DNA of 64,000 bases. Source: a virus. Each line of letters starts with the position of its first letter. Within the stretch, counting starts at the first letter, position 1. The translations under genes and the position numbers were made by a program. Positions 1 to 64,000 of this stretch are shown in pieces. The DNA lies in the IMG/VR virus record IMGVR_UViG_3300025168_016729, positions 1 through 64,000 of that record, one strand, 5' to 3'. The notes under the pieces were generated by a model. The model made no database searches. It was given only the letters and a program-made list of their open reading frames with translations, and had not been told where the DNA came from.

Positions 1-290
1 ATTTGAAACTTGTCGCCTGTTTCTTCCGCTAGTTTTTTATCAATATGGAAAGTAAACTGAGCCATATACATTTCTTTTTCAAGTTCTTTTGGAAGCCCTT
101 TACCTGTTTCATATTTCTTGCCGATTACGAGAATCAAGTCCTTGCGTGAGGTCTGGACACTATCGCTGGGGATAACCTCGTCAATAATATACTTGACGTG
201 AGGTATTACCTTGCGGGTCAGTTCTGTTGTGGCTGCTTCGTATTTTCCCTCTTGGAGAAAACCTCGCCACTGTTCCATAATCAGTTTCAT
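1..290 (-). CDS. Partial protein with capsid-targeting-like N-terminus
   Basis: The 5' part of a gene that runs off the window; about 96 codons are visible. It starts at the ATG at 290, which overlaps the TGA of the upstream gene (ATGA). The N-terminus reads MKLIMEQWRGFLQE. It is close to the leaders of the next three genes upstream and, like them, ends in L-x-E, the type of site cut by T4-family prohead proteases. The rest is charged and contains no motif I recognise. By analogy with T4 internal proteins I infer a packaged head protein, but the function is unknown. Confidence 0.7.
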   Translation of the reverse strand, partial: MKLIMEQWRGFLQEGKYEAATTELTRKVIPHVKYIIDEVIPSDSVQTSRKDLILVIGKKYETGKGLPKELEKEMYMAQFTFHIDKKLAEETGDKFQ

Positions 291-886
291 CGTGATTGTA
301 CGGTGTAGGTTTTTTGTTCACCGCCTCCGAAACTGTCTGTCTTGAAATCGTCCTTACGCATTACGGTAATTACTTTTATTGTGTCCGGACCTTTTCGCAT
401 ATCCAAAACGGCTATGACGTTGAGGGCTGGGACCTTACCTTTGCCGACCATACGAATATGGAAAGGCTCGTCGTTGCCGAGTTCGCCGTTAGCAAAGTCT
501 TGAATGATTTTGCCGATGGCCATCTCAACTGCTTGGATAATGGCCTTATTGGAAATCTTTTCGTCGTGACGGAACTGGCGTTCCTTGCTGTGTTTAGTTC
601 CCTCAAGGTCAGTATCTTTTAAATTGATAATAACATTGACACCACGAACTTTTGTGCTATATGCTTGTTCGGCGTCAAGATCAGCCATCTTCTCTTCCAT
701 AAGGTGGTCGGCTGGGCGTCCTTGGCTTATCCAGTCTTCAACAACAAATACTTTTTGGTCTTCCGACAAATTCCAAAAAACCGCCTGGGAGTCTTCACTG
801 AGACGGGAGGCATATTGCTTGTAGATCTTTTCATTTACTTTGTGGACTTTTTGAAAGTTCCGCCATTCTGTCATTAACTTTTTCAT
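287..886 (-). CDS. Hypothetical protein, capsid-targeting-like N-terminus
   Basis: A 199-residue protein. A longer reading exists from 919, but the ATG at 886 overlaps the upstream stop (ATGA) and gives the N-terminus MKKLMTEWRNF shared with the neighbours, so I chose it. Unlike its neighbours it continues FQKV, so the L-x-E cleavage-type motif is missing directly after the leader; a V-N-E follows at about residues 17-19. The middle is helical and charged. The C-terminus (AVLDMRKGPDTIKVITVMRK) looks like a small beta-sheet module that I recall from other marine phage proteins but cannot name. Function unknown; part of a five-gene translationally coupled run. Confidence 0.75.
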   Translation of the reverse strand: MKKLMTEWRNFQKVHKVNEKIYKQYASRLSEDSQAVFWNLSEDQKVFVVEDWISQGRPADHLMEEKMADLDAEQAYSTKVRGVNVIINLKDTDLEGTKHSKERQFRHDEKISNKAIIQAVEMAIGKIIQDFANGELGNDEPFHIRMVGKGKVPALNVIAVLDMRKGPDTIKVITVMRKDDFKTDSFGGGEQKTYTVQSR

Positions 887-1350
887 CACTTGTCTCCGAA
901 GTCGTTTCTTTCCTGCCATTCGTAGGACACGCTGTCTTCTTTAATTGGTCCACCTTTTGCCCAAGTATAACAGGAACGGGCTGAATGGCATTTGAAGTGA
1001 TGCATCCAACAGTAACCAAGCTCACCGTCATCATCGGAGGTTTCGCCAGGCATACAGTCTTTCATTCGTGGGGAAATATCAAAAGCGACGCAGTTGCCGC
1101 AGTTAGACTTCTTGGCTGCTTCTTCGGTTGTGTCCCAATACTTGGCGATGTCTTTCCAGTAATCGCCGGGCTCATCAACGTTTAGAGGACCATACTTGAT
1201 ATGGTCTGCGTGAATAGCAGCATCACGGTTTTTGGTATTGAGCTTTAAGTCTTGAGTAGCGGGGGGGCAAACATAATCCTTAACCGCTCCAATAACAACT
1301 TTCATTTCTTCTTGGAGAAAACTTCTCCACTCTGTCATTAGTTTTTTCAT
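886..1350 (-). CDS. Cysteine-rich protein with capsid-targeting-like N-terminus
   Basis: A 154-residue protein starting at the ATG at 1350, whose A overlaps the upstream TAA (TAATG). An in-frame start at 1371 would lose the shared leader. The N-terminus MKKLMTEWRSFLQE ends in L-Q-E, a T4-type prohead protease site. The second half has a cysteine/histidine-rich module: NCGNC, then a further Cys, then GYCWMHHFKC and SCYTWAKGGPI. The spacing suggests bound zinc or an iron-sulfur cluster. Similar modules occur in environmental phage proteins of unknown role. If the leader works as in T4, a metal-binding protein would be carried in the capsid; this is inference. Confidence 0.75.
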   Translation of the reverse strand: MKKLMTEWRSFLQEEMKVVIGAVKDYVCPPATQDLKLNTKNRDAAIHADHIKYGPLNVDEPGDYWKDIAKYWDTTEEAAKKSNCGNCVAFDISPRMKDCMPGETSDDDGELGYCWMHHFKCHSARSCYTWAKGGPIKEDSVSYEWQERNDFGDK

Positions 1351-1727
1351 TACCATGCTTTGCAAGACCAATACCCTGCGGTTGTCTTGTCTCCTTTTTT
1401 CATCTTGTCCGCACAGTTGTGACGAGCACGGAAGTTGCTGCGGGCTTCAGGGTTTGATTTTTTGATTTTCATATCAGGGTCGCCGAAGTTTACCTTAACT
1501 ACGTTTCCCTTTTTGTTCTTAACATAAACTTTAGATTTTTTTACATCACCTTGCATGGGCTTGTTAAGAGTGACCTTGCGTCCTTGGTACTCTGCCTCTT
1601 CTATAACATCATCCCAGAACTCTACGTCTTCGGCAAGCGTGCCGTCCTCATAGGTCGCATCCGAGATGTGATAATATTCTTCTTCTTCGTTGAGGAACTG
1701 TCGCCACTCTGTCAGTAATTTTTTCAT
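1350..1727 (-). CDS. Small basic protein with capsid-targeting-like N-terminus
   Basis: A 125-residue protein starting at the ATG at 1727, which overlaps the preceding TGA (ATGA). The leader MKKLLTEWRQFLNE ends in L-N-E. An acidic linker follows (residues about 14-45). The C-terminal domain carries KVYVKNKKGNVVKVNFGDP, then FRARHNC and ends GYWSCKAW. I recognise this C-terminal module as one widespread in head-associated and uncharacterised proteins of marine phages, without knowing its biochemical role. The two conserved Cys residues and the basic character suggest nucleic-acid or metal contact. Co-transcribed with the other leader-bearing genes. Confidence 0.8.
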   Translation of the reverse strand: MKKLLTEWRQFLNEEEEYYHISDATYEDGTLAEDVEFWDDVIEEAEYQGRKVTLNKPMQGDVKKSKVYVKNKKGNVVKVNFGDPDMKIKKSNPEARSNFRARHNCADKMKKGDKTTAGYWSCKAW

Positions 1728-2233
1728 CCTTTTTTACCTGCCTTTGATTTTTTGCCGTAGTTACCACTCTTGCTACACGCTGATGGCGTTGGGCGACACT
1801 TCGGATATTTTGCTCTATCTTCTCCTGTAGAGCGACCACAGGAGCTACATTTCTTTTTGCCTGATTTTTTGTCTTTGCGGCAGGTATTACAATCTACCCA
1901 ACCCTTTTTTTTACCAGGCGCACCTTTACGACCAAACCACTTTCGTAGTCCTTCGCTGTCGGCTTCGGTGAGTTTTGCTATTTCTTCTTCCACAACTTGA
2001 CGGAGGTAATCGTCCTCTACGCCTTCTTTTTTGCTGTTGCCCCAATTTTTAGCACCAACCTTACGGCATTTTACAAGAGCACCGGAAGCGTAAGCAGAAG
2101 GCCATACGTCATAGCGTGATTTCACTTTATGATAGCAGGCGTCTTTTTTGCCGCCCTTCTTCTTTTTTTTCTTTTTCTCGTCAAGTAAGGTTTCTTCCAC
2201 CATACCCCGAAGTTGAGAAATTGTTACTTTCAT
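1724..2233 (-). CDS. Highly basic two-module protein, candidate packaged DNA-binding protein
   Basis: A 169-residue Lys-rich protein. The ATG at 2233 has a good ribosome site (GAGGG, 8 bases upstream). Four parts can be seen: a leader MKVTISQLRGMVEE; a Cys-containing basic module (residues about 28-70, with CYHKVKSRYDVWPSAYASG and ALVKCRK); a second leader-like helix (LRQVVEEEIAKLTEA, about 77-91); and a second Cys-rich basic module (about 95-169, with WVDCNTCRKDKK, CSSCG and KCRPTPSACSKSG). Both modules recur in phage proteins of unknown function. The charge suggests DNA binding, and the leaders suggest head packaging with cleavage between modules. Both points are inference. Confidence 0.8.
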   Translation of the reverse strand: MKVTISQLRGMVEETLLDEKKKKKKKGGKKDACYHKVKSRYDVWPSAYASGALVKCRKVGAKNWGNSKKEGVEDDYLRQVVEEEIAKLTEADSEGLRKWFGRKGAPGKKKGWVDCNTCRKDKKSGKKKCSSCGRSTGEDRAKYPKCRPTPSACSKSGNYGKKSKAGKKG

Positions 2234-2242
2234 TTTGTGCCC

Positions 2243-3190
2243 TCATGCCATTAAAGCAATCTTGAATAAATAGGCATCAGAATCAATAAAAGGCGCTTTG
2301 TCTTTACGTTGTTCAAATACATCTAAAGGCATTACCCCAATATCTTTATAACCTGATGTGTCCATAAGACGAACTTCTACGTCATAAGCCAGCAAAGCTT
2401 TAACAAGTTTCATTGCTTTTTTGTGGGCGTCAGCGTCTAGTCCAAGCAGGACAGGTGTGTCGTTTTTTACGATCTTCCTGAATAGTCTGCTATCTTCTCG
2501 CAGGGTTGAGCCAAGCAGTGGGATGCTGTTCTCGCCAGCAACAATTGCGTCAAAAACACCTTCAACTAAAGTGACCTCTCGTTCCCAGTCAATCAGCAGT
2601 TCGTTGAAGATAATGTCTTTGTTCCCTGGTCCGTTCATATACGGAGGCCATATGTTAGGATCATATGTTCGGGACGTAAAAAAGTTACAGTAGCCGTCTT
2701 CGTCAAATGATGGGAGAATAATTCTATTTTTATATTCCCCAGAAGCGCAGTAGCCAATCTTCCAGTAAAGGACGTCCTTCTGTTCAACGGCACGTTTGCG
2801 TAAATAGTTTAGGGGAACTCTTGCAGATGGTGGATGAGAACGACCAGTAAGCGTTTGGAACTCACTTGGAAGGTCCAATCGTTGGCTAATTTCTTCTTCC
2901 TTGGCAAACAGGTTGTCTAGGTCGCCTAACTCAATGTCGGCGTCAAAATCCTTCCATCTATGGATGTGACTTATATCGCCCCAGCGCCTGACTAGGCGTC
3001 GTAAATTCTTGGCGCGAAAATCACATGCCCAACACTTACCTACATTCTTGTCAAAGTTGACTGAAAGCTTGCGTTTGTGATGACCGCAACATCGGGAAGG
3101 GTAAAGATATTCCTTGCCTTGGCGGGCTGGGCTGCCAAGAATTTCATCAAGGATTCTTTTTTTCTTCGCCGAGTTAGGATCGTTAAGCAA
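2243..3190 (-). CDS. DNA primase (T4 gp61-like, zinc ribbon plus Toprim)
   Basis: A 315-residue primase that would make RNA primers on the lagging strand with the phage helicase. It has an N-terminal zinc ribbon (C34/C35-G-H-H, then C53-x-x-C56) and a Toprim core with E210 in LVEGVFDA and the DxD pair D252/D254 in GLDADAH. Length fits single-domain phage primases of the gp61/DnaG type. The start is a TTG at 3190, preceded by CGAGGAACAATAA, where GAGGA is a good ribosome site. The TAA of the small gene upstream abuts this TTG. No helicase domain is fused. Confidence 0.88.
   Translation of the reverse strand: MLNDPNSAKKKRILDEILGSPARQGKEYLYPSRCCGHHKRKLSVNFDKNVGKCWACDFRAKNLRRLVRRWGDISHIHRWKDFDADIELGDLDNLFAKEEEISQRLDLPSEFQTLTGRSHPPSARVPLNYLRKRAVEQKDVLYWKIGYCASGEYKNRIILPSFDEDGYCNFFTSRTYDPNIWPPYMNGPGNKDIIFNELLIDWEREVTLVEGVFDAIVAGENSIPLLGSTLREDSRLFRKIVKNDTPVLLGLDADAHKKAMKLVKALLAYDVEVRLMDTSGYKDIGVMPLDVFEQRKDKAPFIDSDAYLFKIALMA
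2266..2273 (-). promoter_or_regulatory. CTATTTAT motif (candidate phage promoter element)
   Basis: The minus strand reads CTATTTAT about 32 bases before the ATG at 2233, inside the last codons of the primase gene. It has the same motif and orientation as the copies at 4458, 8487, 30108, 55761 and 61172. See the finding on this motif. Confidence 0.4.
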
Positions 3191-3358
3191 TTATTGTTCC
3201 TCGTGCTTTGAGATATGATGAGGAGGAACCCAATATTTATCGTCACCAAAAAGAACCTGATAATAATTTGTGATAGCACTGACCACGCCGAGGCGTGGTA
3301 CAGCACCGTCAAAAGTAAACCAAACAAGTTCACCGATTTCAAATTTGGTCTCTATCAA
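3191..3358 (-). CDS. Small 55-residue protein
   Basis: A small open frame in the gap between the primase and the HAD gene. It starts with TTG at 3358, overlapping the TGA of the upstream gene (TTGA), and its TAA lies directly before the primase TTG. The product begins (M)IETKFEIGELVWFTFDG and has alternating hydrophobic and charged residues typical of a small beta-barrel, possibly SH3-like. It contains VLFGDDKYWVPPHHIS near the end. It fills the gap exactly and is coupled on both sides, which argues that it is real. Function unknown. Confidence 0.7.
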   Translation of the reverse strand: MIETKFEIGELVWFTFDGAVPRLGVVSAITNYYQVLFGDDKYWVPPHHISKHEEQ

Positions 3359-3960
3359 AACCCTAATTCTTTAAGTTGTCTAATCGTATTATCCACATTA
3401 TCTGGGTTGTGTTTAATAGCAATGCCGCCACCCTCACGGAACTCGTTGACATACTTATCACGGTCGTCAATCAGAAGTCCTTGTTTTCCGTTCCAAACTC
3501 CGTAGGGCTTCTTGCTGTCAGAAAGATTGACTTTTTCAACTGGGACGCCCAGTTCTCGCTCAACCCACATCCGCTTGCCAACCTTGGAACCTTCAGCCAT
3601 CGGAGCAGACAGAATCTCAAGCCCTGGGATATCTTTAATGTAATTCCAAAGATCTTTGCCGCCACGCTCCCACTCAAGGTTTGCCCAAAGGTCAACGTCG
3701 TTTTCTACAAGACGATACATAAAGTCTCGGACCCGATAGTTACGGGGCAAGCTCTTTTCTTGATCGGATCGGGCAATATGCCACTTGTCAATCTCAACAT
3801 CCCAGCCGCCGATCTCTTTGGCTGCCGAACGGGCAAGTTTGTGATCAGGATGATCGGGTTGATCTTTTAATTCCTGAAAACGTTGGTTCATAAATTTTAG
3901 AACGCCACCCTCAAAATTGACGAGGACACCATCCATATCGCTAAAGACTTGGTAACTCAT
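3355..3960 (-). CDS. HAD-family phosphatase, 5'(3')-nucleotidase type
   Basis: A 201-residue HAD-fold hydrolase. Motif I is FSDMDGVLVNF at the N-terminus (nucleophile and acid-base Asp). Motif II is the Ser in EILSAP. A Lys lies around SDSKKPYGVW, and motif IV is LLIDDRDKYVNEF. This pattern fits deoxyribonucleotidase-like proteins that phages carry for nucleotide-pool or cap-end dephosphorylation; the substrate is not visible. The start is the ATG at 3960 with GGGAGGTG upstream rather than the ATG at 3984, which would add eight residues in front of the first beta strand. A sigma70-like promoter precedes it. Confidence 0.82.
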   Translation of the reverse strand: MSYQVFSDMDGVLVNFEGGVLKFMNQRFQELKDQPDHPDHKLARSAAKEIGGWDVEIDKWHIARSDQEKSLPRNYRVRDFMYRLVENDVDLWANLEWERGGKDLWNYIKDIPGLEILSAPMAEGSKVGKRMWVERELGVPVEKVNLSDSKKPYGVWNGKQGLLIDDRDKYVNEFREGGGIAIKHNPDNVDNTIRQLKELGF

Positions 3961-3982
3961 AGGAGCACCTCCCTTCAACACC

Positions 3983-4010
3983 ATAATACCATATGTTCTT
4001 AGTAGGTCAA
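3983..4010 (-). promoter_or_regulatory. Sigma70-like promoter
   Basis: The minus strand has TTGACC (4010-4005), a 16-base spacer and TATTAT (3988-3983), followed about 20 bases later by the ribosome site of the HAD gene. It matches host sigma70 consensus at 5 of 6 positions in each box, which suggests an early or middle gene promoter driving the HAD, small-protein and primase genes. Confidence 0.55.
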
Positions 4011-4019
4011 GAAGTTTTT

Positions 4020-4454
4020 TTAATCTTCTTTGGCATCAAGATAGGCAGCTACTGCCATCTGTTGCTTTTTCTTTTTTGACTTGCCCTTAAACTGTGGGGC
4101 ATCAGAATCTTGGAAGTCTTTGACGTAATCACCTGCTTTAGCATCTTTGTCAAGTTTTTCTCCCATAACATGATCATATTCAAGATAATGCTTGACAACA
4201 CCAATGTAATCAGCTACCTTTGTCAATTTGCTTTGAATCCAAGCAGGCAACTCTTCATTATCATCAAGCATGTCAAAAATAATCGTAGCATACTCGGCGG
4301 TCTTAAACATTTGTCGCTTGGCCATGTTTCCCTCATGATCTTCACTCGCATGGGTGGGATCTATAGCCATATCAATGGACTGTGCATCATCGCTGCACAT
4401 CTCTTGTATTTCTTCTTTGATCAATTGACGAATAATGTCTTGAGAAATCTTCAT
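4020..4454 (-). CDS. Hypothetical protein with KISQ-type leader
   Basis: A 144-residue protein. The N-terminus MKISQDIIRQLIKEE is an amphipathic helix ending in I-K-E and then I-Q-E, again an L/I-x-E pattern. An acidic stretch is followed by a helical domain (MAKRQMFKTAEYATIIFDML and ELPAWIQSKLTKVADYIGVV) that I recall from many marine phage genomes without a known role. The C-terminus is basic (GKSKKKKQQMAVAAYL). It lies apart from the leader-bearing operon at 1-2233 but may belong to the same class of head-packaged proteins (inference). Confidence 0.75.
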   Translation of the reverse strand: MKISQDIIRQLIKEEIQEMCSDDAQSIDMAIDPTHASEDHEGNMAKRQMFKTAEYATIIFDMLDDNEELPAWIQSKLTKVADYIGVVKHYLEYDHVMGEKLDKDAKAGDYVKDFQDSDAPQFKGKSKKKKQQMAVAAYLDAKED

Positions 4455-4457
4455 GTT

Positions 4458-4465
4458 ATAAATAG
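4458..4465 (-). promoter_or_regulatory. CTATTTAT motif directly before a start codon
   Basis: CTATTTATAAC precedes the ATG at 4454 with only three bases between the eight-base core and the start codon. The sequence matches the other copies, but a promoter here would give a leaderless transcript or none that could be translated from this ATG. This copy is the weakest case. Confidence 0.3.
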
Positions 4466-4469
4466 TTCG

Positions 4470-5048
4470 CTAATCTACTAAAACTATTTTTTCAGTCAGG
4501 AATCCCTCAGTATCTTTATTTCGTAAAAGAAATTCTCCTGCCCTAGCAATGACTACAGCATCGGCTCGGTCATCCGTTCCTTTTTTGTAGTTTTTTCCAC
4601 CCCTAGCCATTTCATACGGAAAAGATGTTTTTTCTTTTTCTATGACTGACTCAATTACCATCTTCTTTCTTTGAGGTCCTTTGGTTCCCCTAGGAAACGA
4701 TAGACCATAAAGAGATCTGGCTGTGTTCACATTTATAAACGTAGGCTGGTGGTCAAAGCACTCATATACTATCCACGACACAATACCATTGAATTTAGCT
4801 AATTTTATAATAGTATCTGCACGAGATCTACCAGGCAGAAACTTCTTAAGGGCAGTTTCTATAAACACATCTTGAACATTATACTCGCTTCTAAGGGCAT
4901 ACAAATTAGCGCCAATAGTTTCAGCTTTTTCGTAAATGGTTTCTAATTTTGAAATATCCCAGCCCTCAGTCCATACCAAAGAACGAGAGTCAGGGTCTAC
5001 TATAGCAACGCCAACTATGGTTGTTGAAATGTCTAGTCCTATTATCAT
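4470..5048 (-). CDS. RuvC-like Holliday-junction resolvase / RNase H-fold nuclease
   Basis: A 192-residue protein with the RNase H-fold metal-binding pattern of RuvC: D6 in MIIGLDISTT, E64 in VFIETALKKF, and a C-terminal acidic group D159/D160 and D163 in TDDRADAVVIARA. A basic stretch (GPQRKKM) could contact DNA. T4-like phages need a junction nuclease before packaging, usually gp49, which is unrelated; many marine phages use a RuvC-type enzyme instead. There is no clear ribosome site before the ATG at 5048. It is the last gene read after the tail block, so it may be expressed late, when branched DNA must be resolved. Confidence 0.8.
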   Translation of the reverse strand: MIIGLDISTTIVGVAIVDPDSRSLVWTEGWDISKLETIYEKAETIGANLYALRSEYNVQDVFIETALKKFLPGRSRADTIIKLAKFNGIVSWIVYECFDHQPTFINVNTARSLYGLSFPRGTKGPQRKKMVIESVIEKEKTSFPYEMARGGKNYKKGTDDRADAVVIARAGEFLLRNKDTEGFLTEKIVLVD

Positions 5049-5060
5049 AAGATAAGTATA

Positions 5061-6230
5061 TCAGAAGTCCAAGCGTAGTTTAAATGTAAATTGATCTGTT
5101 TCTTCTTTAAGGACAGGGTTGGCCATCTTAGCTACTCCTATCAGCTTTTTATTTTCATCAAACAGACCTACTGAAGATATAAACACTTGCTTAGAAAATG
5201 GACTATTGTATTCACAGTAATCATTTTGTATTGTGTTTTTAATCAACGCTCCGCTCATTTCCGAGAAAGATCCCGATGTCATACTACTGGATAACTGCCA
5301 CTCAGAGGAACTGCTCACCCAAGTGGGATTCTCTGAATTGGTAAGGTCACCAGCCTGAGCGGTACTAAACATAGTCATAGTTGGTACTGCGTTGGTACCC
5401 TTAAATTCCATTTTAAACAAACTGGAACTAGCGTAACTATTGGTTGCTCCACCCACAGAGGCATCAGAATAAGCGCCAAAATATACCCAAGCTGGGTTTC
5501 TGGGGACGGCTGTTCCAACAAAATCATCTACATTGTTTGTGATACTCACAGAAGAAGTCAACAATACAAACCCTTGATCGTATAGGACGCTACCAACAAC
5601 AGAACCGCTTGTGCCATTCATGGTAGATATTAAATCACCATTCCGTGTTCTATCTTCAGCTACATCTATAAGTGTTCCCGTAAAATAAAAACTTAGTTTT
5701 ACCGATCCTCTCTCAATTCCTGAGCCGATCGCGATAGAAGGAAAACTCAACAAATTAGTATCTCGGGTTACATAATGTTCCGAATAGTCATAGGAGTTAT
5801 TAATTATTCTATAACTATCCAAAGTGGCTCGGAGGGAATGAAGTCGGCGTCGCTCTACTGCATTATTGTAAGAACTCAAAACAGACGAAGAGGCGTTTAT
5901 AAGCTCGCGAGCGAAGCTAGATGTCAGAGGGTAACTTCCTGTTAAAGTGGACCCATAACTAGATGAAAGGTAGTCCGATAAAGATACCGAGCCAGGTCGG
6001 CGATAAGATCCGTCTTTTGTTAAAAATGGATATATTAAACTTTGATTGGTGCCGTCTCGGTCTACGTTTAATTCATACAGGTTTATAGTGCCCGTAGTTA
6101 TATTGATACCTTCATTACGTCGGTTATTAATATAAGCAGAGCCCGAGTAAAGAACTACCTCGTAAGAAGGTCGGGTGACTAACGTATTTGTAAAAAGGTC
6201 GTGACTACCGAACTGATGGATGTAGGTCAT
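5061..6230 (-). CDS. Virion structural protein, paralogue of the next gene upstream
   Basis: A 389-residue Ser/Thr/Tyr-rich protein with many short beta-type segments and GS-rich turns, typical of phage tail or baseplate proteins. The C-terminus (ISSVGLFDENKKLIGVAKM then FTFKLRLDF) matches that of the gene at 6243-7421 (TSVGLYSPDNALLAVAKVS then FTLRVRLDY), so the two are paralogues sharing an end domain. That ending also occurs in many phage baseplate-attached proteins. Role inferred from this and from position at the end of the tail block. Confidence 0.75.
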   Translation of the reverse strand: MTYIHQFGSHDLFTNTLVTRPSYEVVLYSGSAYINNRRNEGINITTGTINLYELNVDRDGTNQSLIYPFLTKDGSYRRPGSVSLSDYLSSSYGSTLTGSYPLTSSFARELINASSSVLSSYNNAVERRRLHSLRATLDSYRIINNSYDYSEHYVTRDTNLLSFPSIAIGSGIERGSVKLSFYFTGTLIDVAEDRTRNGDLISTMNGTSGSVVGSVLYDQGFVLLTSSVSITNNVDDFVGTAVPRNPAWVYFGAYSDASVGGATNSYASSSLFKMEFKGTNAVPTMTMFSTAQAGDLTNSENPTWVSSSSEWQLSSSMTSGSFSEMSGALIKNTIQNDYCEYNSPFSKQVFISSVGLFDENKKLIGVAKMANPVLKEETDQFTFKLRLDF

Positions 6231-6242
6231 AACTTACACCCA

Positions 6243-7421
6243 TTAGTAGTCAAGTCTCACTCGCAACGTAAATTCGTTTGACGGTTGTTTTTTAATTGGC
6301 TCGCTGACTTTGGCGACAGCCAACAACGCATTATCGGGACTGTAAAGACCAACTGATGTTACGTAAGTAGATGGTTCATCACTTCGCATTTCTTTAACCC
6401 TAATTTTACTTGCACTGAGGTATGTGGGGTTGCTGCTATAATTAAATTCATTAGAGTTTGCTCGGCAGAAATAAACCGTAGAGTTGAGTTCCGTTGTATT
6501 ATTGAACGAAACATTCTGTATACGATTTAAAAATGCATTTGCCGAGGAAGAAATTGAAGCACTCACTAGAAGGGAATTAACGCTGGCGTCTCCAATAGTT
6601 AATGAAGCACTTTGCATATTAACAAAACCGCAAGTGCTACCGGCGGTTGGCCAAACGCCGCCATTAACAAGATTATTAGCCAATAGCCCGCCACTCTGCT
6701 CAACATTAAAAAGAGAAGCGGTCAGTACAGCAATTCCAGCTTGATAGTATAGTAGACCGCAAGGATCACCCCCACGACCGGTTCCTTCAGAAACTTTTCG
6801 TAACGTAAAATCTGTGCTGCCTGTGGCGTATAAAATTCCATAGTCCCCAGCAGGAGAATTTACTTTATAGTTATTAGATCCACTAGCATCCGTAATTGAC
6901 AAACGGCGGGCGAAGGGATTAGGTCCAGATCCGGTAGGATCTACACCCAAAATCAAGGAAAATGTTCCCTTTTGTATCTCATCTTTGCTGAGTAATCTAG
7001 CCATGTTCACAAAAATTACTTCGCGAAGTTTGTCGGCTCCCACATCTGAGTCTAAACCATTTTTATCAAATTGAATAATACTTCCTGTAGGGTCATTTCC
7101 CGCAAGAACTTGAGCCATTTGATTATAAATTTGCAACTTCTGATCTATTTGTGTAGTTGTAGAAGCAGAGAGGTCCGAATATTGACCGATGCCAAAGCTA
7201 ACATCAAAAATATGATTGGCTGAAGAGCTTAGATAAGGATAATCATAGATGGAAGTGAACATTCCATGCGAATAATTTTTAACATTAAGAGGATTACCAT
7301 TACCTACATTTGGACCATAGGTTCCTGAAATAATAGACCCTGTAATTGGTATAGCTTCATGAAGATTGGACCGTATTGGTGTGATATCGCTTGCTAAAAG
7401 TGTTTTATATGAAGTTGCCAT
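6243..7421 (-). CDS. Virion structural protein, tail/baseplate paralogue
   Basis: A 392-residue protein of the same kind as its downstream neighbour. Low charge, many Ser, Asn and Gly, no signal peptide. The shared C-terminal motif (SVGLYSPDNALLAVAKV, ending RVRLDY) is the clearest evidence of common origin. The N-terminus (MATSYKTLLASDITPIRSNLHEAIPITGS) resembles the start of tail proteins in marine T4-like phages. It lies 11 bases from the next gene, so it is expressed with the tail block. Exact position in the virion is unknown. Confidence 0.75.
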   Translation of the reverse strand: MATSYKTLLASDITPIRSNLHEAIPITGSIISGTYGPNVGNGNPLNVKNYSHGMFTSIYDYPYLSSSANHIFDVSFGIGQYSDLSASTTTQIDQKLQIYNQMAQVLAGNDPTGSIIQFDKNGLDSDVGADKLREVIFVNMARLLSKDEIQKGTFSLILGVDPTGSGPNPFARRLSITDASGSNNYKVNSPAGDYGILYATGSTDFTLRKVSEGTGRGGDPCGLLYYQAGIAVLTASLFNVEQSGGLLANNLVNGGVWPTAGSTCGFVNMQSASLTIGDASVNSLLVSASISSSANAFLNRIQNVSFNNTTELNSTVYFCRANSNEFNYSSNPTYLSASKIRVKEMRSDEPSTYVTSVGLYSPDNALLAVAKVSEPIKKQPSNEFTLRVRLDY

Positions 7422-7432
7422 GGTCTATCCTT

Positions 7433-8452
7433 TTATACCTTTTTGATAATTCGTAAAGGGACATCAACACGATATCCAGTAGTGTACCCCGTTAATCTTA
7501 GTACCGTATCAATATAATAAAAATTAGTATTGCCACCAGAAGCAGGGATTATGGCAGTTCCACCCAGGGTGGTAAAAAGGTTAGTAGAGGTTTGCACGTC
7601 TAAACTAGCCCTCAATTTCATACCGAAACGGGTTCCAAAACGGCCTGTCCCTAGAGTACTATTACCAATAGGTGACTGCTGAGCAGCAGTAACATTACCA
7701 TTATTTTCTAAGTTAAAGTCATTAACAGTAGCGTTTGGAGCAAAATAATGAGGATTAGTATTCATCATAAACAAATATGTAGCTACCTGATCGTCGTCAA
7801 TATATGACGGGGTAGCTACAGTATTTTCGTTTGTAGAGGGCATTACCTCAAACAAGCGATTGTCCAACTCTAACATATATTGAGTTTCTCGTCGGGGGTC
7901 GCCAATGTCCATCATGGCTGCCGATAAATCTACACTATCTAGCCCTTGGTCAAAGACAATGGGGCTCTGAGCCTGAACACTATTGGTATCACCCATCAAG
8001 ACGCCGCTGGCTTTGTCAAGATCGTTAAACGCCTGTGACGTCGTAATGTCCGCAGTAATTAAATACCCATTATTAGGAACTACGGATGAAAAAGTACTAA
8101 AGCGAGATCCCGGAGTGGTTGGCAATTTGAGATTATTAAGTTCTATAACTGGAAGATATAGAAAGTCGTTTCGTGTATAGTTGATCAACTTAGAGCGAAC
8201 CGAGCCGACGTTATTAGTAAACGCCTCCAGTACGGGAGACTGGAGAATTGATAAATCGTAGTATGCTGATCCACTTGCATGTCTGCCATCTGGGTGGTTA
8301 CTATTCTCATACAGAGAGTAATCTATTTCGTCATCGCCGAGGGCGAATTTTGCTATGCGGAAACTTCCATCACCCGCAGCTAAACGACGGCGACCTTCGT
8401 CCGTCAATACTGCGTCTAAAATAATATCGCCGCTGTTATCTATAAATGCCAT
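7433..8452 (-). CDS. Virion structural protein (LTDEGRRRL family)
   Basis: A 339-residue protein. The N-terminus GDIILDAVLTDEGRRRLAAG followed by IAKFALGDDEIDY is a motif I recognise from tail-associated structural proteins of marine T4-like phages. The rest is beta-rich. GGGGAAG before the ATG at 8452 is the ribosome site. A CTATTTAT motif and a small hairpin lie in the 66-base gap upstream, making this the first gene of a transcription block that runs to the RuvC-like gene. Confidence 0.78.
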   Translation of the reverse strand: MAFIDNSGDIILDAVLTDEGRRRLAAGDGSFRIAKFALGDDEIDYSLYENSNHPDGRHASGSAYYDLSILQSPVLEAFTNNVGSVRSKLINYTRNDFLYLPVIELNNLKLPTTPGSRFSTFSSVVPNNGYLITADITTSQAFNDLDKASGVLMGDTNSVQAQSPIVFDQGLDSVDLSAAMMDIGDPRRETQYMLELDNRLFEVMPSTNENTVATPSYIDDDQVATYLFMMNTNPHYFAPNATVNDFNLENNGNVTAAQQSPIGNSTLGTGRFGTRFGMKLRASLDVQTSTNLFTTLGGTAIIPASGGNTNFYYIDTVLRLTGYTTGYRVDVPLRIIKKV

Positions 8453-8463
8453 ATGCTTCCCCT

Positions 8464-8478
8464 AAAACAAGCTGTTTT
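8464..8478 (-). other. Short hairpin in the leader of the 7433-8452 gene
   Basis: AAAACA, a three-base loop and TGTTTT form a six-pair stem between the CTATTTAT motif and the ribosome site. It has no T tract on the minus strand, so it is not a convincing terminator. It could shield or stabilise the leader RNA. Confidence 0.3.
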
Positions 8479-8486
8479 GGTTCCTA

Positions 8487-8494
8487 ATAAATAG
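8487..8494 (-). promoter_or_regulatory. CTATTTAT motif (candidate phage promoter element)
   Basis: In the 66-base gap between two virion genes, the minus strand reads CTATTTATTAGG about 35 bases before the ATG at 8452. This is one of seven similarly placed copies, all oriented toward the downstream gene. Confidence 0.5.
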
Positions 8495-8518
8495 TATCCA
8501 AAATATCTTTTTAAATAT

Positions 8519-11500
8519 TTATGTTTCTTCTGTCGTTGTATTGGATTTAAATTTAATTCCAAACTGTATTTTTCGCCCCGTATCTCGGGAGGTAAGGCGC
8601 ACAATAAATTTATTATTTTCCACCTTGTACTCCGAGCGTTCTATGAAACTTTTTTTACTCTGAACCACGTTGTTGTTACTATCAAAAGTGTTTTGTACAT
8701 TGCTTTGAATAGCTGCTGCTCTAATTTCTAAGAAACGCGCCATCTTTTTTGTAGGAGCACCACTAGAAACATACTTAGGTTCGTACAGATCAATTTGAGG
8801 ATAATAAGTTCCTCTTTCAAATACTAACTCTACTTGATAGATTGGAGTAGGATTAGAAATTTTACCATGCACATCTACAGAACGTGCCGTGTAATAATAT
8901 TTTTTGTTTGGTTCTAGTGTGTCCATAAAGTCATAAGACACCGCCCTGTCTTCGGGTGGTACATTATCTGACCGAGAAGTATCCAAAATCTTAATTCTTT
9001 TACCATTAAAACTGCGACGATAAAGATCTCTCTCGTTTGTGGCGTCCTCTATCATATCGCATCGGAAAATCTCTATCCGCTTTACCTCGCTCGCACTTTC
9101 TCCAGAAAATTCCAAGTTAGGAGTAGAGAGTGCATAATTCTTAAATGTTTTTTGAAAGGTAATGCTAGGTGATATATTATGGACATAATCTTCTTGCTGA
9201 ATGTCTATCCATGGGATTGCCCGTGGACCAAGAAAACTCTCATTACTTGGTTGAAGAGCTATCATTACCTGACGATAATTACCACGCAATGGGGCAACTA
9301 AAATTTCTGGTGCAGGTGGTGGTCTGTCATCTACATATACATCAGGAAGAGTCATCCCGAAAAGTCCAGCCTTTTTCCACCCGTCAAAATAAATGGGGTA
9401 TTCTATAATTTTTGGACTTGGAGCCTTCATTACGCTCACTGCTACATATATTTGGTCGCGACGGAACTGATCGTCCGCTGAAGGGTCTAGAAACCAGTCT
9501 ATTGGACGTAATGCAAATTTTGAACCATACACAACACTAACACCCATTAATTCGTAACGATAGGGCTTATTATATTTAACCTGAGTATCTACAAATCTAA
9601 TCACATCCTCCATATTTGTATTGGGGAAATAAAAGTTTTGCAGAGTCTCATCCGTGATTGCATCCTTTTTAACCAACTTATATAAAATATTTTCAGATTT
9701 AGCCGTTTTGTTATCTAATGCATCTTGATAAGATAGCATATTTTGCACAGCATTATTTTCAATTTGATTCCCAATGGCCTGAAGATTTAGCCTATCTATA
9801 AGGCGGGGGCACTGTCCGTTATATCTCTCTCTGGGAGTGGGAGCATTTTGCTGACCTTCAATTTCAGAATCGGCATTTGTCAGCCACTCTAAAAGACTAT
9901 AAACTGTACTGAGTGCTTCCGTCCCCTTGCGGCGGTACTGTATTCCTTCCCAACTTTGAAAGGACCTAGCGTTATATGAAGCCTGGACCCCAAAAGAATC
10001 AGCTTGTGTAAAGAACACTGCCCTGTCATCCCCGTAACCAAAACCATTACTATAAAAATACATTCTTTCTGGTGTTGAATTAGTCTTTATCAAAGAGTCC
10101 GTCAAAGCAACACTGCTCAGAGTATTTTGTATACTCCTACCTATCACACCTTGATGAGCAGTTGGAAAGTCTATCCCGATAGTCATGGGAAAAGTTTTAC
10201 CACGAGGACTTATTTTGCTGTAAATATCCATCTGAGATGCAGGGGTTTGAATATTGTAAAAATTCCGAGCTAACTCAGACCTAAAATCTATCACTACTCC
10301 AGAGTCATCACCGCCCGAGGGGGTTGCTGCGGACGCATACTGATCTAGATAGCTGATGAAGTTTAGGCGGGATTCTTCATTAGTTCCTAGCCGTGGTATA
10401 GAAGTTGCCTCAAATTCCCCTAAGGTAATTAATCTATCAAAATTATTAGAAATTTCTGCGGCGGTGGTTTCATCGTCTTGCCACTCAGGATTTGCCCCAG
10501 GATTATTACCATTTTCTGAAATATAGTCATAGATATACAAATTTGGTAAAATTGCCTCGGGTACTGAATCACTAGCTATAGCTTTCTCATAAGCTTCATG
10601 ATAATAATTATATTGAGGGTCTATAGTTGAAAAATCTAATGATCCAGCAAAATCAGAAGGAGCATCAAGCAAGTCTGTAATATAATTGTAGGACAAGTAA
10701 TCTAAGACAAACTTAGTCTCAGGAGTGAAATCATAATATTCTCTAATATAAGCCTGAGGTAAACTAAATCTCCTGTCCTCTACTTGATATTCTAGAGCCT
10801 GATCAGTTGTTCGGACTCTTATTTGTCGCCTTAGTTGGTCATTGGACAGAACCAACTCGGTAAAAGCTGACCACACGTTTTGAATAGTAATGGTTCCGAA
10901 CTTTCGTTCAAAAGCGGGTGAATAATCGTTATACCCCAGATATACTGTGGAACCCATTAACGCATACATTATTTCTAAAAAAGTCTGAAGGGGGGCTCGC
11001 AAGCCATTACGAGCGTTGCGATAAACTGGCAAACGAATAAATTGAACATCATTGCCGGGCTGTAACGTAGAAGGGAAAGGATCATTAAACAGCGTGCTTT
11101 TAAATTCATTAAAATCGTGCATAACCGGATTTATGGGCACCTCAACCCCAGCCCGCTCAATCATTCGGGGGGTTCGGGCATCTTCGGGAACAACACTTTC
11201 GTCCCACAGATTTTTGGATCGGTCGGGATCTGGTGGCAATAATATGGGATATGGAGCAAACACAAGACGTAAAAATTGATCAATTAATCGGTCGGCTTCT
11301 GGGTCGCCGACTTTTAACTCCGAGAATGTGCCATAAATACTGTCTTGAATTTCCTGTGGCTGATCATCTAGACCCAACGAGGTGTCTGCTGCAACTTGCC
11401 GAATAACTCCATGTTGCTCTACAAAATTGGATATTTGTCGGGCCATATTATATTGAATGGATTGACGGTCGTCAGAAGGAACTAGAAGTGGAGGATCCGC

Positions 11501-11890
11501 ATAAGTAACCAGTAACTTTTCTTGCGTAGATAAGTTTTGTGCGTTAGCTGGTTTGATGACCCCGGTTCGGTTAGCCGCAGCCCAACCGTTTAGCTGCACC
11601 GGGGTACAGCGAGTAACAGTACGAGAATTAGGATTGATACCTTCTGCGCCATGACCTGCATAGGACCATATAAATCGTTCGTAGCTTACATTTTCCCAGC
11701 CGAGATCATTATCAGGAGTGGCAACATTTCTTAAGCTTTGAAGTTTTATATTTTCTTCTGAAAAATCAATTTGTTCAAGGTGATTATCAATATTTAAGTC
11801 ACGCTGATAGGTATAATAACGATTAAATAGGTCTCGGCTATCTGGGTCTTTCCGGGTTATCAGAAGTGATGGAGAATAGGGAATGGGCAT
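8519..11890 (-). CDS. Large virion protein (1123 aa), tail/baseplate
   Basis: A 1123-residue protein with no signal peptide or membrane segment. The N-terminal half is mixed helical and rich in Tyr, Asn and Pro. Near residues 900-1050 there is a fibronectin-III-like stretch (RIEIFRCDMI, then YDFMDTLEPNKKYYYTARSV and DVHGKISNPTPIYQVEL), a common building block of tail adhesins and baseplate arms. The C-terminus ends in a short beta domain (RLTSRDTGRKIQFGIKF). It sits between other giant virion proteins with gaps of only a few bases. The role is assigned by context and composition; no exact T4 counterpart was recognised. Confidence 0.7.
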   Translation of the reverse strand: MPIPYSPSLLITRKDPDSRDLFNRYYTYQRDLNIDNHLEQIDFSEENIKLQSLRNVATPDNDLGWENVSYERFIWSYAGHGAEGINPNSRTVTRCTPVQLNGWAAANRTGVIKPANAQNLSTQEKLLVTYADPPLLVPSDDRQSIQYNMARQISNFVEQHGVIRQVAADTSLGLDDQPQEIQDSIYGTFSELKVGDPEADRLIDQFLRLVFAPYPILLPPDPDRSKNLWDESVVPEDARTPRMIERAGVEVPINPVMHDFNEFKSTLFNDPFPSTLQPGNDVQFIRLPVYRNARNGLRAPLQTFLEIMYALMGSTVYLGYNDYSPAFERKFGTITIQNVWSAFTELVLSNDQLRRQIRVRTTDQALEYQVEDRRFSLPQAYIREYYDFTPETKFVLDYLSYNYITDLLDAPSDFAGSLDFSTIDPQYNYYHEAYEKAIASDSVPEAILPNLYIYDYISENGNNPGANPEWQDDETTAAEISNNFDRLITLGEFEATSIPRLGTNEESRLNFISYLDQYASAATPSGGDDSGVVIDFRSELARNFYNIQTPASQMDIYSKISPRGKTFPMTIGIDFPTAHQGVIGRSIQNTLSSVALTDSLIKTNSTPERMYFYSNGFGYGDDRAVFFTQADSFGVQASYNARSFQSWEGIQYRRKGTEALSTVYSLLEWLTNADSEIEGQQNAPTPRERYNGQCPRLIDRLNLQAIGNQIENNAVQNMLSYQDALDNKTAKSENILYKLVKKDAITDETLQNFYFPNTNMEDVIRFVDTQVKYNKPYRYELMGVSVVYGSKFALRPIDWFLDPSADDQFRRDQIYVAVSVMKAPSPKIIEYPIYFDGWKKAGLFGMTLPDVYVDDRPPPAPEILVAPLRGNYRQVMIALQPSNESFLGPRAIPWIDIQQEDYVHNISPSITFQKTFKNYALSTPNLEFSGESASEVKRIEIFRCDMIEDATNERDLYRRSFNGKRIKILDTSRSDNVPPEDRAVSYDFMDTLEPNKKYYYTARSVDVHGKISNPTPIYQVELVFERGTYYPQIDLYEPKYVSSGAPTKKMARFLEIRAAAIQSNVQNTFDSNNNVVQSKKSFIERSEYKVENNKFIVRLTSRDTGRKIQFGIKFKSNTTTEET

Positions 11891-11893
11891 ATA

Positions 11894-14800
11894 TTAACCC
11901 CCCTGTTCCATCTGTTGCAGTTCCGTTTTGGTATCCAATTTAAGGCTAGGTCCTACACAAAAATATCTATGGTATATAGGTAAATTTAATAATTCAGGAA
12001 CATTCAGGCATTTTGCCAATCTTTCCAACTGGACTCTTTGGCTCGGCAAACTTTCTGAATCTCCCAGCATTTCGTTATAATCAACTATTCCTATTCTACA
12101 GAGAATATGGTTTTGCTTGTTTGATGCAACATCAGGATCTAGTCGCATCACTGAATCAAAAACCTCCTTCGTCAGTATTCGCCAAACTGGCATAGAAGGC
12201 TTGTTACCATTTATCAATTCATCACTATCTTGGAATCGTACTGGTCCTACCGTACTTCCGAATCCATCCAAATATTCAACCTTAATCAGTTGTTTGAAAT
12301 TCATCCACAGGCTTAAAAATTTAGAATATACTTGCATAGGATCATATACCATAGAAAATGGAGGATTTCCATTTATGTTATCTTCATTATGATAACTAAT
12401 GGCATTAGAAAACCTATCTACGGCATCATGATCGTATAACACAGATCTTTTTATGTTAAAAGAATTATTTATTTTTATTTCTTGGTCCGAAAATGCTATA
12501 GCCAGCATAGCCTTTAATTGATTGGGTAGGTGAGCAAGTCTCCCAGGCGTTTCTTGTGGGGTAAAATTGATGTCTTCTTCTACAGTTTGAGATGTTACTC
12601 CGAGAATCTGCCCCAAGGAACGCATGTTGTTCAGAGGGTTATCCTGGAACGCATGGAAATCTATAGTATTATCAAATTCTAGTTCTCCCAAAATTCCAAA
12701 AGTTAATTTAAGAGGAGGATTCTGATCTTTAGGAACATGGTTAAAAATATCGTTTTCCTCTAGAGACTCCGTATTTTTTTCATCCTGGAGATATTGATCA
12801 GTTATTGTATCGTAATATGTGGTAGTTAGCGACGACTGGTCGCCACGTCCACCTAGAATAGTTTGTGGTACTGGAATTCTTTCTGGTAGAGTTAGTCCTC
12901 CCGCTCTAGCCAAGTCTTCTTGTTGGTCCGTAAGTCCTGTCAAAGGATTTACTTGATCACTAAAGTACTTAGGAGTAGGGACCTCAAACTGTTTTATTAC
13001 TGTTGTGCTTATATTACAAGAATATTCTTCATCTAATATTCCCAACAATGAGTTATAAGTCTGCCTTGACGGGGTATCAAAACTCATCTCGTCTGTATTG
13101 TTGTAAAAAACAAAGTTTAGGTATTCCATTCCATAGTAAGATTTAAACAATTGAGAAAATAAATCGCTATATTTATTTAAATCCAGGTTCAATAATGACT
13201 CCTGTGCCTGGTTGGTATTAATCTGAGAAACTCCACCTTTTTCTTTCTTATATTCGGGACAAAAAATGTAAGCTGGAGTTAGGTACTGATACGAGGGCTC
13301 CTGGGCAGATCCTCCTTGCAGGAATGGTTGGCTTGGTGCAACATTATCGCCAGGGCTTGCATAGAAATATTTATTAAATTCGCTGCGGAGGCGTTGCTGG
13401 AATCTATCCCGGTGGATGCGCCCTAGTCCAACAGTGTTTGCGACTTCTTCTTCATCACTTACCACATAGCTGTATCCTAAGCCATTCTTATATCCAAAAC
13501 TATGAAGCTGATCAAATTGATTTTTATGGTAGAGAATAGGAAAACCATTTTCATAAACGCCTTTTTGGTATAACAAGCTGCTTTTATCACTTCCTTCGCC
13601 CTGGGACCCATATTGTATTGTGTGATAAACATCAGCCGTAACCGCTAAATTTGTTTCTAAGACCTCAATAGTTCTGATAATTTCTTGAAGATCTTCTGGG
13701 ACTCCTGAATCTAATAGTTTAAACAAGAGATTTCTTAAATGTACCACTGGAGATACTCCAGAATGAACGAAGGGTATAAGCCTGAACAACTGAACATATT
13801 CTAAGTAAGGATTGATAGAGTTTTGGGTTATCCAAACACGGGCATTAGATCCGTTGTAAGGAATTTCATTAATAGGCCTGTTTAGACGTCGTGTTACGGA
13901 ATCAAAGTAGCCAAAAGTTGGATCCAACAAGAAGTGGAGCAAGCGGTTAAATTCACTTTTTGCTTCTTGAATATCTTTTAGCGCCTTAAGGAGGAATATT
14001 TTAGACATGTCTTTGACTTCCACCTCAGATGCATAACGATATATTCCTGGTCTTTCCGGCTTATCTGATATATTATGATAGGCTAACTTAGATTTTTGAT
14101 TTAGAAAATCATCAGTTCCTTCATAAAATAAATTTCCGAATAACGGTGGGGAATCTAGAACAGGAAAAGATGGAAGGTAAAGAGAAGTCTCTGAAGGAGT
14201 ACGAATATAAGTTTGTGGATATGTAAAGCTAGATTGTTCAAGTTTTAACCTGAGGTCTGTTCCAAGATTATTATTCTCAATATATGATAGTGGCTTGACG
14301 AACTGACGTGACATGCGAACACTGTTTACCTCAGAGCGATATGTCTCCCCGTTATATTCAAATCCATTCAATAATTTTTCTGCTATGTCCTTGTTGGCAT
14401 ACAACATTGGAAACTGAGATCTTTCTAATAGAAAATTAATTAAACTAAACGAAAACATATAGCGTGCATTTTCATTTATATCTTTTGTTATCCAAAGATC
14501 TGAAAAGCTATCATCTTTAAGTATTAACTTTCCAGTGTCCGATCTCTCCAAGGAAGATCCGTCGCGAGATTGAAACACATTGTCATGTAGGTTAAAAAGT
14601 TCTGCGGAGTAGTCGGGAAAACTCTGAAGCCGCATGTCTTGCAGAAGTCCAGCATCAGGAGACTGGTTAACTTGTTCTAATATACGCGAAGTAAAGGGTG
14701 TCTCTTCAGTTATAGGACGATATAAATATTGATTTCCTATAATAGTTGCATGTGTGGTTCTTCCTACTCCAGTTACCAGTGTAGTATGAAGTGTATTTTC

Positions 14801-15661
14801 GTCGGGCTCAAAATCATAGTTAGTAAGAAAATTATCATAATCTAAATATATGAACGCATAAACACTCATATTGTTTATTTCATTATTAAGATACCCTACA
14901 TCAGTATCAGGCCCGATAACCATCTCTATGGGTGGTAAAAACACCTCTTCAAAAACGATGTCTCGGGTACCCTCTTCAAAGTTTGGTGACACTTCAGTTA
15001 TTCTTCGTCGTTTAATCTCACCTTCCGCATCACGGGGCAGAATATCCGAAAGAGGTTGATCATATAATATAAGATCATCCATTAATTCCGCTTCACGTCC
15101 TGGGATTCCCCCATAAGACTTATAACTCCGAGGAATAAAAGCTAAGGCATCGCTGCTGTCATAAGGGCGATATATGTTAGATTGATTACTGTCCCCAATA
15201 AGATATTGACCATTCTCTAGAGAGTAGTTTTGTCCATTTATTATTGACGAATTATATATCAGCCCTTCTTTTATCTTCTTTACAAACAAAGTAGGATTTA
15301 CTTCAATATTGTCAGGCGTAGAAAAAGAGCCGCTAAAGTGCAGATACTCGTTCATGCGCTGAGAAATATAATCTAAACTACTTGGATTACGAGGACTTAA
15401 ACAAGTCACTACTCTTATGCGAAGGAGGCTTAAAATATCTTCTTGCTGGTACCATGGATGAGCAGCAGCCGAAATCTGTTCCCGAAGACTACAATTGATA
15501 GATATCTGGGTGCTGATTTCTTCGGGATTTTCTAGCGACGTGAGGTTTCCATAGCCTGAACCTGATATAAAACGTAACTCAGGATTTCCCACAGTTCTTA
15601 AAGTTATATTATCAAATTTAATCTCTGGGAATATGTCTCCTACTAAACATCTTGTAGCCAT
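11894..15661 (-). CDS. Large virion protein (1255 aa), tail/baseplate
   Basis: A 1255-residue protein starting at the ATG at 15661, which overlaps the upstream TAA (TAATG). The sequence is rich in Tyr, Asn, Asp and Ser with many predicted helices, has no transmembrane segment and shows no catalytic motif. It resembles its neighbour at 8519 in size and composition but not in recognisable sequence, and may form part of the baseplate wedge or an arm complex. The start of the protein (CLVGDIFPEIKFDNITLRTV) looks like a beta domain docking to another baseplate part. Function assigned by position only. Confidence 0.65.
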   Translation of the reverse strand: MATRCLVGDIFPEIKFDNITLRTVGNPELRFISGSGYGNLTSLENPEEISTQISINCSLREQISAAAHPWYQQEDILSLLRIRVVTCLSPRNPSSLDYISQRMNEYLHFSGSFSTPDNIEVNPTLFVKKIKEGLIYNSSIINGQNYSLENGQYLIGDSNQSNIYRPYDSSDALAFIPRSYKSYGGIPGREAELMDDLILYDQPLSDILPRDAEGEIKRRRITEVSPNFEEGTRDIVFEEVFLPPIEMVIGPDTDVGYLNNEINNMSVYAFIYLDYDNFLTNYDFEPDENTLHTTLVTGVGRTTHATIIGNQYLYRPITEETPFTSRILEQVNQSPDAGLLQDMRLQSFPDYSAELFNLHDNVFQSRDGSSLERSDTGKLILKDDSFSDLWITKDINENARYMFSFSLINFLLERSQFPMLYANKDIAEKLLNGFEYNGETYRSEVNSVRMSRQFVKPLSYIENNNLGTDLRLKLEQSSFTYPQTYIRTPSETSLYLPSFPVLDSPPLFGNLFYEGTDDFLNQKSKLAYHNISDKPERPGIYRYASEVEVKDMSKIFLLKALKDIQEAKSEFNRLLHFLLDPTFGYFDSVTRRLNRPINEIPYNGSNARVWITQNSINPYLEYVQLFRLIPFVHSGVSPVVHLRNLLFKLLDSGVPEDLQEIIRTIEVLETNLAVTADVYHTIQYGSQGEGSDKSSLLYQKGVYENGFPILYHKNQFDQLHSFGYKNGLGYSYVVSDEEEVANTVGLGRIHRDRFQQRLRSEFNKYFYASPGDNVAPSQPFLQGGSAQEPSYQYLTPAYIFCPEYKKEKGGVSQINTNQAQESLLNLDLNKYSDLFSQLFKSYYGMEYLNFVFYNNTDEMSFDTPSRQTYNSLLGILDEEYSCNISTTVIKQFEVPTPKYFSDQVNPLTGLTDQQEDLARAGGLTLPERIPVPQTILGGRGDQSSLTTTYYDTITDQYLQDEKNTESLEENDIFNHVPKDQNPPLKLTFGILGELEFDNTIDFHAFQDNPLNNMRSLGQILGVTSQTVEEDINFTPQETPGRLAHLPNQLKAMLAIAFSDQEIKINNSFNIKRSVLYDHDAVDRFSNAISYHNEDNINGNPPFSMVYDPMQVYSKFLSLWMNFKQLIKVEYLDGFGSTVGPVRFQDSDELINGNKPSMPVWRILTKEVFDSVMRLDPDVASNKQNHILCRIGIVDYNEMLGDSESLPSQRVQLERLAKCLNVPELLNLPIYHRYFCVGPSLKLDTKTELQQMEQGG

Positions 15662-16572
15662 TAGTAATCACCTCCCAGTGTTTGTACATCTGAACAAATA
15701 ATAGAAGGAGTATTTTCATCTGTGTTATAAAGAGCAGGTCGCAAGATTGGAGGAGCATCAATTATTTCATTATCTACCCTTACACTTAGATAATATTCTA
15801 CATAACTTTCATCCAATAAGGGAAAATTTTCTCTTTGTGCTATTTCATCCCCAGATAACAGAGTCAAATATGAATATGGGCTCTCGCTTTGATCCGACAG
15901 GTCTTGGGCTGCATAAGAGTCAGAATTGATAAATTCAAGAGACTCAATCTCGTCTTCATTATCAGGATTAGGAACCCTAAATATTTCTATATCATAGTTT
16001 CCATTAAGTTTGAAAATGGTATTTAATTCTTGAATGTCTAAAACAAAACGATCAGATTCTTGTAAAGCATAAATTGGAACAGGAGGTTCGGAGTTTTGTA
16101 AAGGAAATTCTTCATAATTAATACTTAATGTACTGGCACTTAGAGTAGGTATTGTATGTCCTGCTTGGTAATGGTATGACCCCGTTAGCAAAACCGAATC
16201 ATTAATTAGATTTATAGACCAGGCTGGCTTAAATTCTCGCCAGGGGCTGTTTTTGCCCATGGGGCGAAGAAAATTAACACTAGAACTCAAAGGTGTCTGA
16301 AAAGGGTCATGATACAGATTTACTGTACGAACTTGAGCATTGGAAGAAGTGAAATTTACTAAAGGCTTAAGATACGGGGTCCCGTTTTTAATACGGGTTA
16401 CAATATTATTTTGAGGCTCTATAATTCCCCCATATTCTCCGTCGTATAAAATATCATTGTCATAAAAAGAATAGAAAGAAGGTCGGAAATGACCTTCAGA
16501 AAACAAATGCTTACCATAGGGAGTAAGCTCTATGTTTATAACTTCCTCTTTATTATTAAAAAATGTGGTCAT
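15661..16572 (-). CDS. Virion structural protein (YGKHLFSEG family)
   Basis: A 303-residue protein. The N-terminal motif NIELTPYGKHLFSEGHFRP followed by FYSFYDNDILYD is one I recognise from structural proteins of marine T4-like phages, always inside the tail cluster. The rest is acidic and beta-rich. It overlaps the next gene by one base and follows the giant adhesin gene by 18 bases. Likely a small baseplate or tail-tip component that docks a larger protein; no enzyme motif seen. Confidence 0.72.
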   Translation of the reverse strand: MTTFFNNKEEVINIELTPYGKHLFSEGHFRPSFYSFYDNDILYDGEYGGIIEPQNNIVTRIKNGTPYLKPLVNFTSSNAQVRTVNLYHDPFQTPLSSSVNFLRPMGKNSPWREFKPAWSINLINDSVLLTGSYHYQAGHTIPTLSASTLSINYEEFPLQNSEPPVPIYALQESDRFVLDIQELNTIFKLNGNYDIEIFRVPNPDNEDEIESLEFINSDSYAAQDLSDQSESPYSYLTLLSGDEIAQRENFPLLDESYVEYYLSVRVDNEIIDAPPILRPALYNTDENTPSIICSDVQTLGGDY

Positions 16573-16590
16573 AACTTAATTACTCTTCTC

Positions 16591-19500
16591 TTAGGAATTT
16601 CCATCATTTTGGTTGTTAATGAGACCTGCAATAGCATTAGGAGCCAGTCCAACACTGTCTTGGACTGGATTATTAGCTAAATCAAGCCTAGCTTCTTGAA
16701 CTTCGTCTAATTCTGCATTCTCTTTAGCCAAGTCTGGTCTAAAGCCTAGTTTTGTTGTAATCTTGTCTAACTCTATTAATGAAAAATAATCATATGGCCA
16801 ATTATAAGTCGGGTCATTGACTGCATTATTGTCAGCATAAGACATAATTGACATAACCGATCTTAATCCTAAGATTCTTTCCTCCGAGGCTCTAGATAAA
16901 GGTCCCTGCTCTAGTCTATCTATGGCTGCTTGATAGGGATCAAAATCATACCCATTCACCTCTTTAGTAATCAGCTTGTCATAGGACTTCAATCCTCTTC
17001 TCTTAACCTTAAATACAAACCACTTTATATCTACATTAAATCCATCTTTACTTGGCAGATTAGAAATATCTAATAGGTCAACCCTTGGGTGACCAGTCCT
17101 GGGGATGTTAAGCTCTATCTGTTTTTGGATTATTTCAGGAAATATTAGTGGATCTTCTTCTACTTTTTCCCCTGGCATATAATGATCTATAGCCGTTACA
17201 TCCATTTTCAATGAGGTTCCAGCCTCTGGGGCAAGTCCCTGCCAAATATCTGCTAAGTCTTGACGACTCAAAGATACTCCATGCTCCATCATATAGACAA
17301 CAGGCGTCTCAATAAGTTCTACATTTGCTAAAGTGCTGTCGTAATCATCTCCTCCGAAAGGATTTATAAAAGAAGATACCCTTGGATAAGTAGAGGGAAG
17401 AAGAGGAGCTAATCGCATTGCTAGAGAAGGAGGAAGAGAATAGTTGGTGAATGTACGTCGGAACTCTTTTATCTTGGGTCCCAACTCAGTTGGAGAGGCT
17501 TTTAGCGTCATAAATTTAGGCTTGTTCGCGGCGTCCATATAGAATGGCATCGCTATCACTGCTTCGCTAATTATCTTTTCATCAGACTCTCCTAATACAC
17601 CGAGCCTTTTTGCCTTTTGAGACTCAAAAGTTCCTCGCATAATTTCACCAGGATCAAACCCAACCAAGTCGCCCAACGAACCAATTGTTCTTCCAGATTC
17701 TATTACCCACTTCGGAACTTTTCTCATCTCTATCTGTTGTCCGGTAGAATTAGTGGCTCCTAAGGTTGGATCACCTACTAAACGCAACTCAGTCTCTTTT
17801 AAGCTAACATCTTTAATATAGAGAAAGACTCCTTCATTTTCTTGAGGCATTATTCCATACTGGTGCCACATTCCATAAGTCCCTGCCTGAGAACTATCAA
17901 AGTCTCCTAATTCTACAGACGAGGAAAAGTTATATTTTCCGGCTGTAGTAGCTGAAGACCAGTTTGGAAAATCAAGAATCGGACATTCCCACTTAGGCAT
18001 GATTACCCACTTATTTGGATCTACAGGGGTAGTAGCTCCATTTTCTAATGGGAAAATATTAGTTAAACTTACACTAGCGTCTATATCCATGCGATTCTGC
18101 CAGGCACGGTTCCACCCATAGGGAGGAGTAGCTGTGGTACTTTGTGTGTTCCCATTTAAATCTAAGTATGAGCCAATATCAAAGTCATAATAGCTTCCGC
18201 TTTCATTAAGAAATTCAATTGTAGTATCCTGGGCGGCATTTCCAATTATTTCATTGAGAGTATAGTTTCTACTATCTTTTGGAGCAAACGTAATACGAGC
18301 TACGCTAGTACCATAATAATAAGGAGGGGTGAATGGAGCAAATTCTCCATAGTGATCTGGCCAAGTTGAACCACTGGGGCGTTGAGCGCCTTTAGCCCCT
18401 AAATTACCGGAGGTATACAAAGCCCATCCAGAAGATCCAGTTGCAGTAGGAACACCAAACGCATATGGATTATTGTAAAGATTAAACTTATCAGTCTTTG
18501 ATAAGCAGATTTCCATCATGTATGCAGTTTGACCATCGGCATATACCTGTGCTGCACTTGGTACCGATGAATTATCAGCAGACGAGTCCGACGAATTAGA
18601 AGATTTGCCAAACCGAGAGACAAACTTAGTCAAAAAACCGTCTGAGCCATTCAAGTTTGTCTTATGGGATAAGAAGAACTCAGGCACAGACGCTAAAAAG
18701 TTGGACATACCCTTACGATAAAGCGGGGACCCCTCCTTCAAGGACCCGCTCACATCATTGAAAATTACTTCATTTATATCTGACAGAACAGTGGCGTCAC
18801 GAGAATTTCCTAAATAATTATCTGGAGATAAAAGAGCCTCAAATGGAAGACGATCAGCCCACATAAACTTATTAACATTATTGACACTAAAGTCAAAAGA
18901 GTTCTGTCCCACCGTAGCTGGGTTGTTCCCTGAGAATCTGCGATTGTTACCCGGTATTTGTCCAGCCGTAGGACTGATTAAGGTCCCACTCAAAGCCCCA
19001 TCTAATATAAGACTAGCAGTCATTGGTAAGAACTGGTCTTCATTTTTTCCGATTCTTCTAACAGGATAATCTACTGCAATTCCTGATTTAATAGAGTTGT
19101 ATATGATCCCAGGAGCAAAGTATGGACGCAACATGCTTCTCATTGCTTGTGTTGAGGATCCAGAAACTCCGGTAAAACTAAAGGAATATGAGGAAGAAAA
19201 AAGTGTTGCAAGTTGCAAGGTGCGGTTTACAGGATAGAACCCTTCATATGGCAGTAGTTTTAAGACTGCATCTGACTTTATTTCAAAGTGACGAGGATAA
19301 TTATTAAAAGAAAAGTCTAAAGTATCTTTAGCCATAAATGGATTTAAATATTCTATATTATCACTATTGACGTATCGTTCAAAGAAAGTTGGACTAGACG
19401 AGTCATAAGTAGTATTATTCGCCCCAGTTAGTGATAACGTTGATGAAACCAGTGAAAAGGCGTCTCCATTGTTTTCATAAGTTTGTAAGTGCTCACTCAT

Positions 19501-22500
19501 CCGATACTCAGGTACGATGGTATATTCTTGTCCTTTGGTTCGGACATCCTGACTATATTCTTCATAAGAGTTGTAGAATGGCGCTCGGCTTTCTAATAAA
19601 TCGCCGCGATTTGGTCCCTCAATAACACGGCGGGCAGTATTGGCTACCCACGCTGGGCGACTATAAGCTCCCCCTGGCGAAGCAGGGTAGACAAAATATG
19701 GGCAAGTTGTAACAGCGGGTGCGCCCCCCGCCATAGCACTCATAGTGCCATAAGGTCCTGATATAAATGTGCCGGCTATTGTTTTACCATTCATGCTGGT
19801 TCCCGCAGTATCCGCCACAAGATTTACCTGGTTTGAGGCTAAAGATGCAACCGAAATATTAATTGCCCCAGCCGCTTGGGATAAACCAATAGTCTGTCCA
19901 ATTGCCTGTGCAACCTTGGTTGTAGTGTTTGCATCTGAGCACCCTATATTAGTAGCGGTAGAACTAGCCACTGCAATAGCTTGATCAAATATATAACTAA
20001 CTGCTCCGTGCGCAACATCATTAAGAATTAGGGTCAAACTGTTAAGACTGTAGTCTGTGCCACCAGACCAAGTGGTTACTGCTACGCCCGTGACACCAGT
20101 ATCACTAGAGGCTATAGGTTCGGAATTCCAGGGCGTACCAGCCGTACCGGCAGTCAGTGTTATAGTATCTGTCCCAGATTTAGCTGGGGCAGCGATGTTT
20201 AGTGGTGATGCATCAGAGCGAGATGCATCTATAGCATTGTAGAGTTGATTTCTAGATTCTTCTTTTGTGAACCAACTACTATCAGCGTTTTGTACTCCTA
20301 CTTCGTATTTATTAGCGCCTGAGTCAAATACATTAGCACTAGATCCTGCCTTAAATTCAAAAGTTTTTGTCTGCGTAAGGTCATCAATCTCTATTGTGAC
20401 TGAGGCTCCAGCTAAAGTGTTTCCAGCAGCACTAGCACCAAGCTCTAATTCACCAACAGCCGTGGCGTTACCTTGACCTTGGAAAACAGAGGCTACGATA
20501 GCTGCGGTAGCAGCGGTAGCAGAAGTCGTGGAACAAACTTGAGTCATCGCTGGGGCGCTATAAATATATTGGGCTGATATGGCATCTCCTCTGAGATATT
20601 CTGAAGAATTTGCTGTTGAGTTTTGCCTCATTCTTCCATGGCTTGTCATCATGAGTTCGCCCGAAGCTAACGTAGATGCTCCAGCTAAAAGAAATCTGCG
20701 ACCAGCGCCATCCACCGCACCCTTGAGACTTGAAGTAGACTCACTGTAAAGATAAGAATCCATCGGCCATAGGGACCCTGAGCCATTTCCAGTAAACGTG
20801 GCGAGGGGTGTGGTTGCTGAATCGTATGAAAGTTGGTTGTATTGTGATGTCAAGTATCCTTGAGAAGTTACGAAAGAGGAAGATATTCGGGGATATTGTC
20901 GGTTATAGGCTTCAATATTAGTATCATTGTCCAATAAAGCCAGGCTCGTTATTGGTGTAGCCGCAATATTCACAGTGGCTACTGTTTTATCATTCTTCCA
21001 AAAATTAGTGGAAAAAGATAAGCGACCTCTAGATGCAGAGAGATAAGTATATATTTCTTTGGGATATATTGTTTCTGCATATGATGTAAGACGAATAATG
21101 TCAGTGCCATCTACTGTGGAACGTAAATTTGTGATATGATTATCACGGAAACTTTCATACGGTCTCTTAATCTTATTGGTTGCCCACTTAAGTGATTTAC
21201 CCCACCTATTGTTGAGCGACCGATTAGCAAACCCCATCAAATAATTACCGTAAGCATATTCCACAGTCACATTCATAGGCTTATGATAATCAGTTGCTTC
21301 AGCAGTCCCTGGGTGTGTTTTTATGTGATGAAGAAGTGGCTTATAGCGTGATGTTATGGGTGCTTCCCGAAAACGGGCAATATACCGATAGGGAACTTGA
21401 TTACCAGCGCGATCTTGTTGGAGACGTGTTGCGTAAGATCCAAGAGACCTGTTTTCATTAGTTGCAATTTGCCTCTCTTGTGAGGTTAATTGAGCAGTAG
21501 CAGGAGCAATTTCATATAAATTATCTCTCCTGTAGTAAGACCCAAGCGTTGACTCTCCTTGGCGAAGCTGGGTCCATGGAACAAAATCTACGTTTTCTGT
21601 AGACCACAAATAAGAAGTTTGCCCAGAACTATTAGAAAACAGACACTTATCTCCGAACTTATTTATGTCCGCCGTCAAAAGACTACTTGTAGTAATAGTA
21701 ATATTGCGAGGATAATGAGATGAAGAAAGAACAAATTGGTCCATCAACTCTTTTCCTGGGCTGTTTGTGCCAGACAAGGACATAAACCAGGCGGTTCTGT
21801 CACCGGCAGGTATAGGACGAGAAAAGAACCCATTGTCTCTTACTGACCCAGTGTTCAGAGTATATCCTGCGCCTGGAGTTAGTTCGCCCGCATAAATTTG
21901 AATTCTTTCCGTTGTGTTTCTTTGGGTTTTATGTACTGCTGCGTAGTTTCCGTACACCCCATTATTAAGATTGGTTAACACATTGGGGACAGTTGGCGAC
22001 AACTCATTTAAAACATTTATTCCAGAACTTGTTATAAATCCACCCCAGCCAGTATAGTTTTTCATCTGGGTGTTGTAAGCTTCTCTTACGGGTATATTCC
22101 GGAAGGGGAGAGCGTTATTCGGAGCAAGTTGATCGGAAGTTATATCTCGGAATTGCTGCCTAGACACTAGTTTTCCGCCGGGAGAAGAGAACCTACTCAC
22201 AAATATATTTTGATTAGTGCGGCGATCGGCCCGTTGTCTTGGGTTAGCATAATCAACAGATCCCGTCCTTCCAATTACCAACTCCCCATGAAAAGGAACT
22301 GACTGGCTACGCATTGTGGGAGGTGTAAGGAATGCTGTTGGAATAGATCCTGTGTAATATGACCCAGTATTAAATATGAAGTCCATATTGGCTGAGTCAC
22401 GATCCGAGGACTGAAACACTTCATACCCTAATTTATAATTTCCAATTATGTTTACTCCGTCACTCGGTGTTAGCGATCCGGTAAAAGTTTTAATGTTTTG

Positions 22501-25500
22501 GATATTTAAGGGAGATTTAGAACCATGGTCGCGAAGATATTGACCCTTCGGAGTAATTCCTGTTGTAATTCTCGCTATTTCAATTTGACCTCCAGCTATT
22601 GCAAGAGTGTGAGATTCACGACGGTAACGACTTACTGAAGTAGCAGCGCCGATATCTTTATAACTCATAGGAGCGACATGACGAGCTTGAAATCCGCCTA
22701 CGTGCTGCTGAGTGAAGGGCGACTGCATTGGTAGGCTATTTTGGAAAGGATGAATAACATCTTCGTGGAGATTTGTTATGTTTACTCCGGATAATCCGCC
22801 CTCCAACAGTACACTTTGATATCCTCCACGGTCGTTACTAGAACTCATTAGAGAGAAAGGTGCCAACAAATCTCCTTTGTATCCCCTCCCATCCTTAGTA
22901 GCCTTAAACGGAATTTTATTTTTTGTTCCCGGAATTAATTCGTCAACACATACCTTGAGCGATTCAAAATCAGAAAATACAACATCTTTAATATTTCTTC
23001 TCTTATTGAGGCTCTGGTTTATGCCGCCGATCGTAGGAAAGTTTAGTTTAGTGGTAAGACACACTATATTGCTGCTACTGTGATCTTGCTTGAGTGCATT
23101 AAAAATAGCATTAGCAGAACTTTGGTTTCCTGCGGGGATATTTAATTGACCGTTATTTCTTTGCGCTTTTAAGTTCCACCAATTGCAGTTCGTATCTTGT
23201 TTGTTATTAAGCGGTGCGTGAGTAAATTTCCACCCAGGCTCATCAGGACAGATTTTTCCTGAGTTTGAAACAGTCCCATAGGGTGCGGGCATCCTTACTT
23301 TATAAGATCCAGGATATTTATAACTTATTTTAGGTCGTTCAAGCGAATGGTTCTCTATAATTGTTCTAACGTTATCAGCCTTGGCAGCACTAGCTGGGAG
23401 AAGTTGTTGAATCATCTCCCCCATAGAAACATCTAACCATTTATAAAACTTAACATACTTTTCAAAATCCGGTGCCCCTTGGACATTTCTAAAGAATATT
23501 TCTCGTAGTTTTTCTAAATTTTTGTAATTTGGGCGGTACTTATTGACCGGTTCACCGATTAAATTATTGTACTCTTCTATGGATGCAAATAATTGCAACA
23601 TGCGCTCGGAAATACTTCTATATAAACTCTTTTCAACAGCAAAAAATAAATTTGTTGGTCGGTAGTTTATTGTAAACATCTCATCATCAGAATCTAAAAT
23701 TCTGATCATGTCATCTGATATAGAATAATCCACAGGTTGCAGAATTCCAGTGTTTACATACTGCTTCTTGATTGTAACAGTACTGGCAGGGAATAAATCT
23801 CCCCGTCCCGTGTGCTGTCTAAGATTAATATCACTAAATGTGGAGTTTGCTCCATTTTGATAGTCTGATATATAACCAGCGTTTACTGATCCAGAGGAGT
23901 AGTCACTGACACTAAATTGTCCTATTGTATTACTACCTGTTAAATTAGCAAAGTCCCAGTTCATAGCTAGGGTCTGGATTTCAGGAATATATACATTTGG
24001 TTTTTCGGTCTGGAATGAATATGCATTCCTATAAGGATTCTTTCGTCCAAAACTAAATGACTCGCGAGCGTGAAAATCTACCGTATCATTGGGTATATAA
24101 TCACTCCAGTAACGGCAACTAGATGCACGAGTGTCGGCATATTCTAAAAGAGTACTATTATAGTTTGTGCGGTGAGCACCAAGATAAAGTCGTTTTGCCG
24201 AGTTAATCATTGCCGACCCTGTGGTATACTGTAGGTCTAGCTTTTCAGAAAAACTATTTCTCTTAATATTACCATCATAGTTTACACCGTATAATTCCAA
24301 TTCATATTCTAGGGCGGTACCACCAACAAAACTTGTCCCTAGAACTCCTTCGGCGTATGGCCATTTTTTAGGCTTGACACTAAGTGCTATATTCCACTTT
24401 TGATTATCATAAACCTCACTGAAGACACTACTGGTTAATAGGGTAGTTCCTGCCCGATTTTCAACGGCAAAATATACATCGCGAACTCTTTCGGTTGGAG
24501 AAGATATAGTCGCGTAGTCGCCGGGTGATTTTACCGCATAAACTTGTAAACCCCAATCAAAATTAGATCCTATCCAGGTTAAATCGGTAGAAGTTTGAGA
24601 AGGGTACTGGGGAGTGTGATAGCCAAACAGAGAAGATGTTACAGGGAAAGAAGGAACGAAAGGTAAATTATCCACGTTTGATCGGTCTGGAAAGACAAAT
24701 TCAGACTCTATTGTGAAGGCAAACTCTTCTAAATTAGTAGCCGAGCCAGAACCGTTAATCAGTCCATAGGAACTGGGGTTGGAACTGTCATAATATTGAT
24801 AAACTGTGGACTGATTACTTTGAGCACTGACTAGCCCTGAAAAGTCAACATATTTCTTAGGCGAGGAAATATTTCTATAACTGCTCGTAAGATAATACTT
24901 AGAATTATTGGCATAAGCATTAAGAGAAATTATATCTTCACCCACCCCCAAGCAACGAATAAAATTTCGGACTGATTTAGCTGTCCCTTTAGACTTATAG
25001 ATAAAGCTTAAGTTATTGTAGATATTTCGGTATATGATGTTCTTAGTGTTGTTAAGAGCTTGATCAAATTTTATCTTCTCATCTCGCTGTGTAAATTGAG
25101 CCAAGGCACTAATATTTTCAAAGAATTCCGGAGTCTCAAGTCCAGCATTATCTACAAGTCGGTTAACATGAGGAAACTCTTTTATACTACCAGATAAGCT
25201 CCCACTCATATATTCTACATTTTTAAGCTTAGATAAGTAATCTATCTGGATATAAGCAGTGTCAAAATAGTTACTCATCACCTGAACAAGGGAAGTTAAT
25301 TCTCCTCCGTCATTTTCGTCTTCTTCTATTATCCATGCAGGAACTTGATTTATCAGCCGTGAGGAATTATTATAATCGTAGACAGATCCAGTTAAACTAA
25401 GTCCGCTTCGCTTATTTAAAAACAGCGGGTTAGTTTTTCTAATAATGGGATCTTTTGCTTCTGTTACGCTAGTAAGATTTAGAGTATCTACTGCGGATCC

Positions 25501-26748
25501 TGTATTTCTACTATATGCCGGGTTATATTGAATATAAGAACCGTTAGAGACACGACCAGAATAATCAAGAATTATTTTATCAACAGTAGTATCTCCAGTG
25601 ATACCCGCATTAAATTTGTAGTATACCCCTAGATCCTTATTTGCATCAAATTTATCACTTCCGCCATCAACATGAGTAAACCAATATCTTCCTATATCTT
25701 GTGCATTCCTGTTGCTCTTCCAGAAACGAAACTCGTCTAATGAGGCAGATAATTTACCATATCCTTGAAATTGTAATTCAGTATAAGCCGTGCCCTCTAG
25801 AGAGCCGGAGGTAGCTGCACGCAAAGCTCCGATATTACTAACCAGAGATCCAGTGACAAGACCGATCGTACCTGCTTGGTGACCAGATGCAGTAATATTG
25901 GTTTCATAACATGTACCATCAATATAAAAATCTACTGTAGGAATAGTATTTTTAGTGTTGAACACAAACGAATAATGATTCCACGATCCACTACATATAG
26001 CAATCGTTCCTGTAGTAGGAATTGATTGGGTGAAATATCCCGTAGTTCCAGACAACATTGTGACATGAAAACGGTCTTCTGATCCGGAAAAAACTTCTAC
26101 CCGAAGTCGTCCATAGCCTGCCGAGGATGAAGCATGTCCATTCCAGAGATCATATATAACTTGTTTTTCACCTTGGGCTGAAGAATTGGGCATTCCTTCG
26201 TTCTTTTTATAAAAGAATTCTACAGTAGAACCGCTAAGTCCACCAAACTCAAGATTTGATGTTCTATTCTCTGGAACTGAATAAATCGTTCCGGTATGAG
26301 GACCACCCTTGGTCTGGACATATTCTGAAGGGCTCGCGGAAGCGTAGCCATAACCAACTAACTGATCAGTTTTTGTTCCCCAAGAGGGGCTAAGTACCAC
26401 AAACCCAGTACTTCCAGGATATTCTTCATCAAAAATGTACTTTTCTAAAGGATTTAAATCATTATAAAACTTGATCTTTTCTGCTGCTGGACCATCGTAG
26501 GGATAGTATCCAGCAACATAGTTCATAGAATCATTGTAATACTTTTGGGCTGAGCCAAACTTAACAAAGTTGACCGGATTAGAATAATCTACAGGAGGTA
26601 CTAATTGATCCTGTCTTTCAATACTTTCAGACAATTGTCCTGGGGATTTTATTCCGTCCACAGTTTCCGTAGACGTATCCTTAAGATACTTTGAAACAAC
26701 TGTAGTCTGTCTGTTGTTTTGAAATAATTTACCTAATCCGTTACTCAT
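16591..26748 (-). CDS. Giant virion adhesin-like protein (3385 aa) with LamG domain
   Basis: One 10.2-kb reading frame. The N-terminal 130 residues look like a docking segment. A LamG/concanavalin-A-like domain spans about residues 170-360 (SGSTVEFFYKKNEG, GSWNHYSFVFNTKNTIPTVD, then ASLDEFRFWKSNRNAQDI). The long middle is beta-rich and Ser/Tyr/Asn-rich. Residues about 2069-2350 form an Ala/Thr/Gly-rich insert holding two related repeat domains (beginning SVTIEIDDLTQTKTFEF and SLTLILNDVAHGAVSYIF), each ending in a TAGT-type turn. No signal peptide, so it is a virion protein. Glycan binding by LamG fits a tail-fibre or baseplate adhesin. Overlaps the upstream gene by ATGA. Confidence 0.78.
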   Translation of the reverse strand: MSNGLGKLFQNNRQTTVVSKYLKDTSTETVDGIKSPGQLSESIERQDQLVPPVDYSNPVNFVKFGSAQKYYNDSMNYVAGYYPYDGPAAEKIKFYNDLNPLEKYIFDEEYPGSTGFVVLSPSWGTKTDQLVGYGYASASPSEYVQTKGGPHTGTIYSVPENRTSNLEFGGLSGSTVEFFYKKNEGMPNSSAQGEKQVIYDLWNGHASSSAGYGRLRVEVFSGSEDRFHVTMLSGTTGYFTQSIPTTGTIAICSGSWNHYSFVFNTKNTIPTVDFYIDGTCYETNITASGHQAGTIGLVTGSLVSNIGALRAATSGSLEGTAYTELQFQGYGKLSASLDEFRFWKSNRNAQDIGRYWFTHVDGGSDKFDANKDLGVYYKFNAGITGDTTVDKIILDYSGRVSNGSYIQYNPAYSRNTGSAVDTLNLTSVTEAKDPIIRKTNPLFLNKRSGLSLTGSVYDYNNSSRLINQVPAWIIEEDENDGGELTSLVQVMSNYFDTAYIQIDYLSKLKNVEYMSGSLSGSIKEFPHVNRLVDNAGLETPEFFENISALAQFTQRDEKIKFDQALNNTKNIIYRNIYNNLSFIYKSKGTAKSVRNFIRCLGVGEDIISLNAYANNSKYYLTSSYRNISSPKKYVDFSGLVSAQSNQSTVYQYYDSSNPSSYGLINGSGSATNLEEFAFTIESEFVFPDRSNVDNLPFVPSFPVTSSLFGYHTPQYPSQTSTDLTWIGSNFDWGLQVYAVKSPGDYATISSPTERVRDVYFAVENRAGTTLLTSSVFSEVYDNQKWNIALSVKPKKWPYAEGVLGTSFVGGTALEYELELYGVNYDGNIKRNSFSEKLDLQYTTGSAMINSAKRLYLGAHRTNYNSTLLEYADTRASSCRYWSDYIPNDTVDFHARESFSFGRKNPYRNAYSFQTEKPNVYIPEIQTLAMNWDFANLTGSNTIGQFSVSDYSSGSVNAGYISDYQNGANSTFSDINLRQHTGRGDLFPASTVTIKKQYVNTGILQPVDYSISDDMIRILDSDDEMFTINYRPTNLFFAVEKSLYRSISERMLQLFASIEEYNNLIGEPVNKYRPNYKNLEKLREIFFRNVQGAPDFEKYVKFYKWLDVSMGEMIQQLLPASAAKADNVRTIIENHSLERPKISYKYPGSYKVRMPAPYGTVSNSGKICPDEPGWKFTHAPLNNKQDTNCNWWNLKAQRNNGQLNIPAGNQSSANAIFNALKQDHSSSNIVCLTTKLNFPTIGGINQSLNKRRNIKDVVFSDFESLKVCVDELIPGTKNKIPFKATKDGRGYKGDLLAPFSLMSSSNDRGGYQSVLLEGGLSGVNITNLHEDVIHPFQNSLPMQSPFTQQHVGGFQARHVAPMSYKDIGAATSVSRYRRESHTLAIAGGQIEIARITTGITPKGQYLRDHGSKSPLNIQNIKTFTGSLTPSDGVNIIGNYKLGYEVFQSSDRDSANMDFIFNTGSYYTGSIPTAFLTPPTMRSQSVPFHGELVIGRTGSVDYANPRQRADRRTNQNIFVSRFSSPGGKLVSRQQFRDITSDQLAPNNALPFRNIPVREAYNTQMKNYTGWGGFITSSGINVLNELSPTVPNVLTNLNNGVYGNYAAVHKTQRNTTERIQIYAGELTPGAGYTLNTGSVRDNGFFSRPIPAGDRTAWFMSLSGTNSPGKELMDQFVLSSSHYPRNITITTSSLLTADINKFGDKCLFSNSSGQTSYLWSTENVDFVPWTQLRQGESTLGSYYRRDNLYEIAPATAQLTSQERQIATNENRSLGSYATRLQQDRAGNQVPYRYIARFREAPITSRYKPLLHHIKTHPGTAEATDYHKPMNVTVEYAYGNYLMGFANRSLNNRWGKSLKWATNKIKRPYESFRDNHITNLRSTVDGTDIIRLTSYAETIYPKEIYTYLSASRGRLSFSTNFWKNDKTVATVNIAATPITSLALLDNDTNIEAYNRQYPRISSSFVTSQGYLTSQYNQLSYDSATTPLATFTGNGSGSLWPMDSYLYSESTSSLKGAVDGAGRRFLLAGASTLASGELMMTSHGRMRQNSTANSSEYLRGDAISAQYIYSAPAMTQVCSTTSATAATAAIVASVFQGQGNATAVGELELGASAAGNTLAGASVTIEIDDLTQTKTFEFKAGSSANVFDSGANKYEVGVQNADSSWFTKEESRNQLYNAIDASRSDASPLNIAAPAKSGTDTITLTAGTAGTPWNSEPIASSDTGVTGVAVTTWSGGTDYSLNSLTLILNDVAHGAVSYIFDQAIAVASSTATNIGCSDANTTTKVAQAIGQTIGLSQAAGAINISVASLASNQVNLVADTAGTSMNGKTIAGTFISGPYGTMSAMAGGAPAVTTCPYFVYPASPGGAYSRPAWVANTARRVIEGPNRGDLLESRAPFYNSYEEYSQDVRTKGQEYTIVPEYRMSEHLQTYENNGDAFSLVSSTLSLTGANNTTYDSSSPTFFERYVNSDNIEYLNPFMAKDTLDFSFNNYPRHFEIKSDAVLKLLPYEGFYPVNRTLQLATLFSSSYSFSFTGVSGSSTQAMRSMLRPYFAPGIIYNSIKSGIAVDYPVRRIGKNEDQFLPMTASLILDGALSGTLISPTAGQIPGNNRRFSGNNPATVGQNSFDFSVNNVNKFMWADRLPFEALLSPDNYLGNSRDATVLSDINEVIFNDVSGSLKEGSPLYRKGMSNFLASVPEFFLSHKTNLNGSDGFLTKFVSRFGKSSNSSDSSADNSSVPSAAQVYADGQTAYMMEICLSKTDKFNLYNNPYAFGVPTATGSSGWALYTSGNLGAKGAQRPSGSTWPDHYGEFAPFTPPYYYGTSVARITFAPKDSRNYTLNEIIGNAAQDTTIEFLNESGSYYDFDIGSYLDLNGNTQSTTATPPYGWNRAWQNRMDIDASVSLTNIFPLENGATTPVDPNKWVIMPKWECPILDFPNWSSATTAGKYNFSSSVELGDFDSSQAGTYGMWHQYGIMPQENEGVFLYIKDVSLKETELRLVGDPTLGATNSTGQQIEMRKVPKWVIESGRTIGSLGDLVGFDPGEIMRGTFESQKAKRLGVLGESDEKIISEAVIAMPFYMDAANKPKFMTLKASPTELGPKIKEFRRTFTNYSLPPSLAMRLAPLLPSTYPRVSSFINPFGGDDYDSTLANVELIETPVVYMMEHGVSLSRQDLADIWQGLAPEAGTSLKMDVTAIDHYMPGEKVEEDPLIFPEIIQKQIELNIPRTGHPRVDLLDISNLPSKDGFNVDIKWFVFKVKRRGLKSYDKLITKEVNGYDFDPYQAAIDRLEQGPLSRASEERILGLRSVMSIMSYADNNAVNDPTYNWPYDYFSLIELDKITTKLGFRPDLAKENAELDEVQEARLDLANNPVQDSVGLAPNAIAGLINNQNDGNS

Positions 26749-28286
26749 GGTAGTTCATCATCAATCCTGAATTTAAATATTTCTTTCTGGTTTTGATAGT
26801 TTCCATTTAAATTATATGAAAATTGAATACCATATGTATATCCAGTCTCTAGCAAAGATGTATCTAATTCAAAATAGTTCCCGCTAACATCATAAGATAG
26901 TTTAGTATAATTGTTTACAGAGCTTCCTGTTCCGAATGGAATGACATCAAAATTATCGGCTGTTCGGAACACACGGTAAAAGGCATCATCTATTATTTCA
27001 GGCTCAACATCTTTAGTGGCCACTGTATATATGTTTGGAGACCAGTCTTTTTGACGTGCAAATACCCTTAGTCTCGGGGTCTGACCCTGAACGTAAGAAC
27101 TTTGAAGATTTGTGATACTCGTATTGTATTGTATGTTATAGAGAAGATTTTTAGCAGCCAAGGTGGATGGGTCAAAGCTTCCAATATGATAGGTAATAGC
27201 GTTGGCTCCGGAACCAGTAGACCACAAGTCAAAATAAGAGGAGGTAGTTAATGTCTCACCAGTAGTTGCTCCAGTAAGGTTAGACGCGAAAGAACAAGTA
27301 TATATGCCTGTTTGTGTTACCCCGTTTTCTATTAAGAGACCACCTGTCAAGAAGAAGCCGCTTTTTCCGGTTAAATTATTTATTAGTTCAAGAGAATCTC
27401 CCTCAGGTGCCGTAGTACCTGAGAAAACTTCTACCTTCAGCGTATCGTTAACCAGTCCAGGAATATTTTGTAGTTGTCCTCGTACTTGGTTATAAAGATA
27501 TAGGGTATTGATATTGTCCTGTTCGCCTACTAGGCTACTGCTTACTGCAAAATTTCCTCTATTATCTTCTCTTGCGCTATCCCATCGTGCTTCTATGCAA
27601 GGTCGCGATAAGAAAAATTGAGAAGTTCTCGCAAAGAACTTTTTAGTATAATAAGTCCCGGCAGTTCCCGAAATTACAGGATCTGTATTTTTTATAATAA
27701 ATCCATAGTTAGGATAAGTTGTGTTATTGGTTCGCCATTTACTCATCGCGAAATTAATATCAAGATTTAAATCCTCTATACCTCCGGTGAAAAAATAACT
27801 AGAACTATGCTGAGATATTGCATTAGCGCCAACACCGTAATAATCTCCTCCCGCCAAATCCCAAGCTGTGGATGTATTCGCGAAGACCCAGTTGGACTCC
27901 CCAAGATCGCTATAGCTTTCCATGTCCAATCCGGAACCTTCTTGCCATGCATTATCCTTAATCATAGAAACATCTAAACTATAACTCAAAGGAGTGGTCT
28001 GAGCATGAGGTGCATTAAACATACGCAAAACATAGTCAACACTAGCAGAAGGGATGACACCATTTGTGATATCATTAAGGATGCTATTGACATCAAATTC
28101 AATTAATATTCGGGATTGTTCAGCATTAGTAGCGTCAATAGAGGCTGAGGTTTGTCCATGAATCACGAAGGCCTCTAGAATATCTGAGGCTCCCATATTG
28201 GATCCAGTACCACGAGTTTGCAGATTATTCTCAAACGCATTCGTTATAGTATTATCACGAATGGCATAGTATCTCTTTATAGCCAT
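26745..28286 (-). CDS. Virion structural protein (513 aa)
   Basis: A 513-residue protein. The N-terminus (MAIKRYYAIRDNTITNAF) and the following region, with paired beta strands around FVIHGQTSAS and SRILIEFDVNSIL, resemble the DNRLRE/CBM-like jelly-roll used in tail proteins. The C-terminal part (YRVFRTADNFDVIPFGTG, ending IFKFRIDDELP) resembles baseplate attachment ends. It is coupled on both sides: its ATG overlaps the stop of the gp6-like gene and its TGA overlaps the start of the giant adhesin. A role linking the baseplate to the adhesin is plausible but inferred only from this order. Confidence 0.7.
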   Translation of the reverse strand: MAIKRYYAIRDNTITNAFENNLQTRGTGSNMGASDILEAFVIHGQTSASIDATNAEQSRILIEFDVNSILNDITNGVIPSASVDYVLRMFNAPHAQTTPLSYSLDVSMIKDNAWQEGSGLDMESYSDLGESNWVFANTSTAWDLAGGDYYGVGANAISQHSSSYFFTGGIEDLNLDINFAMSKWRTNNTTYPNYGFIIKNTDPVISGTAGTYYTKKFFARTSQFFLSRPCIEARWDSAREDNRGNFAVSSSLVGEQDNINTLYLYNQVRGQLQNIPGLVNDTLKVEVFSGTTAPEGDSLELINNLTGKSGFFLTGGLLIENGVTQTGIYTCSFASNLTGATTGETLTTSSYFDLWSTGSGANAITYHIGSFDPSTLAAKNLLYNIQYNTSITNLQSSYVQGQTPRLRVFARQKDWSPNIYTVATKDVEPEIIDDAFYRVFRTADNFDVIPFGTGSSVNNYTKLSYDVSGNYFELDTSLLETGYTYGIQFSYNLNGNYQNQKEIFKFRIDDELP

Positions 28287-30082
28287 TATTTGATCACTCC
28301 GAAAATATCGCTGTTTGGAATAAGAACTTCTCCGATGGCAAATTCTGGTATGATTAAAAACCTTCCATCATCAGAAAGATTTTTTTGAATGTCATAAATA
28401 TAGTTACTATAAACACCACCAACCTTATTAGTAAATTCTACGTTTAAGGTATCCGTGACGCCGGGAACATCATTAAGTATCTTATAAATTTCCGAAATAT
28501 ATAAGGCATCGCCGATATTTGGTTTAACGTTTAAGTATTTGTCAATGATAGCCTGTATACAACTATCAACCAGAGCAAAACGATTAACATCCAGATCCGC
28601 TAGAACTTCAAAATTAATTCCCAAGTTAATTACTTTTCCGTCTAAAATATCTATTCGGTCGCTCAACATTCGGCGGGGCTCTAACCATTGTTGCAAATTA
28701 GTTTTTAATTCACTGTTAGGAGCAACCAAGTTGCCACCATTTAGTTCTCCGAGAACATAAAGATTAAGGTTTCTTTGTAGTGAATCGCGATCTTGTACAA
28801 CATTAACTCTTTTTATTTTTCCAAATTTAGAAGGCATTCTATAACATAGATTAATATAATCCGCTCGGCTTACAGCGCGAGCCTGGGTAGCAAAAGTGGA
28901 GTAGGCTCTTCGGCGGATCTCTTCAGGTCCTGGCATAGTGACATCACCAAGAATCGGGGTTTCATTATTCACTTCTACTGATGTTTCTACCGAAGTTACC
29001 AAACTTGCATCTAAACGACTAATATTTTTAAATCCAAAATTACTTGTAGATATATCGGTAAGAGTTCCTATTGGAGCATTAACATCAGATCTGGCATTAG
29101 CAGCATATACAATTGTCAAGGTTGTATTCGTAGGAACCACACCAAATTTATCACTCTGTACCAAGTTGGACGGATCAAATGTTGTATCAGTAATATAATT
29201 TCTTCCCGTGACATTTAGTACCACATCCGAAGGGTCAGCGATGACATCACTAGTTAAATTTTCACTAGAGCCGTATCCAAATTGGATAAAGCCACGACCA
29301 AACTGGTCATACTCAGAGACAAAGCGACGAGGAGCGGGAATAGCTCGGAGTTTATAAGGAACTGCAATTTTAGTAGCTGAGTCATGATTAGGTACTTCTT
29401 GATACACAATATCTTGACTTAGATAGTCTACCTCATAATATTCATTACCCTCTGCATCAGAAACAGAAATTACTTCAATAACATTAGACCTTTCTAATTC
29501 AACTTTTAAAAATCTTTCGTAATTTCCAACAGTAGTAACATCTATGAACCGTTCCCCGGACATTACCTTCCCCTGTCCTTTAATCGCGAATGAGGTGGGA
29601 ACACCAGTTCCACTAGCAACCTTAGCCACGGTTATTTCATTTGAGGAATCTGCGAAATCTACACTTTCTATGAGAGTAAAGACAGCGCCGCCTTCAGAAG
29701 TTAATGCGGAACCTGCCTGAAGAATAGGAATATAATCTAGATCCGGACCAAGTGTTGCGCTATCAACGGGAACTTCTATAAAAAATGTAGCTGTACCAGT
29801 TGAGCGTGCAGAGCCAGGGTACTTATAGCCCATCTGCTTAGAAATACTAATTATGTTTCTCTCTTCTAGTGCTGTGTCTAAGAAGTTTTCATTAGTTTGG
29901 TAGTCCATATAGAATGATAGCTGGTCTCCCACATATGCCACCATATCTAACATCAGGGAGCCGAAGGAAGCCTCGTTAAAATCTTGGAACGTGGTGGGGT
30001 AATATCTCTTGGCATAGTTTACCAAGTCATTTCTTATAGAACTGTATTCTCTGCTTGTGTAATTAATAGGTCGTTTGGCCAT
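28286..30082 (-). CDS. Baseplate wedge protein, gp6/Baseplate_J-like
   Basis: A 598-residue protein of the gp6/Baseplate_J family, which forms the inner baseplate ring of contractile tails. The N-terminus has the typical INYTSREYSSIRNDLVNYAK followed by DFNEASFGSLMLDMVAYVGD. A central segment has PGPEEIRRRAYSTFATQARA then VSRADYINLCYR, the usual J-family linker, and the C-terminus has the beta-alpha modules of this family. It is the strongest evidence with gp25 for a contractile tail. The ATG at 30082 has AGGATATA upstream, and a CTATTTAT motif lies 26 bases before it. Confidence 0.88.
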   Translation of the reverse strand: MAKRPINYTSREYSSIRNDLVNYAKRYYPTTFQDFNEASFGSLMLDMVAYVGDQLSFYMDYQTNENFLDTALEERNIISISKQMGYKYPGSARSTGTATFFIEVPVDSATLGPDLDYIPILQAGSALTSEGGAVFTLIESVDFADSSNEITVAKVASGTGVPTSFAIKGQGKVMSGERFIDVTTVGNYERFLKVELERSNVIEVISVSDAEGNEYYEVDYLSQDIVYQEVPNHDSATKIAVPYKLRAIPAPRRFVSEYDQFGRGFIQFGYGSSENLTSDVIADPSDVVLNVTGRNYITDTTFDPSNLVQSDKFGVVPTNTTLTIVYAANARSDVNAPIGTLTDISTSNFGFKNISRLDASLVTSVETSVEVNNETPILGDVTMPGPEEIRRRAYSTFATQARAVSRADYINLCYRMPSKFGKIKRVNVVQDRDSLQRNLNLYVLGELNGGNLVAPNSELKTNLQQWLEPRRMLSDRIDILDGKVINLGINFEVLADLDVNRFALVDSCIQAIIDKYLNVKPNIGDALYISEIYKILNDVPGVTDTLNVEFTNKVGGVYSNYIYDIQKNLSDDGRFLIIPEFAIGEVLIPNSDIFGVIK

Positions 30083-30105
30083 ACTTATATCCTATGATTA
30101 ATCAA

Positions 30106-30513
30106 TTATAAATAGGTTTGTTCAGCAGTTATTTGTAGAGTATCTTCACTATCTACTCCTGGTAGTGTATATGAGATAGAAATAGACACTTCATTATAAG
30201 CTAAAGTTTCATTTTGATCGCTGGTTTGAAACAAGATTTCATTGACAATAATAAAAGGCATATATCTCTGCTGTTGGTCCCTTATATTAGAAGATATGGT
30301 CTCAAAAGTAAGAGGATTTATTTGCTCAAAAAAATACTGTCGGATACCTACTCCAAACTCGGGTATCATAACTCTTTCACCCGGCGATGTTAAAATTAAA
30401 TTTTTAAAATTTTGCTTTATTGCTTGACCTATTGTTTTATTTAGGGCATAAGGCCCGTCAGAATTGCTGACCTTTAAAGGTAATTTAGGAGAAATTCCAT
30501 AAAGATTACTCAT
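30106..30513 (-). CDS. Baseplate wedge protein, GPW/gp25-like
   Basis: A 135-residue protein matching the GPW/gp25 family in length and key features: a central helix, LTSPGERVMIPEFGVGIRQY (the hallmark TxPGER segment), FFEQINPLTFE, then two C-terminal strands. In T4, gp25 joins sheath and wedge and carries a lysozyme-like fold. Its position directly before gp6 copies the order in T4-like and P2-like phages. The start ATG at 30513 has GGAG a few bases upstream. Confidence 0.9.
   Translation of the reverse strand: MSNLYGISPKLPLKVSNSDGPYALNKTIGQAIKQNFKNLILTSPGERVMIPEFGVGIRQYFFEQINPLTFETISSNIRDQQQRYMPFIIVNEILFQTSDQNETLAYNEVSISISYTLPGVDSEDTLQITAEQTYL
30108..30115 (-). promoter_or_regulatory. CTATTTAT motif (candidate phage promoter element)
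   Basis: CTATTTATAATTG lies at the end of the gp25-like gene, 26 bases before the gp6-like start. The sequence TATAAT inside it could also act as a plain -10 box. Confidence 0.45.
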
Positions 30514-30522
30514 TTCGTTCTC

Positions 30523-33500
30523 CTAAAAAGTTTGAGGTATTGTACTAAGTAGAGGCACAGCCATAAACGATGGGTTTTTAAGTCTAATTAATTCATTATT
30601 GGCGTCGTAGGCTAATCCACTTAAACCTGTGTTATATTGAGAATAGGTCTTAGATTGGTTTACTGTAGTGTCATATGATATAAGATATAAAGAAAGTAGC
30701 AATGGTCCTGGTAAGTAATAAGACCCGAGAGCATAGAAATCCTCCAATTCGTTAGTTCTTATGCGCCCCCAACGATTAGGTTCAGATCCTGGACCTTCTA
30801 ATCCGCCCTCATAATGGTTAATCATTCTCCCCAGAAAAGCTGCTTGGGGGGGTGTTGCGTCTGCGACAAGAAGCTTAAACAACCTAAGAATGGTACGACT
30901 ATAGGCTGAAAAGACATTTTGACTATTATTAGGAGGATTTATATCTCTCCCGTCAGCATTATAATAATTAGCATCAAAACTCCATGCACTGTCGGTGACG
31001 GATATTACCCTAGGGGAATTAGAAAAACGACTAAAAACTGATACCAGATATTTATAAACTACGTATTTTAACTTTCGGTCGTAAGAAGTATCATTTAGTA
31101 TTGGCTGGTATCTTCCGGGAACTATTTCATTACTATTTACATTCTCTCCCCACAACCAGTTCCATCGGCTTTCATCACCACCCCGGAAAATAACACGTCC
31201 GTCCGACAAATCTTCACTATAAAGAGAGAACAAAACGTCTATATTGTCATGATAAATTTTATTGACATTAGATTCAACAGCACCCTTGGTTATTTTTCGG
31301 GATATGTAATCGGCTAAAAGATATAAAGAACTGGGGTTGTTGAGACCTGTATATACGCGGGTTAGCGGTATTACATTTAATAAAAACGGGGTTATATAAG
31401 ATTGACAAGCAGCCAATAAAACACGACCAGTCTCAACGTCTGTGCATTTTTCAGATGACTCGTTGAAGGCGGGAGCAAAAATTATCTTAGTTAATTCTTG
31501 TAGCTTTATTTGTGAATCTGATAGAAAATAACTAGAACATAATTGCTCATATGTATTCTGTGATAAATTACTAACACTTACAAGATCACGGGTCACAGCA
31601 AGGTCACCCGGATTTCCATCGTTATCCCTCCAGGAAACTTCTAGATACCTCTCAATTATCTGTCTAACCCGTGGCTCTGTTAGGCTAGGAACCCAATAGG
31701 ATGCAGATTCTCCATCAGGAATAGGAAATTCTACCTGAGATACTTGTCCACGATTCCGATATATACGCTCGTCTTGTTTGACAGCCAGGTTTAACAGTTT
31801 AATATTTGGTGTTGTATCTGGATTTCTTAAATCCCTCAACGACACTGGAGAGTATTGTTCAGATATTATCTGATCGTCCTCAGGAAACACCCGGCTTTTA
31901 AATTTTTCACTTGGGGCTAAAACTATATTTGCTAATGAATCACCTTCGTTCAACTCTTTGTATTTGGGCGCACTAGCATCACTCTGTAAAGACAGAGCAT
32001 GATGAAGATATATATCTTTTAAAATACTGCATATAGATCTATTTTCTGGTAGTCTACCAATAATATTCTGCCTATTTTCATGTGCAACAGGACCAGTTCT
32101 CATTTCCAGACCTGGTGTTGTAAACCACTCATGCCAAAGAACTGGCTCAAGGTGACCTAAGCCATTAGTAATTGTTAATCCGCCATTAAATAGATCTGAT
32201 GGTATAGGTTGAGCATTTCCTTCGCCGCCATTAATTCCAACCAAGAACCTCTCACATGGTTCATAGGGAGTATTTGGCATCCTACGGAAAACACCCGTTT
32301 GTAAAAAGTCTTTTAATTTACTGAGGTTGTTACCTAATTGAACTGGGTTTTGATCATAATTAGTATTTGCATAAATATTTAAAACTTCTCTCCAGTTCTG
32401 TAACGCCACAGGTATAGGGTCATTTCCAAAACCGTCGCGAGCTTCAAAATATCTTACTATTTTGTAAGCCTCTTTTATATCATCCAAAGGAGGCAGGGCT
32501 GGTATTTCTGTATATGATTGCCCTAATAATTCTACTGACCTATCCACAGTATAAACAAAGATATTTGCGGTATCGCCCGTATAATCTAGGGCTACAGTTG
32601 CCGGTTCGTATGATCTAGGAGATTTAAAAACCGTCTTTGCGGAGCCAGCGCAGAAAGGTTCCTCACAAACCAAAGAAGCCGCAGTCTCCATATTTCCTAA
32701 AGCTAGATCAGAATCTCTCATATCGTTCCATAGCAGACTATTGGCAAACTCATCACACTCATTGCGATTAAGCCGAGAAGGACTTCTCTGGGACATAAAA
32801 TCTGCCGATCCAAACCATTCAGCCGCTGCATCTTGAGCAGCGCGACTTTGTTCCGCCAACCACTTGAAAAAGTCTTTTAGGGACTGGGGGAAGCCAATAC
32901 TTTGCCAGTACTCATTTAATTCGTTGATCCAACTTAAATCAAATGGGTCCACTCGGCACATATCGTCTAATCTATTTTTAGTATTTTGTATTTCAGAGGA
33001 AATTTGTGATTTTATTTGCATATCTGACAAATCACCGAACGGGGTTCCATCATCTGGATTAGGACAATAAGCTTCTTCGGGTGTTGGCTCCTCGGGCAAT
33101 GCTATATTGTTGGTTTGTAAAGCAATCCCTATTTGTTGGAAATAATTTTTAATAGATTCAGGTGTAATACCCAAAACAGCATAACGTGTGTCGCGAGGTG
33201 CCAAGGATTCTTGGAAAAGATTTAAGATTATAGTCTCTTCTGTTGGTCCTATTCCGATTACATTGAAAATATCAACTAAATTTGTACCATAAAGGCGATT
33301 AGGTCGTTGCTGACCATAAGTTGCTAACTGAATTTGGGGATATGATTGTTCAAGTCCTACCGTATCTAAATCTCCATTGTTTACCATCTCCGAAATAACA
33401 TCTAACAGTTCTCGCGAGGCTTCACCATTCAACAAAAAGCGAAATTCGGATGGAGTTAATATTTGTGAAACATCACTGTGAAATGATTCTAATTGTTCTA

Positions 33501-35979
33501 TAGTGGGTGGGGATTCTTGAATATTTACTTGTGCCGGCAAGTTTAGAACCGTTGTATTAATAGTGACCGATTTATTAGATAAACCAATATCATTTGCTAT
33601 TTGTACAACATCTACTCCCTGAATGTAATTATTAATATCTATCATGCCATACAAGCGAGTTCTCTGAGCAAGCTCATCTGCTGAACGTTTCGTTTCTTCC
33701 TCACTACATCCAAGCAATGCTTCAAAAAATTGAGCCAAAACACCTAGAAGCAATTGTTTAACAAGACGTGTGGCTAATTTTTCCAGTACTTTAAAAAACG
33801 CTGACCAATTGTTTTTTCTAAAGGGCGTTTTACTAAATTCTATTCTTATAGGGGGGCTACCAGCCGTATTAGCTAATTTAGCTAGGTCAGGAGGAATATC
33901 ACCTGGATTTAAATTAGCTGATAGTTCTGCCTGGAGAGAATCTAAACCAATTAGGCAACTTATTTCGTCATTAGCCCAATTTTCTAAAGCCTTAACCACA
34001 ATAGAGGGGTTGCGTGCATAGCGATCTAATGAATTAGGGTCCCCTGGTAGCCCCAGTGTTTCAACTAAAAATTCTTGATCCCGAGGCCACAATTCAAACC
34101 CATTTTTTATGAGTTCGCCCTTTATATCATTAATGATTTTTCTCTGTAGAGTTCTCCAGCTAGATTTACCATTAACAATTTCATAGATAACAACCAACTC
34201 TTTTACTGCGTTTCCTAAGCTAGTATCACAATTGCCGGCAGCCTTCTTTAAAGTGTTAAAAGCATCTTGCTTTAATATTTTCTTAGAAAGATCAGGATTT
34301 GTAGCTGGTGATGATGCGACTAGTTCATTCAAGGTTTCAAACAACTTGGGAGGCTCAGTACCCCCGATTGTCAACTCTTTAGCTAAATTATCTACAAGTG
34401 AGGGATTTATGCGAGGTGCAGGTACTGTATATTGTGATAAAAACTCTGCCCAACTTGGCCAATCTACAGATTTATTTTGAGATGTACTTTCTAAAATATC
34501 TCTTAGATAAAATAAATATCCCAACGAACGGCTAGATTGTGTAGAAAAAGCATTTGTAGACATTAAAAGATTTACTGCCTCACTCTGTTGCTCGGAGTCT
34601 GGATTGATTCTAGTGAATATTGTTTTACCTAAAAACTTTGTATATATTGACCCATTGTAGACAATATAATTTATTTTCATATTATCATCTAGCCCCAAAT
34701 CAAAACTGTCGTTTAGGGGATTATCTGTAGAAATTTTATTGAAATAAATAAATTCGTCCAAACTAGCCTCAAAGCTATTAATCCGGTCTATTTCGTTTTC
34801 AATTTTTAAGCCATCCAGACGGCCGTCATTAAGTTTTTGCATAGATAACAAATCTTCATAATGACGCAACGTATTAATTAAAGTAGGAATATTGCTCTGT
34901 AAATACTCTCGGGAATACACAGCATGTTTTGTTATATTGTTTTGAACACCGTTTATTATTATTAGTGACTTTTGGTACGGTGAAATTTGCTCATTCTGTA
35001 AATCTATAGTAGAATCATCGCCCTGCAAAGAATCAATAAAAGAACGGGAAATTTTTATAAGATAAAGCCAGCGGCTATCTGGTCTGTGATCTATGTAAGA
35101 TAAAAATTCAATTTCATCATTAATATTGTTGACCCCAAGTTGTAAATTTTCAGGAGTATATTTTCCAGAAAACTGCAATATTCCCATTATTCCACGAGAA
35201 GTTGCAGTAGCAACATTAACAACAGATTCTTCTCTACCAATATCGTAAGCCGCAGGGTCTACTACATTAGTGCGAGCGGCGTAGTAGTAATGACTATCAG
35301 CATAATTGTAATATATTTTAGGAGCGAATGTGCCTGGGGGGACATTTAGTATCCAATCGGACATATCTAAATCCCCATCATTTAAACTGGAAGGGTCATT
35401 TTCCATTTCAATGTGGGCTGATTGTATGGGATCCTCTATTGGTACCCCTAACCCAAATGATAAACGAATGGAATTTAAACGATCCTGGGACATGTCATAG
35501 GGAATTGATATAAGTTGTGCAACTTGTTGCTTAACTTGTTCTTCCTCCGTTCCCTCTCCTGTTAGGTCTCCTTGGTTCTGGGGTATTTGAGCCTCTGGTG
35601 AGGTGGGACTAATATATAAACTTATTAAATTATTTGCTCGGAGCGATGATGCAACCTCTTCTAATTTCCTGTGGGATTCATTTAAGGATATAAATTCTAC
35701 TCTCTGCTCTTCAAAATTAAATTTTCCATTTTGAGGATATAAAGATAAATAAGCTATAAGATCATCAGAAGTTATAGTGTTATTATTTTGAATCGGTCCA
35801 CCGACTCGTAACTCTTTCCCAACATTAGGAAAAATTCCATAATTAATATAAGAGTCGTGTATTCCAGCGGTGACCCACTGGTTTCTTGCAGAATTAAAAT
35901 CATAGTCTAATCCACCCCCAGGATTTTGTTCTTGAGGATAAGGGTTAACTATATTTTGTTGGTGTAACGATAAGCTCAT
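30523..35979 (-). CDS. Giant virion protein (1818 aa), probable baseplate component
   Basis: An 1818-residue protein, mostly helical with charged loops. It has no signal peptide and no enzyme motif I can identify. It sits between the spike-like protein and gp25 within the baseplate block, where T4-like phages encode large wedge proteins such as gp7 or gp10. I could not align it with either by eye. The start at 35979 is preceded by CTAAATAAAAT and lacks a strong ribosome site. It may be a fused or expanded wedge protein; the role is assigned by context only. Confidence 0.65.
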   Translation of the reverse strand: MSLSLHQQNIVNPYPQEQNPGGGLDYDFNSARNQWVTAGIHDSYINYGIFPNVGKELRVGGPIQNNNTITSDDLIAYLSLYPQNGKFNFEEQRVEFISLNESHRKLEEVASSLRANNLISLYISPTSPEAQIPQNQGDLTGEGTEEEQVKQQVAQLISIPYDMSQDRLNSIRLSFGLGVPIEDPIQSAHIEMENDPSSLNDGDLDMSDWILNVPPGTFAPKIYYNYADSHYYYAARTNVVDPAAYDIGREESVVNVATATSRGIMGILQFSGKYTPENLQLGVNNINDEIEFLSYIDHRPDSRWLYLIKISRSFIDSLQGDDSTIDLQNEQISPYQKSLIIINGVQNNITKHAVYSREYLQSNIPTLINTLRHYEDLLSMQKLNDGRLDGLKIENEIDRINSFEASLDEFIYFNKISTDNPLNDSFDLGLDDNMKINYIVYNGSIYTKFLGKTIFTRINPDSEQQSEAVNLLMSTNAFSTQSSRSLGYLFYLRDILESTSQNKSVDWPSWAEFLSQYTVPAPRINPSLVDNLAKELTIGGTEPPKLFETLNELVASSPATNPDLSKKILKQDAFNTLKKAAGNCDTSLGNAVKELVVIYEIVNGKSSWRTLQRKIINDIKGELIKNGFELWPRDQEFLVETLGLPGDPNSLDRYARNPSIVVKALENWANDEISCLIGLDSLQAELSANLNPGDIPPDLAKLANTAGSPPIRIEFSKTPFRKNNWSAFFKVLEKLATRLVKQLLLGVLAQFFEALLGCSEEETKRSADELAQRTRLYGMIDINNYIQGVDVVQIANDIGLSNKSVTINTTVLNLPAQVNIQESPPTIEQLESFHSDVSQILTPSEFRFLLNGEASRELLDVISEMVNNGDLDTVGLEQSYPQIQLATYGQQRPNRLYGTNLVDIFNVIGIGPTEETIILNLFQESLAPRDTRYAVLGITPESIKNYFQQIGIALQTNNIALPEEPTPEEAYCPNPDDGTPFGDLSDMQIKSQISSEIQNTKNRLDDMCRVDPFDLSWINELNEYWQSIGFPQSLKDFFKWLAEQSRAAQDAAAEWFGSADFMSQRSPSRLNRNECDEFANSLLWNDMRDSDLALGNMETAASLVCEEPFCAGSAKTVFKSPRSYEPATVALDYTGDTANIFVYTVDRSVELLGQSYTEIPALPPLDDIKEAYKIVRYFEARDGFGNDPIPVALQNWREVLNIYANTNYDQNPVQLGNNLSKLKDFLQTGVFRRMPNTPYEPCERFLVGINGGEGNAQPIPSDLFNGGLTITNGLGHLEPVLWHEWFTTPGLEMRTGPVAHENRQNIIGRLPENRSICSILKDIYLHHALSLQSDASAPKYKELNEGDSLANIVLAPSEKFKSRVFPEDDQIISEQYSPVSLRDLRNPDTTPNIKLLNLAVKQDERIYRNRGQVSQVEFPIPDGESASYWVPSLTEPRVRQIIERYLEVSWRDNDGNPGDLAVTRDLVSVSNLSQNTYEQLCSSYFLSDSQIKLQELTKIIFAPAFNESSEKCTDVETGRVLLAACQSYITPFLLNVIPLTRVYTGLNNPSSLYLLADYISRKITKGAVESNVNKIYHDNIDVLFSLYSEDLSDGRVIFRGGDESRWNWLWGENVNSNEIVPGRYQPILNDTSYDRKLKYVVYKYLVSVFSRFSNSPRVISVTDSAWSFDANYYNADGRDINPPNNSQNVFSAYSRTILRLFKLLVADATPPQAAFLGRMINHYEGGLEGPGSEPNRWGRIRTNELEDFYALGSYYLPGPLLLSLYLISYDTTVNQSKTYSQYNTGLSGLAYDANNELIRLKNPSFMAVPLLSTIPQTF

Positions 35980-35986
35980 ATTTTAT

Positions 35987-37057
35987 TTAGTTCGTATTAT
36001 TAAAGCTGCTATTAAAATAACCTCTACCATAAGGATGAAGATGATTTAATTCCCAAGCCTTGACGTTTTTATCATATATGAAACTGTCCGCCATATCTAA
36101 AGCATATGCGGCAGCATTAACAGAATACTTTATAAGACTAGCTCCCCCGTTAGGAGGAGTTGTTGGACCAGTAATACCTATGTGTATGTGGCTGGCATAT
36201 TCTAAGTGATTTGCAATAATATTTATCAGCAAGCTTCTGCATGTAGAATTAAGATCACGTATCAATTCAGCCAATTCTTTAAGTCCTGCAACTAAATCGT
36301 GTCCTTTAACCATAGGATTTAGGGGGTTAAATTTGGTTTCATTTCCTGCTATTAAATCAATACCGGCGAATTGACCAGAAACATTTACTCCTTGCGAATT
36401 ATAAGTATCTGTACTTGTTACCAGCTTAATACCCTCTCGCCCAATTAATCGTACACTGTCACCTTTAACAGCCACTGCCGAGCGGGCGTTGGGAGAACCA
36501 ACTGTGCCGTCAGCAAGACCAAAGTTTTTATCTACATCAGTTTTTTGAGAAACATAAACACGAGCAGCATCCAAATACATATTTTTATTAAATAAGACCT
36601 TTTCTCCAGTTTCGTTCACTTGACGAGCAAGAATACCCCCCAGTCCCGCAACTATATCAATAGCTCCGGCATGACTATTGCCCTGCCCACCATAACCAGA
36701 TTTAAGATCATATGGGCGATCGCGACCGATGATAATATTTCCCATCCCCTTTGAAATAAGTAATTCAGACTTACTTTGATTATACTCCGGACTGGGTTCA
36801 ATAATATTTTCCTGATAAAAGCCACTATTAAAAAATTCTGCCTGAAGCTCTCTTTGTCCAAGTATTTTACTAGTATCTTGTTGTGCTTTTCTTGATCTCC
36901 TGGCGTTATCGCTACCAGGTTTTATACTAATATCTCCCGCTGTTTGAGCGGCGGCATAAGTTTCCGAAGCGTGGGTCGCGAGGTCATGTGCCTCATAGCT
37001 ATTAGACAATACGTTCCAAGCCGTTCCATTTGTAATCCACCTAGGAATACTAACCAT
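35987..37057 (-). CDS. Tail spike/hub-like structural protein
   Basis: A 356-residue protein. A central run of short polar beta segments (GNIIIGRDRPYDLKSG, AGAIDIVAGLGG, MYLDAARVYVSQKTDVDKN, VAVKGDSVRLIGREGIKLVT) looks like the repeating strands of a membrane-puncturing spike or needle. A helical part follows (LVAGLKELAELIRDLNS), then a His-rich end (HIHIGITGP, ELNHLHPYGRG) that could bind metal. The neighbour upstream carries an M23 peptidase and OB-like region, so the two could together replace the gp5-type cell-puncturing device. This is inferred from order and repeat pattern. Confidence 0.68.
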   Translation of the reverse strand: MVSIPRWITNGTAWNVLSNSYEAHDLATHASETYAAAQTAGDISIKPGSDNARRSRKAQQDTSKILGQRELQAEFFNSGFYQENIIEPSPEYNQSKSELLISKGMGNIIIGRDRPYDLKSGYGGQGNSHAGAIDIVAGLGGILARQVNETGEKVLFNKNMYLDAARVYVSQKTDVDKNFGLADGTVGSPNARSAVAVKGDSVRLIGREGIKLVTSTDTYNSQGVNVSGQFAGIDLIAGNETKFNPLNPMVKGHDLVAGLKELAELIRDLNSTCRSLLINIIANHLEYASHIHIGITGPTTPPNGGASLIKYSVNAAAYALDMADSFIYDKNVKAWELNHLHPYGRGYFNSSFNNTN

Positions 37058-38488
37058 TTATGTGTCCCCTTTTTTCCACTTAGTTGCTAAAAAAGCTCTT
37101 GGATCCATTATATGTGCCATAGACTTTGCTCTTCTTCGTTTTCTTATTTCTAAATGAAGGTGAGGTCCAGTAGTGCCGCCAGCACCCAGAGAATCTTTAG
37201 CTCCACCTGATAATCCGATACAGGTTCCACGATCAACCATATCTCCCTCTCTTACGAGAACCTGACTCATGTGGAAATAACAAGAATGGATAGACCGTGA
37301 TCCCTTACCTCCATAGCCACTATGCTCAATAATAATATAAGATAAGTTCTTATTAGTGGGTATTCCCCCATTAGGAACGGCTGCCACAACCTTTCCAGGC
37401 AACACTGATAGAGTTGGAGTTCCTTGAGGACATGATATATCTTGCCCCATGTGAGGGCGGCTTAATTTTTGAAGCTTTCCGTTTTTTCTTACCGTGATCG
37501 TACGGTACGGATTAATTGGGGATGTTAAATTGGCTGGTGATATAGCAGAACGTGTATTCACATTATAAGCTCCATATACTAATGGCCACGCTGGATATTC
37601 AGCATTAGGGTCCTGTGACCCTGAAGGGACTGCCGACGCAAATGCGGCTACATATTCTTCAAGGCTAGATACTTTTTTACAGTCCGGAAGATTAGTTGTT
37701 GAAGAAATAGAATCTTGATCTTCCTCTGTTATTTGTTGAGGATTATTTGTACCCGGTGATGCCCCATCATTTTGTGTTGTTCTTTCCACTGTAGATGTTC
37801 TATTTTGGAAAGAAGAATTTATTGTTTGAGGACTATTCTGACCCACTGTGTTATCTTGATTAGGTAGGTCCGGCTTTTCATCTTGAGGTGCAGTTCCGGC
37901 TAACTCTAAAAATTTACATGCTGCTTGTCCTAGCAGCATTCGCCCTGACGCAGTATTAATGGCATTATTTTGAGCCCTGGCAGCATTTGCCTGTGGAGAT
38001 CCATCTATTGGATTCTGTATAAAAGATATTATTTTTCCATTACCATATTCTTGAAATTTATTATTTTCATCTATAAAAGCTACACCAACAGTAGACCCAA
38101 TTAAAGGTATCTCATCTAGTGGTCCCGCAAACGTGGGATACATCCTGATGATAGAGGGGTGAAAATTAAACTTAAAAGGATCAGGATACATACTGTGTAG
38201 TTCTGGAATAGCTGCACGAACAACAAACATATTAGACTTATTAGAACCAAGGTTCCCAAAACTTAATATATTGGGGACGTTCCCCCTCTCTACATCTATA
38301 ACTACAGCGTTATAAACATGATTATTATGCGCCTTTGTTTTGTACTGGTTTATAGTGGCCCGTTGTTGGCTATCTAAAAAAGTTGTCTTACCAGGAACAT
38401 ATTGAGGCTGTATCTTGCGACTTCCAGGATTGGTACCTCTATTTTTATCAATTATAGATTGGATAGAATTCTTGTTTTTTGCCACCAA
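37058..38488 (-). CDS. Tail-associated M23 (LytM) peptidoglycan endopeptidase
   Basis: A 476-residue protein. An N-terminal OB-like region (about 55-160: VYNAVVIDVERG, IPLIGSTVGVAFID, YGNGKIISF) resembles the start of gp5-type hub proteins. A Gln/Asn/Thr-rich linker (about 200-265) leads to a C-terminal M23 zinc peptidase with H346-x3-D350 (PHMGQDIS) and H443-L-H445-L-E, plus the usual HMS segment near 406. It should cut peptide cross-links of Gram-negative peptidoglycan during DNA entry. The start is TTG at 38488 or the GTG just after it; GAGG lies 5 or 8 bases upstream respectively. No signal peptide, which fits a virion enzyme. Confidence 0.85.
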   Translation of the reverse strand: MVAKNKNSIQSIIDKNRGTNPGSRKIQPQYVPGKTTFLDSQQRATINQYKTKAHNNHVYNAVVIDVERGNVPNILSFGNLGSNKSNMFVVRAAIPELHSMYPDPFKFNFHPSIIRMYPTFAGPLDEIPLIGSTVGVAFIDENNKFQEYGNGKIISFIQNPIDGSPQANAARAQNNAINTASGRMLLGQAACKFLELAGTAPQDEKPDLPNQDNTVGQNSPQTINSSFQNRTSTVERTTQNDGASPGTNNPQQITEEDQDSISSTTNLPDCKKVSSLEEYVAAFASAVPSGSQDPNAEYPAWPLVYGAYNVNTRSAISPANLTSPINPYRTITVRKNGKLQKLSRPHMGQDISCPQGTPTLSVLPGKVVAAVPNGGIPTNKNLSYIIIEHSGYGGKGSRSIHSCYFHMSQVLVREGDMVDRGTCIGLSGGAKDSLGAGGTTGPHLHLEIRKRRRAKSMAHIMDPRAFLATKWKKGDT

Positions 38489-38779
38489 TCAATCCTCTTT
38501 TATCAAATCAAACAACTCTTTCTTATCTTCATCGCTTAACGATTGAGCCTGAGAACTTGTTTCCTGTTTAAAAACTAGAGTGGCCAACTTAACCAATTGC
38601 TCGTTGCTTCTTTGTAGGGTTTCTACAAATTTTGCAGCAGTAGAACCAGAATCAGCGTACCGCTCTCGGGAAACATTCATATATTCCTTTAGTTGAGAAA
38701 GAAGATCCTCAGTTTCCTGACGGTCGTTGTTGATATTTTCCAATGCTTGTTCAATAAGCGAGCCGAGATCTTTTTTCAT
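38489..38779 (-). CDS. Small coiled-coil hypothetical protein
   Basis: A 96-residue, almost wholly helical protein (LIEQALENINNDRQETEDLL, LQRSNEQLVKLATLVFK, ending DKKELFDLIKED). GAGGAC precedes the ATG. I recall similar small proteins in other marine T4-like phages, but their role is unknown to me. It starts the block that leads into the M23 and baseplate genes, with its TGA directly before the peptidase start, so a chaperone or assembly role in the tail is possible. Confidence 0.65.
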   Translation of the reverse strand: MKKDLGSLIEQALENINNDRQETEDLLSQLKEYMNVSRERYADSGSTAAKFVETLQRSNEQLVKLATLVFKQETSSQAQSLSDEDKKELFDLIKED

Positions 38780-38797
38780 TAGTTTGTGTCCTCAGTT

Positions 38798-38805
38798 GTA
38801 AATAG
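38798..38805 (-). promoter_or_regulatory. CTATTTAC motif (variant of the candidate promoter element)
   Basis: CTATTTACAACTGAGGAC precedes the ATG at 38779 and holds its ribosome site a few bases on. One mismatch from the CTATTTAT core seen elsewhere. Confidence 0.35.
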
Positions 38806-38809
38806 GCAG

Positions 38810-39496
38810 TTAATTAAATTCCCCGCTGTCCCACTTAGATTTAAACAATTTATATCTTGACCTCATTTTGTTTAAACAACTTACTATCTGTTTGGTATTT
38901 AATCCAGTGATTTCCCTTAAATATAAGTAAATCGCCTTCTTATTAAAGATTTCTATTTGTTCAATATTGGTCATCAAGGTTATAACAGCATTTAAAACTT
39001 TTTGCTCGTTTGGCTTCATTGGAATTTCTTGCCATCTTTCAATCTCAGATAATAGTGATTTCCAAAATTGAGCTTCCTCTACAGAGTCTAGTAAATTGGG
39101 TTGACTGGAACTTTGTATGGCATCAATTTCTTTAACCATAGAATCATAAGTTACTTCTCTTCTGTTTTTGTTTGTTTGTTTTTTTGCTTTATGAGTAAAC
39201 CAGTTCTTAGTTACAACTGAAAAATATGAAAAAGCTTTCGTTCCCTGAGTTGGGTCAAACTTACTAAGGATTGTGGTCAGCCAAATTTTGCAATCTTCTT
39301 TTAAATAATCTATATTTTCTAAACTAGTAAACTTGTATGTATAAACAATTTTATCTACTAGTTCATTAAAAGCTGGCTGTATATCATTCACATATAAGCC
39401 TGTTCTAATAGAATTATCCTCAGTACTGCAATATTTTATTATTGCATTCTCTGTATCTTTAGTAAAATAGTGCCTCTTAGATTTAGATTTCTTCAT
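38810..39496 (-). CDS. Phage late sigma factor, T4 gp55-like
   Basis: A 228-residue protein. The region DCKIWLTTILSKFDPTQGTK followed by AFSYFSVVTKNWFTHKAKK looks like sigma region 2 as kept in T4 gp55, which recruits host RNA polymerase to late promoters with the sliding clamp. The C-terminal part (YLREITGLNTKQIVSCLNKM) resembles a short helix-turn-helix. I chose the ATG at 39496; a TTG at 39511 would add five residues. It overlaps the gene upstream by 14 bases. With gp55-like proteins, late promoters are short -10-type elements, which fits the CTATTTAT motif found in this window. Confidence 0.72.
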   Translation of the reverse strand: MKKSKSKRHYFTKDTENAIIKYCSTEDNSIRTGLYVNDIQPAFNELVDKIVYTYKFTSLENIDYLKEDCKIWLTTILSKFDPTQGTKAFSYFSVVTKNWFTHKAKKQTNKNRREVTYDSMVKEIDAIQSSSQPNLLDSVEEAQFWKSLLSEIERWQEIPMKPNEQKVLNAVITLMTNIEQIEIFNKKAIYLYLREITGLNTKQIVSCLNKMRSRYKLFKSKWDSGEFN

Positions 39497-39773
39497 CTTC
39501 GTCGTTTCCAAGCATCTGGCTCACTAAAATATCTAACTCGTCATAAGTTTCAATCATTTGTTTTGTTTCTTTCAGTAAAGACTGGATAATTGGTTCGCCA
39601 TAATACACTTCCATGTCATATACCTCTTTTATTAAAATTTTATATTGCAGTACACTTTGTTTGAAAAATCCTAATGTTTCCCACCATGTTTGTACTCGTT
39701 TCATATATTCTCGGATATACCAAATTAAGAGAATATTGATTAGGGCACTAATGATAAAAAAATATAAGTACAT
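39483..39773 (-). CDS. Small membrane-anchored protein
   Basis: A 96-residue protein with one N-terminal membrane segment (YFFIISALINILLIWYI) followed by a basic residue pair and a helical cytoplasmic domain with acidic end (QMLGNDEDEEI). The charge layout predicts N-out, C-in. Members of this type occur next to sigma-factor and FmdB-like genes in related phages as far as I recall. No enzymatic motif. It could act at the host membrane during infection; function unknown. Confidence 0.65.
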   Translation of the reverse strand: MYLYFFIISALINILLIWYIREYMKRVQTWWETLGFFKQSVLQYKILIKEVYDMEVYYGEPIIQSLLKETKQMIETYDELDILVSQMLGNDEDEEI

Positions 39774-39774
39774 T

Positions 39775-40035
39775 TTATTTTCTTTGTTTTTTCAAATCTT
39801 GTTTATGTTTATCTAAATCACTCGCAGCCTCTTTAATTGCTTTTATGACTTCTTGTCCGGTAGTTTTTTTTTCAAGCGATTTAGAATCCCTGCTTGTATA
39901 ATTTACTGATGTTATTATTTTGGACAGGAATCCTTCGGCACCACACAATTGACACTCATTAAGTACAGATCTGTAGGGATGACGATGTTCAAAATGTTTC
40001 ACACATTTATCGCATGAATAACTATAAAGAGGCAC
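39775..40035 (-). CDS. FmdB-type zinc-ribbon protein
   Basis: An 86-residue protein beginning PLYSYSCDKCVKHFEHRHPY with a second pair ECQLCGAEG. The two CxxC pairs form the zinc ribbon of the FmdB/putative regulatory family, which is usually found at protein N-termini. The C-terminal half is basic and helical (LDKHKQDLKKQRK). The start is GTG at 40035. It may bind nucleic acid or the transcription machinery, given its place beside the sigma factor, but this is a guess. Confidence 0.75.
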   Translation of the reverse strand: MPLYSYSCDKCVKHFEHRHPYRSVLNECQLCGAEGFLSKIITSVNYTSRDSKSLEKKTTGQEVIKAIKEAASDLDKHKQDLKKQRK

Positions 40036-40043
40036 TTTAAATT

Positions 40044-40205
40044 TTATTCTTCAATTTTAAAAGTTGGAGGATTAGAAACAAATACCTCATCATCTTTAAC
40101 TTCTAAGTCCCAATTACGTAAAAGTTCAGTAATGTCTTGTTCTTCCGTAAGACACTTTTGTAAAGTCATCAGAAGGGTCCCTACGGCTTGGTTTGATAGT
40201 TTCAT
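40044..40205 (-). CDS. Small 53-residue conserved phage protein
   Basis: A short frame starting at the ATG at 40205, which overlaps the TAA of gmd (TAATG). The sequence [19 protein letters not shown], then EEQDITELLRNWDLEVKDD and a PP-T-F ending, resembles a small protein I recall from many T4-like marine phages. It is acidic and helical at first, then a short beta end. Strong coupling with gmd and a tidy fit to the gap support it. Function unknown. Confidence 0.72.
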   Translation of the reverse strand: MKLSNQAVGTLLMTLQKCLTEEQDITELLRNWDLEVKDDEVFVSNPPTFKIEE

Positions 40206-41191
40206 TATTTTATCTCCTTATTTTGGATATATTTGAAGTCAGCTTCAAACATTATCTTTGCTAGTTCTTTAAATCTGGTTTTTGGTTCCCACTTTAATTG
40301 TTCTCGTGCTTTTGATGGGTCTCCCAAAAGCAACGGAACCTCGTGAGGGCGAAAAAGTCTCTCATCTATATGAACATATTTTTCAACGTCCAGGTCTGCA
40401 TGATTAAACACTTCTTCTAAAAATTCTCTAACTGTGTGAGTTTCGCCTGTCGCTATAACAAAGTCATCAGGTTTTTCTTCCTGCAACATTAGCCACATAG
40501 CCTCTACGTAATCCTTGGCATATCCCCAATCTCTCTTGGCATCTAGGTTACCTAAGAATAATTTTTCTTGAAGACCTAGTTTAATCCGTGCCGCTGCTAA
40601 AGTTATTTTACGAGTAACAAAAGTCTCGCCTCTGCGAGGCGATTCATGATTAAAAAGAATACCGCTACATAATTTAAGATCATATGATTCACGATAATTG
40701 CGGATCAAATGATGGGCAAAAACTTTTGCGCACGCATAGGGTGATGCAGGTTGGAGAATAGTATCCTCGGATTGGGGAACCTCTGGGTTGTCTCCGAACA
40801 TTTCAGAAGAAGATGCTTGGTAAAATTTAGTATGTGGGGATACACTTTTAATAGCATTTAATAATCTCATTGTTCCAATGGCCACGCCATCTACAGTATT
40901 TTCAGGTATATCAAAGGATACACGAACATGAGACTGAGCAGCAAGATTATACAATTCATCCGGCTGATACTTTATCAATAATGAATACATACACGATGAA
41001 TCATTTAGATCAAAATATTCTAGGGTAAAATTATCATGATCATAAATATGGTTTATTCTATCTGTATTAATGAGTGATGTTCGGCGTTTAAGTCCTACTA
41101 CTTTATAATTCTTTTCTAATAACAACTCAGCAAGATATGATCCATCTTGTCCTGTAATGCCAGTAATTAAAGCTATTTTTTGTTTGGTCAT
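40205..41191 (-). CDS. gmd: GDP-mannose 4,6-dehydratase
   Basis: A 328-residue extended short-chain dehydrogenase that converts GDP-D-mannose to GDP-4-keto-6-deoxy-D-mannose. The NAD(P) site GITGQDG is at residues 11-17, the catalytic Ser-Glu pair is in SSSEMFG (about 128-133), and Y152-x3-K156 lies in PYACAKVFA. The C-terminal [15 protein letters not shown] is diagnostic of this family. Its product is the common substrate for the three sugar enzymes encoded just upstream (GDP-fucose/colitose synthase, ColD-like dehydratase, perosamine-synthase-like aminotransferase). It ends the sugar cassette in transcription order. Confidence 0.92.
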
Positions 41192-41212
41192 AATTCATTT
41201 TACACTTAAAAT

Positions 41213-42148
41213 TTATTTTTTATAGCCTCTAATGTTCGGATAACTATTTTTAAACCACTCACAGGTCTCTAAAAGACCTTTTTCTATATTTGTATATGAA
41301 GACAGAGGAAACCCTAATGATTCTAAATTTGCATTTGAAGAGGGTTTCTTATGTTGTCCAGAAAGTTCCGAAATATTCCAATTAATGTCTGTTTTTAAAT
41401 CCATTATCTTATGAATCAAGTTTGCCAAATCTTTAATACTAAGACTAGAAGTGTTTCCTATGTTTATAGGGTGCTCTCCATCATAGTTTTCCAATAAAAA
41501 TAAAACAACCCTAGCAATATCACCTACATAAGTAAATTCCCGTATCGGTGATCCATCGCCCCACAATTCTACATTTGTATTATTAATTTTTGCTTCGTGC
41601 ATTTTCCTTATCATAGCCGGAATAACATGAGAATCCTCTAAATCAAAGTTGTCATATTTCCCATACATATTATTAGGAACTACCGTAATGAAATTAGACC
41701 CATATTGTTGACGATATGCTCGGGACTGCACATCCAACATTCTCTTTGCATATGCATAGGCAAAGTTAGTCCAATGAGGTTCGCCAAGGTGTATATTTTT
41801 TTCTTCTAAAGGGTAGGTAGTAGATGCCGGATAAACACAAGTACTCAACATAGACAAAAGCTTCTTCACATTGTATTTAGCAGCACACTTAAGGACGTTA
41901 GTGTTGATTAAAATATTGTCGTTATAGAAGTCAGCCAAATACGAATGATTTGCTTTTACTCCACCTACTCGTGCGGCTAAGTGAATTACAGACTCTGGCT
42001 TATATTTTTCAAACATACTGGCGCACTGGGAATATTCCCTGAGGTCGTATTGCTTAGAGGAAACAAAGTTGGCATTAGGTACAATCTCCTGAAGGGATTT
42101 ACCCACCATCCCAGAGCCGCCTGTTACTAGTAGTTTGTCTTCTTTCAC
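41213..42148 (-). CDS. GDP-L-fucose / GDP-L-colitose synthase (epimerase-reductase)
   Basis: A 311-residue short-chain dehydrogenase of the GDP-fucose synthase family: NADP site VTGGSGMVG, then IHLAARVGGVKANH, catalytic Ser in LSTCVYP, and Y-x3-K in AYAYAKRML. These enzymes epimerise C5 (and C3 in fucose) and reduce C4. With the ColD-like gene directly upstream, the product may be GDP-L-colitose (ColC role) rather than GDP-L-fucose; sequence alone does not separate them. The start is GTG at 42148, directly after the TAG of the ColD-like gene. Confidence 0.85.
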   Translation of the reverse strand: MKEDKLLVTGGSGMVGKSLQEIVPNANFVSSKQYDLREYSQCASMFEKYKPESVIHLAARVGGVKANHSYLADFYNDNILINTNVLKCAAKYNVKKLLSMLSTCVYPASTTYPLEEKNIHLGEPHWTNFAYAYAKRMLDVQSRAYRQQYGSNFITVVPNNMYGKYDNFDLEDSHVIPAMIRKMHEAKINNTNVELWGDGSPIREFTYVGDIARVVLFLLENYDGEHPINIGNTSSLSIKDLANLIHKIMDLKTDINWNISELSGQHKKPSSNANLESLGFPLSSYTNIEKGLLETCEWFKNSYPNIRGYKK

Positions 42149-43306
42149 CTACTTTACTGAAGAATTAATAATATCAGAAATAATATCAATCTCCACCTCT
42201 CCCATTTCATGATTGTTTGGGATATACATGCCAAACTTATCTACTTTTTCTGCATTAGGTAAAGATACTTCACCATAATGCTGCTTCCATACTGGTTGAT
42301 TCCCCAGGTTTCCGCAGACCAGAGGCCTTACTTCTATATCAGCATTTTGAAGATTTTCAACAATCTTTTCACGATGAGGAGAAATTACTGGATATGCAAA
42401 ATTAGAAACATACTCATCCTTACGAATCTCAGGAGACCAAAAATCGTTTTTAATTTTATCAGCGTAGAGTTGATAATTATGTTCACGAACTTTGCACATA
42501 TTAGCTGCCTTCTTAAGTTGGTTAATTCCAATAAAGGCGCTTAGATCCGTGGACCTTAAATTAAAGCCAAAATGATAAAATTTATATAGGTTTTCAAAAT
42601 CTGAAACTTGATGGGCTTCTCTCAAAGAATTTCTATGATCTTCGTCCATGTCTCTATCCCAACCATGACTGCGGATACTCTTCAAGACATTATAAATCTC
42701 GCGATCATCAGTGTTAATAACACCACCCTCTATTGTAGATAAGTGATGTCCAAAATAAGTTGAAAAAGTACCCATAAGACCAAAGGATCCTAAATTTTTT
42801 CCTTTATGCCGAGAACCAAACGACTCACATGCATCTTCAAGAGGTATAACATTATATTTTCTACAAAGATCTAAAATTTTATCCATCCGAGGGACGAGAC
42901 CCAAAATAGAAACAATAATTACTGCTGCTGGGTTGTTCTTTTTATATATGTCTTCTAAATGATGCAGATCAACAGATAGATCTTCTAGGTTACAATCACA
43001 TAAGATGGGGTTAAGTCCTAGTTGAACAACTGGTGCTAAATCAGTAGCCCATGAAACGGCGGGTACAACCACCGTGTCTCCTTTTTTTATTTTGCCCGTT
43101 TCTAGCAACGTATATAGCATTAGTAAATTAGCAGATGATCCTGAATTGACAAAGACGCTATATTTAGTTCCTATAAATTTAGACCACTCTTCTTCAAAAG
43201 TAACTGTAAGCTCTCCTTTTGTTAGCCGTGGATACGTTTGGAGCCACTCTATTAGCTTATCAATATCTTGGTTATCAATTGTATTTTTAACTAAGGGTAT
43301 TTTCAT
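42149..43306 (-). CDS. GDP-4-keto-6-deoxymannose 3-dehydratase, ColD-like (catalytic Lys replaced by His)
   Basis: A 385-residue PLP-fold protein of the DegT/DnrJ/EryC1 family. Where aminotransferases carry the Schiff-base Lys before EGG, this one has His-His (H187-H188 in STYFGHHLSTIEGG). That change marks the sugar 3-dehydratases ColD and RfbH/E1. It lacks the extra C-terminal Cys cluster of E1, matches ColD in length, and sits beside gmd, whose product ColD uses. Other features include PLEDACESFGSRHKGK and AGGVINTDD-type segments. Predicted reaction: removal of the C3 hydroxyl of GDP-4-keto-6-deoxymannose, using glutamate to recycle PMP. Confidence 0.85.
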   Translation of the reverse strand: MKIPLVKNTIDNQDIDKLIEWLQTYPRLTKGELTVTFEEEWSKFIGTKYSVFVNSGSSANLLMLYTLLETGKIKKGDTVVVPAVSWATDLAPVVQLGLNPILCDCNLEDLSVDLHHLEDIYKKNNPAAVIIVSILGLVPRMDKILDLCRKYNVIPLEDACESFGSRHKGKNLGSFGLMGTFSTYFGHHLSTIEGGVINTDDREIYNVLKSIRSHGWDRDMDEDHRNSLREAHQVSDFENLYKFYHFGFNLRSTDLSAFIGINQLKKAANMCKVREHNYQLYADKIKNDFWSPEIRKDEYVSNFAYPVISPHREKIVENLQNADIEVRPLVCGNLGNQPVWKQHYGEVSLPNAEKVDKFGMYIPNNHEMGEVEIDIISDIINSSVK

Positions 43307-44220
43307 TGGTGTATCTCCACAAAAAATTCACATTCAAAGCGCCCAACATACTCAGACCTGTGATCTTCTAAAAAATTTTCTGATTTAGGGGACGCCAATA
43401 CCGTGTTTATTTCCTGAATAACCAGATTTAAATATTCAGTAAATCCATCTCTCCAGTGGGGTCTATATTCTTTTCTTGTCATCTCTAGAGATCCATGAAG
43501 GTCGGGTCCAACTGGTTTTATCCCATAACTTAGACTTTTAGTCCTAGGGTGGGAAAATAAAATTCCCCACAAGGCAGGAGGAAACAGATTAGTAACACCT
43601 TTTTTACCAGCCCATTCTGCCGTCACTCTTAAAAAATTTAGGGATTTCTCATTATCCTCATTGGTCAGGTTATCTTGGTATCCATATCCTGTTATTTCCT
43701 GGTTCAAATAATAGGCAGGGTGGGTGGGAAGAGCCATTTGTGTTCTAAGAAGAAGTAATGAATTGCAAGAATCATATATCATTTTGATAATATCGTATGG
43801 CTGAGGGAGGTAACATAAAGTACTATCCATAATACAAATATCATATTTCATAGAGGGTTTAAACTCTGCTATATTCTTTTCTATAAACTTTACATTTTTA
43901 TTTACTTTAAAATATTCTCGTCCTGTTTTTATGCAGGTAGAATTTATGTCTACCACTGTATAAGAAAAGGGAATGTTTTTGAAAATTTCTTTTTTTAAGA
44001 AATGGTACTTGCGGCCGTTGCCGCCGCCTATGTCAATAACTGATATTTTTTCTTTTTGTTTTGAAATTTCTAAAATATATTTCTTGAATTCTTGATCAAT
44101 TTTTGTACTGCTTATTAAAGTCTGAAGTGGGTAATCTACCGTATCGTACCCCAACTCTTCGGCGGTGTTGGGGTCGGACCATATTTTATTATTTAATGCA
44201 TCATATACATTATCATTCAT
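43303..44220 (-). CDS. SAM-dependent methyltransferase (class I-like)
   Basis: A 305-residue protein with a Rossmann-type SAM motif VIDIGGGNGRKYHFL (about 61-75), an acidic strand end in YTVVDINSTC and a post-II motif around YDICIMDSTLCYL. It overlaps both neighbours by ATGA within the sugar cassette, so it probably methylates a sugar or a glycan terminus, but the substrate cannot be read from the sequence. The C-terminal half (PPALWGILFSHPRTKSL) looks family-specific. Similar proteins occur in polysaccharide clusters. Confidence 0.75.
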   Translation of the reverse strand: MNDNVYDALNNKIWSDPNTAEELGYDTVDYPLQTLISSTKIDQEFKKYILEISKQKEKISVIDIGGGNGRKYHFLKKEIFKNIPFSYTVVDINSTCIKTGREYFKVNKNVKFIEKNIAEFKPSMKYDICIMDSTLCYLPQPYDIIKMIYDSCNSLLLLRTQMALPTHPAYYLNQEITGYGYQDNLTNEDNEKSLNFLRVTAEWAGKKGVTNLFPPALWGILFSHPRTKSLSYGIKPVGPDLHGSLEMTRKEYRPHWRDGFTEYLNLVIQEINTVLASPKSENFLEDHRSEYVGRFECEFFVEIHQ

Positions 44221-45311
44221 TTAAAAAATTCCTTAACAACACTAATAACTTTGCGTTGGTTTTCCTCTGTTAGGCTGTAAGATGAAGGAAGCGAAATTCC
44301 AGTGTCGTACGACAAAGTACTTTTTTTAAAGTTGTTTGAGTCTAGAGCTAAATTCTCATAACAAGGTTGCTTGTGAAGGGGGTAGAAAAAATCTCTAGTT
44401 TGAATGTTTTTATCAGCAAGAAATTTTTGTAGATCATTCTTGTGCTCTGTAAAATAAGAAGCAAACCAATGTACCGGCGTGATATGAGGCTTAAAACTTA
44501 GAGGATTAAGTTCGGAGATATGCTGTAACTCTCTCAAATATTTGGTACGAATTTGGTCTTTTTTATTTATAATTCTTTCCAGTTTGTTAAGTTGGGCTAG
44601 TCCAATCGCTGCTTGCATCTCTGTAAACGCAAAATTATAGCCTATGTGAGAATGAATAAAGACTCCCTTCTTGTCTCTCCCGTGGTTTTTTAAACGATAA
44701 CAGGAGGCGGCCAACTCATCATCGTTTGTAAGTACGATGCCGCCTTCTCCGCATGTGATTGTTTTATTCCCATAGAAAGATAAAATGCCTAAGTCACCAA
44801 ACGTTCCAACGTGCTGGTTATCATATTTAACTCCAACTCCCTGTGCTGCATCTTCTATCATGTATAAGCCATATTCTTTACAAATTTTTTGTAGCCTATA
44901 AAGATTAGCTGCTCCGCCATAAAGATGTACTGGCATTATTACTTTGGTCGCCGATGTTATGCTTTCTATGACTTTATCACAATTTAATCCTAAATCTTCT
45001 AAATTTATGTCAACCATTACTGGGGTGGCACCAGTCATAATTACCGCATTAGCTGTAGCGATAAAAGTCATATCAGGAACAATAACCTCGTCGCCGGGAC
45101 CTACCCCTAGAGATTTTAAGCAGCAAAACAAGGCTGCTGTTCCATTTGTCATAGAGACAGCGTGTTTGGACCCTGTTAGATCTCTAATCTTTTGTTCAAA
45201 TTCTTTTGTAAGATCGTGCTCAGTAACATAAGTGGATTCAATCACTCGTAATAACTGAACTCTCTCTTCTTCGCCAATCCACGGCTCAATCTGATTAATA
45301 AAGTCCGTCAT
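44217..45311 (-). CDS. DegT-family sugar aminotransferase, perosamine synthase-like
   Basis: A 364-residue PLP aminotransferase. K183 in SFYGNKTITCGEGG is the Schiff-base Lys, D154 in YMIEDAAQGVG binds the PLP ring nitrogen, and TNGTAAL forms the phosphate site. The motif around GNKTI and the segment GYNFAFTEMQAAIGLAQL resemble RfbE/PerA, which aminates GDP-4-keto-6-deoxymannose to GDP-perosamine. The substrate would again be the Gmd product. Other 4-keto sugars cannot be excluded. It overlaps the DUF6165-like gene by 17 bases and the methyltransferase by four. Confidence 0.85.
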   Translation of the reverse strand: MTDFINQIEPWIGEEERVQLLRVIESTYVTEHDLTKEFEQKIRDLTGSKHAVSMTNGTAALFCCLKSLGVGPGDEVIVPDMTFIATANAVIMTGATPVMVDINLEDLGLNCDKVIESITSATKVIMPVHLYGGAANLYRLQKICKEYGLYMIEDAAQGVGVKYDNQHVGTFGDLGILSFYGNKTITCGEGGIVLTNDDELAASCYRLKNHGRDKKGVFIHSHIGYNFAFTEMQAAIGLAQLNKLERIINKKDQIRTKYLRELQHISELNPLSFKPHITPVHWFASYFTEHKNDLQKFLADKNIQTRDFFYPLHKQPCYENLALDSNNFKKSTLSYDTGISLPSSYSLTEENQRKVISVVKEFFK

Positions 45312-45672
45312 AAGACTTCTGCTCTTGGATATTAGATTTGGCGTGAATATTAATCTTATTCTTTATAAGGAATCTCTTATCATTCAATTGGGCATCCAAG
45401 CGAGCATGTTTTACAAATTCATCCCCAAAATCATGGTTCTTTTCGCAATCACGAATAATATCCTCGGTTTCCCACAGGGTTAGATTAATTTCTTTCAACT
45501 CCTGTAGCATCTCTTGAGGAACAGAAACGTTATTCTCGTTGAGTCGGTGTTCCAATACACCTAATTCATGACGAACGTGTTTTAGTTTGTCTTCATCTTC
45601 AATTTTTTCTAACTTAATTTGCAAGATGGTGATTTTATCTAAAACTTCACCGATTGATACTTCTATTTTCAT
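45295..45672 (-). CDS. DUF6165-like small protein
   Basis: A 125-residue helical protein beginning MKIEVSIGEVLDKITILQIK, a start I recognise from the DUF6165 family. These proteins are found beside glycosyltransferase genes in capsule and O-antigen clusters; their role is unknown. The long heptad-like helices (KHVRHELGVLEHRLNENN and following) suggest a coiled coil, perhaps a scaffold for glycosyltransferases. Family name is from memory and should be checked. Confidence 0.65.
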   Translation of the reverse strand: MKIEVSIGEVLDKITILQIKLEKIEDEDKLKHVRHELGVLEHRLNENNVSVPQEMLQELKEINLTLWETEDIIRDCEKNHDFGDEFVKHARLDAQLNDKRFLIKNKINIHAKSNIQEQKSYDGLY

Positions 45673-46545
45673 TTAGTCACCTCTTAATAAATTTAGATGG
45701 TAGTCTATTTTTAAAAACTTATCTACGTTTTCCATATTATACGGTGTATTAGAAATTTGGTTAAATTTTTCTTCAGTAAGTTCATCCCATGTGTTTAGAA
45801 AAATTCCGGGTATATGATGATAAGAAAATAAATTGTATATGGTATTATGTAAGTTAATGGGAATAGTTCCTACTGCCAAACATTCGTAATTACGATGTAC
45901 ATCAGGACCAGACCCTTCCAGACAAATAACAAATTGATATTCATTCAATAGACTCATATATTCAGACCAGCCTAATTTATCTCTCTGGGTGTCTACAAAA
46001 GGCAATTTACTTAACATTTCAAAACACTTTTGTCGCTCCGGATTAGTGTTAAATGTATGATACGGTAAAAGAATCTTTTTCTTTTTATTTTGATGAGCAG
46101 TTGACTGCTCATTATGAGAAATAATAAGACTTTGATCGCCACCGGCTCTTTCTTTTTCTTCAAATCCAATTGGAAGAGGAATAATTTTATCATGCAAGAT
46201 ATCTGGAGGATTTGTACACGACCATTTTATAAGATTAGGATTTTGTAGTATCTGCTGATAAGATAAATCACCATTAGAGCCAATATGATAGGAAGATATG
46301 CCACTAATCAATTTAAAAGGATTTTTAATCTTAGGCAAGATTTCATTTTGAAAATAAGGATGAAAAATATAGTCAGTCTTTACATAAATTATATCACCCG
46401 CTTGTACGTCTGTTGGATCAAAATGATCCTTATTGTGTAGCCTGCTCACGCCAGCTTCTTTATAAAAATCATCCGAACGGTCTATTGCATGATCTGCAAT
46501 TGCTGGCATCCAGTTATAGAAGATATATGAGTTTTCATTAATCAT
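45673..46545 (-). CDS. Exostosin-like glycosyltransferase
   Basis: A 290-residue protein from the ATG at 46545 (a non-ATG start at 46605 would add 20 residues overlapping the gene upstream). The C-terminal half carries FVICLEGSGPDVHRNYECLA followed by VGTIPINLHN, the pattern of exostosin/GT47-type enzymes in which a sugar-nucleotide site contains a conserved Arg-x-Tyr-Glu. GGAG lies 11 bases before the ATG. No signal peptide or membrane segment, so it acts in the cytoplasm. Donor and acceptor unknown. Confidence 0.65.
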   Translation of the reverse strand: MINENSYIFYNWMPAIADHAIDRSDDFYKEAGVSRLHNKDHFDPTDVQAGDIIYVKTDYIFHPYFQNEILPKIKNPFKLISGISSYHIGSNGDLSYQQILQNPNLIKWSCTNPPDILHDKIIPLPIGFEEKERAGGDQSLIISHNEQSTAHQNKKKKILLPYHTFNTNPERQKCFEMLSKLPFVDTQRDKLGWSEYMSLLNEYQFVICLEGSGPDVHRNYECLAVGTIPINLHNTIYNLFSYHHIPGIFLNTWDELTEEKFNQISNTPYNMENVDKFLKIDYHLNLLRGD

Positions 46546-47248
46546 ATTTGATAATGCTCCATTTTTTAGTTGTATAATTACCCAAAGGCTGATTTCTAAA
46601 ATCATGATAAAAGATGTGATCTGTTTGTGCGTATAAATCTATGAGTGATTTAAAAGAACTCTCCATGCAATGAATTTCTTCCGCTTTTTCTAAAATCAAA
46701 AAGAAATGAAGAGCATTTTCAGTAATATCATTTTCAATAACAAGAAGATCAGGATTTAAAATATGTTTTCTATCAACCTTAAAGCCTCTACTCTCGTCAT
46801 CATGAACGAAAATAAACTTTTCGTTATTAGGGTTTAACTTACTTAAAACTCTCTCTTCTTCCTTTATATCTCTTTCTACATAAAACATATCTGTGCGTAC
46901 TTCATAAGGTATTTTTACCTGGTCATAGAAAAATTCCCAACAATTCTTATCGTACTTTTCTTCTTCCTCAAATGGATAAAACTCATGGCCAACTCTCAAA
47001 AAATGAGAACACTTACCCGAGTTGGCATATTCCGCTACCTGCTCATACTCGTCCTTATTACCATCAATTTTAACAACAATTATTTTGTCATTATCACGGT
47101 ACATATACTCAATCATTTCCCAATACTGGTGTTTAGAGAATATATGAACCTCATCAAATTCAGATTCCTTAAGAATATATCTAACCATCCCATTACAGTC
47201 AAAATGATCGCCTAGTCCCAGATGGTGATGAATGCATAAACTTTTCAT
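46538..47248 (-). CDS. Putative glycosyltransferase, GT-B N-terminal type
   Basis: A 236-residue protein. The N-terminus SLCIHHHLGLGDHFDCNGMV is a glycine-rich first loop like those of GT9/GT-B-fold transferases that I have seen in marine phage and cyanobacterial clusters. The C-terminal part (VIENDITENALHFFLILEKA then IHCMESSFKSLIDLYA) fits the sugar-nucleotide side of a GT-B fold. It is shorter than typical two-domain enzymes and may be a compact version. Overlaps the next gene upstream by ATGA-type coupling. Confidence 0.6.
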   Translation of the reverse strand: MKSLCIHHHLGLGDHFDCNGMVRYILKESEFDEVHIFSKHQYWEMIEYMYRDNDKIIVVKIDGNKDEYEQVAEYANSGKCSHFLRVGHEFYPFEEEEKYDKNCWEFFYDQVKIPYEVRTDMFYVERDIKEEERVLSKLNPNNEKFIFVHDDESRGFKVDRKHILNPDLLVIENDITENALHFFLILEKAEEIHCMESSFKSLIDLYAQTDHIFYHDFRNQPLGNYTTKKWSIIKYD

Positions 47249-48069
47249 AAGTATTCTTTCCCAAATGTCACTAATTCTTCTACATAATTATCTAAAATAT
47301 ATTGACGATAATTTTTCTGCTGCTCAAGATCATCATATACAGAACAATCAAACTCTATATCACCAATAATTTGTTTAGGGGTTTCCAAGGGCATGAAGTC
47401 TAAGTTATTAACAACCGGGTCATAACGATGATTTATAAATTCCGTTGTGTGTTTATAATTGTGAAATTCATAATGTTTGTACCACAGTTGTTTCAGGGCA
47501 TAAAATCTACGATTAACTGCCTGAAGGTGTATAATTCCTATATCCTTGGTGGCAGACTTAGGTAATGAAACTGGGGGTGTTCTTGGGGTATGATACTTCC
47601 AGTCATCCATGTTAAAATTACCAGTCTTATCCAAGGGTAAAATAAAGCTTCTAAAGTTATTCACATATTGAGGATCTTGTCTTGTTTGGGTCAATGTATT
47701 GTTAACAACATTATACCAATACAAATGCCAATCCACTGTTTCGTACAAAGAAATAATTTGAGAGAAATTATCCACTAAATTAGCCGACAAAAGTTCGTCA
47801 CAATCAAAACATATTACATGACTTGCTTTATTTTCTCGGCTATATTCTAGCATCTTTGACCGGTTGTATGATTCGTGAAACTTATCTAACTTATCATTTA
47901 GGATGATGGCTCGCGAGCCTAAATGCTTCTTAATAATGTTTACCGTATCATCCGTAGAATTATCGTTATAAAAAACAAATTTTTCTAATGGATATTTTTC
48001 CCATATCGGCAGAAGAGCACTCAATAAAACCTCTTCGTTTTTTACCATTATGTTTCCATGAACATTCAT
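47245..48069 (-). CDS. Glycosyltransferase family 2-like (GT-A)
   Basis: A 274-residue protein with a GT-A layout: GNIMVKNEEVLLSALLPIWE at the start, FVFYNDNSTDDTVNIIKK (the donor-base loop), and the metal-binding DxD in VICFDCDELLSA (about 92-98). This is typical of GT2 or GT92-like enzymes that use a nucleotide sugar. A His-rich region (IGIIHLQAVNRR) may form the acceptor side. Overlaps its neighbours by ATGA. The donor may be one of the GDP-sugars made by this cassette. Confidence 0.75.
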   Translation of the reverse strand: MNVHGNIMVKNEEVLLSALLPIWEKYPLEKFVFYNDNSTDDTVNIIKKHLGSRAIILNDKLDKFHESYNRSKMLEYSRENKASHVICFDCDELLSANLVDNFSQIISLYETVDWHLYWYNVVNNTLTQTRQDPQYVNNFRSFILPLDKTGNFNMDDWKYHTPRTPPVSLPKSATKDIGIIHLQAVNRRFYALKQLWYKHYEFHNYKHTTEFINHRYDPVVNNLDFMPLETPKQIIGDIEFDCSVYDDLEQQKNYRQYILDNYVEELVTFGKEYL

Positions 48070-48761
48070 TTCTTTTCATCCCGGCTATTATTATAAACAT
48101 CATCAAAAAATTCGTCTGCATCCAGAATCTTATCATTGCCGGCATATGCCTGTCCTATAAAATGATTAGCGTCACGGGGATGAGAATAAGGAAAAGTTGG
48201 CTCGCCATAATGGTTTCCAAAAAATTCATCATGAACAAAAACATTACCTCGTACAAGTGGGTAGATTTTTTCTCTTAAAAAGTTTTGATCAACTTGCCAA
48301 AAATCACCTTTAGAGTACTCGTCAATATAATTCTTCATATGTTTTAGGAAAGGATTTCTAACTCCCCACATGCCGCCTAAGATTTCCGTTGCATGATAAG
48401 GGTGATCACGCATTATATGAAAATCTTTATCACTTTCCAGCCACTGCTGAACCGCTAAAACCTCTCTAGTTGTTGGTCGGCTATCTACATCTCTACAGAT
48501 CATAACATCAACATCTGGATCAGATGCGTCTTCAAATCGCCAAAACATTCCTTTCCAATTACACTCTTCGGTTCTTAAAATTAGTTCAGTATTATTAAAG
48601 GAATTTAAAGTTTCTATAATCTTTATTGGAGTTGAATCTCCAATATGAAATCTACATACCCAATCTTTATACAATCTTTGAGCAAGCTCTACATTTCTGA
48701 TAGCGCCGTCAGTATAGCGTGTATCATCGCCCCATAGTGAGTATGAAATAATTTTTTTCAT
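48066..48761 (-). CDS. Glycosyltransferase-like protein (GT-A, DxD)
   Basis: A 231-residue protein beginning MKKIISYSLWGDDTRYTDGA, a start seen in small GT-A-type proteins of polysaccharide clusters. VMICRDVDSRPTTREVLAVQ carries a DxD-type metal site with a following Arg. YSHPRDANHFIGQAYAGND lies near the end. No membrane segment. I recognise the general pattern but not a specific family. Coupled with both neighbours, so it acts in the same glycan pathway. Confidence 0.65.
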   Translation of the reverse strand: MKKIISYSLWGDDTRYTDGAIRNVELAQRLYKDWVCRFHIGDSTPIKIIETLNSFNNTELILRTEECNWKGMFWRFEDASDPDVDVMICRDVDSRPTTREVLAVQQWLESDKDFHIMRDHPYHATEILGGMWGVRNPFLKHMKNYIDEYSKGDFWQVDQNFLREKIYPLVRGNVFVHDEFFGNHYGEPTFPYSHPRDANHFIGQAYAGNDKILDADEFFDDVYNNSRDEKK

Positions 48762-50374
48762 TGTTCAAATATATCCCGGAATCTGTTTAAAATTTCTTGT
48801 TCTTCTAGAGTCTTTTTTTGATGATTTTCCGGTGAAGTACTCAAGCCCTTGGGGTTGAAATAATATAGGCCTAAAACTTGAGACACTCGTTTAAATACAC
48901 TACCAGACTTTACACACCTCAGCCAAAATTCTAGATCACCAGCAGAGCTATATTTTTCATCAAAATATCCATATCTTTCATGAAGATCTTTTTTCCACAA
49001 AGGCATACACCCAGGCAAACATTTAAACATTAGTTTAGGATCATATTCATGGGTTTCAAAAAGTTGACGACTTTTGGTAGTATAAAAAGTTTCATCCGCT
49101 TGCCCAGTTATGAGAAAAGCAGGATAGACTAAATCAATTTCAGAGGAAGAAGTAATTTCTTTTAAGCACAATTCTAAATTATCATATGATCGGCAGTCAT
49201 CTAAATTAGCGTTTGTGATATATTTTGCTGAACTATTCTTTATTGCTATATTCCAAGCTCCATATACGCCTGGATCTACTTCTTGATAGTAATAAATAAT
49301 ATTAGGATATTTTTCCATATATTTATCAATAACTGTCTTTTCATAACTGGTTTCTGTTTTATTGCAGTCTACTAAGATTAATTCGCATTTAGAAAATATG
49401 GTTTGTTGAGTAATTTCGTTTAAAAATTTATCTATAAATTCCGAACCATTATATACCGAAGTTATAATTGATATTTCTGGATTCTGAGAGACAAAAGAAT
49501 TAGAATGGGCGTCTGAAGAATTGGAATTTACTAGTTCACAGATTTCCGCTAATTTCTCTCTTTTGTGAGTGATAACTTCTTGTAATAATATTTCTTGATC
49601 AGAATAAGTATACTTTTCATTTATAGCCCCTACCATATCATTTGTTATAACTTTACACCCCGCTAATTTTGCCTCCATAAAAATCCGAGAAAAAGTTTCT
49701 GGACTAGATGGTAAAAATGCAAAATATTCGTACTGTAGCAGTTTTTCAAAGAGACTATAAGGGTCTGGTTCGGAAACCAAGTCATATTCTAAATTATTTT
49801 CCTTACAATAGTTTTCAGCAGCGAGTTGACCCTTTATAGGATTATCGCTCTTCATAATAGCTACTTTAGGATGGCGTAAGATATTTTCCGAAATCTTACT
49901 CTTTACATTATCTAAAAAATGGTCGCTCCAAAATGACCCACCCATGTTATACAGGTTGTTAAAGAGAGGTAAATTTTTAGTTACAATATCTACGTGGTAT
50001 TGTGATTGACAGCATACCCTTGTTGCATTTTTGTACAAACTTTTATATACTATTTGATTTTCGGGTACTTTAAAATTAACATACTTTGCAGGGTTTCTAT
50101 TTGAACAATATTTGTGATCATGTTCATAAATCAAGTAGTTTAAGGATTCTAGTTTTTCTATAGCATCAGCGGGAACCGACAAAAAACTTCCTAAGATAAA
50201 AAAACAATTTTTTCTTGTCTGCAAATATGCTGGCGTAATCTTAAAACCATGTACTTCTTCTACATTAAGTCCATTATTGCGCAGATAGTTTACTATTTCT
50301 TTATTTGCAAGTTCTGCGCCGCCTTGTGGGATTTCTTCCACAAAACCATCAGCTACAAAAACAACATCCACCAT
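48758..50374 (-). CDS. Two-domain glycosyltransferase (GT-B plus GT2)
   Basis: A 538-residue fusion. Residues 1-290 look like a GT4-type domain (FVADGFVEEIPQGGAELANK, HPKVAIMKSDNPIKGQLAAE, LPSSPETFSRIFMEAKLAG with the E-x7-E-like sugar-nucleotide segment). Residues about 300-538 form a GT2 domain (EISIITSVYNGSEFIDKFL, CELILVDCN, ITNANLDDCRSYD, SAGDLEFWLRCV), with the donor-binding loop, a DxD-like site and the ExW-type acceptor motif. One polypeptide could add two sugars in turn. It overlaps the gene downstream by ATGA and is one base from the one upstream. Confidence 0.75.
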   Translation of the reverse strand: MVDVVFVADGFVEEIPQGGAELANKEIVNYLRNNGLNVEEVHGFKITPAYLQTRKNCFFILGSFLSVPADAIEKLESLNYLIYEHDHKYCSNRNPAKYVNFKVPENQIVYKSLYKNATRVCCQSQYHVDIVTKNLPLFNNLYNMGGSFWSDHFLDNVKSKISENILRHPKVAIMKSDNPIKGQLAAENYCKENNLEYDLVSEPDPYSLFEKLLQYEYFAFLPSSPETFSRIFMEAKLAGCKVITNDMVGAINEKYTYSDQEILLQEVITHKREKLAEICELVNSNSSDAHSNSFVSQNPEISIITSVYNGSEFIDKFLNEITQQTIFSKCELILVDCNKTETSYEKTVIDKYMEKYPNIIYYYQEVDPGVYGAWNIAIKNSSAKYITNANLDDCRSYDNLELCLKEITSSSEIDLVYPAFLITGQADETFYTTKSRQLFETHEYDPKLMFKCLPGCMPLWKKDLHERYGYFDEKYSSAGDLEFWLRCVKSGSVFKRVSQVLGLYYFNPKGLSTSPENHQKKTLEEQEILNRFRDIFEQ

Positions 50375-50375
50375 A

Positions 50376-51635
50376 CTAAACTACCTTTATTTCGGTGTTA
50401 GTATTATCCCAATCTTTCTTGTTATTATAAACATCAGCACAAATACTACCAATTTTATCATATTGTTCTTTTTCAGAAAATTTCTCTTTGAGATACGTCT
50501 GTAAAGTTGCGGCTATATTTCTTTTTGCTATGTGAGCATTTACCATATTTCTCATAGCCTTTTTAGAACTATTCATATCACAGTGGGCCCACTTCATATC
50601 GGGAAACAAAATATTGTCCATTACTGCACCTTCACCTATTTCCTTAATATCACATCGTATTCTTTCATACATGTCCTTAGATTTTTTACCTTGACCAATC
50701 TTAAGAAAATCTAAATGTCCCGACCATCCCGAAACACACACAGGCATTCCACTATATGCAGCCTCAAAAATGGGTAAACCAAAGCCCTCGCCATGTGTAG
50801 TACTCACATAAGCATTAATCTGAGGATGGGTATATAAGCCATGGATTTCTTCTTCAGTCATAGATCCATGAATCCAGTGAATTTTACATTTTGCATCTTT
50901 AAAATTTTGACGGAGGGGAGAGAACAATTGTTTGTCTAACATCTGCCGATCAAATATAGAATTATTCGCATGATGTATTTTTGCTACTAATCCAATATTT
51001 TCATTATGAAACTCTTCCATAAACCAATGTAAAAGTTGTTCCACCCCTTTACGAGGAGAAATCTGAGATATCGTTAGGAAATTAAACTCGGTATCTAAAG
51101 ATATTTTATCTTCCAAAGACATAGGTGTAATAGATTTAACCGGATATCCCACTACATCAGAACTGGTTGAGATACCGGTTCTCTGAATGACAGAATTTGA
51201 ATTTTCTGCCTGAAGATTGAAAATGGTGTCAGTAAACCCTTTTTGAGAATGTTTACTGGTAAATATAATATGATCCATAGAATTAGATGGGTTAACCCAT
51301 GAAACAGGAATTCTGTCCGTCTCAATTCCAGCAGTTATACCTATATTGCAGTTTGATGGAAATTGTTGTGAATATGAATCCCATTCATTTGGTACCGTAA
51401 CCTGAATTACTAGGTCATAATCTCCTTTAAATAATTCTTTCTTTATCACCAGAGATTCATAGAGCTTAATATTCCTATCGTTATCAGAAATCCAACTAGA
51501 ATTACCCCAATGAATAGGATGAGCATGTAAATCAAAAACTTCAGGCTGACTATTCAGGGCATTAATAATAAACCGGCCGTGTTCTCCATATCCGCTACGT
51601 GTAAATAATGGTGAAATAACTAGAGTTCTTATCAT
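50376..51635 (-). CDS. Glycosyltransferase family 4/1-like (GT-B)
   Basis: A 419-residue GT-B enzyme. The N-terminal glycine loop is in LFTRSGYGEHGRFIINAL, the second domain begins at FNFLTISQISPRKGVEQLL, and the donor site is HGEGFGLPIFEAAYSGMPV with the E-x7-E pattern of GT4. No membrane segment. It overlaps the next gene upstream by ATGA and is one of two closely similar GT-B genes placed side by side. The donor sugar is not visible. Confidence 0.8.
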   Translation of the reverse strand: MIRTLVISPLFTRSGYGEHGRFIINALNSQPEVFDLHAHPIHWGNSSWISDNDRNIKLYESLVIKKELFKGDYDLVIQVTVPNEWDSYSQQFPSNCNIGITAGIETDRIPVSWVNPSNSMDHIIFTSKHSQKGFTDTIFNLQAENSNSVIQRTGISTSSDVVGYPVKSITPMSLEDKISLDTEFNFLTISQISPRKGVEQLLHWFMEEFHNENIGLVAKIHHANNSIFDRQMLDKQLFSPLRQNFKDAKCKIHWIHGSMTEEEIHGLYTHPQINAYVSTTHGEGFGLPIFEAAYSGMPVCVSGWSGHLDFLKIGQGKKSKDMYERIRCDIKEIGEGAVMDNILFPDMKWAHCDMNSSKKAMRNMVNAHIAKRNIAATLQTYLKEKFSEKEQYDKIGSICADVYNNKKDWDNTNTEIKVV

Positions 51636-52894
51636 AGTGTTTTTACCTCCCAGGAATTATAGTTTTTACGAGTTTCCCACGAGCCATTTTTATTATAAAT
51701 ATCAGTCATTAAGTCAACCCAATTTTTTCCAAAATCTTCAAAGTTATAATTCTTTTGAACATGTAAGCTTCCCTGCTTGCCTAACTCTGCTCTTTCTTTA
51801 GGAGACATATAAAACATCTTTTCTAAGGCAGCTACAAATTCATCCTCGTTTATACGATCTTCATAAATCCACGGAACATTCAAAGATCCGATAACCGCTT
51901 TGGAACTAGGCTCAATGCCGATGCCGAAATAATTCTCCCCATCGGTTACTTGCTCTTGTAGTCCACCCGTCATAGTTACAACAATAGGAGTCTGACATGA
52001 TAAAGATTCCAGTGTTCCTAATCCAAATCCTTCAGCATCCGAAATATTAACAGTAACGTCTGAAGCATTATACATCAATGATAAGTGTTCTGGTGAAACT
52101 TTTTGTGTTGAAAAAACAATCTGTCCCTTATTGAGACCTAAATGTTCTGCCACCACATGAAGTGGCTGACCGTGAGGATCATTAATATCAGTATGCATCA
52201 TCAAACACGCTTTGTCATGTCCAACTTTGTCTAAGAATTTTTTAAACCAAAAAATAAGAGATCCACTTTGCTTGCGGCGGGCATTTCTATTATTCCAGTA
52301 AAATATTACCTTATCTTCGGCTCCAATTTGTTTTCTCATCTCTGCCATATGCTGAAGAGATACAGGATCATCTAATTTTTTAAATATTTTAGAGTTAACT
52401 GCATGAGGAATATAGTGTTCCTCAACATCAGGCGAAACCGTCTGAACAATATCACTGGTTACTTTTGAAATAGTAGCTACAACATCCGTAGAATCGTACC
52501 AAACTTTATTATAGGTAGGATAAGGGTAGTTGTCCCAAACATGGTAATAAACCATAGTAACAGACTCTCTTATTTCGTCTTCCATCTGCCATAACCAATC
52601 ATAAAATCTAGGATCAGTCATGAAGTATAAAATATCAGGACGATGTTGTCGTAAAACTGACCTAATAAGATTTTGATCACCATAGGCATCTACCGGAAAT
52701 ATTTTCCAATTATCTTCCCACCCATCTACGATAACTGGAGTATAATCATTATGAGATATAGCCCCTCCTAGAGAAATTACCTCAAATCTTCCAGTTTTCA
52801 ATAGAGACTCTATAACATAGCGAGTCTGAGTACCAACACCCGAAGGAGATAAAGGATGATCACTAATTGTTAAGATTTTTATCTTTTTTGTCAA
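51632..52894 (-). CDS. Glycosyltransferase family 4/1-like (GT-B), first gene of the sugar cassette
   Basis: A 420-residue GT-B enzyme: SDHPLSPSGVGTQTRYVIES (acceptor-side glycine loop), IFYWNNRNARRKQSGSLIFW (start of donor domain) and DAEGFGLGTLESLSCQTPIV (donor site with E-x7-E). The start is TTG at 52894, justified by an excellent AGGAGG ribosome site eight bases upstream; no ATG fits. In transcription order it is the first gene of the 12.7-kb cassette. I see no separate promoter in the 12-base gap before it, so it is probably read through from the nuclease gene. Confidence 0.82.
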   Translation of the reverse strand: MTKKIKILTISDHPLSPSGVGTQTRYVIESLLKTGRFEVISLGGAISHNDYTPVIVDGWEDNWKIFPVDAYGDQNLIRSVLRQHRPDILYFMTDPRFYDWLWQMEDEIRESVTMVYYHVWDNYPYPTYNKVWYDSTDVVATISKVTSDIVQTVSPDVEEHYIPHAVNSKIFKKLDDPVSLQHMAEMRKQIGAEDKVIFYWNNRNARRKQSGSLIFWFKKFLDKVGHDKACLMMHTDINDPHGQPLHVVAEHLGLNKGQIVFSTQKVSPEHLSLMYNASDVTVNISDAEGFGLGTLESLSCQTPIVVTMTGGLQEQVTDGENYFGIGIEPSSKAVIGSLNVPWIYEDRINEDEFVAALEKMFYMSPKERAELGKQGSLHVQKNYNFEDFGKNWVDLMTDIYNKNGSWETRKNYNSWEVKTL

Positions 52895-52906
52895 GACAGG
52901 CTCCTC

Positions 52907-53746
52907 CTATAAGCAGTGTTTTGTCTGGTAAAATTCACAAGTGCCAAAGCGGTCTTTGCAATTAGTACAAGCAATACGATTCTTGATATAATTTTCTTTG
53001 TTAATATTATGCAGTGCTTTTGTCAAGGCGTTAAGGGCATCAGTTGTTCTTTTTTTCGCTGCCGTTACTCTGACAAACTCTGCCTTGTTACCAGCCTTAG
53101 CTGTTCGCTTTAAAAGGACAAAATGACAATCAATATCTTTTGGATCTACCTCATATTTACGAGCATAAAAATGTTTGTAGTAAACTAATTGGTAAGCCAG
53201 AATTTTATCACTTTTTTTCTGAGGCTGCCAGCCCCACGAACAAGTCTTCCAGTCAATCAGGTGAATCTTCTCATCCTTCTTGGAGTAGACAACAAGGTCA
53301 ATAAAGCCTTTAAACTTTTTTTCTGCTTCCGTGAATTCAGTAATAGGCACATAGAGTTGCTCTTCTGCTTTGAGCACTTCCCAGTCCTCGCCTAACTTGC
53401 CGAACTTCTCAGTCAAGCAGCGGTAGAGGTCGGGAACGATTTCCAAACCACTTACAAGCCACTCTTTGAGCTTAAAATCACGCTTGGCTCTTTGTTGTTC
53501 ATCCTCGGGCAAAGCCTTGAGTTCTTTCAGAAACTGCTCTTTAACTAGCGCCTCAATTGCGCCGGGCTTCCGATACTTTTCAGGGGAAGTTAAAGTATAC
53601 TCGCAAACCGTATGGAGAGCTTTACCAAAGGCAGTAAATATATTACCCTCAAACTGAGTAACCTTATCAATATATGTTAATTTGTGATAATGGGGACAAA
53701 TGTGCCAATTCCGCCACTCGGAATAGGAGATATGCTTACCAGCCAA
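52907..53746 (-). CDS. PD-(D/E)XK nuclease, RecB/Cas4-like with Fe-S cysteines
   Basis: A 279-residue nuclease. The N-terminus SYSEWRNWHICPHYHKLTYI is the usual RecB-family start with a Cys. Motifs II and III are GFIDLVVY and HLIDWKT, with the QLVYYKHF segment (motif QxxxY) following. Three or four Cys at the end (ACTNCKDRFGTCEFYQTKHC) with the N-terminal Cys form the iron-sulfur cluster seen in Cas4 and AddB. Probable role: recombination or end processing of phage DNA, 5'-exonuclease type. By eye its base composition is richer in GC than the sugar cassette beside it. Confidence 0.82.
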   Translation of the reverse strand: MAGKHISYSEWRNWHICPHYHKLTYIDKVTQFEGNIFTAFGKALHTVCEYTLTSPEKYRKPGAIEALVKEQFLKELKALPEDEQQRAKRDFKLKEWLVSGLEIVPDLYRCLTEKFGKLGEDWEVLKAEEQLYVPITEFTEAEKKFKGFIDLVVYSKKDEKIHLIDWKTCSWGWQPQKKSDKILAYQLVYYKHFYARKYEVDPKDIDCHFVLLKRTAKAGNKAEFVRVTAAKKRTTDALNALTKALHNINKENYIKNRIACTNCKDRFGTCEFYQTKHCL

Positions 53747-53760
53747 AAGTTCCTTCTTTC

Positions 53761-54429
53761 TTAATAAACTTGATAATGATGTAGTTCATCAATTTTATCA
53801 TATAACATTGGGCTAATTTTTTCTAGGGCATCTCGCTTACCTAAATAATATGCCTCAAACCCAGTAGCAAAATATTCTCGTATGGAAACGGCGGCGTAAG
53901 GTCGGATAAATAAACCAGTAGTCACCATTCGTAACATATTTGTTCCTACCCTCTTATAGAGGAAGATATCAAATGACTGATCAAACTTTAATCTATCAAA
54001 ATCATATTCATTAACCCAGTAACCCTCAGACTGAAGTTCAAATTTAAGCTCACTTCTTTTCTTTAAAAATTCATTAATAAGAGATTCATCACTATAAATG
54101 GCCTCGGGAAATAAAGTTTCCATGTGATGCGCAAACTCATGCACAATATCGTCCATTAGGTCTTTGTTATTTTTTTGACGGTTTGTCATTTGTAAAACCT
54201 GGTCCCTATAAACCGCATTAACTCCTCTGCGATCAAACTCATCGTCATGTTGTATTTTAATTGCTCGGAGACCATGAAAATAATGAGTAGGAAAATTAGT
54301 TTCCAAAGTCTTTAAAATAGCCCCTAGATTAATATTATCAGGAAGAGCATCCAACTCAAGAACCTCAATTTTCCCAGAGCTAAAATTTTTAGTAGTGTTT
54401 TCTACTTTTTCTTTAATATAATTTCTCAT
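53761..54429 (-). CDS. Zinc metallopeptidase-like protein (HExxH)
   Basis: A 222-residue protein with an HExxH zinc site (H97-E98-x-x-H101 in DIVHEFAHHMETLF) and a downstream Glu-rich helix (SIREYFATGFEAYYLG, about 183-197) that would give the third ligand. This arrangement resembles the anthrax-lethal-factor-like (ATLF) fold as used in some phage and toxin proteins. No signal peptide, so it would act in the infected cell or be carried in the virion. The substrate is unknown. It overlaps PhoH by ATGA. Confidence 0.72.
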   Translation of the reverse strand: MRNYIKEKVENTTKNFSSGKIEVLELDALPDNINLGAILKTLETNFPTHYFHGLRAIKIQHDDEFDRRGVNAVYRDQVLQMTNRQKNNKDLMDDIVHEFAHHMETLFPEAIYSDESLINEFLKKRSELKFELQSEGYWVNEYDFDRLKFDQSFDIFLYKRVGTNMLRMVTTGLFIRPYAAVSIREYFATGFEAYYLGKRDALEKISPMLYDKIDELHHYQVY

Positions 54430-55733
54430 AAAATTTCGGCTGCCAGCGTGGCAAGTTTTGACCTTTCACCTTTATAAAGTGTTACATGACCAGAGATTTT
54501 GTATTCTTTAAATTTTTCAACAGCATGAGTAAGCCCATTAGAAACAGCATCTACATAAGAATTATCAATTTGTTGAATATCACCTGTAAGCACTAATTTT
54601 GTTCCATGTCCGACTCTAGTTATTATAGTCTTTAATTCGTGTGCTGTTAAGTTCTGGGCTTCATCTACAATCATAAAAGCATTGGAAATTGAACGACCTC
54701 TAATATATGTCATTGCTTCTATCTCTATTGTACCCTGCTCCATTTGCATGTCAAGTGCCATTTTGTCTCCAAATAAATATTCTAGATTATCTCGGAGAGG
54801 TGCAATCCATGGCATCATCTTTTCTTCTAGTGTTCCTGGCAGGAATCCTATATCTCGTCCCATTGGTTGAACAGGTCTGGTTATTATCAGTTTGTCGTAA
54901 CCACCTTGAGATTTAGTATTATGTAAAACTTGTTCCAACCCACATGCTGCGGCTATTAATGTTTTTCCTGTTCCTGCTTGGCCAGTTAAAGAAATTATTT
55001 GTATATCTTTATCAAACAAGAGATCCATTGCATATTTTTGTTCTTTATTGTTTGCGGTCAATCCCCATATATCTTTATACGTGTAGACTTTTCTCAAAGG
55101 AGTGTCATAATCAACAAAGCGACATAAGGCTGATTTCTTATCATCATTATCAGACTTTAATACCAAGTAATGGTTGGGATAAAGTTCAATCTTTTGCTCG
55201 GGTAGAAATATATCCTCATCTTCATAAAACCGCTCTATGATACTATCTTCTACTAAAAGTTCTGAACTTCCATCATAAAGTTTTTCTATGGATTTAACGG
55301 CTTGCTGAGGTTGGTAATCATAACATTCAATTCCAAAAGAATCACACTTGACTCTCATATTGAGGTCGCGAGATATAACCGCTACATCATGGCCCTCCAA
55401 TTGGAGGCGGATCGCGATCGCAATAATTTTATTATCCGAATCGGTCTGCTCCATTCCCGATGGCAAGTACCGAGGATCATATTGTGCTGCGAAGACCTTA
55501 CCCTTCCCAGTTCCCAAAGGAACACCAGAAAAAAGACTCCCCTTTGATCTCATTTTGTCCAGCAGACGGTTCATAGTGCGAGCGTTCAGACCAGCAGTAT
55601 CTTGGCGATGTTTGTGTTTATCTATTTCATCTAAAACAATTGTTGGTATGCCAATATTACTTCGCCCAAAGGAGAATAACGACTGAGGCTCTGTTAAATA
55701 TACGTTTGTATCTAGGATTAAAGTTTTATTCAA
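54426..55733 (-). CDS. phoH: PhoH-family ATPase with N-terminal PIN domain (PhoH2)
   Basis: A 435-residue fusion. Residues 1-140 are a PIN-type RNase domain (LILDTNVYL with D8, VLDEIDKHK, TDSDNKIIAIA, VISRDLN). Residues about 225-435 are a PhoH ATPase with Walker A GQAGTGKT (251-258), ITRPVQPMGRDIGFLPG and Walker B AFMIVDEAQN. PIN-PhoH proteins of bacteria are described as RNA-unwinding and cleaving enzymes. The start is TTG at 55733, with ACGGAAAAAC before it. Its neighbour is the tmRNA, which supports a link to RNA turnover; that link is inference. Confidence 0.9.
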   Translation of the reverse strand: MNKTLILDTNVYLTEPQSLFSFGRSNIGIPTIVLDEIDKHKHRQDTAGLNARTMNRLLDKMRSKGSLFSGVPLGTGKGKVFAAQYDPRYLPSGMEQTDSDNKIIAIAIRLQLEGHDVAVISRDLNMRVKCDSFGIECYDYQPQQAVKSIEKLYDGSSELLVEDSIIERFYEDEDIFLPEQKIELYPNHYLVLKSDNDDKKSALCRFVDYDTPLRKVYTYKDIWGLTANNKEQKYAMDLLFDKDIQIISLTGQAGTGKTLIAAACGLEQVLHNTKSQGGYDKLIITRPVQPMGRDIGFLPGTLEEKMMPWIAPLRDNLEYLFGDKMALDMQMEQGTIEIEAMTYIRGRSISNAFMIVDEAQNLTAHELKTIITRVGHGTKLVLTGDIQQIDNSYVDAVSNGLTHAVEKFKEYKISGHVTLYKGERSKLATLAAEIL

Positions 55734-55760
55734 AGTTTTTCCGTTCTATAGTGGTGTATT

Positions 55761-55768
55761 ATAAATAG
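55761..55768 (-). promoter_or_regulatory. CTATTTAT motif (candidate phage promoter element)
   Basis: CTATTTATAATAC lies between the tmRNA terminator and the PhoH gene, 27 bases before its TTG. Because an intrinsic terminator lies just upstream, PhoH needs a promoter here, which makes this copy one of the best cases. Confidence 0.5.
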
Positions 55769-55780
55769 CTAACGTAAAAG

Positions 55781-55802
55781 AAAAAAGCCGCCCGAAGGCG
55801 GC
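55781..55802 (-). terminator. Intrinsic terminator of the tmRNA gene
   Basis: On the minus strand GCCGCC, the loop TTCG and GGCGGC are followed by a T tract of six or more. The hairpin begins right after the encoded CCA end of the tmRNA. Confidence 0.92.
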
Positions 55803-56127
55803 TGGTGGAGGTAGGGAGAATTGAACTCCCGTCTTGTCTAGTTCCATAAAGCGGTCATTCACAAGGTTGTGTCTGTATTTATCGTCGGACAGACAACTTG
55901 ACTAGATCGTTTTATTGCGGCTAAAACAATCAAAAGCACTTGGGACTGCCTAATACGGCTTTCTGTTTATTGGCTGCCGTCGCCTCAAGAGTGGTCAGGT
56001 TATTAAGCCGCCATCTCCATGTTTAAATCGTTATTTGCGATTAAAAATTTAAGCGTTTTTAGTGAGCCACGCTTCCCTCACCCTTGCACCGTTTTTACTT
56101 CCCCATCAATCTATCCCGATTACCCCC
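55803..56127 (-). ncRNA. ssrA: tmRNA (transfer-messenger RNA), phage-encoded
   Basis: A one-piece tmRNA of about 325 nt for ribosome rescue. The 5' GGGGGTA pairs with TACCTCC before ACCA in a seven-pair acceptor stem with one G-U. The T arm is GGGAG-TTCAATT-CTCCC. Near the 5' end, GGATAGATTGATGGG stands where tmRNAs have the D-loop analogue. PK1 is visible: GTGAG with CTCAC, and GCGT with ACGC. The tag frame (56038-56006) reads GCA AAT AAC GAT TTA AAC ATG GAG ATG GCG GCT, then TAA TAA, giving ANNDLNMEMAA. The CCA is encoded. Flanked by phage genes, so not a host locus. No smpB is visible in the window. Confidence 0.96.
56000..56038 (-). other. tmRNA tag reading frame (ANNDLNMEMAA)
   Basis: Eleven sense codons from the GCA resume codon to GCT, then two TAA stops. 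The ending MAA differs from the common LAA; the final Ala-Ala recognised by ClpXP is kept. Adding the Ala carried by the charged tmRNA gives a 12-residue tag. Confidence 0.93.
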
Positions 56128-56137
56128 TTGTATAATA

Positions 56138-56166
56138 GTTATACACTATAACGAAACACTTGTCAA
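56138..56166 (-). promoter_or_regulatory. Sigma70 promoter of the tmRNA
   Basis: TTGACA (56166-56161), exactly 17 bases, then TATAAC (56143-56138), placed so that transcription would begin close to the tmRNA 5' end at 56127. The -35 box is a perfect match, so the host polymerase can read it early and strongly. Confidence 0.85.
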
Positions 56167-56210
56167 GTTATTTACTCTTTTATATATGCTAGCAAATTAA
56201 TAGTAGTAAA

Positions 56211-56245
56211 TGTAAGAAGTAGTAAGAAGTAGTAAGAAGTAGTAA
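56211..56245. repeat. Tandem 10-bp repeat upstream of the tmRNA promoter
   Basis: The plus strand has three copies of AGTAAGAAGT-type units in a row plus partial copies (minus strand ACTTCTTACT). It lies 45-80 bases upstream of the tmRNA -35 box. The period of about one helical turn would place any bound protein on one DNA face. It may be a regulatory or iteron-like site; nothing more can be read. Confidence 0.7.
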
Positions 56246-56276
56246 AAAAAGATAAGTTGTTTAAAGCTTGCAATTC

Positions 56277-56304
56277 ATTATAACGAAGTAAAAAAAAGTG
56301 TTAA
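56277..56304 (-). promoter_or_regulatory. Possible second sigma70-like promoter
   Basis: TTAACA (56304-56299), 16 bases, then TATAAT (56282-56277). It could give a longer tmRNA precursor that passes through the repeats. Weaker evidence than the proximal promoter, since the region is AT-rich. Confidence 0.4.
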
Positions 56305-56310
56305 GAGTGA

Positions 56311-57114
56311 TTAGGCAAATAAATCTAATTCTTCTGAATCACTGCCTGATGATGGGTCAGGAACCTCTGAATTTTCTTCCTCCTCTTCTTCTTTTTCTTT
56401 TTCATATTCGGGAGTGGTAGCATCGGGCAAATTAGATTGTAACTCATCTTCAAACTTATCAAAATATAATAACATATTTGTTAATAAATAATCATAGAAA
56501 AGATTCTTATCTTCTTCATCTGCTAACATATCATATGCATCCACAATTTGTTTTTCTACTTGCTTGAAAGTAGTGGCAGCAAAATTTCTTCCAGTTTCAT
56601 TTTGGTCTTTAATTTTTACAAATTCACTATCTTCATCTTCTCCATCAATACTGATAAACTCGCCCTCAATTGACTCTTCCTCATCACCATCGGCTTGAGG
56701 ATCTAAATTAATTGATACCTTTTCTGATAATAAATCTTTGTCAATATTAAACTCATAATTTTCAGGAAGTTTTTCAGCATCAGTATTTGCTTCAATAGGC
56801 CTAAGCGAGTTCTTTATCGCATGTATAATATGATTTCTGAAAGACTCTCTTTGTTCATCTGACGTCGTTAACATCTTATAATCATCTTCTATAACTGGAA
56901 TGATTTTCTCCAATAAGTTAGCTAAGACATTTATACCAGTAAACTCACTAGGCTCCTCTGTACCAGTTTCAGCCTCTAGGATTATTTTTCGCACAACATA
57001 ACGAATCTTCTGCTCAGCTAGATTTTTATGACGAACATTTTCACTGATTCTAGTTCTAATATGGGTACGAATTAACTCTTCAGCAATCATTTGGTCTCTT
57101 AAAATTGTAGTCAT
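56311..57114 (-). CDS. Acidic virion-associated protein with leader-like N-terminus
   Basis: A 267-residue protein from the ATG at 57114; a GTG at 57150 would extend it into the gene upstream. Residues 1-60 are basic and helical and include KIRYVVRKIILEAE, ending in I-L-E, like the other L/I-x-E leaders. The rest is strongly acidic, with NVLANLLEKIIPVIEDDYKM, FAATTFKQVEKQIVDAYDML and a Glu/Ser tail (EEEEEENSEVPDPS). A scaffold-like or portal-associated role is possible given the acidity, but I cannot name the family. I recall related proteins in marine T4-like phages. Confidence 0.7.
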   Translation of the reverse strand: MTTILRDQMIAEELIRTHIRTRISENVRHKNLAEQKIRYVVRKIILEAETGTEEPSEFTGINVLANLLEKIIPVIEDDYKMLTTSDEQRESFRNHIIHAIKNSLRPIEANTDAEKLPENYEFNIDKDLLSEKVSINLDPQADGDEEESIEGEFISIDGEDEDSEFVKIKDQNETGRNFAATTFKQVEKQIVDAYDMLADEEDKNLFYDYLLTNMLLYFDKFEDELQSNLPDATTPEYEKEKEEEEEENSEVPDPSSGSDSEELDLFA

Positions 57115-57124
57115 GGTAATATAA

Positions 57125-59119
57125 TTATCTCCGCCTTTGTCGTTTGGCACGTTTGACTTTTGGTTTGTTACTTTTTCTTTTTTGAGATTTAGGGAATGAT
57201 GGTTTCATACCCAAAGGCAGGCTATAACCCTGTACACTGCCGCCTGCCATGGATGACATTTCATCTATAGTTAAATCTACTAGATTATTAAAGGATTCAT
57301 TGGAAGTTCCAGTTAAGGAATTCCATACAGATTGTTTTTCTGGTTCTGATAGATGTATAGGCAGTTTAGAAATAAATTCATCTTTATTTTCAGATGCAAT
57401 TAGGTTCCGAAGAGTTGTTCCCCCCATTCCTTCTCCACCAATGACAGGGAAGACCATCTCTTCCACATTTACTCCAGGATTATGCATTTCTGCCCATGAT
57501 TGCGCCCTTGCATATCTTTTATCTCCTATATCTTTGTCACTTTTTCCGAGTACTACTGTATCCCCCTCAGAAAAAGAATTTTCATCTGCAATAAGATCAT
57601 ATACATCAGCTACAGGAGTTTTTCCTTCTTGTATTCTGATTTTAATATTATCATCACTCTGAGTATAAAGATCCCAAAGTCTTTTGGAGTCTTCGGCAGT
57701 TATGATAACCCTTGGGTCGTCTTTTGAAGCACGAGGTTTTTTTCCAATAATGACAATCACTTCATCAATATCAGATTCCGAAGATAGTTTTTTTGCAAGT
57801 CCATAATGTCCTGCGTGAGGAGGCTTGAATCCTCCAGGAAGTAAAGCCACTTTTTTACCTATTTTTTCTGTAATTATCTGGGAATTGAAACCAATATTTT
57901 CAGTGGTTAATTTTTTTCCTTTTTTTGGATAACGAAATATTCCTAAGATTTGATTAATCGGTGCAAAATTCCCAGCAAATTTATAAGTATGTCCGTCATA
58001 ATCAAAAACAACAGCCTCTACAGGAGTTGTGATATAAGAAAAATCTTTTATTTTATTGAGATGTCTCTGCATAACTGCCATAGCCTGAGGATCTTCTGCT
58101 CCAGAATCTGTGATTGCCTTTACAGCCACAGCCAATTCCTCTTTCTGTCTCTGTACCTCTTTTTTGCCATCGGCGATAAAAATGCTTTGAACACTTTCCA
58201 ATATAGCAACTGTAAAATCATGTACGGCCGTCTCTATAGGTAAAATAGCTTCCTGCAACAATGTTCTCTTATTGTTGACCAGAGATACTAATTCAGTTAG
58301 ATTTTGTTGGTTAAGTCCTTTTTTTAGTGCTTTGAGTCCAATATTCCCAGGTATTTTTAAAAGATACTTTGCAAGCTCTTTTTTGAGATTGGGTGACAAA
58401 TCATTATCAATGCCATTTACCAATCTTTGAAAAATAAATTCTTGAATCGTATTTTTATCCGATAAGCCTTCGGCAGCAAGTGCGCCGGATATTCTAGACT
58501 TAGCCTTATTTAGGGCAGTATCATTCTCAAGTCCCTTCAGATTTATAATAGCTTCACGAGCAAGGGAAAAATCATGGTCTTTTAAAGATTTTTGCATTCT
58601 ATTTAGGGCGTTATCCAATATCCTTAATATACCTTGAGGAATAGGTTTTTTATCGCCAGACTTTCGGTCAAAGACAAAGTGACCTACATTATGAATCTTA
58701 AGAGTTTTATTATCGTAGTTTATAACATTTCTAGATCCTGGATCCATGATCTCAGCATTGTACCAAATATTTGTATCTGGTCCGAAGATTCTTTCTTTTT
58801 CTTCGTCGGATAAAGCCTCTACAGCTTTTTCAAAGGCAGAGAAGCCCCCGCTAAATGCCTTTTCTAGACCTCCACGTCCTGCAAATTTTTGAGCAAGTTC
58901 GGTAGAATCTAAGCCACCTTTTTTTAGATTGCCTTTATTCCTTGCGCCCTTGGCTTTTCCTTCTGGTATTGAATAAGACAAGAACAGGTTTTGACCATCT
59001 ACTTTTTCTTCTGTCTTTAATTGACCATTAGATGCCGCATCCATTATTTCTTTCATTTTGGCAAAAGTTAAAGTAGGATTATCATAGAGATGATCCATAT
59101 GACCAGCAACACCACCCAT
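57125..59119 (-). CDS. RNA/DNA ligase-like nucleotidyltransferase fused to a cytidylyltransferase (HxGH) domain
   Basis: A 664-residue fusion. The N-terminal part has the covalent nucleotidyltransferase motifs: I, K39-V-D-G (TEEKVDGQNLFLSY); Ia-like, ARNKG (59-63); III, WYNAEIM with E123; IIIa, KIHNVGHFVFD; IV, VEAVVFDYDG with E368; V, TYKF with K380. A helical insert lies at about 160-360. Residues about 423-600 are an NMNAT/cytidylyltransferase domain with HxGH (H435-A-G-H438 in GGFKPPHAGHYGLA) and GGTTLRNLI in place of the ISSTxxR motif. The tail is very basic. It may seal RNA and use or make a nucleotide cofactor; the substrate is unknown. Confidence 0.8.
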   Translation of the reverse strand: MGGVAGHMDHLYDNPTLTFAKMKEIMDAASNGQLKTEEKVDGQNLFLSYSIPEGKAKGARNKGNLKKGGLDSTELAQKFAGRGGLEKAFSGGFSAFEKAVEALSDEEKERIFGPDTNIWYNAEIMDPGSRNVINYDNKTLKIHNVGHFVFDRKSGDKKPIPQGILRILDNALNRMQKSLKDHDFSLAREAIINLKGLENDTALNKAKSRISGALAAEGLSDKNTIQEFIFQRLVNGIDNDLSPNLKKELAKYLLKIPGNIGLKALKKGLNQQNLTELVSLVNNKRTLLQEAILPIETAVHDFTVAILESVQSIFIADGKKEVQRQKEELAVAVKAITDSGAEDPQAMAVMQRHLNKIKDFSYITTPVEAVVFDYDGHTYKFAGNFAPINQILGIFRYPKKGKKLTTENIGFNSQIITEKIGKKVALLPGGFKPPHAGHYGLAKKLSSESDIDEVIVIIGKKPRASKDDPRVIITAEDSKRLWDLYTQSDDNIKIRIQEGKTPVADVYDLIADENSFSEGDTVVLGKSDKDIGDKRYARAQSWAEMHNPGVNVEEMVFPVIGGEGMGGTTLRNLIASENKDEFISKLPIHLSEPEKQSVWNSLTGTSNESFNNLVDLTIDEMSSMAGGSVQGYSLPLGMKPSFPKSQKRKSNKPKVKRAKRQRRR

Positions 59120-59359
59120 TTATTTTTCCTCTTTAAGGAGATTTAGTTCAGATTCTAAGGACTCAATACGTTCGTTTAGTCCTCTAAGCTGTCTCTTTAT
59201 ACCACGAAGATGTTCTTTTGCCAAGTTAATTCTGTTTGTATCTCTTTTATTTGTGACACGAACACTACTAATTATGTCGTTAAGAGCCTGCACTGATGCG
59301 GCTGCATCTAATCTAAATTGTTCGTTTAATAAAAAAGACTTTGTGATTTTTTTCCACAT
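59120..59359 (-). CDS. Small coiled-coil protein
   Basis: A 79-residue, all-helical protein; LRGLNERIESLESELNLLKE shows clear heptads. It is adjacent to virion genes and ends directly before the ligase fusion start. Possibly a small virion or assembly protein; no motif recognised. Confidence 0.6.
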   Translation of the reverse strand: MWKKITKSFLLNEQFRLDAAASVQALNDIISSVRVTNKRDTNRINLAKEHLRGIKRQLRGLNERIESLESELNLLKEEK

Positions 59360-59360
59360 C

Positions 59361-59708
59361 TTAAGTTGATCCTTCTGGTATATCGTTAATTACTCTTAAA
59401 ATACTTCCTTCAACCTGTATTTTAAACCGAACAGTCTGACCGTCGGCGTTACTTCCGTGTAAGTATAAATAGTTGTTAGAACCAGAAACGTATATATCGC
59501 CACTTGCACTAAGAGCAGTCTGAGAACTATTCCACTTCAACTGAGGGATACCCTCTACAGTATTAGCTTGACCTGTGGCTTTAAGAATATAACCATCAAC
59601 ATTATTGTTGATTGTTACACCACTACCGCCACCACCGCCAGTAGAAGCTGGATCGCCGCCCATTTCAGATCTTACAGGACCCAAGAGTCGTCTATCTAGG
59701 ACACCCAT
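59361..59708 (-). CDS. Small virion protein (115 aa)
   Basis: A 115-residue protein with an N-terminal PVRSEMGGDP segment, a Gly-rich linker (STGGGGGSGVTI), and a beta-rich end (ALSASGDIYVSGSNNYLYLH, then VRFKIQVEGSILRVIND). The ALSASGDIYVSG pattern is typical of phage tail-fibre or head-decoration modules. It is coupled to its neighbours, which are also virion-like. Function inferred from composition only. Confidence 0.62.
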   Translation of the reverse strand: MGVLDRRLLGPVRSEMGGDPASTGGGGGSGVTINNNVDGYILKATGQANTVEGIPQLKWNSSQTALSASGDIYVSGSNNYLYLHGSNADGQTVRFKIQVEGSILRVINDIPEGST

Positions 59709-59711
59709 AGC

Positions 59712-60239
59712 TTATTCTCCGGCACTAGAATTAAAATATCCATAGGTTTCTGTTTCTTTACCAGGGAAGGGATAACTTCTTACAACAAACCCACTTATAT
59801 TTAGAGAATTTTGAGCCGCTGATCGCATGAATAATGATCTAGTCCCATCTGCATCTCCGGTGTGAGTTATCCCTGGGTATACTAAAACTAACCCTACTTG
59901 AGAAGTTATAGAAACAACTATGTTACTGGCAGCAGTAAAACTAGGGGACGAAGAAGGCGACTCTACAGACATTGTTAAATTAACATTGCCTCCGGTAGGA
60001 TTAGAACACCACAAATAAACCTCCTCAATGACTCCATAAGAAAATGTTTGAACTCGGGTAAAAGTAGTGCTATCCGCTGAGGAACTGATTATTAGTGGCC
60101 CACCAGTAGATAAGCCACCATCTGATGAAGATAAGGGCAATTTAGCAGAACCAACACCACTCAGTTTTTGATTCCCTGCACCGACCGTCAAAGGTTGTTC
60201 GGGATATTGTTGGAAAGTTAAGGAAGGAAAGTTACTCAT
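59712..60239 (-). CDS. Small virion protein (175 aa)
   Basis: A 175-residue, Ser/Thr/Gly-rich protein of beta type (LTVGAGNQKLSGVGSAKLPL, YGVIEEVYLWCSNPTGGNVN, ITHTGDADGTRSLFMRSA). Its compact jelly-roll-like pattern suits a head-decoration or fibre-tip protein. No signal peptide. It lies four bases from the next virion gene. Confidence 0.62.
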   Translation of the reverse strand: MSNFPSLTFQQYPEQPLTVGAGNQKLSGVGSAKLPLSSSDGGLSTGGPLIISSSADSTTFTRVQTFSYGVIEEVYLWCSNPTGGNVNLTMSVESPSSSPSFTAASNIVVSITSQVGLVLVYPGITHTGDADGTRSLFMRSAAQNSLNISGFVVRSYPFPGKETETYGYFNSSAGE

Positions 60240-60254
60240 ATTAAAATTATTTCT

Positions 60255-61145
60255 CTATTGTCCAAAAACTTCATTGATTTTGGATTTCATTTCTTGAATC
60301 CACATTCTGTCAACTTGAGAATCTACTTTGGGTTTATTATTTTTTTCCCATAACATCATCTCTCCTTTGGCGATTGACTTCTTCAAGAATACTTTTATAG
60401 CCACGAGGGGAGACGATAATCCTACATTTTCTATCATTCTGTATCCTGCAAAAATAACTCCCACTAGTTTATTTTTAGAATTTATAATAGGTGAACCGCT
60501 GGACCCTGGCTTAGTAGGAATGGTATATACTGAATACCCTCTGTCATGATATCCTGAAAATATTCCCTGAAATATTAAAACTGTCCCTGACCAAAAAAGT
60601 CCATGAGGAGCAGCTAAATTAGTAACAACTTCGCCACGACGTGGTTCGTTTTGCGCCACTCTTAAAGTAAGTGGTTTAGTGTGAACATCTGATACACTCA
60701 TTAAACATAAATCAAACCTTGTATTAATATTAACTACGTGAGCATCATGTTGGGTTCCATCTAAATCTACTACTTTAAAGCGAGATCCCTTATTAAAAAC
60801 TTTAAATCCGGCAATTGTCTGGGTTTTAGGTAATTTGTTTTGACAAGAATGTCCAGCAGTTAAAATGTATGACTTATCATCTTCTACTTCACTGTGAAAA
60901 ACATAAGCTCCCGATGAAACATATTTCATTTCGGCAGATTGGCACCTTTCTTTTTGTGTTTTGGGATCTAATCCACACCCTTCCAATTTAATAAACTGTC
61001 TAACTTGTACAAAAGAGTTTCTAGGATAAATATCCTGGGGGGTTTCGCTAGTTAAAGAGATTGTAGTACACCCACTAACACAACTTGAAAGGCAAAGTAA
61101 CGAAATTATAAGAAACTTTATATAAAAAGGGGCTTTTTTGTTCAT
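60255..61145 (-). CDS. Secreted trypsin-like serine protease lipoprotein
   Basis: A 296-residue protein with a signal peptide (MNKKAPFYIKFLIISLLCLS) and a lipobox ending at LSSC or VSGC. The trypsin-fold triad can be seen: His in YILTAGHSC, Asp in NTRFDLCLMSV and Ser in PGSSGSPIINSKNKLVGVI. It therefore looks like an active S1-family protease tethered to the host envelope. The ATG at 61145 was chosen over a GTG at 61172 because it gives a regular signal peptide. It stands back to back with the plus-strand block. Possible roles are envelope remodelling or superinfection exclusion. Confidence 0.82.
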   Translation of the reverse strand: MNKKAPFYIKFLIISLLCLSSCVSGCTTISLTSETPQDIYPRNSFVQVRQFIKLEGCGLDPKTQKERCQSAEMKYVSSGAYVFHSEVEDDKSYILTAGHSCQNKLPKTQTIAGFKVFNKGSRFKVVDLDGTQHDAHVVNINTRFDLCLMSVSDVHTKPLTLRVAQNEPRRGEVVTNLAAPHGLFWSGTVLIFQGIFSGYHDRGYSVYTIPTKPGSSGSPIINSKNKLVGVIFAGYRMIENVGLSSPLVAIKVFLKKSIAKGEMMLWEKNNKPKVDSQVDRMWIQEMKSKINEVFGQ

Positions 61146-61171
61146 AGTAAAGTAAGTAGATTGAAGGGACA

Positions 61172-61179
61172 CTATTTAT
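61172..61179 (+). promoter_or_regulatory. CTATTTAT motif (candidate phage promoter element), plus strand
   Basis: The only plus-strand copy among the gap-associated ones: it precedes the only plus-strand genes (start at 61226), about 46 bases upstream. Read on the minus strand it is ATAAATAG, which could instead serve the protease gene in T4 orientation. Confidence 0.45.
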
Positions 61180-61180
61180 C

Positions 61181-61195
61181 CACAGTAATTCTGTG
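61181..61195. promoter_or_regulatory. Inverted repeat between divergent genes
   Basis: CACAG, TAATT, CTGTG: a perfect five-base inverted repeat in the divergent intergenic region, next to the CTATTTAT copy. Could be an operator or a small leader hairpin. Confidence 0.35.
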
Positions 61196-61225
61196 TGAGA
61201 AATCCTTGAAAGGACGGATAAAATA

Positions 61226-61480
61226 ATGATAAGCAGTATAATGTTGTCGGGTATTTTACTTTTTGGTAGTCAAAGTATTGACTTTCCTGCTATTTGGAAG
61301 AAAGTAGAGGGAAAATGGTCTTATGTCGGACAAGTCAAAGAAAAAAAGCAAATCCTTGTTTGGATAGAAAAGACTCCAAAAACACAAGGAAGTGAGATAT
61401 TTATTAGAGAGATAAAGAAAATGCCATTTATTACTTTATCACCAACCGGAGAGGTATTAGATTTACAACCCCTCCACTGA
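61226..61480 (+). CDS. Small protein with N-terminal membrane/signal segment
   Basis: An 84-residue protein. The N-terminus (ISSIMLSGILLFGSQSI) is hydrophobic and could be a signal peptide or anchor; the rest is basic and beta-rich (WKKVEGKWSYVGQVKEKKQI). First of three plus-strand genes that all carry export signals. No known domain recognised. Confidence 0.65.
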   Translation: MISSIMLSGILLFGSQSIDFPAIWKKVEGKWSYVGQVKEKKQILVWIEKTPKTQGSEIFIREIKKMPFITLSPTGEVLDLQPLH

Positions 61481-61491
61481 GGAGGATCTGA

Positions 61492-61962
61492 ATGTTTGGT
61501 TTTTTAACCCTTAGAAATACATTATTAATTGTTTTAGCCCTCGTTTCTGGCGCTTCTTTCTACATTTATACGAAAGCTAACAGTGTACATCAAACTGTTA
61601 TTACCGGAAAGTCTACCTTTTATACTCCGGGACAACATGAAAACTGTAAATGGCTTGTTCATTTTAGTAATACCATAACTACCGAAGAAGGTGACACTTC
61701 TCCTGCTCAAATTGGTATACCAGAGATAATAAAAGATGGCTATATATCAGGAATTATTCAAAATGGACCCGGAAAGTCATTACTTTTAGCATTTAAAATC
61801 CCAACACAATCCGACAAGACACCTCCGATAGTATTAACATCCACATATACCTTAGAAGAATTGCCTCTTAAAACAATTTCTTTTCGTGTCTTCAATAGCA
61901 CAGCTATGAGAATGGTTCTATATTCCAGTCAAGAGAAATGTGTAGAGGCTACAATGAAATGA
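61492..61962 (+). CDS. Membrane-anchored hypothetical protein
   Basis: A 156-residue protein with an N-terminal membrane segment (TLLIVLALVSGASFYIYT) and a beta-rich domain of about 120 residues with two Cys (ENCKWLVHF and EKCVEATM) that could pair outside the membrane. A strong AGGAGG lies before the ATG. Its TGA overlaps the start of the MopE/VWA gene (ATGA), so the products are made together. Function unknown. Confidence 0.7.
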   Translation: MFGFLTLRNTLLIVLALVSGASFYIYTKANSVHQTVITGKSTFYTPGQHENCKWLVHFSNTITTEEGDTSPAQIGIPEIIKDGYISGIIQNGPGKSLLLAFKIPTQSDKTPPIVLTSTYTLEELPLKTISFRVFNSTAMRMVLYSSQEKCVEATMK

Positions 61963-63203
61963 AACGATTTGTTTTATTTTGTTTCCCTTTGATAGTAAGC
62001 GCCTGTATAGATCATGATGAATTAGTAAGACTTGAATGCCGACCTGGGGAAAAGCAAGTTTGCACCCCAGGTGGTGAAGCAATACCTTCACTGGATCCAT
62101 CAAATCCTCCTACACTATCCGGACAATGTAGATATGGATTAAGAACTTGTAACACCGAGGGGTGGGGTCTTTGTTCTGGAGGAGTTGGCAAAAGCGAAGA
62201 AGTCTGTGATGGTATAGATAATGATTGCGATGTCTTAATAGACGAAACATATCCAGAAGAACATCAGTTGTGCGGTTTTGTAGAAGGCGCTGATTATGGT
62301 GTTGGAATATGTACTCCCGGCGTAATGAAATGTGATAATGGCAATGTGTACTGTGACGGCCATGTTGGACCTGCTGAAGAAATCTGTGATGGAATAGACA
62401 ATAATTGTAATGGATCAACTGACGAAGGAATAGCAAATTCTACAGCTATTGTCTGTTATGAGGGACCAGAAGGAACAATGGCTATTGGTGCGTGTCGTGC
62501 TGGCGTTCGCTATTGTACTGATGGCGGTTTTAATGTGCCTTGCGATGGGCAGATTTTACCTACTATGGAGTTGTGTGATAATCTAGATAATGATTGTGAC
62601 GGTGAAGTGGATGAGGGTTTTGATAATCGTGGGGTAGATTTGGTTTTTGTTCTTGATATATCTGGTTCGTTTGATGAAGAGATAGAATCAATGATACAAG
62701 GAATCGCTCCGCTTTTAGACGACCCGATAACGAGCACATTTCGCTTTGGACTAGTTGCCGTAGGTACAGCAGGCAATGGTGAAATAAGACCTCCATATCA
62801 GCACGCTAGAATGGTCTCTAACTTTGTACCCGCAGATGAGTTCCTAGATATTCTAGAAGCTGCTAGAATGATCCAGAGTGCTGGACAAGAACCAACCATT
62901 GATACGATGTTCTGGACAATGCGTCTTTATCCATTTTCTTGGCGCTTTAATTCGCAGAAAGTAATAATAACAATGACTGATGAAGTTGCTCAAAGTGTTA
63001 CGGGAAGGGACTGTACAGAAATATCTATGATTGCCCAAGATGAATTTTATGAGCTTTTTGTTTTTGCTTTACAGCCACACCATAATACATTTTTATCATG
63101 TGTCCATGGGGAACAGAGAAGATTATTTACTCCCGCTGCAAATAGCGAGACTGTTTTTTTACAAATTAAAAGTATCTTTGAGGATCTCTGTATCGGAGAT
63201 TAA
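61959..63203 (+). CDS. Lipoprotein with three MopE-type metal-binding repeats and a VWA domain
   Basis: A 414-residue protein starting at the ATG at 61959 (MKRFVLFCFPLIVSAC, a signal peptide with lipobox VSAC); the longer reading from 61938 lacks a signal. Three MopE-type motifs follow: CDGIDNDCDVLIDE, CDGIDNNCNGSTDE and CDNLDNDCDGEVDE, Asp-rich Cys-pinned loops seen in secreted proteins of Myxococcota and related groups. The C-terminal half is a von Willebrand A domain with MIDAS start FVLDISGSFDEE and ITMTDEVA later. Such proteins bind metals and protein partners at the cell surface. It looks host-derived. Confidence 0.85.
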   Translation: MKRFVLFCFPLIVSACIDHDELVRLECRPGEKQVCTPGGEAIPSLDPSNPPTLSGQCRYGLRTCNTEGWGLCSGGVGKSEEVCDGIDNDCDVLIDETYPEEHQLCGFVEGADYGVGICTPGVMKCDNGNVYCDGHVGPAEEICDGIDNNCNGSTDEGIANSTAIVCYEGPEGTMAIGACRAGVRYCTDGGFNVPCDGQILPTMELCDNLDNDCDGEVDEGFDNRGVDLVFVLDISGSFDEEIESMIQGIAPLLDDPITSTFRFGLVAVGTAGNGEIRPPYQHARMVSNFVPADEFLDILEAARMIQSAGQEPTIDTMFWTMRLYPFSWRFNSQKVIITMTDEVAQSVTGRDCTEISMIAQDEFYELFVFALQPHHNTFLSCVHGEQRRLFTPAANSETVFLQIKSIFEDLCIGD

Positions 63204-63301
63204 TCTAATGGTTCCCAACTTCCATCAGGAAGTTGCTGGATGCCTTTTGATCCGACTTTTCCTAAGATTAACGAACCCTCTTCATCCTTGGGATTTAACT
63301 T
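63200..63301 (-). other. -1 frame extension of the 63295-63606 protein (possible programmed frameshift)
   Basis: An A9 run on the minus strand (63308-63300) lies just before the zero-frame stop. Slipping back one base gives AAG TTA AAT CCC and 33 codons ending in TAA at 63202-63200, with a coding-like sequence that includes GSLILGKVGSKGIQQLPDGS. This frame has no ATG, GTG or TTG start. A stem CAACTTCC/GGAAGTTG lies at 63216-63235. It meets the plus-strand gene tail to tail, filling the gap. Confidence 0.6.
63216..63235. other. Stem-loop near the end of the frameshift extension
   Basis: Eight pairs (CAACTTCC with GGAAGTTG) and a four-base loop. It lies between converging genes with no clear T tract, so it is only a weak bidirectional terminator candidate. 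It is about 65 bases downstream of the A9 run, too far for a classic frameshift stimulator. Confidence 0.4.
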
Positions 63302-63606
63302 TTTTTTTGATCTTCTTTATCTTCCTCGGTGTCGGTATCTTTTTCTACTGATTCTATTTGCATCATCAATGCAGAACAATATTCTAATTCTGTCAAGGCA
63401 TTTGTGAAAAGATCACTCATTTGAGATAAATTTTCTAAAATATCTCCAGCATCTTCATCCAAGAGAGATTTATTTATTGCTTGTGCTTCGGTGGTAAAAC
63501 GATCATTAAATCTTTGTATCAACAAAGATAGTTGATTTCCAGCTAATCGGCGGACATCTTCATTATTAGTAACAAATGTAATTTTTTTATGCGTTTTAGA
63601 TTTCAT
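63295..63606 (-). CDS. Small helical hypothetical protein (103 aa, with possible frameshift extension to 135)
   Basis: A 103-residue helical protein (LAGNQLSLLIQRFNDRFTTE, LLDEDAGDILENLSQMSDLF) with an acidic tail that ends at an AAA-rich stretch. The ATG at 63606 overlaps the J-domain gene stop (ATGA). A -1 slip at the A9 run before its TAA would replace the last residue by 33 more. The helical core with Leu heptads suggests a small assembly or scaffold protein. Family not recognised. Confidence 0.68.
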   Translation of the reverse strand: MKSKTHKKITFVTNNEDVRRLAGNQLSLLIQRFNDRFTTEAQAINKSLLDEDAGDILENLSQMSDLFTNALTELEYCSALMMQIESVEKDTDTEEDKEDQKKS

Positions 63607-63995
63607 ATTGTGTACCCCTCATTAAGTAGCATTTTTTTAAGTAACTCGGTTTTATCTTCATCTGTTTCACAGGAATACCACAACCACCCAATAGTTTCCT
63701 TATTACTATTTATCTCCCTCTCTAATTGATTTACTTTATTTTCTACAATCTTAATAATTTTATTAGACAGAGGCGGGATTTCTATCCCTAATTTTTCTGC
63801 AATAAACAAGAGGCCTCCAATGTCTCCTGTTCTGTAACAGGTAGCCGCGACATTGAAAAAAGTTGCCTCTTCTTCAGATACTGCTTTGTCAGGGTGAGTT
63901 TTTTGTGCTATTAATCTATAAAGTTTTTTTATTTCAGGATCTTTTCTATCTTTTATTTTTTGCTTTTCTGTTTCCTTCTGTTCTTCCTCTTTCAC
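63603..63995 (-). CDS. J-domain (DnaJ-like) protein, possibly truncated by the window end
   Basis: At least 130 residues. The J-domain HPD motif is H34-P35-D36 in IKKLYRLIAQKTHPDKAVS, followed by helices III and IV (EATFFNVAATCYRTGDIGGL). There is no Gly/Phe region or zinc domain, and the C-terminal helical part (IIKIVENKVNQLEREI) looks like a coiled coil. It could recruit host DnaK for virion assembly or replication. The visible start is GTG at 63995, but the frame stays open to the window edge, so the true start may lie outside. Confidence 0.72.
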   Translation of the reverse strand: MKEEEQKETEKQKIKDRKDPEIKKLYRLIAQKTHPDKAVSEEEATFFNVAATCYRTGDIGGLLFIAEKLGIEIPPLSNKIIKIVENKVNQLEREINSNKETIGWLWYSCETDEDKTELLKKMLLNEGYTI

Positions 63996-64000
63996 ATTCT

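Follow-up and report, generated by a model that had tools for sequence, protein, structure and literature searches.

The internal proteins of bacteriophage T4 encoded by ipII and ipIII start with MKTYQEFIAE. A review of the mutational work on this signal assigns targeting mainly to residues 4 and 7 and processing to residues 8 and 10 (PMC9026906). The common leader is the only part that Ip1-3 share, and each of the three proteins blocks different type IV restriction enzymes (PMC12373910).

We analyzed a 64,000-nt stretch of DNA from a marine phage related to T4 (hereafter the window), comprising bases 1-64000 of a virus record of 64,636 bases in total. Its minus strand carries, from 2233 to 1, five coupled leader genes, four with a leader of W-R-x-F type (class A) and one with a leader of a second type (class B). 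The start and stop codons of adjacent genes overlap by a few bases in the style of a coupled operon, and the contig ends within the operon, leaving the last gene incomplete. A preliminary description of this DNA had reported leaders in consecutive coupled genes, three of the four W-R-x-F leaders ending in L-x-E; all five are present as described, and the count of three is correct. That survey overlooked class B as such, an LME site in gene 886-287 and, beyond the operon, a sixth leader gene of class B (4020..4454, minus strand; start MKISQDIIRQLIKEE, leader MKISQDIIRQLIKEEI). The proposed likeness to the T4 capsid-targeting sequence holds at all four experimentally mapped targeting and processing positions: in MKKLLTEWRKFLKE, WRKFLKE aligns with YQEFIAE at precisely these places (aromatic-x-x-aromatic-L/I-x-E). 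This alignment uses the C-terminal part of the leader, which is 14 residues long and not 10.

All except three of the longest non-overlapping open reading frames (ORFs) of the window lie on the minus strand, and the window also encodes a sugar/glycosyltransferase-like block, PhoH, a primase-like gene and a RuvC-like gene. By eye, the extended block at 40205-52894 resembles sugar-nucleotide, aminotransferase and glycosyltransferase genes. A large protein encoded at 57125-59119 has KVDGQN, a ligase-like motif, close to its start, and its residues 422-603 weakly match a cytidyltransferase. The conserved 79-aa gene at 59120..59359 (minus strand; start MWKKITKSFLLNE), which a small gene starting MSLDKAWKDFLNE in other contigs resembles by eye (unscored), possibly encodes a core or internal head protein. 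A deoxyribonucleotidase-like gene (3355..3984, minus strand) bears no leader, and its counterpart in L028 bears the leader MEKVMKNWKRYLNE. Using the window's primase as query, we retrieved 29 viral contigs of marine origin, most of them with 79-94% identity, including the 190,528-b record of L003, whose primase is 91% identical to that of the window.

The first gene of the operon (1724..2233, minus strand) starts with MKVTISQLRGMVEE, has the class B leader MKVTISQLRGMVEETLLDE and matches phrog_727 (E 2e-23). Behind the leader, the basic module CYHKVKSRYDVWPSAYASGALVKCR is joined by an acidic helix, with KLTE at its end, to another basic Cys module; in this gene and its relatives, basic Cys modules alternate with acidic helices that end in L/I-x-E. 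This suggests that the product is a polyprotein that is cut into DNA-binding peptides, although cutting and binding are inferred. The initial reading of the cargo as host-directed effectors or DNA-binding proteins is refined here, as this product resembles a polyprotein built from basic modules of DNA-binding type rather than a single effector. The basic Cys-module family (window 1724-2233; L119 from 5825; L030 from 26185) also occurs in cyanophages and in Flavobacterium phage immuto.

The next gene (1350..1727, minus strand) carries the class A leader MKKLLTEWRQFLNE on phrog_7595-type cargo. It reads MKKLLTEWRQFLNE-EEEYYHI, and the L001 orthologue (95% identity across the aligned part) reads MRITKSQLRQIIKEEVSSVLNE-EEEYYHI with a class B leader and a junction at LNE, so that leaders of both classes stand on the same cargo. 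In the third gene (886..1350, minus strand), the class A leader MKKLMTEWRSFLQE precedes a Cys-rich CPPATQDLxLNTKNRD domain; other phages have homologues of it that bear the annotation high potential iron-sulfur protein. In Actinomycetia phage DSL-LC01 (L314 1156-1890), a Cys-rich CPPATQDI domain is fused to a different N-terminal domain, and the gene adjoins a capsid maturation protease gene, directly upstream.

The fourth gene (287..886, minus strand; start MKKLMTEWRNFQKV) has a class A leader without L-x-E, followed by a 50-aa insert ending in HLME and then the domain EKMADLDAEQAYS. Its orthologues place the leader's I/L-x-E directly before the domain that LME precedes in the window gene (ADHLME-EKMADLDAEQAYS, compared with MKKLMTEWRKYIKE-EKMADLDAEQ in L006 and MHNIFTGWKRFLAE-EKMSDLG in L026). 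From this comparison and the sequence, we predict a cleavage site at L-M-E, codons 62-64 (695..703, minus strand). The fifth gene (1..290, minus strand), cut at the contig end, has the class A leader MKLIMEQWRGFLQE and reads MKLIMEQWRGFLQE-GKYEAAT, compared with MKKLMTEWRNFLHE-GKYEAAT in L001. Its full orthologue in L003 is 276 aa long with an HEIQH (HExxH) motif and, by this motif alone, is possibly a zinc metallopeptidase. AlphaFold models of two cargo families, including this orthologue, were poor (mean pLDDT 40 and 47), and a PDB sequence search with the cargo gave no usable match.

In these individual cases, the aligned proteins place the exchange of leaders on orthologous cargo, including exchange between the two classes, exactly at L-x-E. 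At internal module junctions, L-x-E was found on 174 of 392 sides in raw pairs against 79 expected; with homologous junctions collapsed and the first 24 residues excluded, the values were 0.27 and 0.15 (p = 0.15). As this grouped statistic is not significant, we do not rely on junction enrichment.

To see how widely the leader occurs, we scanned viral contigs with a degenerate leader DNA pattern in which several positions were fixed. Counting all loci, the leader heads at least 259 distinct ORFs, which fall by BLAST into at least 120 unrelated cargo clusters, with 79 singletons among the matches listed; the claim that the domains behind the leaders are unrelated holds. Pfam domains among the cargo representatives include ART-PolyVal, NUDIX, GNAT, zeta toxin, AAA_33, protein kinase, cytidylyltransferase-like, LigT phosphoesterase, S-adenosylmethionine lyase and amidase. 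An ADP-ribosyltransferase domain behind the leader at the same locus was found only in relatives (ART-PolyVal, E 6e-15 in L007 and 1e-7 in L026) and is absent from the window fragment.

Since the pattern fixed several positions, we checked the C-terminal part of the leader only on the primase-derived relatives, picking unique ORFs by the first ~9 leader residues. An aromatic-aliphatic-x-E sequence stands at exactly positions 11-14 in 52 of these 64 ORFs and is displaced by one in several of the remainder. When a leader profile was run over all six frames of two near-complete relatives, 18 windows scored 17.8-30, every one near an ORF start, and no other listed window exceeded 13. On these sequence grounds, occurrence of the leader by chance is excluded. 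In near-complete relatives (L034, L043, L046, L057), many small genes arranged in runs begin with the class B leader MKITKSQLRKIIKEE, and a similar start (MKKSELKNIIKECVKEV) lies inside a head module (G001:C1:16814-17200). Flavobacterium phage immuto has class B leaders, and a gene starting MENNFDIHKWQAKFLKE lies just after its annotated prohead protease. We also considered the leader as a copy of the gp23 N-terminal helix (T4 ELLNKWKPLLEG) and rejected this idea, as the leader profile missed gp23 N-termini.

The breadth of the cargo bears on the possibility that these proteins are prohead core or structural head parts that are cleaved and then kept or lost during assembly, with no role in the host. 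T4 core proteins are likewise cleaved, class B-type genes occur within the head module, and the basic Cys-module family lies near gp15/gp16 in cyanophage S-SM1 and is called structural in S-B43. However, close relatives differ in their cargo, in which ADP-ribosyltransferase, zeta-toxin, kinase, SAM lyase and Nudix domains occur; such turnover and enzymatic content are unlike conserved structural parts. We regard the structural reading as unlikely for the set as a whole, and it may still hold for gene 2233-1724 alone.

At the DNA level, the preliminary description had noted that the leader DNA is repeated. Inside the window this is weak, with copies differing at synonymous sites, but in relatives it is strong: the 26-mer ATGAAACTCCTACTTGAAAATTGGCG, the first 26 bases, is exact in 28 of the 43 MKLLLENWR leaders listed, where codon usage predicts 0.02. 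It spans 17 cargo clusters and 24 loci of one lineage, with ~30% identity above and below. Exact 26-bp leader DNA occurs in unrelated genes of different contigs (L064, L065, L068, L085, L086, L087 and others) without likeness outside the leader. The window's own clade has its own shared DNA form in 9 of 25 MKKLLTEWR leaders. Such exact sharing over unrelated cargo would be expected if the leader were a DNA-level element, either a recombination site or a translation-initiation segment, and the peptide incidental. We consider this very improbable, as the peptide is kept while codons differ in the window and in many relatives, with 19 DNA forms among 22 MKLLMENWR leaders. Judged from these alignments, peptide conservation and short-range DNA exchange both operate on the leaders.

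The capsid-targeting hypothesis would have been refuted by the absence of a T4-type prohead protease. A search of the window's own record for an S77 protease gave no match; this record is fragmentary and lacks the head module, so the question was resolved through relatives. Three near-complete relatives found by primase (G001-G003; the records of L003, L012 and L026) each encode an S77 prohead protease (E 1e-28 to 1e-31), and in relatives it is found in a head module with TerL, portal, scaffold and gp23. In the L003 and L026 records, the gene lies between portal-like and scaffold/gp23-like genes, the names of the head genes there resting on visual inspection and on comparison to the annotation of phage immuto. 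The relatives' S77 protease contains L-x-E in its N-terminal part (LLTE), and their gp23 reads QLLRE-TTT or QLLKE-ASS in its N-terminal part, i.e., LRE or LKE at the end of a T4-like propeptide. Beyond the three found by primase, S77 is present in 12 of 12 further leader contigs ≥150 kb (15 of 15 examined), compared with 3 of 7 leaderless, tRNA-sampled control contigs ≥150 kb, a small set from mixed habitats. The refuting condition is thus not fulfilled. We note that leaders and S77 could be associated without function, through descent from a common T4-like ancestor.

At the level of sequence, the leaders, the L-x-E junctions, the diversity of the cargo and the relatives' protease are all established. 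For packaging itself, we turned to published virion proteomics. In S-CREM2, mass spectrometry detected a SAM hydrolase, an APH-like kinase and a cytidylyltransferase in virions, and the authors left co-purification possible (PMC10665884). These proteins start with MKDFDSFLEE, MKRFDAFLTE and MKNFSSFLTE, respectively. A strict leader motif, set before the S-CREM2 proteins were read, marks 3 of the 28 non-structural proteins that were detected and none of the 165 that went undetected (p = 0.003). A loose motif ([LIV]xE ending at residues 8-22) fails to separate them (9/28 and 32/165, p = 0.10), indicating that the aromatic pattern is needed. Widening the strict motif post hoc, with L permitted at the first aromatic place and M or F at the aliphatic place, gave six S-CREM2 ORFs in six frames, five of them detected (p about 2.5e-4 by our own count). 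The S-SM1 cytidylyltransferase, which starts with MKKFSAFLNE, was detected in virions (PMC3037559), and the S-CRM01 kinase, which starts with MISFDQFLSE, is described as a virion protein (PMC10665884). Published proteomics establish the presence in virions of cyanophage proteins with the same leader plan. S-CREM2 gp12, a virion protein annotated as Cas9-like, carries RFASFMAE (residues 18-25) after an SRWSxW start, and S-CRM01 g128 has LSLDSFIKE at the corresponding position (L309 7704-10313; L320 8422-8973); the Cas9 annotation of gp12 looks doubtful.

We found no virion proteomics for the window's own phage group, and a literature search on the leader strings returned no paper, as a broader search for marine capsid-targeting signals returned none on the subject. 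Packaging of leader-bearing enzymes is supported by independent proteomics in cyanophages and, in this phage group, is inferred.

These data also weigh against the idea that the leaders direct proteins to a site in the infected cell, be it the membrane or a factor of phage or host, and that L-x-E merely belongs to an amphipathic helix. In its favor, class B leaders are simply helices of this kind, and many of the cargo proteins are enzymes of metabolism with a possible function late in infection. Against this, cyanophage enzymes of the same plan are in virions by mass spectrometry; in orthologues, the joint between leader and cargo falls exactly at L-x-E, the one exception having LME at the start of the homologous domain; and S77 is present in every leader contig ≥150 kb examined. 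We consider cellular targeting improbable.

The explanation that we hold to be highly likely is that the leaders are capsid-targeting sequences whose cargo is packed, cut after L/I-x-E and injected, with packaging, cleavage, injection and cargo function all inferred in this phage. The amphipathic leader helix would bind the prohead core during head assembly and draw the protein into the prohead, where the S77 (gp21-type) protease would cleave behind L/I-x-E, removing the leader and freeing the cargo. The cargo would remain in the head beside the DNA, enter the next host on injection and act before phage gene expression. Enzyme cargo (ADP-ribosyltransferases, kinases, Nudix proteins, acetyltransferases and perhaps the metallopeptidase) may act on host or defense targets, and the basic Cys-module polyproteins may condense or protect DNA. 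The earlier inference of packaging and cleavage is well supported, although both remain inferences in this phage and the evidence for cleavage is indirect, resting on leader exchange at L-x-E and on LME in gene 886-287; injection and host-directed action rest on the T4 precedent only and are plausible.

If the leader is a packing signal, sequence alone would name the proteins that a marine phage brings into its host before transcription, and hundreds of uncharacterized small phage genes would become candidate early effectors or counter-defense proteins. It would also explain the kinases, cytidylyltransferases and SAM hydrolases in cyanophage virions, for which co-purification could not be set apart by those who found them. 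The leader further offers short packing tags for testing. We hypothesize, with doubt and confidence in equal measure, that in marine T4-like phages a portable 14-residue packing code, in some lineages also a 26-bp DNA cassette, builds a large, rapidly exchanged set of virion-delivered effectors in the manner of a secretion-system signal; leaders of two classes would be interchangeable, and the head protease would cut polyproteins into basic peptides.

Compared with the internal-protein system of T4, the marine system is a new and much larger version, in which leaders of two classes are interchangeable, a 26-bp leader DNA cassette is shared by unrelated cargo and some cargo is polyprotein-like. 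It shares with T4 IPI, IPII and IPIII (MKTYQEFIAE, cut by gp21) a short N-terminal helix with aromatic-x-x-aromatic-L/I-x-E, S77 in the genome, one leader on unrelated cargo and clustered genes. It differs in its 14-residue leader with W-R and its two classes, and in its scale, with about 15-20 leader genes per near-complete genome and at least 120 cargo clusters, some of the cargo polyprotein-like. T4 Alt, a head-packaged ADP-ribosyltransferase, parallels the ADP-ribosyltransferase cargo behind a predicted gp21-type site, whereas the ART-PolyVal domains here are on small proteins with a common leader. The cyanophage virion enzymes (S-CREM2 SAM hydrolase, APH-like kinase and cytidylyltransferase; S-SM1 T4-GC190) have the MKxFxxFLxE plan and overlapping cargo types, but their leader is T4-like with 10 residues, and the available parts of the source papers do not mention a leader. 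In phiKZ and SPN3US, many head proteins are cut after glutamate (by gp175/gp245) and ejected, with S/A-x-E as the cleavage motif in phiKZ. Finally, polyvalent proteins of phages and conjugative elements, which are proposed conflict effectors, have domains of the ART-PolyVal type; these proteins are multidomain, whereas the marine cargo is small and single and stands behind a common leader.

Follow-up and report, generated by a model that had tools for sequence, protein, structure and literature searches.

A complete, one-piece gene (ssrA) for tmRNA, which rescues stalled ribosomes and tags their incomplete products, was identified in a 64,636-base contig of a bacterial virus from IMG/VR, within the 64,000-nt stretch analysed here (hereafter the window). 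The gene (55803..56127, minus strand), its conservation, the constraint on its structure and reading frame, and its genomic setting are established by the comparisons described below. This tmRNA belongs to the known phage tmRNAs; what marks it out is its fixation throughout a clade, the varied end of its tag and the genes beside it. Taken as a whole, the best explanation is probably that of a working phage tmRNA that is charged by the host and loaded by SmpB, with ribosome release as the main benefit and disposal of the tagged products by Clp protease.

ARAGORN reported a single tmRNA in the window, 325 nt in length with its encoded CCA and carrying the tag ANNDLNMEMAA followed by two stops. 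The same span matched Rfam RF00023 over its full length (model positions 1-374) at 66.2 bits (E 1.4e-23), a modest score that is above the gathering score of 47 bits; 11 relatives scored 76-96.5 bits. Both ARAGORN and Rfam gave the unpermuted domain order of a one-piece molecule, and the two-piece permuted form was not encountered. The acceptor stem, T arm, CCA and pseudoknot PK1 are all present and all conserved among relatives. PK1 (56051..56081, minus strand; S1 GUGAG/CUCAC, S2 AAGCGU/ACGCUU) lies just 5' of the tag; downstream of the tag, where PK2-PK4 belong, three covarying helices were found, the knots not being separated one by one. Because a plain RNAfold prediction from the single sequence came out non-canonical, the structure was taken from the alignment. 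Every RF00023 feature that is decidable here is present in the window tmRNA. The initial annotation, which had read a complete phage-encoded tmRNA with an eleven-codon tag frame from the region 55781-56304, was therefore right as to span, tag and completeness, and the covariance model it had named places the gene proper above the family threshold.

The gene is bracketed by its own putative control signals, all on the minus strand. A sigma70-type promoter (56138..56166) consists of TTGACA (56166-56161), a 17-nt spacer and TATAAC (56143-56138), with TG immediately ahead of the -10 box; of the 38 distinct relatives, 28 show the pattern TTGACA-17-TA. Farther upstream, at 56304-56277, there is another promoter-like match. 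At the other end, an intrinsic terminator (55776..55803) directly follows the CCA, with the stem-loop AGCCGCC-TTCG-GGCGGCT at 55803-55786, the first base of which is the last base of the CCA, and then TTTTTTCTTTT. Almost all relatives share the GCCGCC..GGCGGC arrangement and the T run. Both elements thus stand where they had first been read, including the 17-base spacing, and are kept in relatives. Twenty bp upstream of the -35 box there is a palindrome, TGCTAGCA (56187..56194), its sole occurrence in the window; it is found in 19 of the 38 distinct relatives, mostly at identical spacing, and is possibly a regulator or UP-type site. No riboswitch family reached the Rfam threshold in the window.

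A search for relatives at the protein level, starting from the adjacent PhoH gene, yielded 53 viral contigs, and a close clade was defined by PhoH identity of 68% or more. Using ARAGORN, Rfam and a phage-tmRNA profile, a same-strand tmRNA was found 58-82 bp before the PhoH start in all 42 close-clade contigs that cover the site; beyond these, the ends of two further contigs (L009 and L010) fall inside the tmRNA. When the canonical structure was laid on 23 sequences, 95% of cells were paired and 21 pairs had changed on both sides, a covariation score that none of 500 shuffles reached, while slid controls paired 39-51%. The G3-U70 pair of the acceptor stem occurs in 23/23 of these sequences, the T stem is 100% paired and the CCA is invariant. 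PK1 hardly varies (S1 and S2 are 99% paired), so it shows conservation rather than covariation. A scan with the exact PK1 pattern matched 45 viral contigs and none of the cellular genomes in a species-genome collection. Together, conservation, structure, reading-frame constraint, promoter and terminator are good evidence of tmRNA function, as distinct from proof of expression.

The tag frame (56000..56038, minus strand) comprises 11 codons followed by TAA TAA. Its resume codon, GCA, is preceded by UAAUC; the UAA a few bases ahead of the resume codon is invariant in the aligned relatives, as is the A equivalent to A86 of E. coli, which is needed for setting the tmRNA frame (PMC2481249). The frame is kept across 38 relatives, with synonymous changes: the codons for Ala1, Asn2, Ala10 and Ala11 vary synonymously only, and the stop is TAA in all 38 tags. 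The Ala-Ala end is likewise invariant, which fits degradation by Clp since the contacts made by ClpX include the C-terminal Ala with its carboxylate (PMC7652416). The residue before it is Met in 13 tags, Gln in 15 and Leu in 10, making MAA one state of a variable position. The initial suggestion that the MAA ending might redirect tagged proteins gains no support here. In the tmRNA tree all Gln and Leu tags fall inside one branch (support 97/100) and the Met tags outside; within that branch there were repeated changes between Gln and Leu, the latter encoded by three different codons, and as many forks of the tree are weak the number of these events is uncertain. One relative (L041:3607-3933, IMGVR_UViG_3300009129_001478, the same contig as L070 and L143) has the sequence GCA GCT TAA and hence a tag of Ala-Ala only, apparently derived from a duplication of the tag end; it is possibly a release-only tmRNA, or an assembly error.

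The flanking genes had been described as phage genes, and the neighbourhood agrees with this in part. Next downstream of the tmRNA is a PIN-PhoH (PhoH2-like) RNase/RNA helicase gene (54426..55733, minus strand; PF13638, PF02562), in whose product D8, E36, D100, D123 and the ATPase motifs are invariant among relatives. It scored 303.7 bits against NCBIfam NF053827 (RNA 5'-3' helicase PhoH2), under the curated cut-off of 680, and is therefore called PhoH2-like by its domains rather than an orthologue of that family. On the upstream side is a 279-aa ORF (56311..57150, minus strand) with no match in PHROG or Pfam. A T4-type baseplate wedge gene occurs elsewhere in the window, and relatives in the clade carry gp23, TerL and an S77 prohead protease; the relatives are T4-like environmental phages of a little-described group. 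Other parts of the window include one 3385-aa ORF amid large probable tail genes (16591-26748, minus strand) and a run of genes for nucleotide-sugar epimerases, aminotransferases, a methyltransferase and glycosyltransferases (40205-52894, minus strand) that amounts to a phage-borne surface-sugar pathway. There is also a 421-aa ORF with MopE-type metal-binding motifs and a VWA domain (61938-63203, plus strand), one of few likely genes on that strand.

The clade is without a near relative among deposited phages. Neither the tmRNA nor a 14-kb stretch had a nucleotide match there, a distant search giving only short pieces, and by terminase the isolates that come closest are Flavobacterium phage immuto (44.8%) and Microcystis phage Mel-JY01 (43.9%). 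The scanned parts of these two genomes (for immuto, those outside 150,001-160,410) yielded no tmRNA. A host assignment by way of the PK1 pattern or a phage protein was attempted against cell genomes, and neither gave a match.

SmpB was not found in 16 clade contigs of up to 190 kb, which implies that the phage tmRNA would use the SmpB of its host. A ClpP-like protein is encoded in 12 of the same 16 contigs, about 40 kb from the tmRNA; the four in which it was not found, including the 64.6-kb source record, are all among the five shortest. The 200-aa representative at L127:13253-13855 matched ClpPs of known structure at 4e-18, in an alignment that includes the catalytic Ser, His and Asp, and fell below every NCBIfam cut-off for ClpP and for head proteases. 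Its best PHROG was head maturation protease, a role we disfavour because these genomes also encode an S77 prohead protease, near gp23 and TerL in the head cluster. A full-length phage GroEL (L127:7798-9384) lies a few kb from the ClpP-like gene. Two distant phages (G017 and G021) have 290-nt tmRNAs with the tags ANEDVEFESYALAA and VNDDVEFESYALAA (14 residues), located at L145:9577-9866 (ANEDVEFESYALAA) and L144:4656-4945 (VNDDVEFESYALAA), in a neighbourhood that also has PIN-PhoH; in both, the tmRNA is just upstream of ClpP, which follows 0.8-0.9 kb downstream on the same strand. In several other distant relatives with ClpP, no tmRNA was found in the contigs, nor did a scan of the final 50 kb of LR756511, whose ClpP is the most similar among phage records, reveal one. 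Gene order and co-occurrence suggest a possible working link between PhoH2, tmRNA and ClpP; the ClpP of the clade could also serve ends other than disposal of tmRNA-tagged products.

From these observations we infer how the RNA is made, charged and used together with SmpB, what becomes of the tag, and how PhoH2 and ClpP might be connected with it. The gene very probably encodes a functional tmRNA that relies on the SmpB of its host. It would be transcribed from its own strong promoter and then trimmed to the CCA, after which host AlaRS would charge it with alanine by way of G3-U70, and host SmpB would load it on ribosomes stalled on truncated mRNAs. Translation would resume at GCA, add (A)ANNDLNMEMAA and stop at UAA, with the ribosome recycled. 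The tagged peptide would most likely be degraded by a Clp protease in which host ClpX is paired with the ClpP of the host or, possibly, of the phage. The main gain for the phage would be that ribosomes are kept free while mRNA is cut during infection, perhaps in part by the neighbouring PIN-PhoH2 protein. There is precedent for such a benefit in lambda immP22, which requires only the ribosome-release step of tmRNA and not degradation (PMC2481249). The strong promoter fits with the tmRNA of phage Wildcat, the most highly expressed lytic gene of that phage (PMC7474061). With its own promoter and terminator, a phage tmRNA that supplements ribosome rescue, as had been proposed at the outset, is plausible. 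A point against a working tmRNA would be incompatibility with the SmpB or AlaRS of the host, which may exist.

The pathway of rescue and disposal might be run by the phage throughout, such that PIN-PhoH2 cuts mRNA, the tmRNA frees ribosomes and tags the products with a phage-specific degron, and phage ClpP with host ClpX disposes of them, the Met, Gln or Leu being tuned to this end; we regard such an extension as doubtful. We also feel it is unlikely that the tag itself is what is selected, with the phage tmRNA outcompeting that of the host and endings such as ...MEMAA or ...LAQAA giving stalled products a different fate, whether they are turned over more slowly or handed to a protease assisted by the phage. 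Most of the clade does have a residue other than Leu ahead of Ala-Ala, with several changes at this position, the large relatives have a ClpP-like protease of their own besides the S77 head protease, and the tmRNA directly precedes ClpP in two distant relatives. However, Ala-Ala-stop never varies, Met is a conservative change, and Leu recurs, so that ordinary ClpX recognition may be favoured; moreover, the contigs of several distant relatives have ClpP without a tmRNA.

A decoy function, in which the RNA would tie up SmpB or ribosomes of the host and so inhibit host rescue, in the manner proposed for tRNA-like-domain-only (TLD-only) molecules such as that of phage DS6A, seems very unlikely. 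TLD-only molecules do inhibit tmRNA (PMC4131195), and the tag shortened to Ala-Ala-stop in L041 might be seen in this light, but a decoy has no need of a full mRNA-like domain, PK1, a resume signal and a selected eleven-codon frame, and ribosome release would be expected even of the L041 form. Least credible is a passenger gene, a bacterial ssrA that the phage picked up and that serves it in no selected way. Such capture has been proposed as a route by which phages obtain ssrA (discussed in PMC9004378), but the gene is kept in every relative that covers the site, with compensatory changes, synonymous drift in the tag and a conserved promoter and terminator, and its PK1 occurs in no cell genome of the scanned collection.

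The reading of a working, ribosome-releasing phage tmRNA can be set against known systems. Phage tmRNAs have been reported from ten phages (PMC4131195) and, in a larger survey, from 402 of 18,146 phage genomes (PMC9004378), in agreement with the initial annotation, which had called them known but uncommon. Mycobacteriophages Bxz1 and Wildcat and Bacillus phage G likewise have complete tmRNA genes on their genomes (PMC4131195, PMC7474061); those are other phages with other hosts, whereas the present tmRNA is fixed beside PIN-PhoH2 in a T4-like environmental clade. The Methylophilales phage Melnitz is likewise an aquatic (marine) myophage with a tmRNA under its own control, but that tmRNA is a two-piece permuted molecule with a glutamine riboswitch (PMC9004378), unlike the one-piece molecule with promoter and terminator described here. 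With bacterial one-piece tmRNA, as exemplified by E. coli ssrA, the window tmRNA shares P1 with G3-U70, PK1, the resume signal, the AA end of the tag and the encoded CCA. The E. coli tag is ANDENYALAA, whereas the window tag ends in MEMAA and those of relatives in LAQAA or LALAA.

Phage tmRNAs have mostly been reported genome by genome; here a whole clade carries one at a single fixed place. The clade therefore provides a comparative series, in which the tag end varies naturally and the tmRNA has an RNase-helicase gene beside it and a ClpP-like gene in the phage genome, and in which one can ask what a phage gains from a tmRNA of its own: the release of ribosomes or the tagging of proteins.
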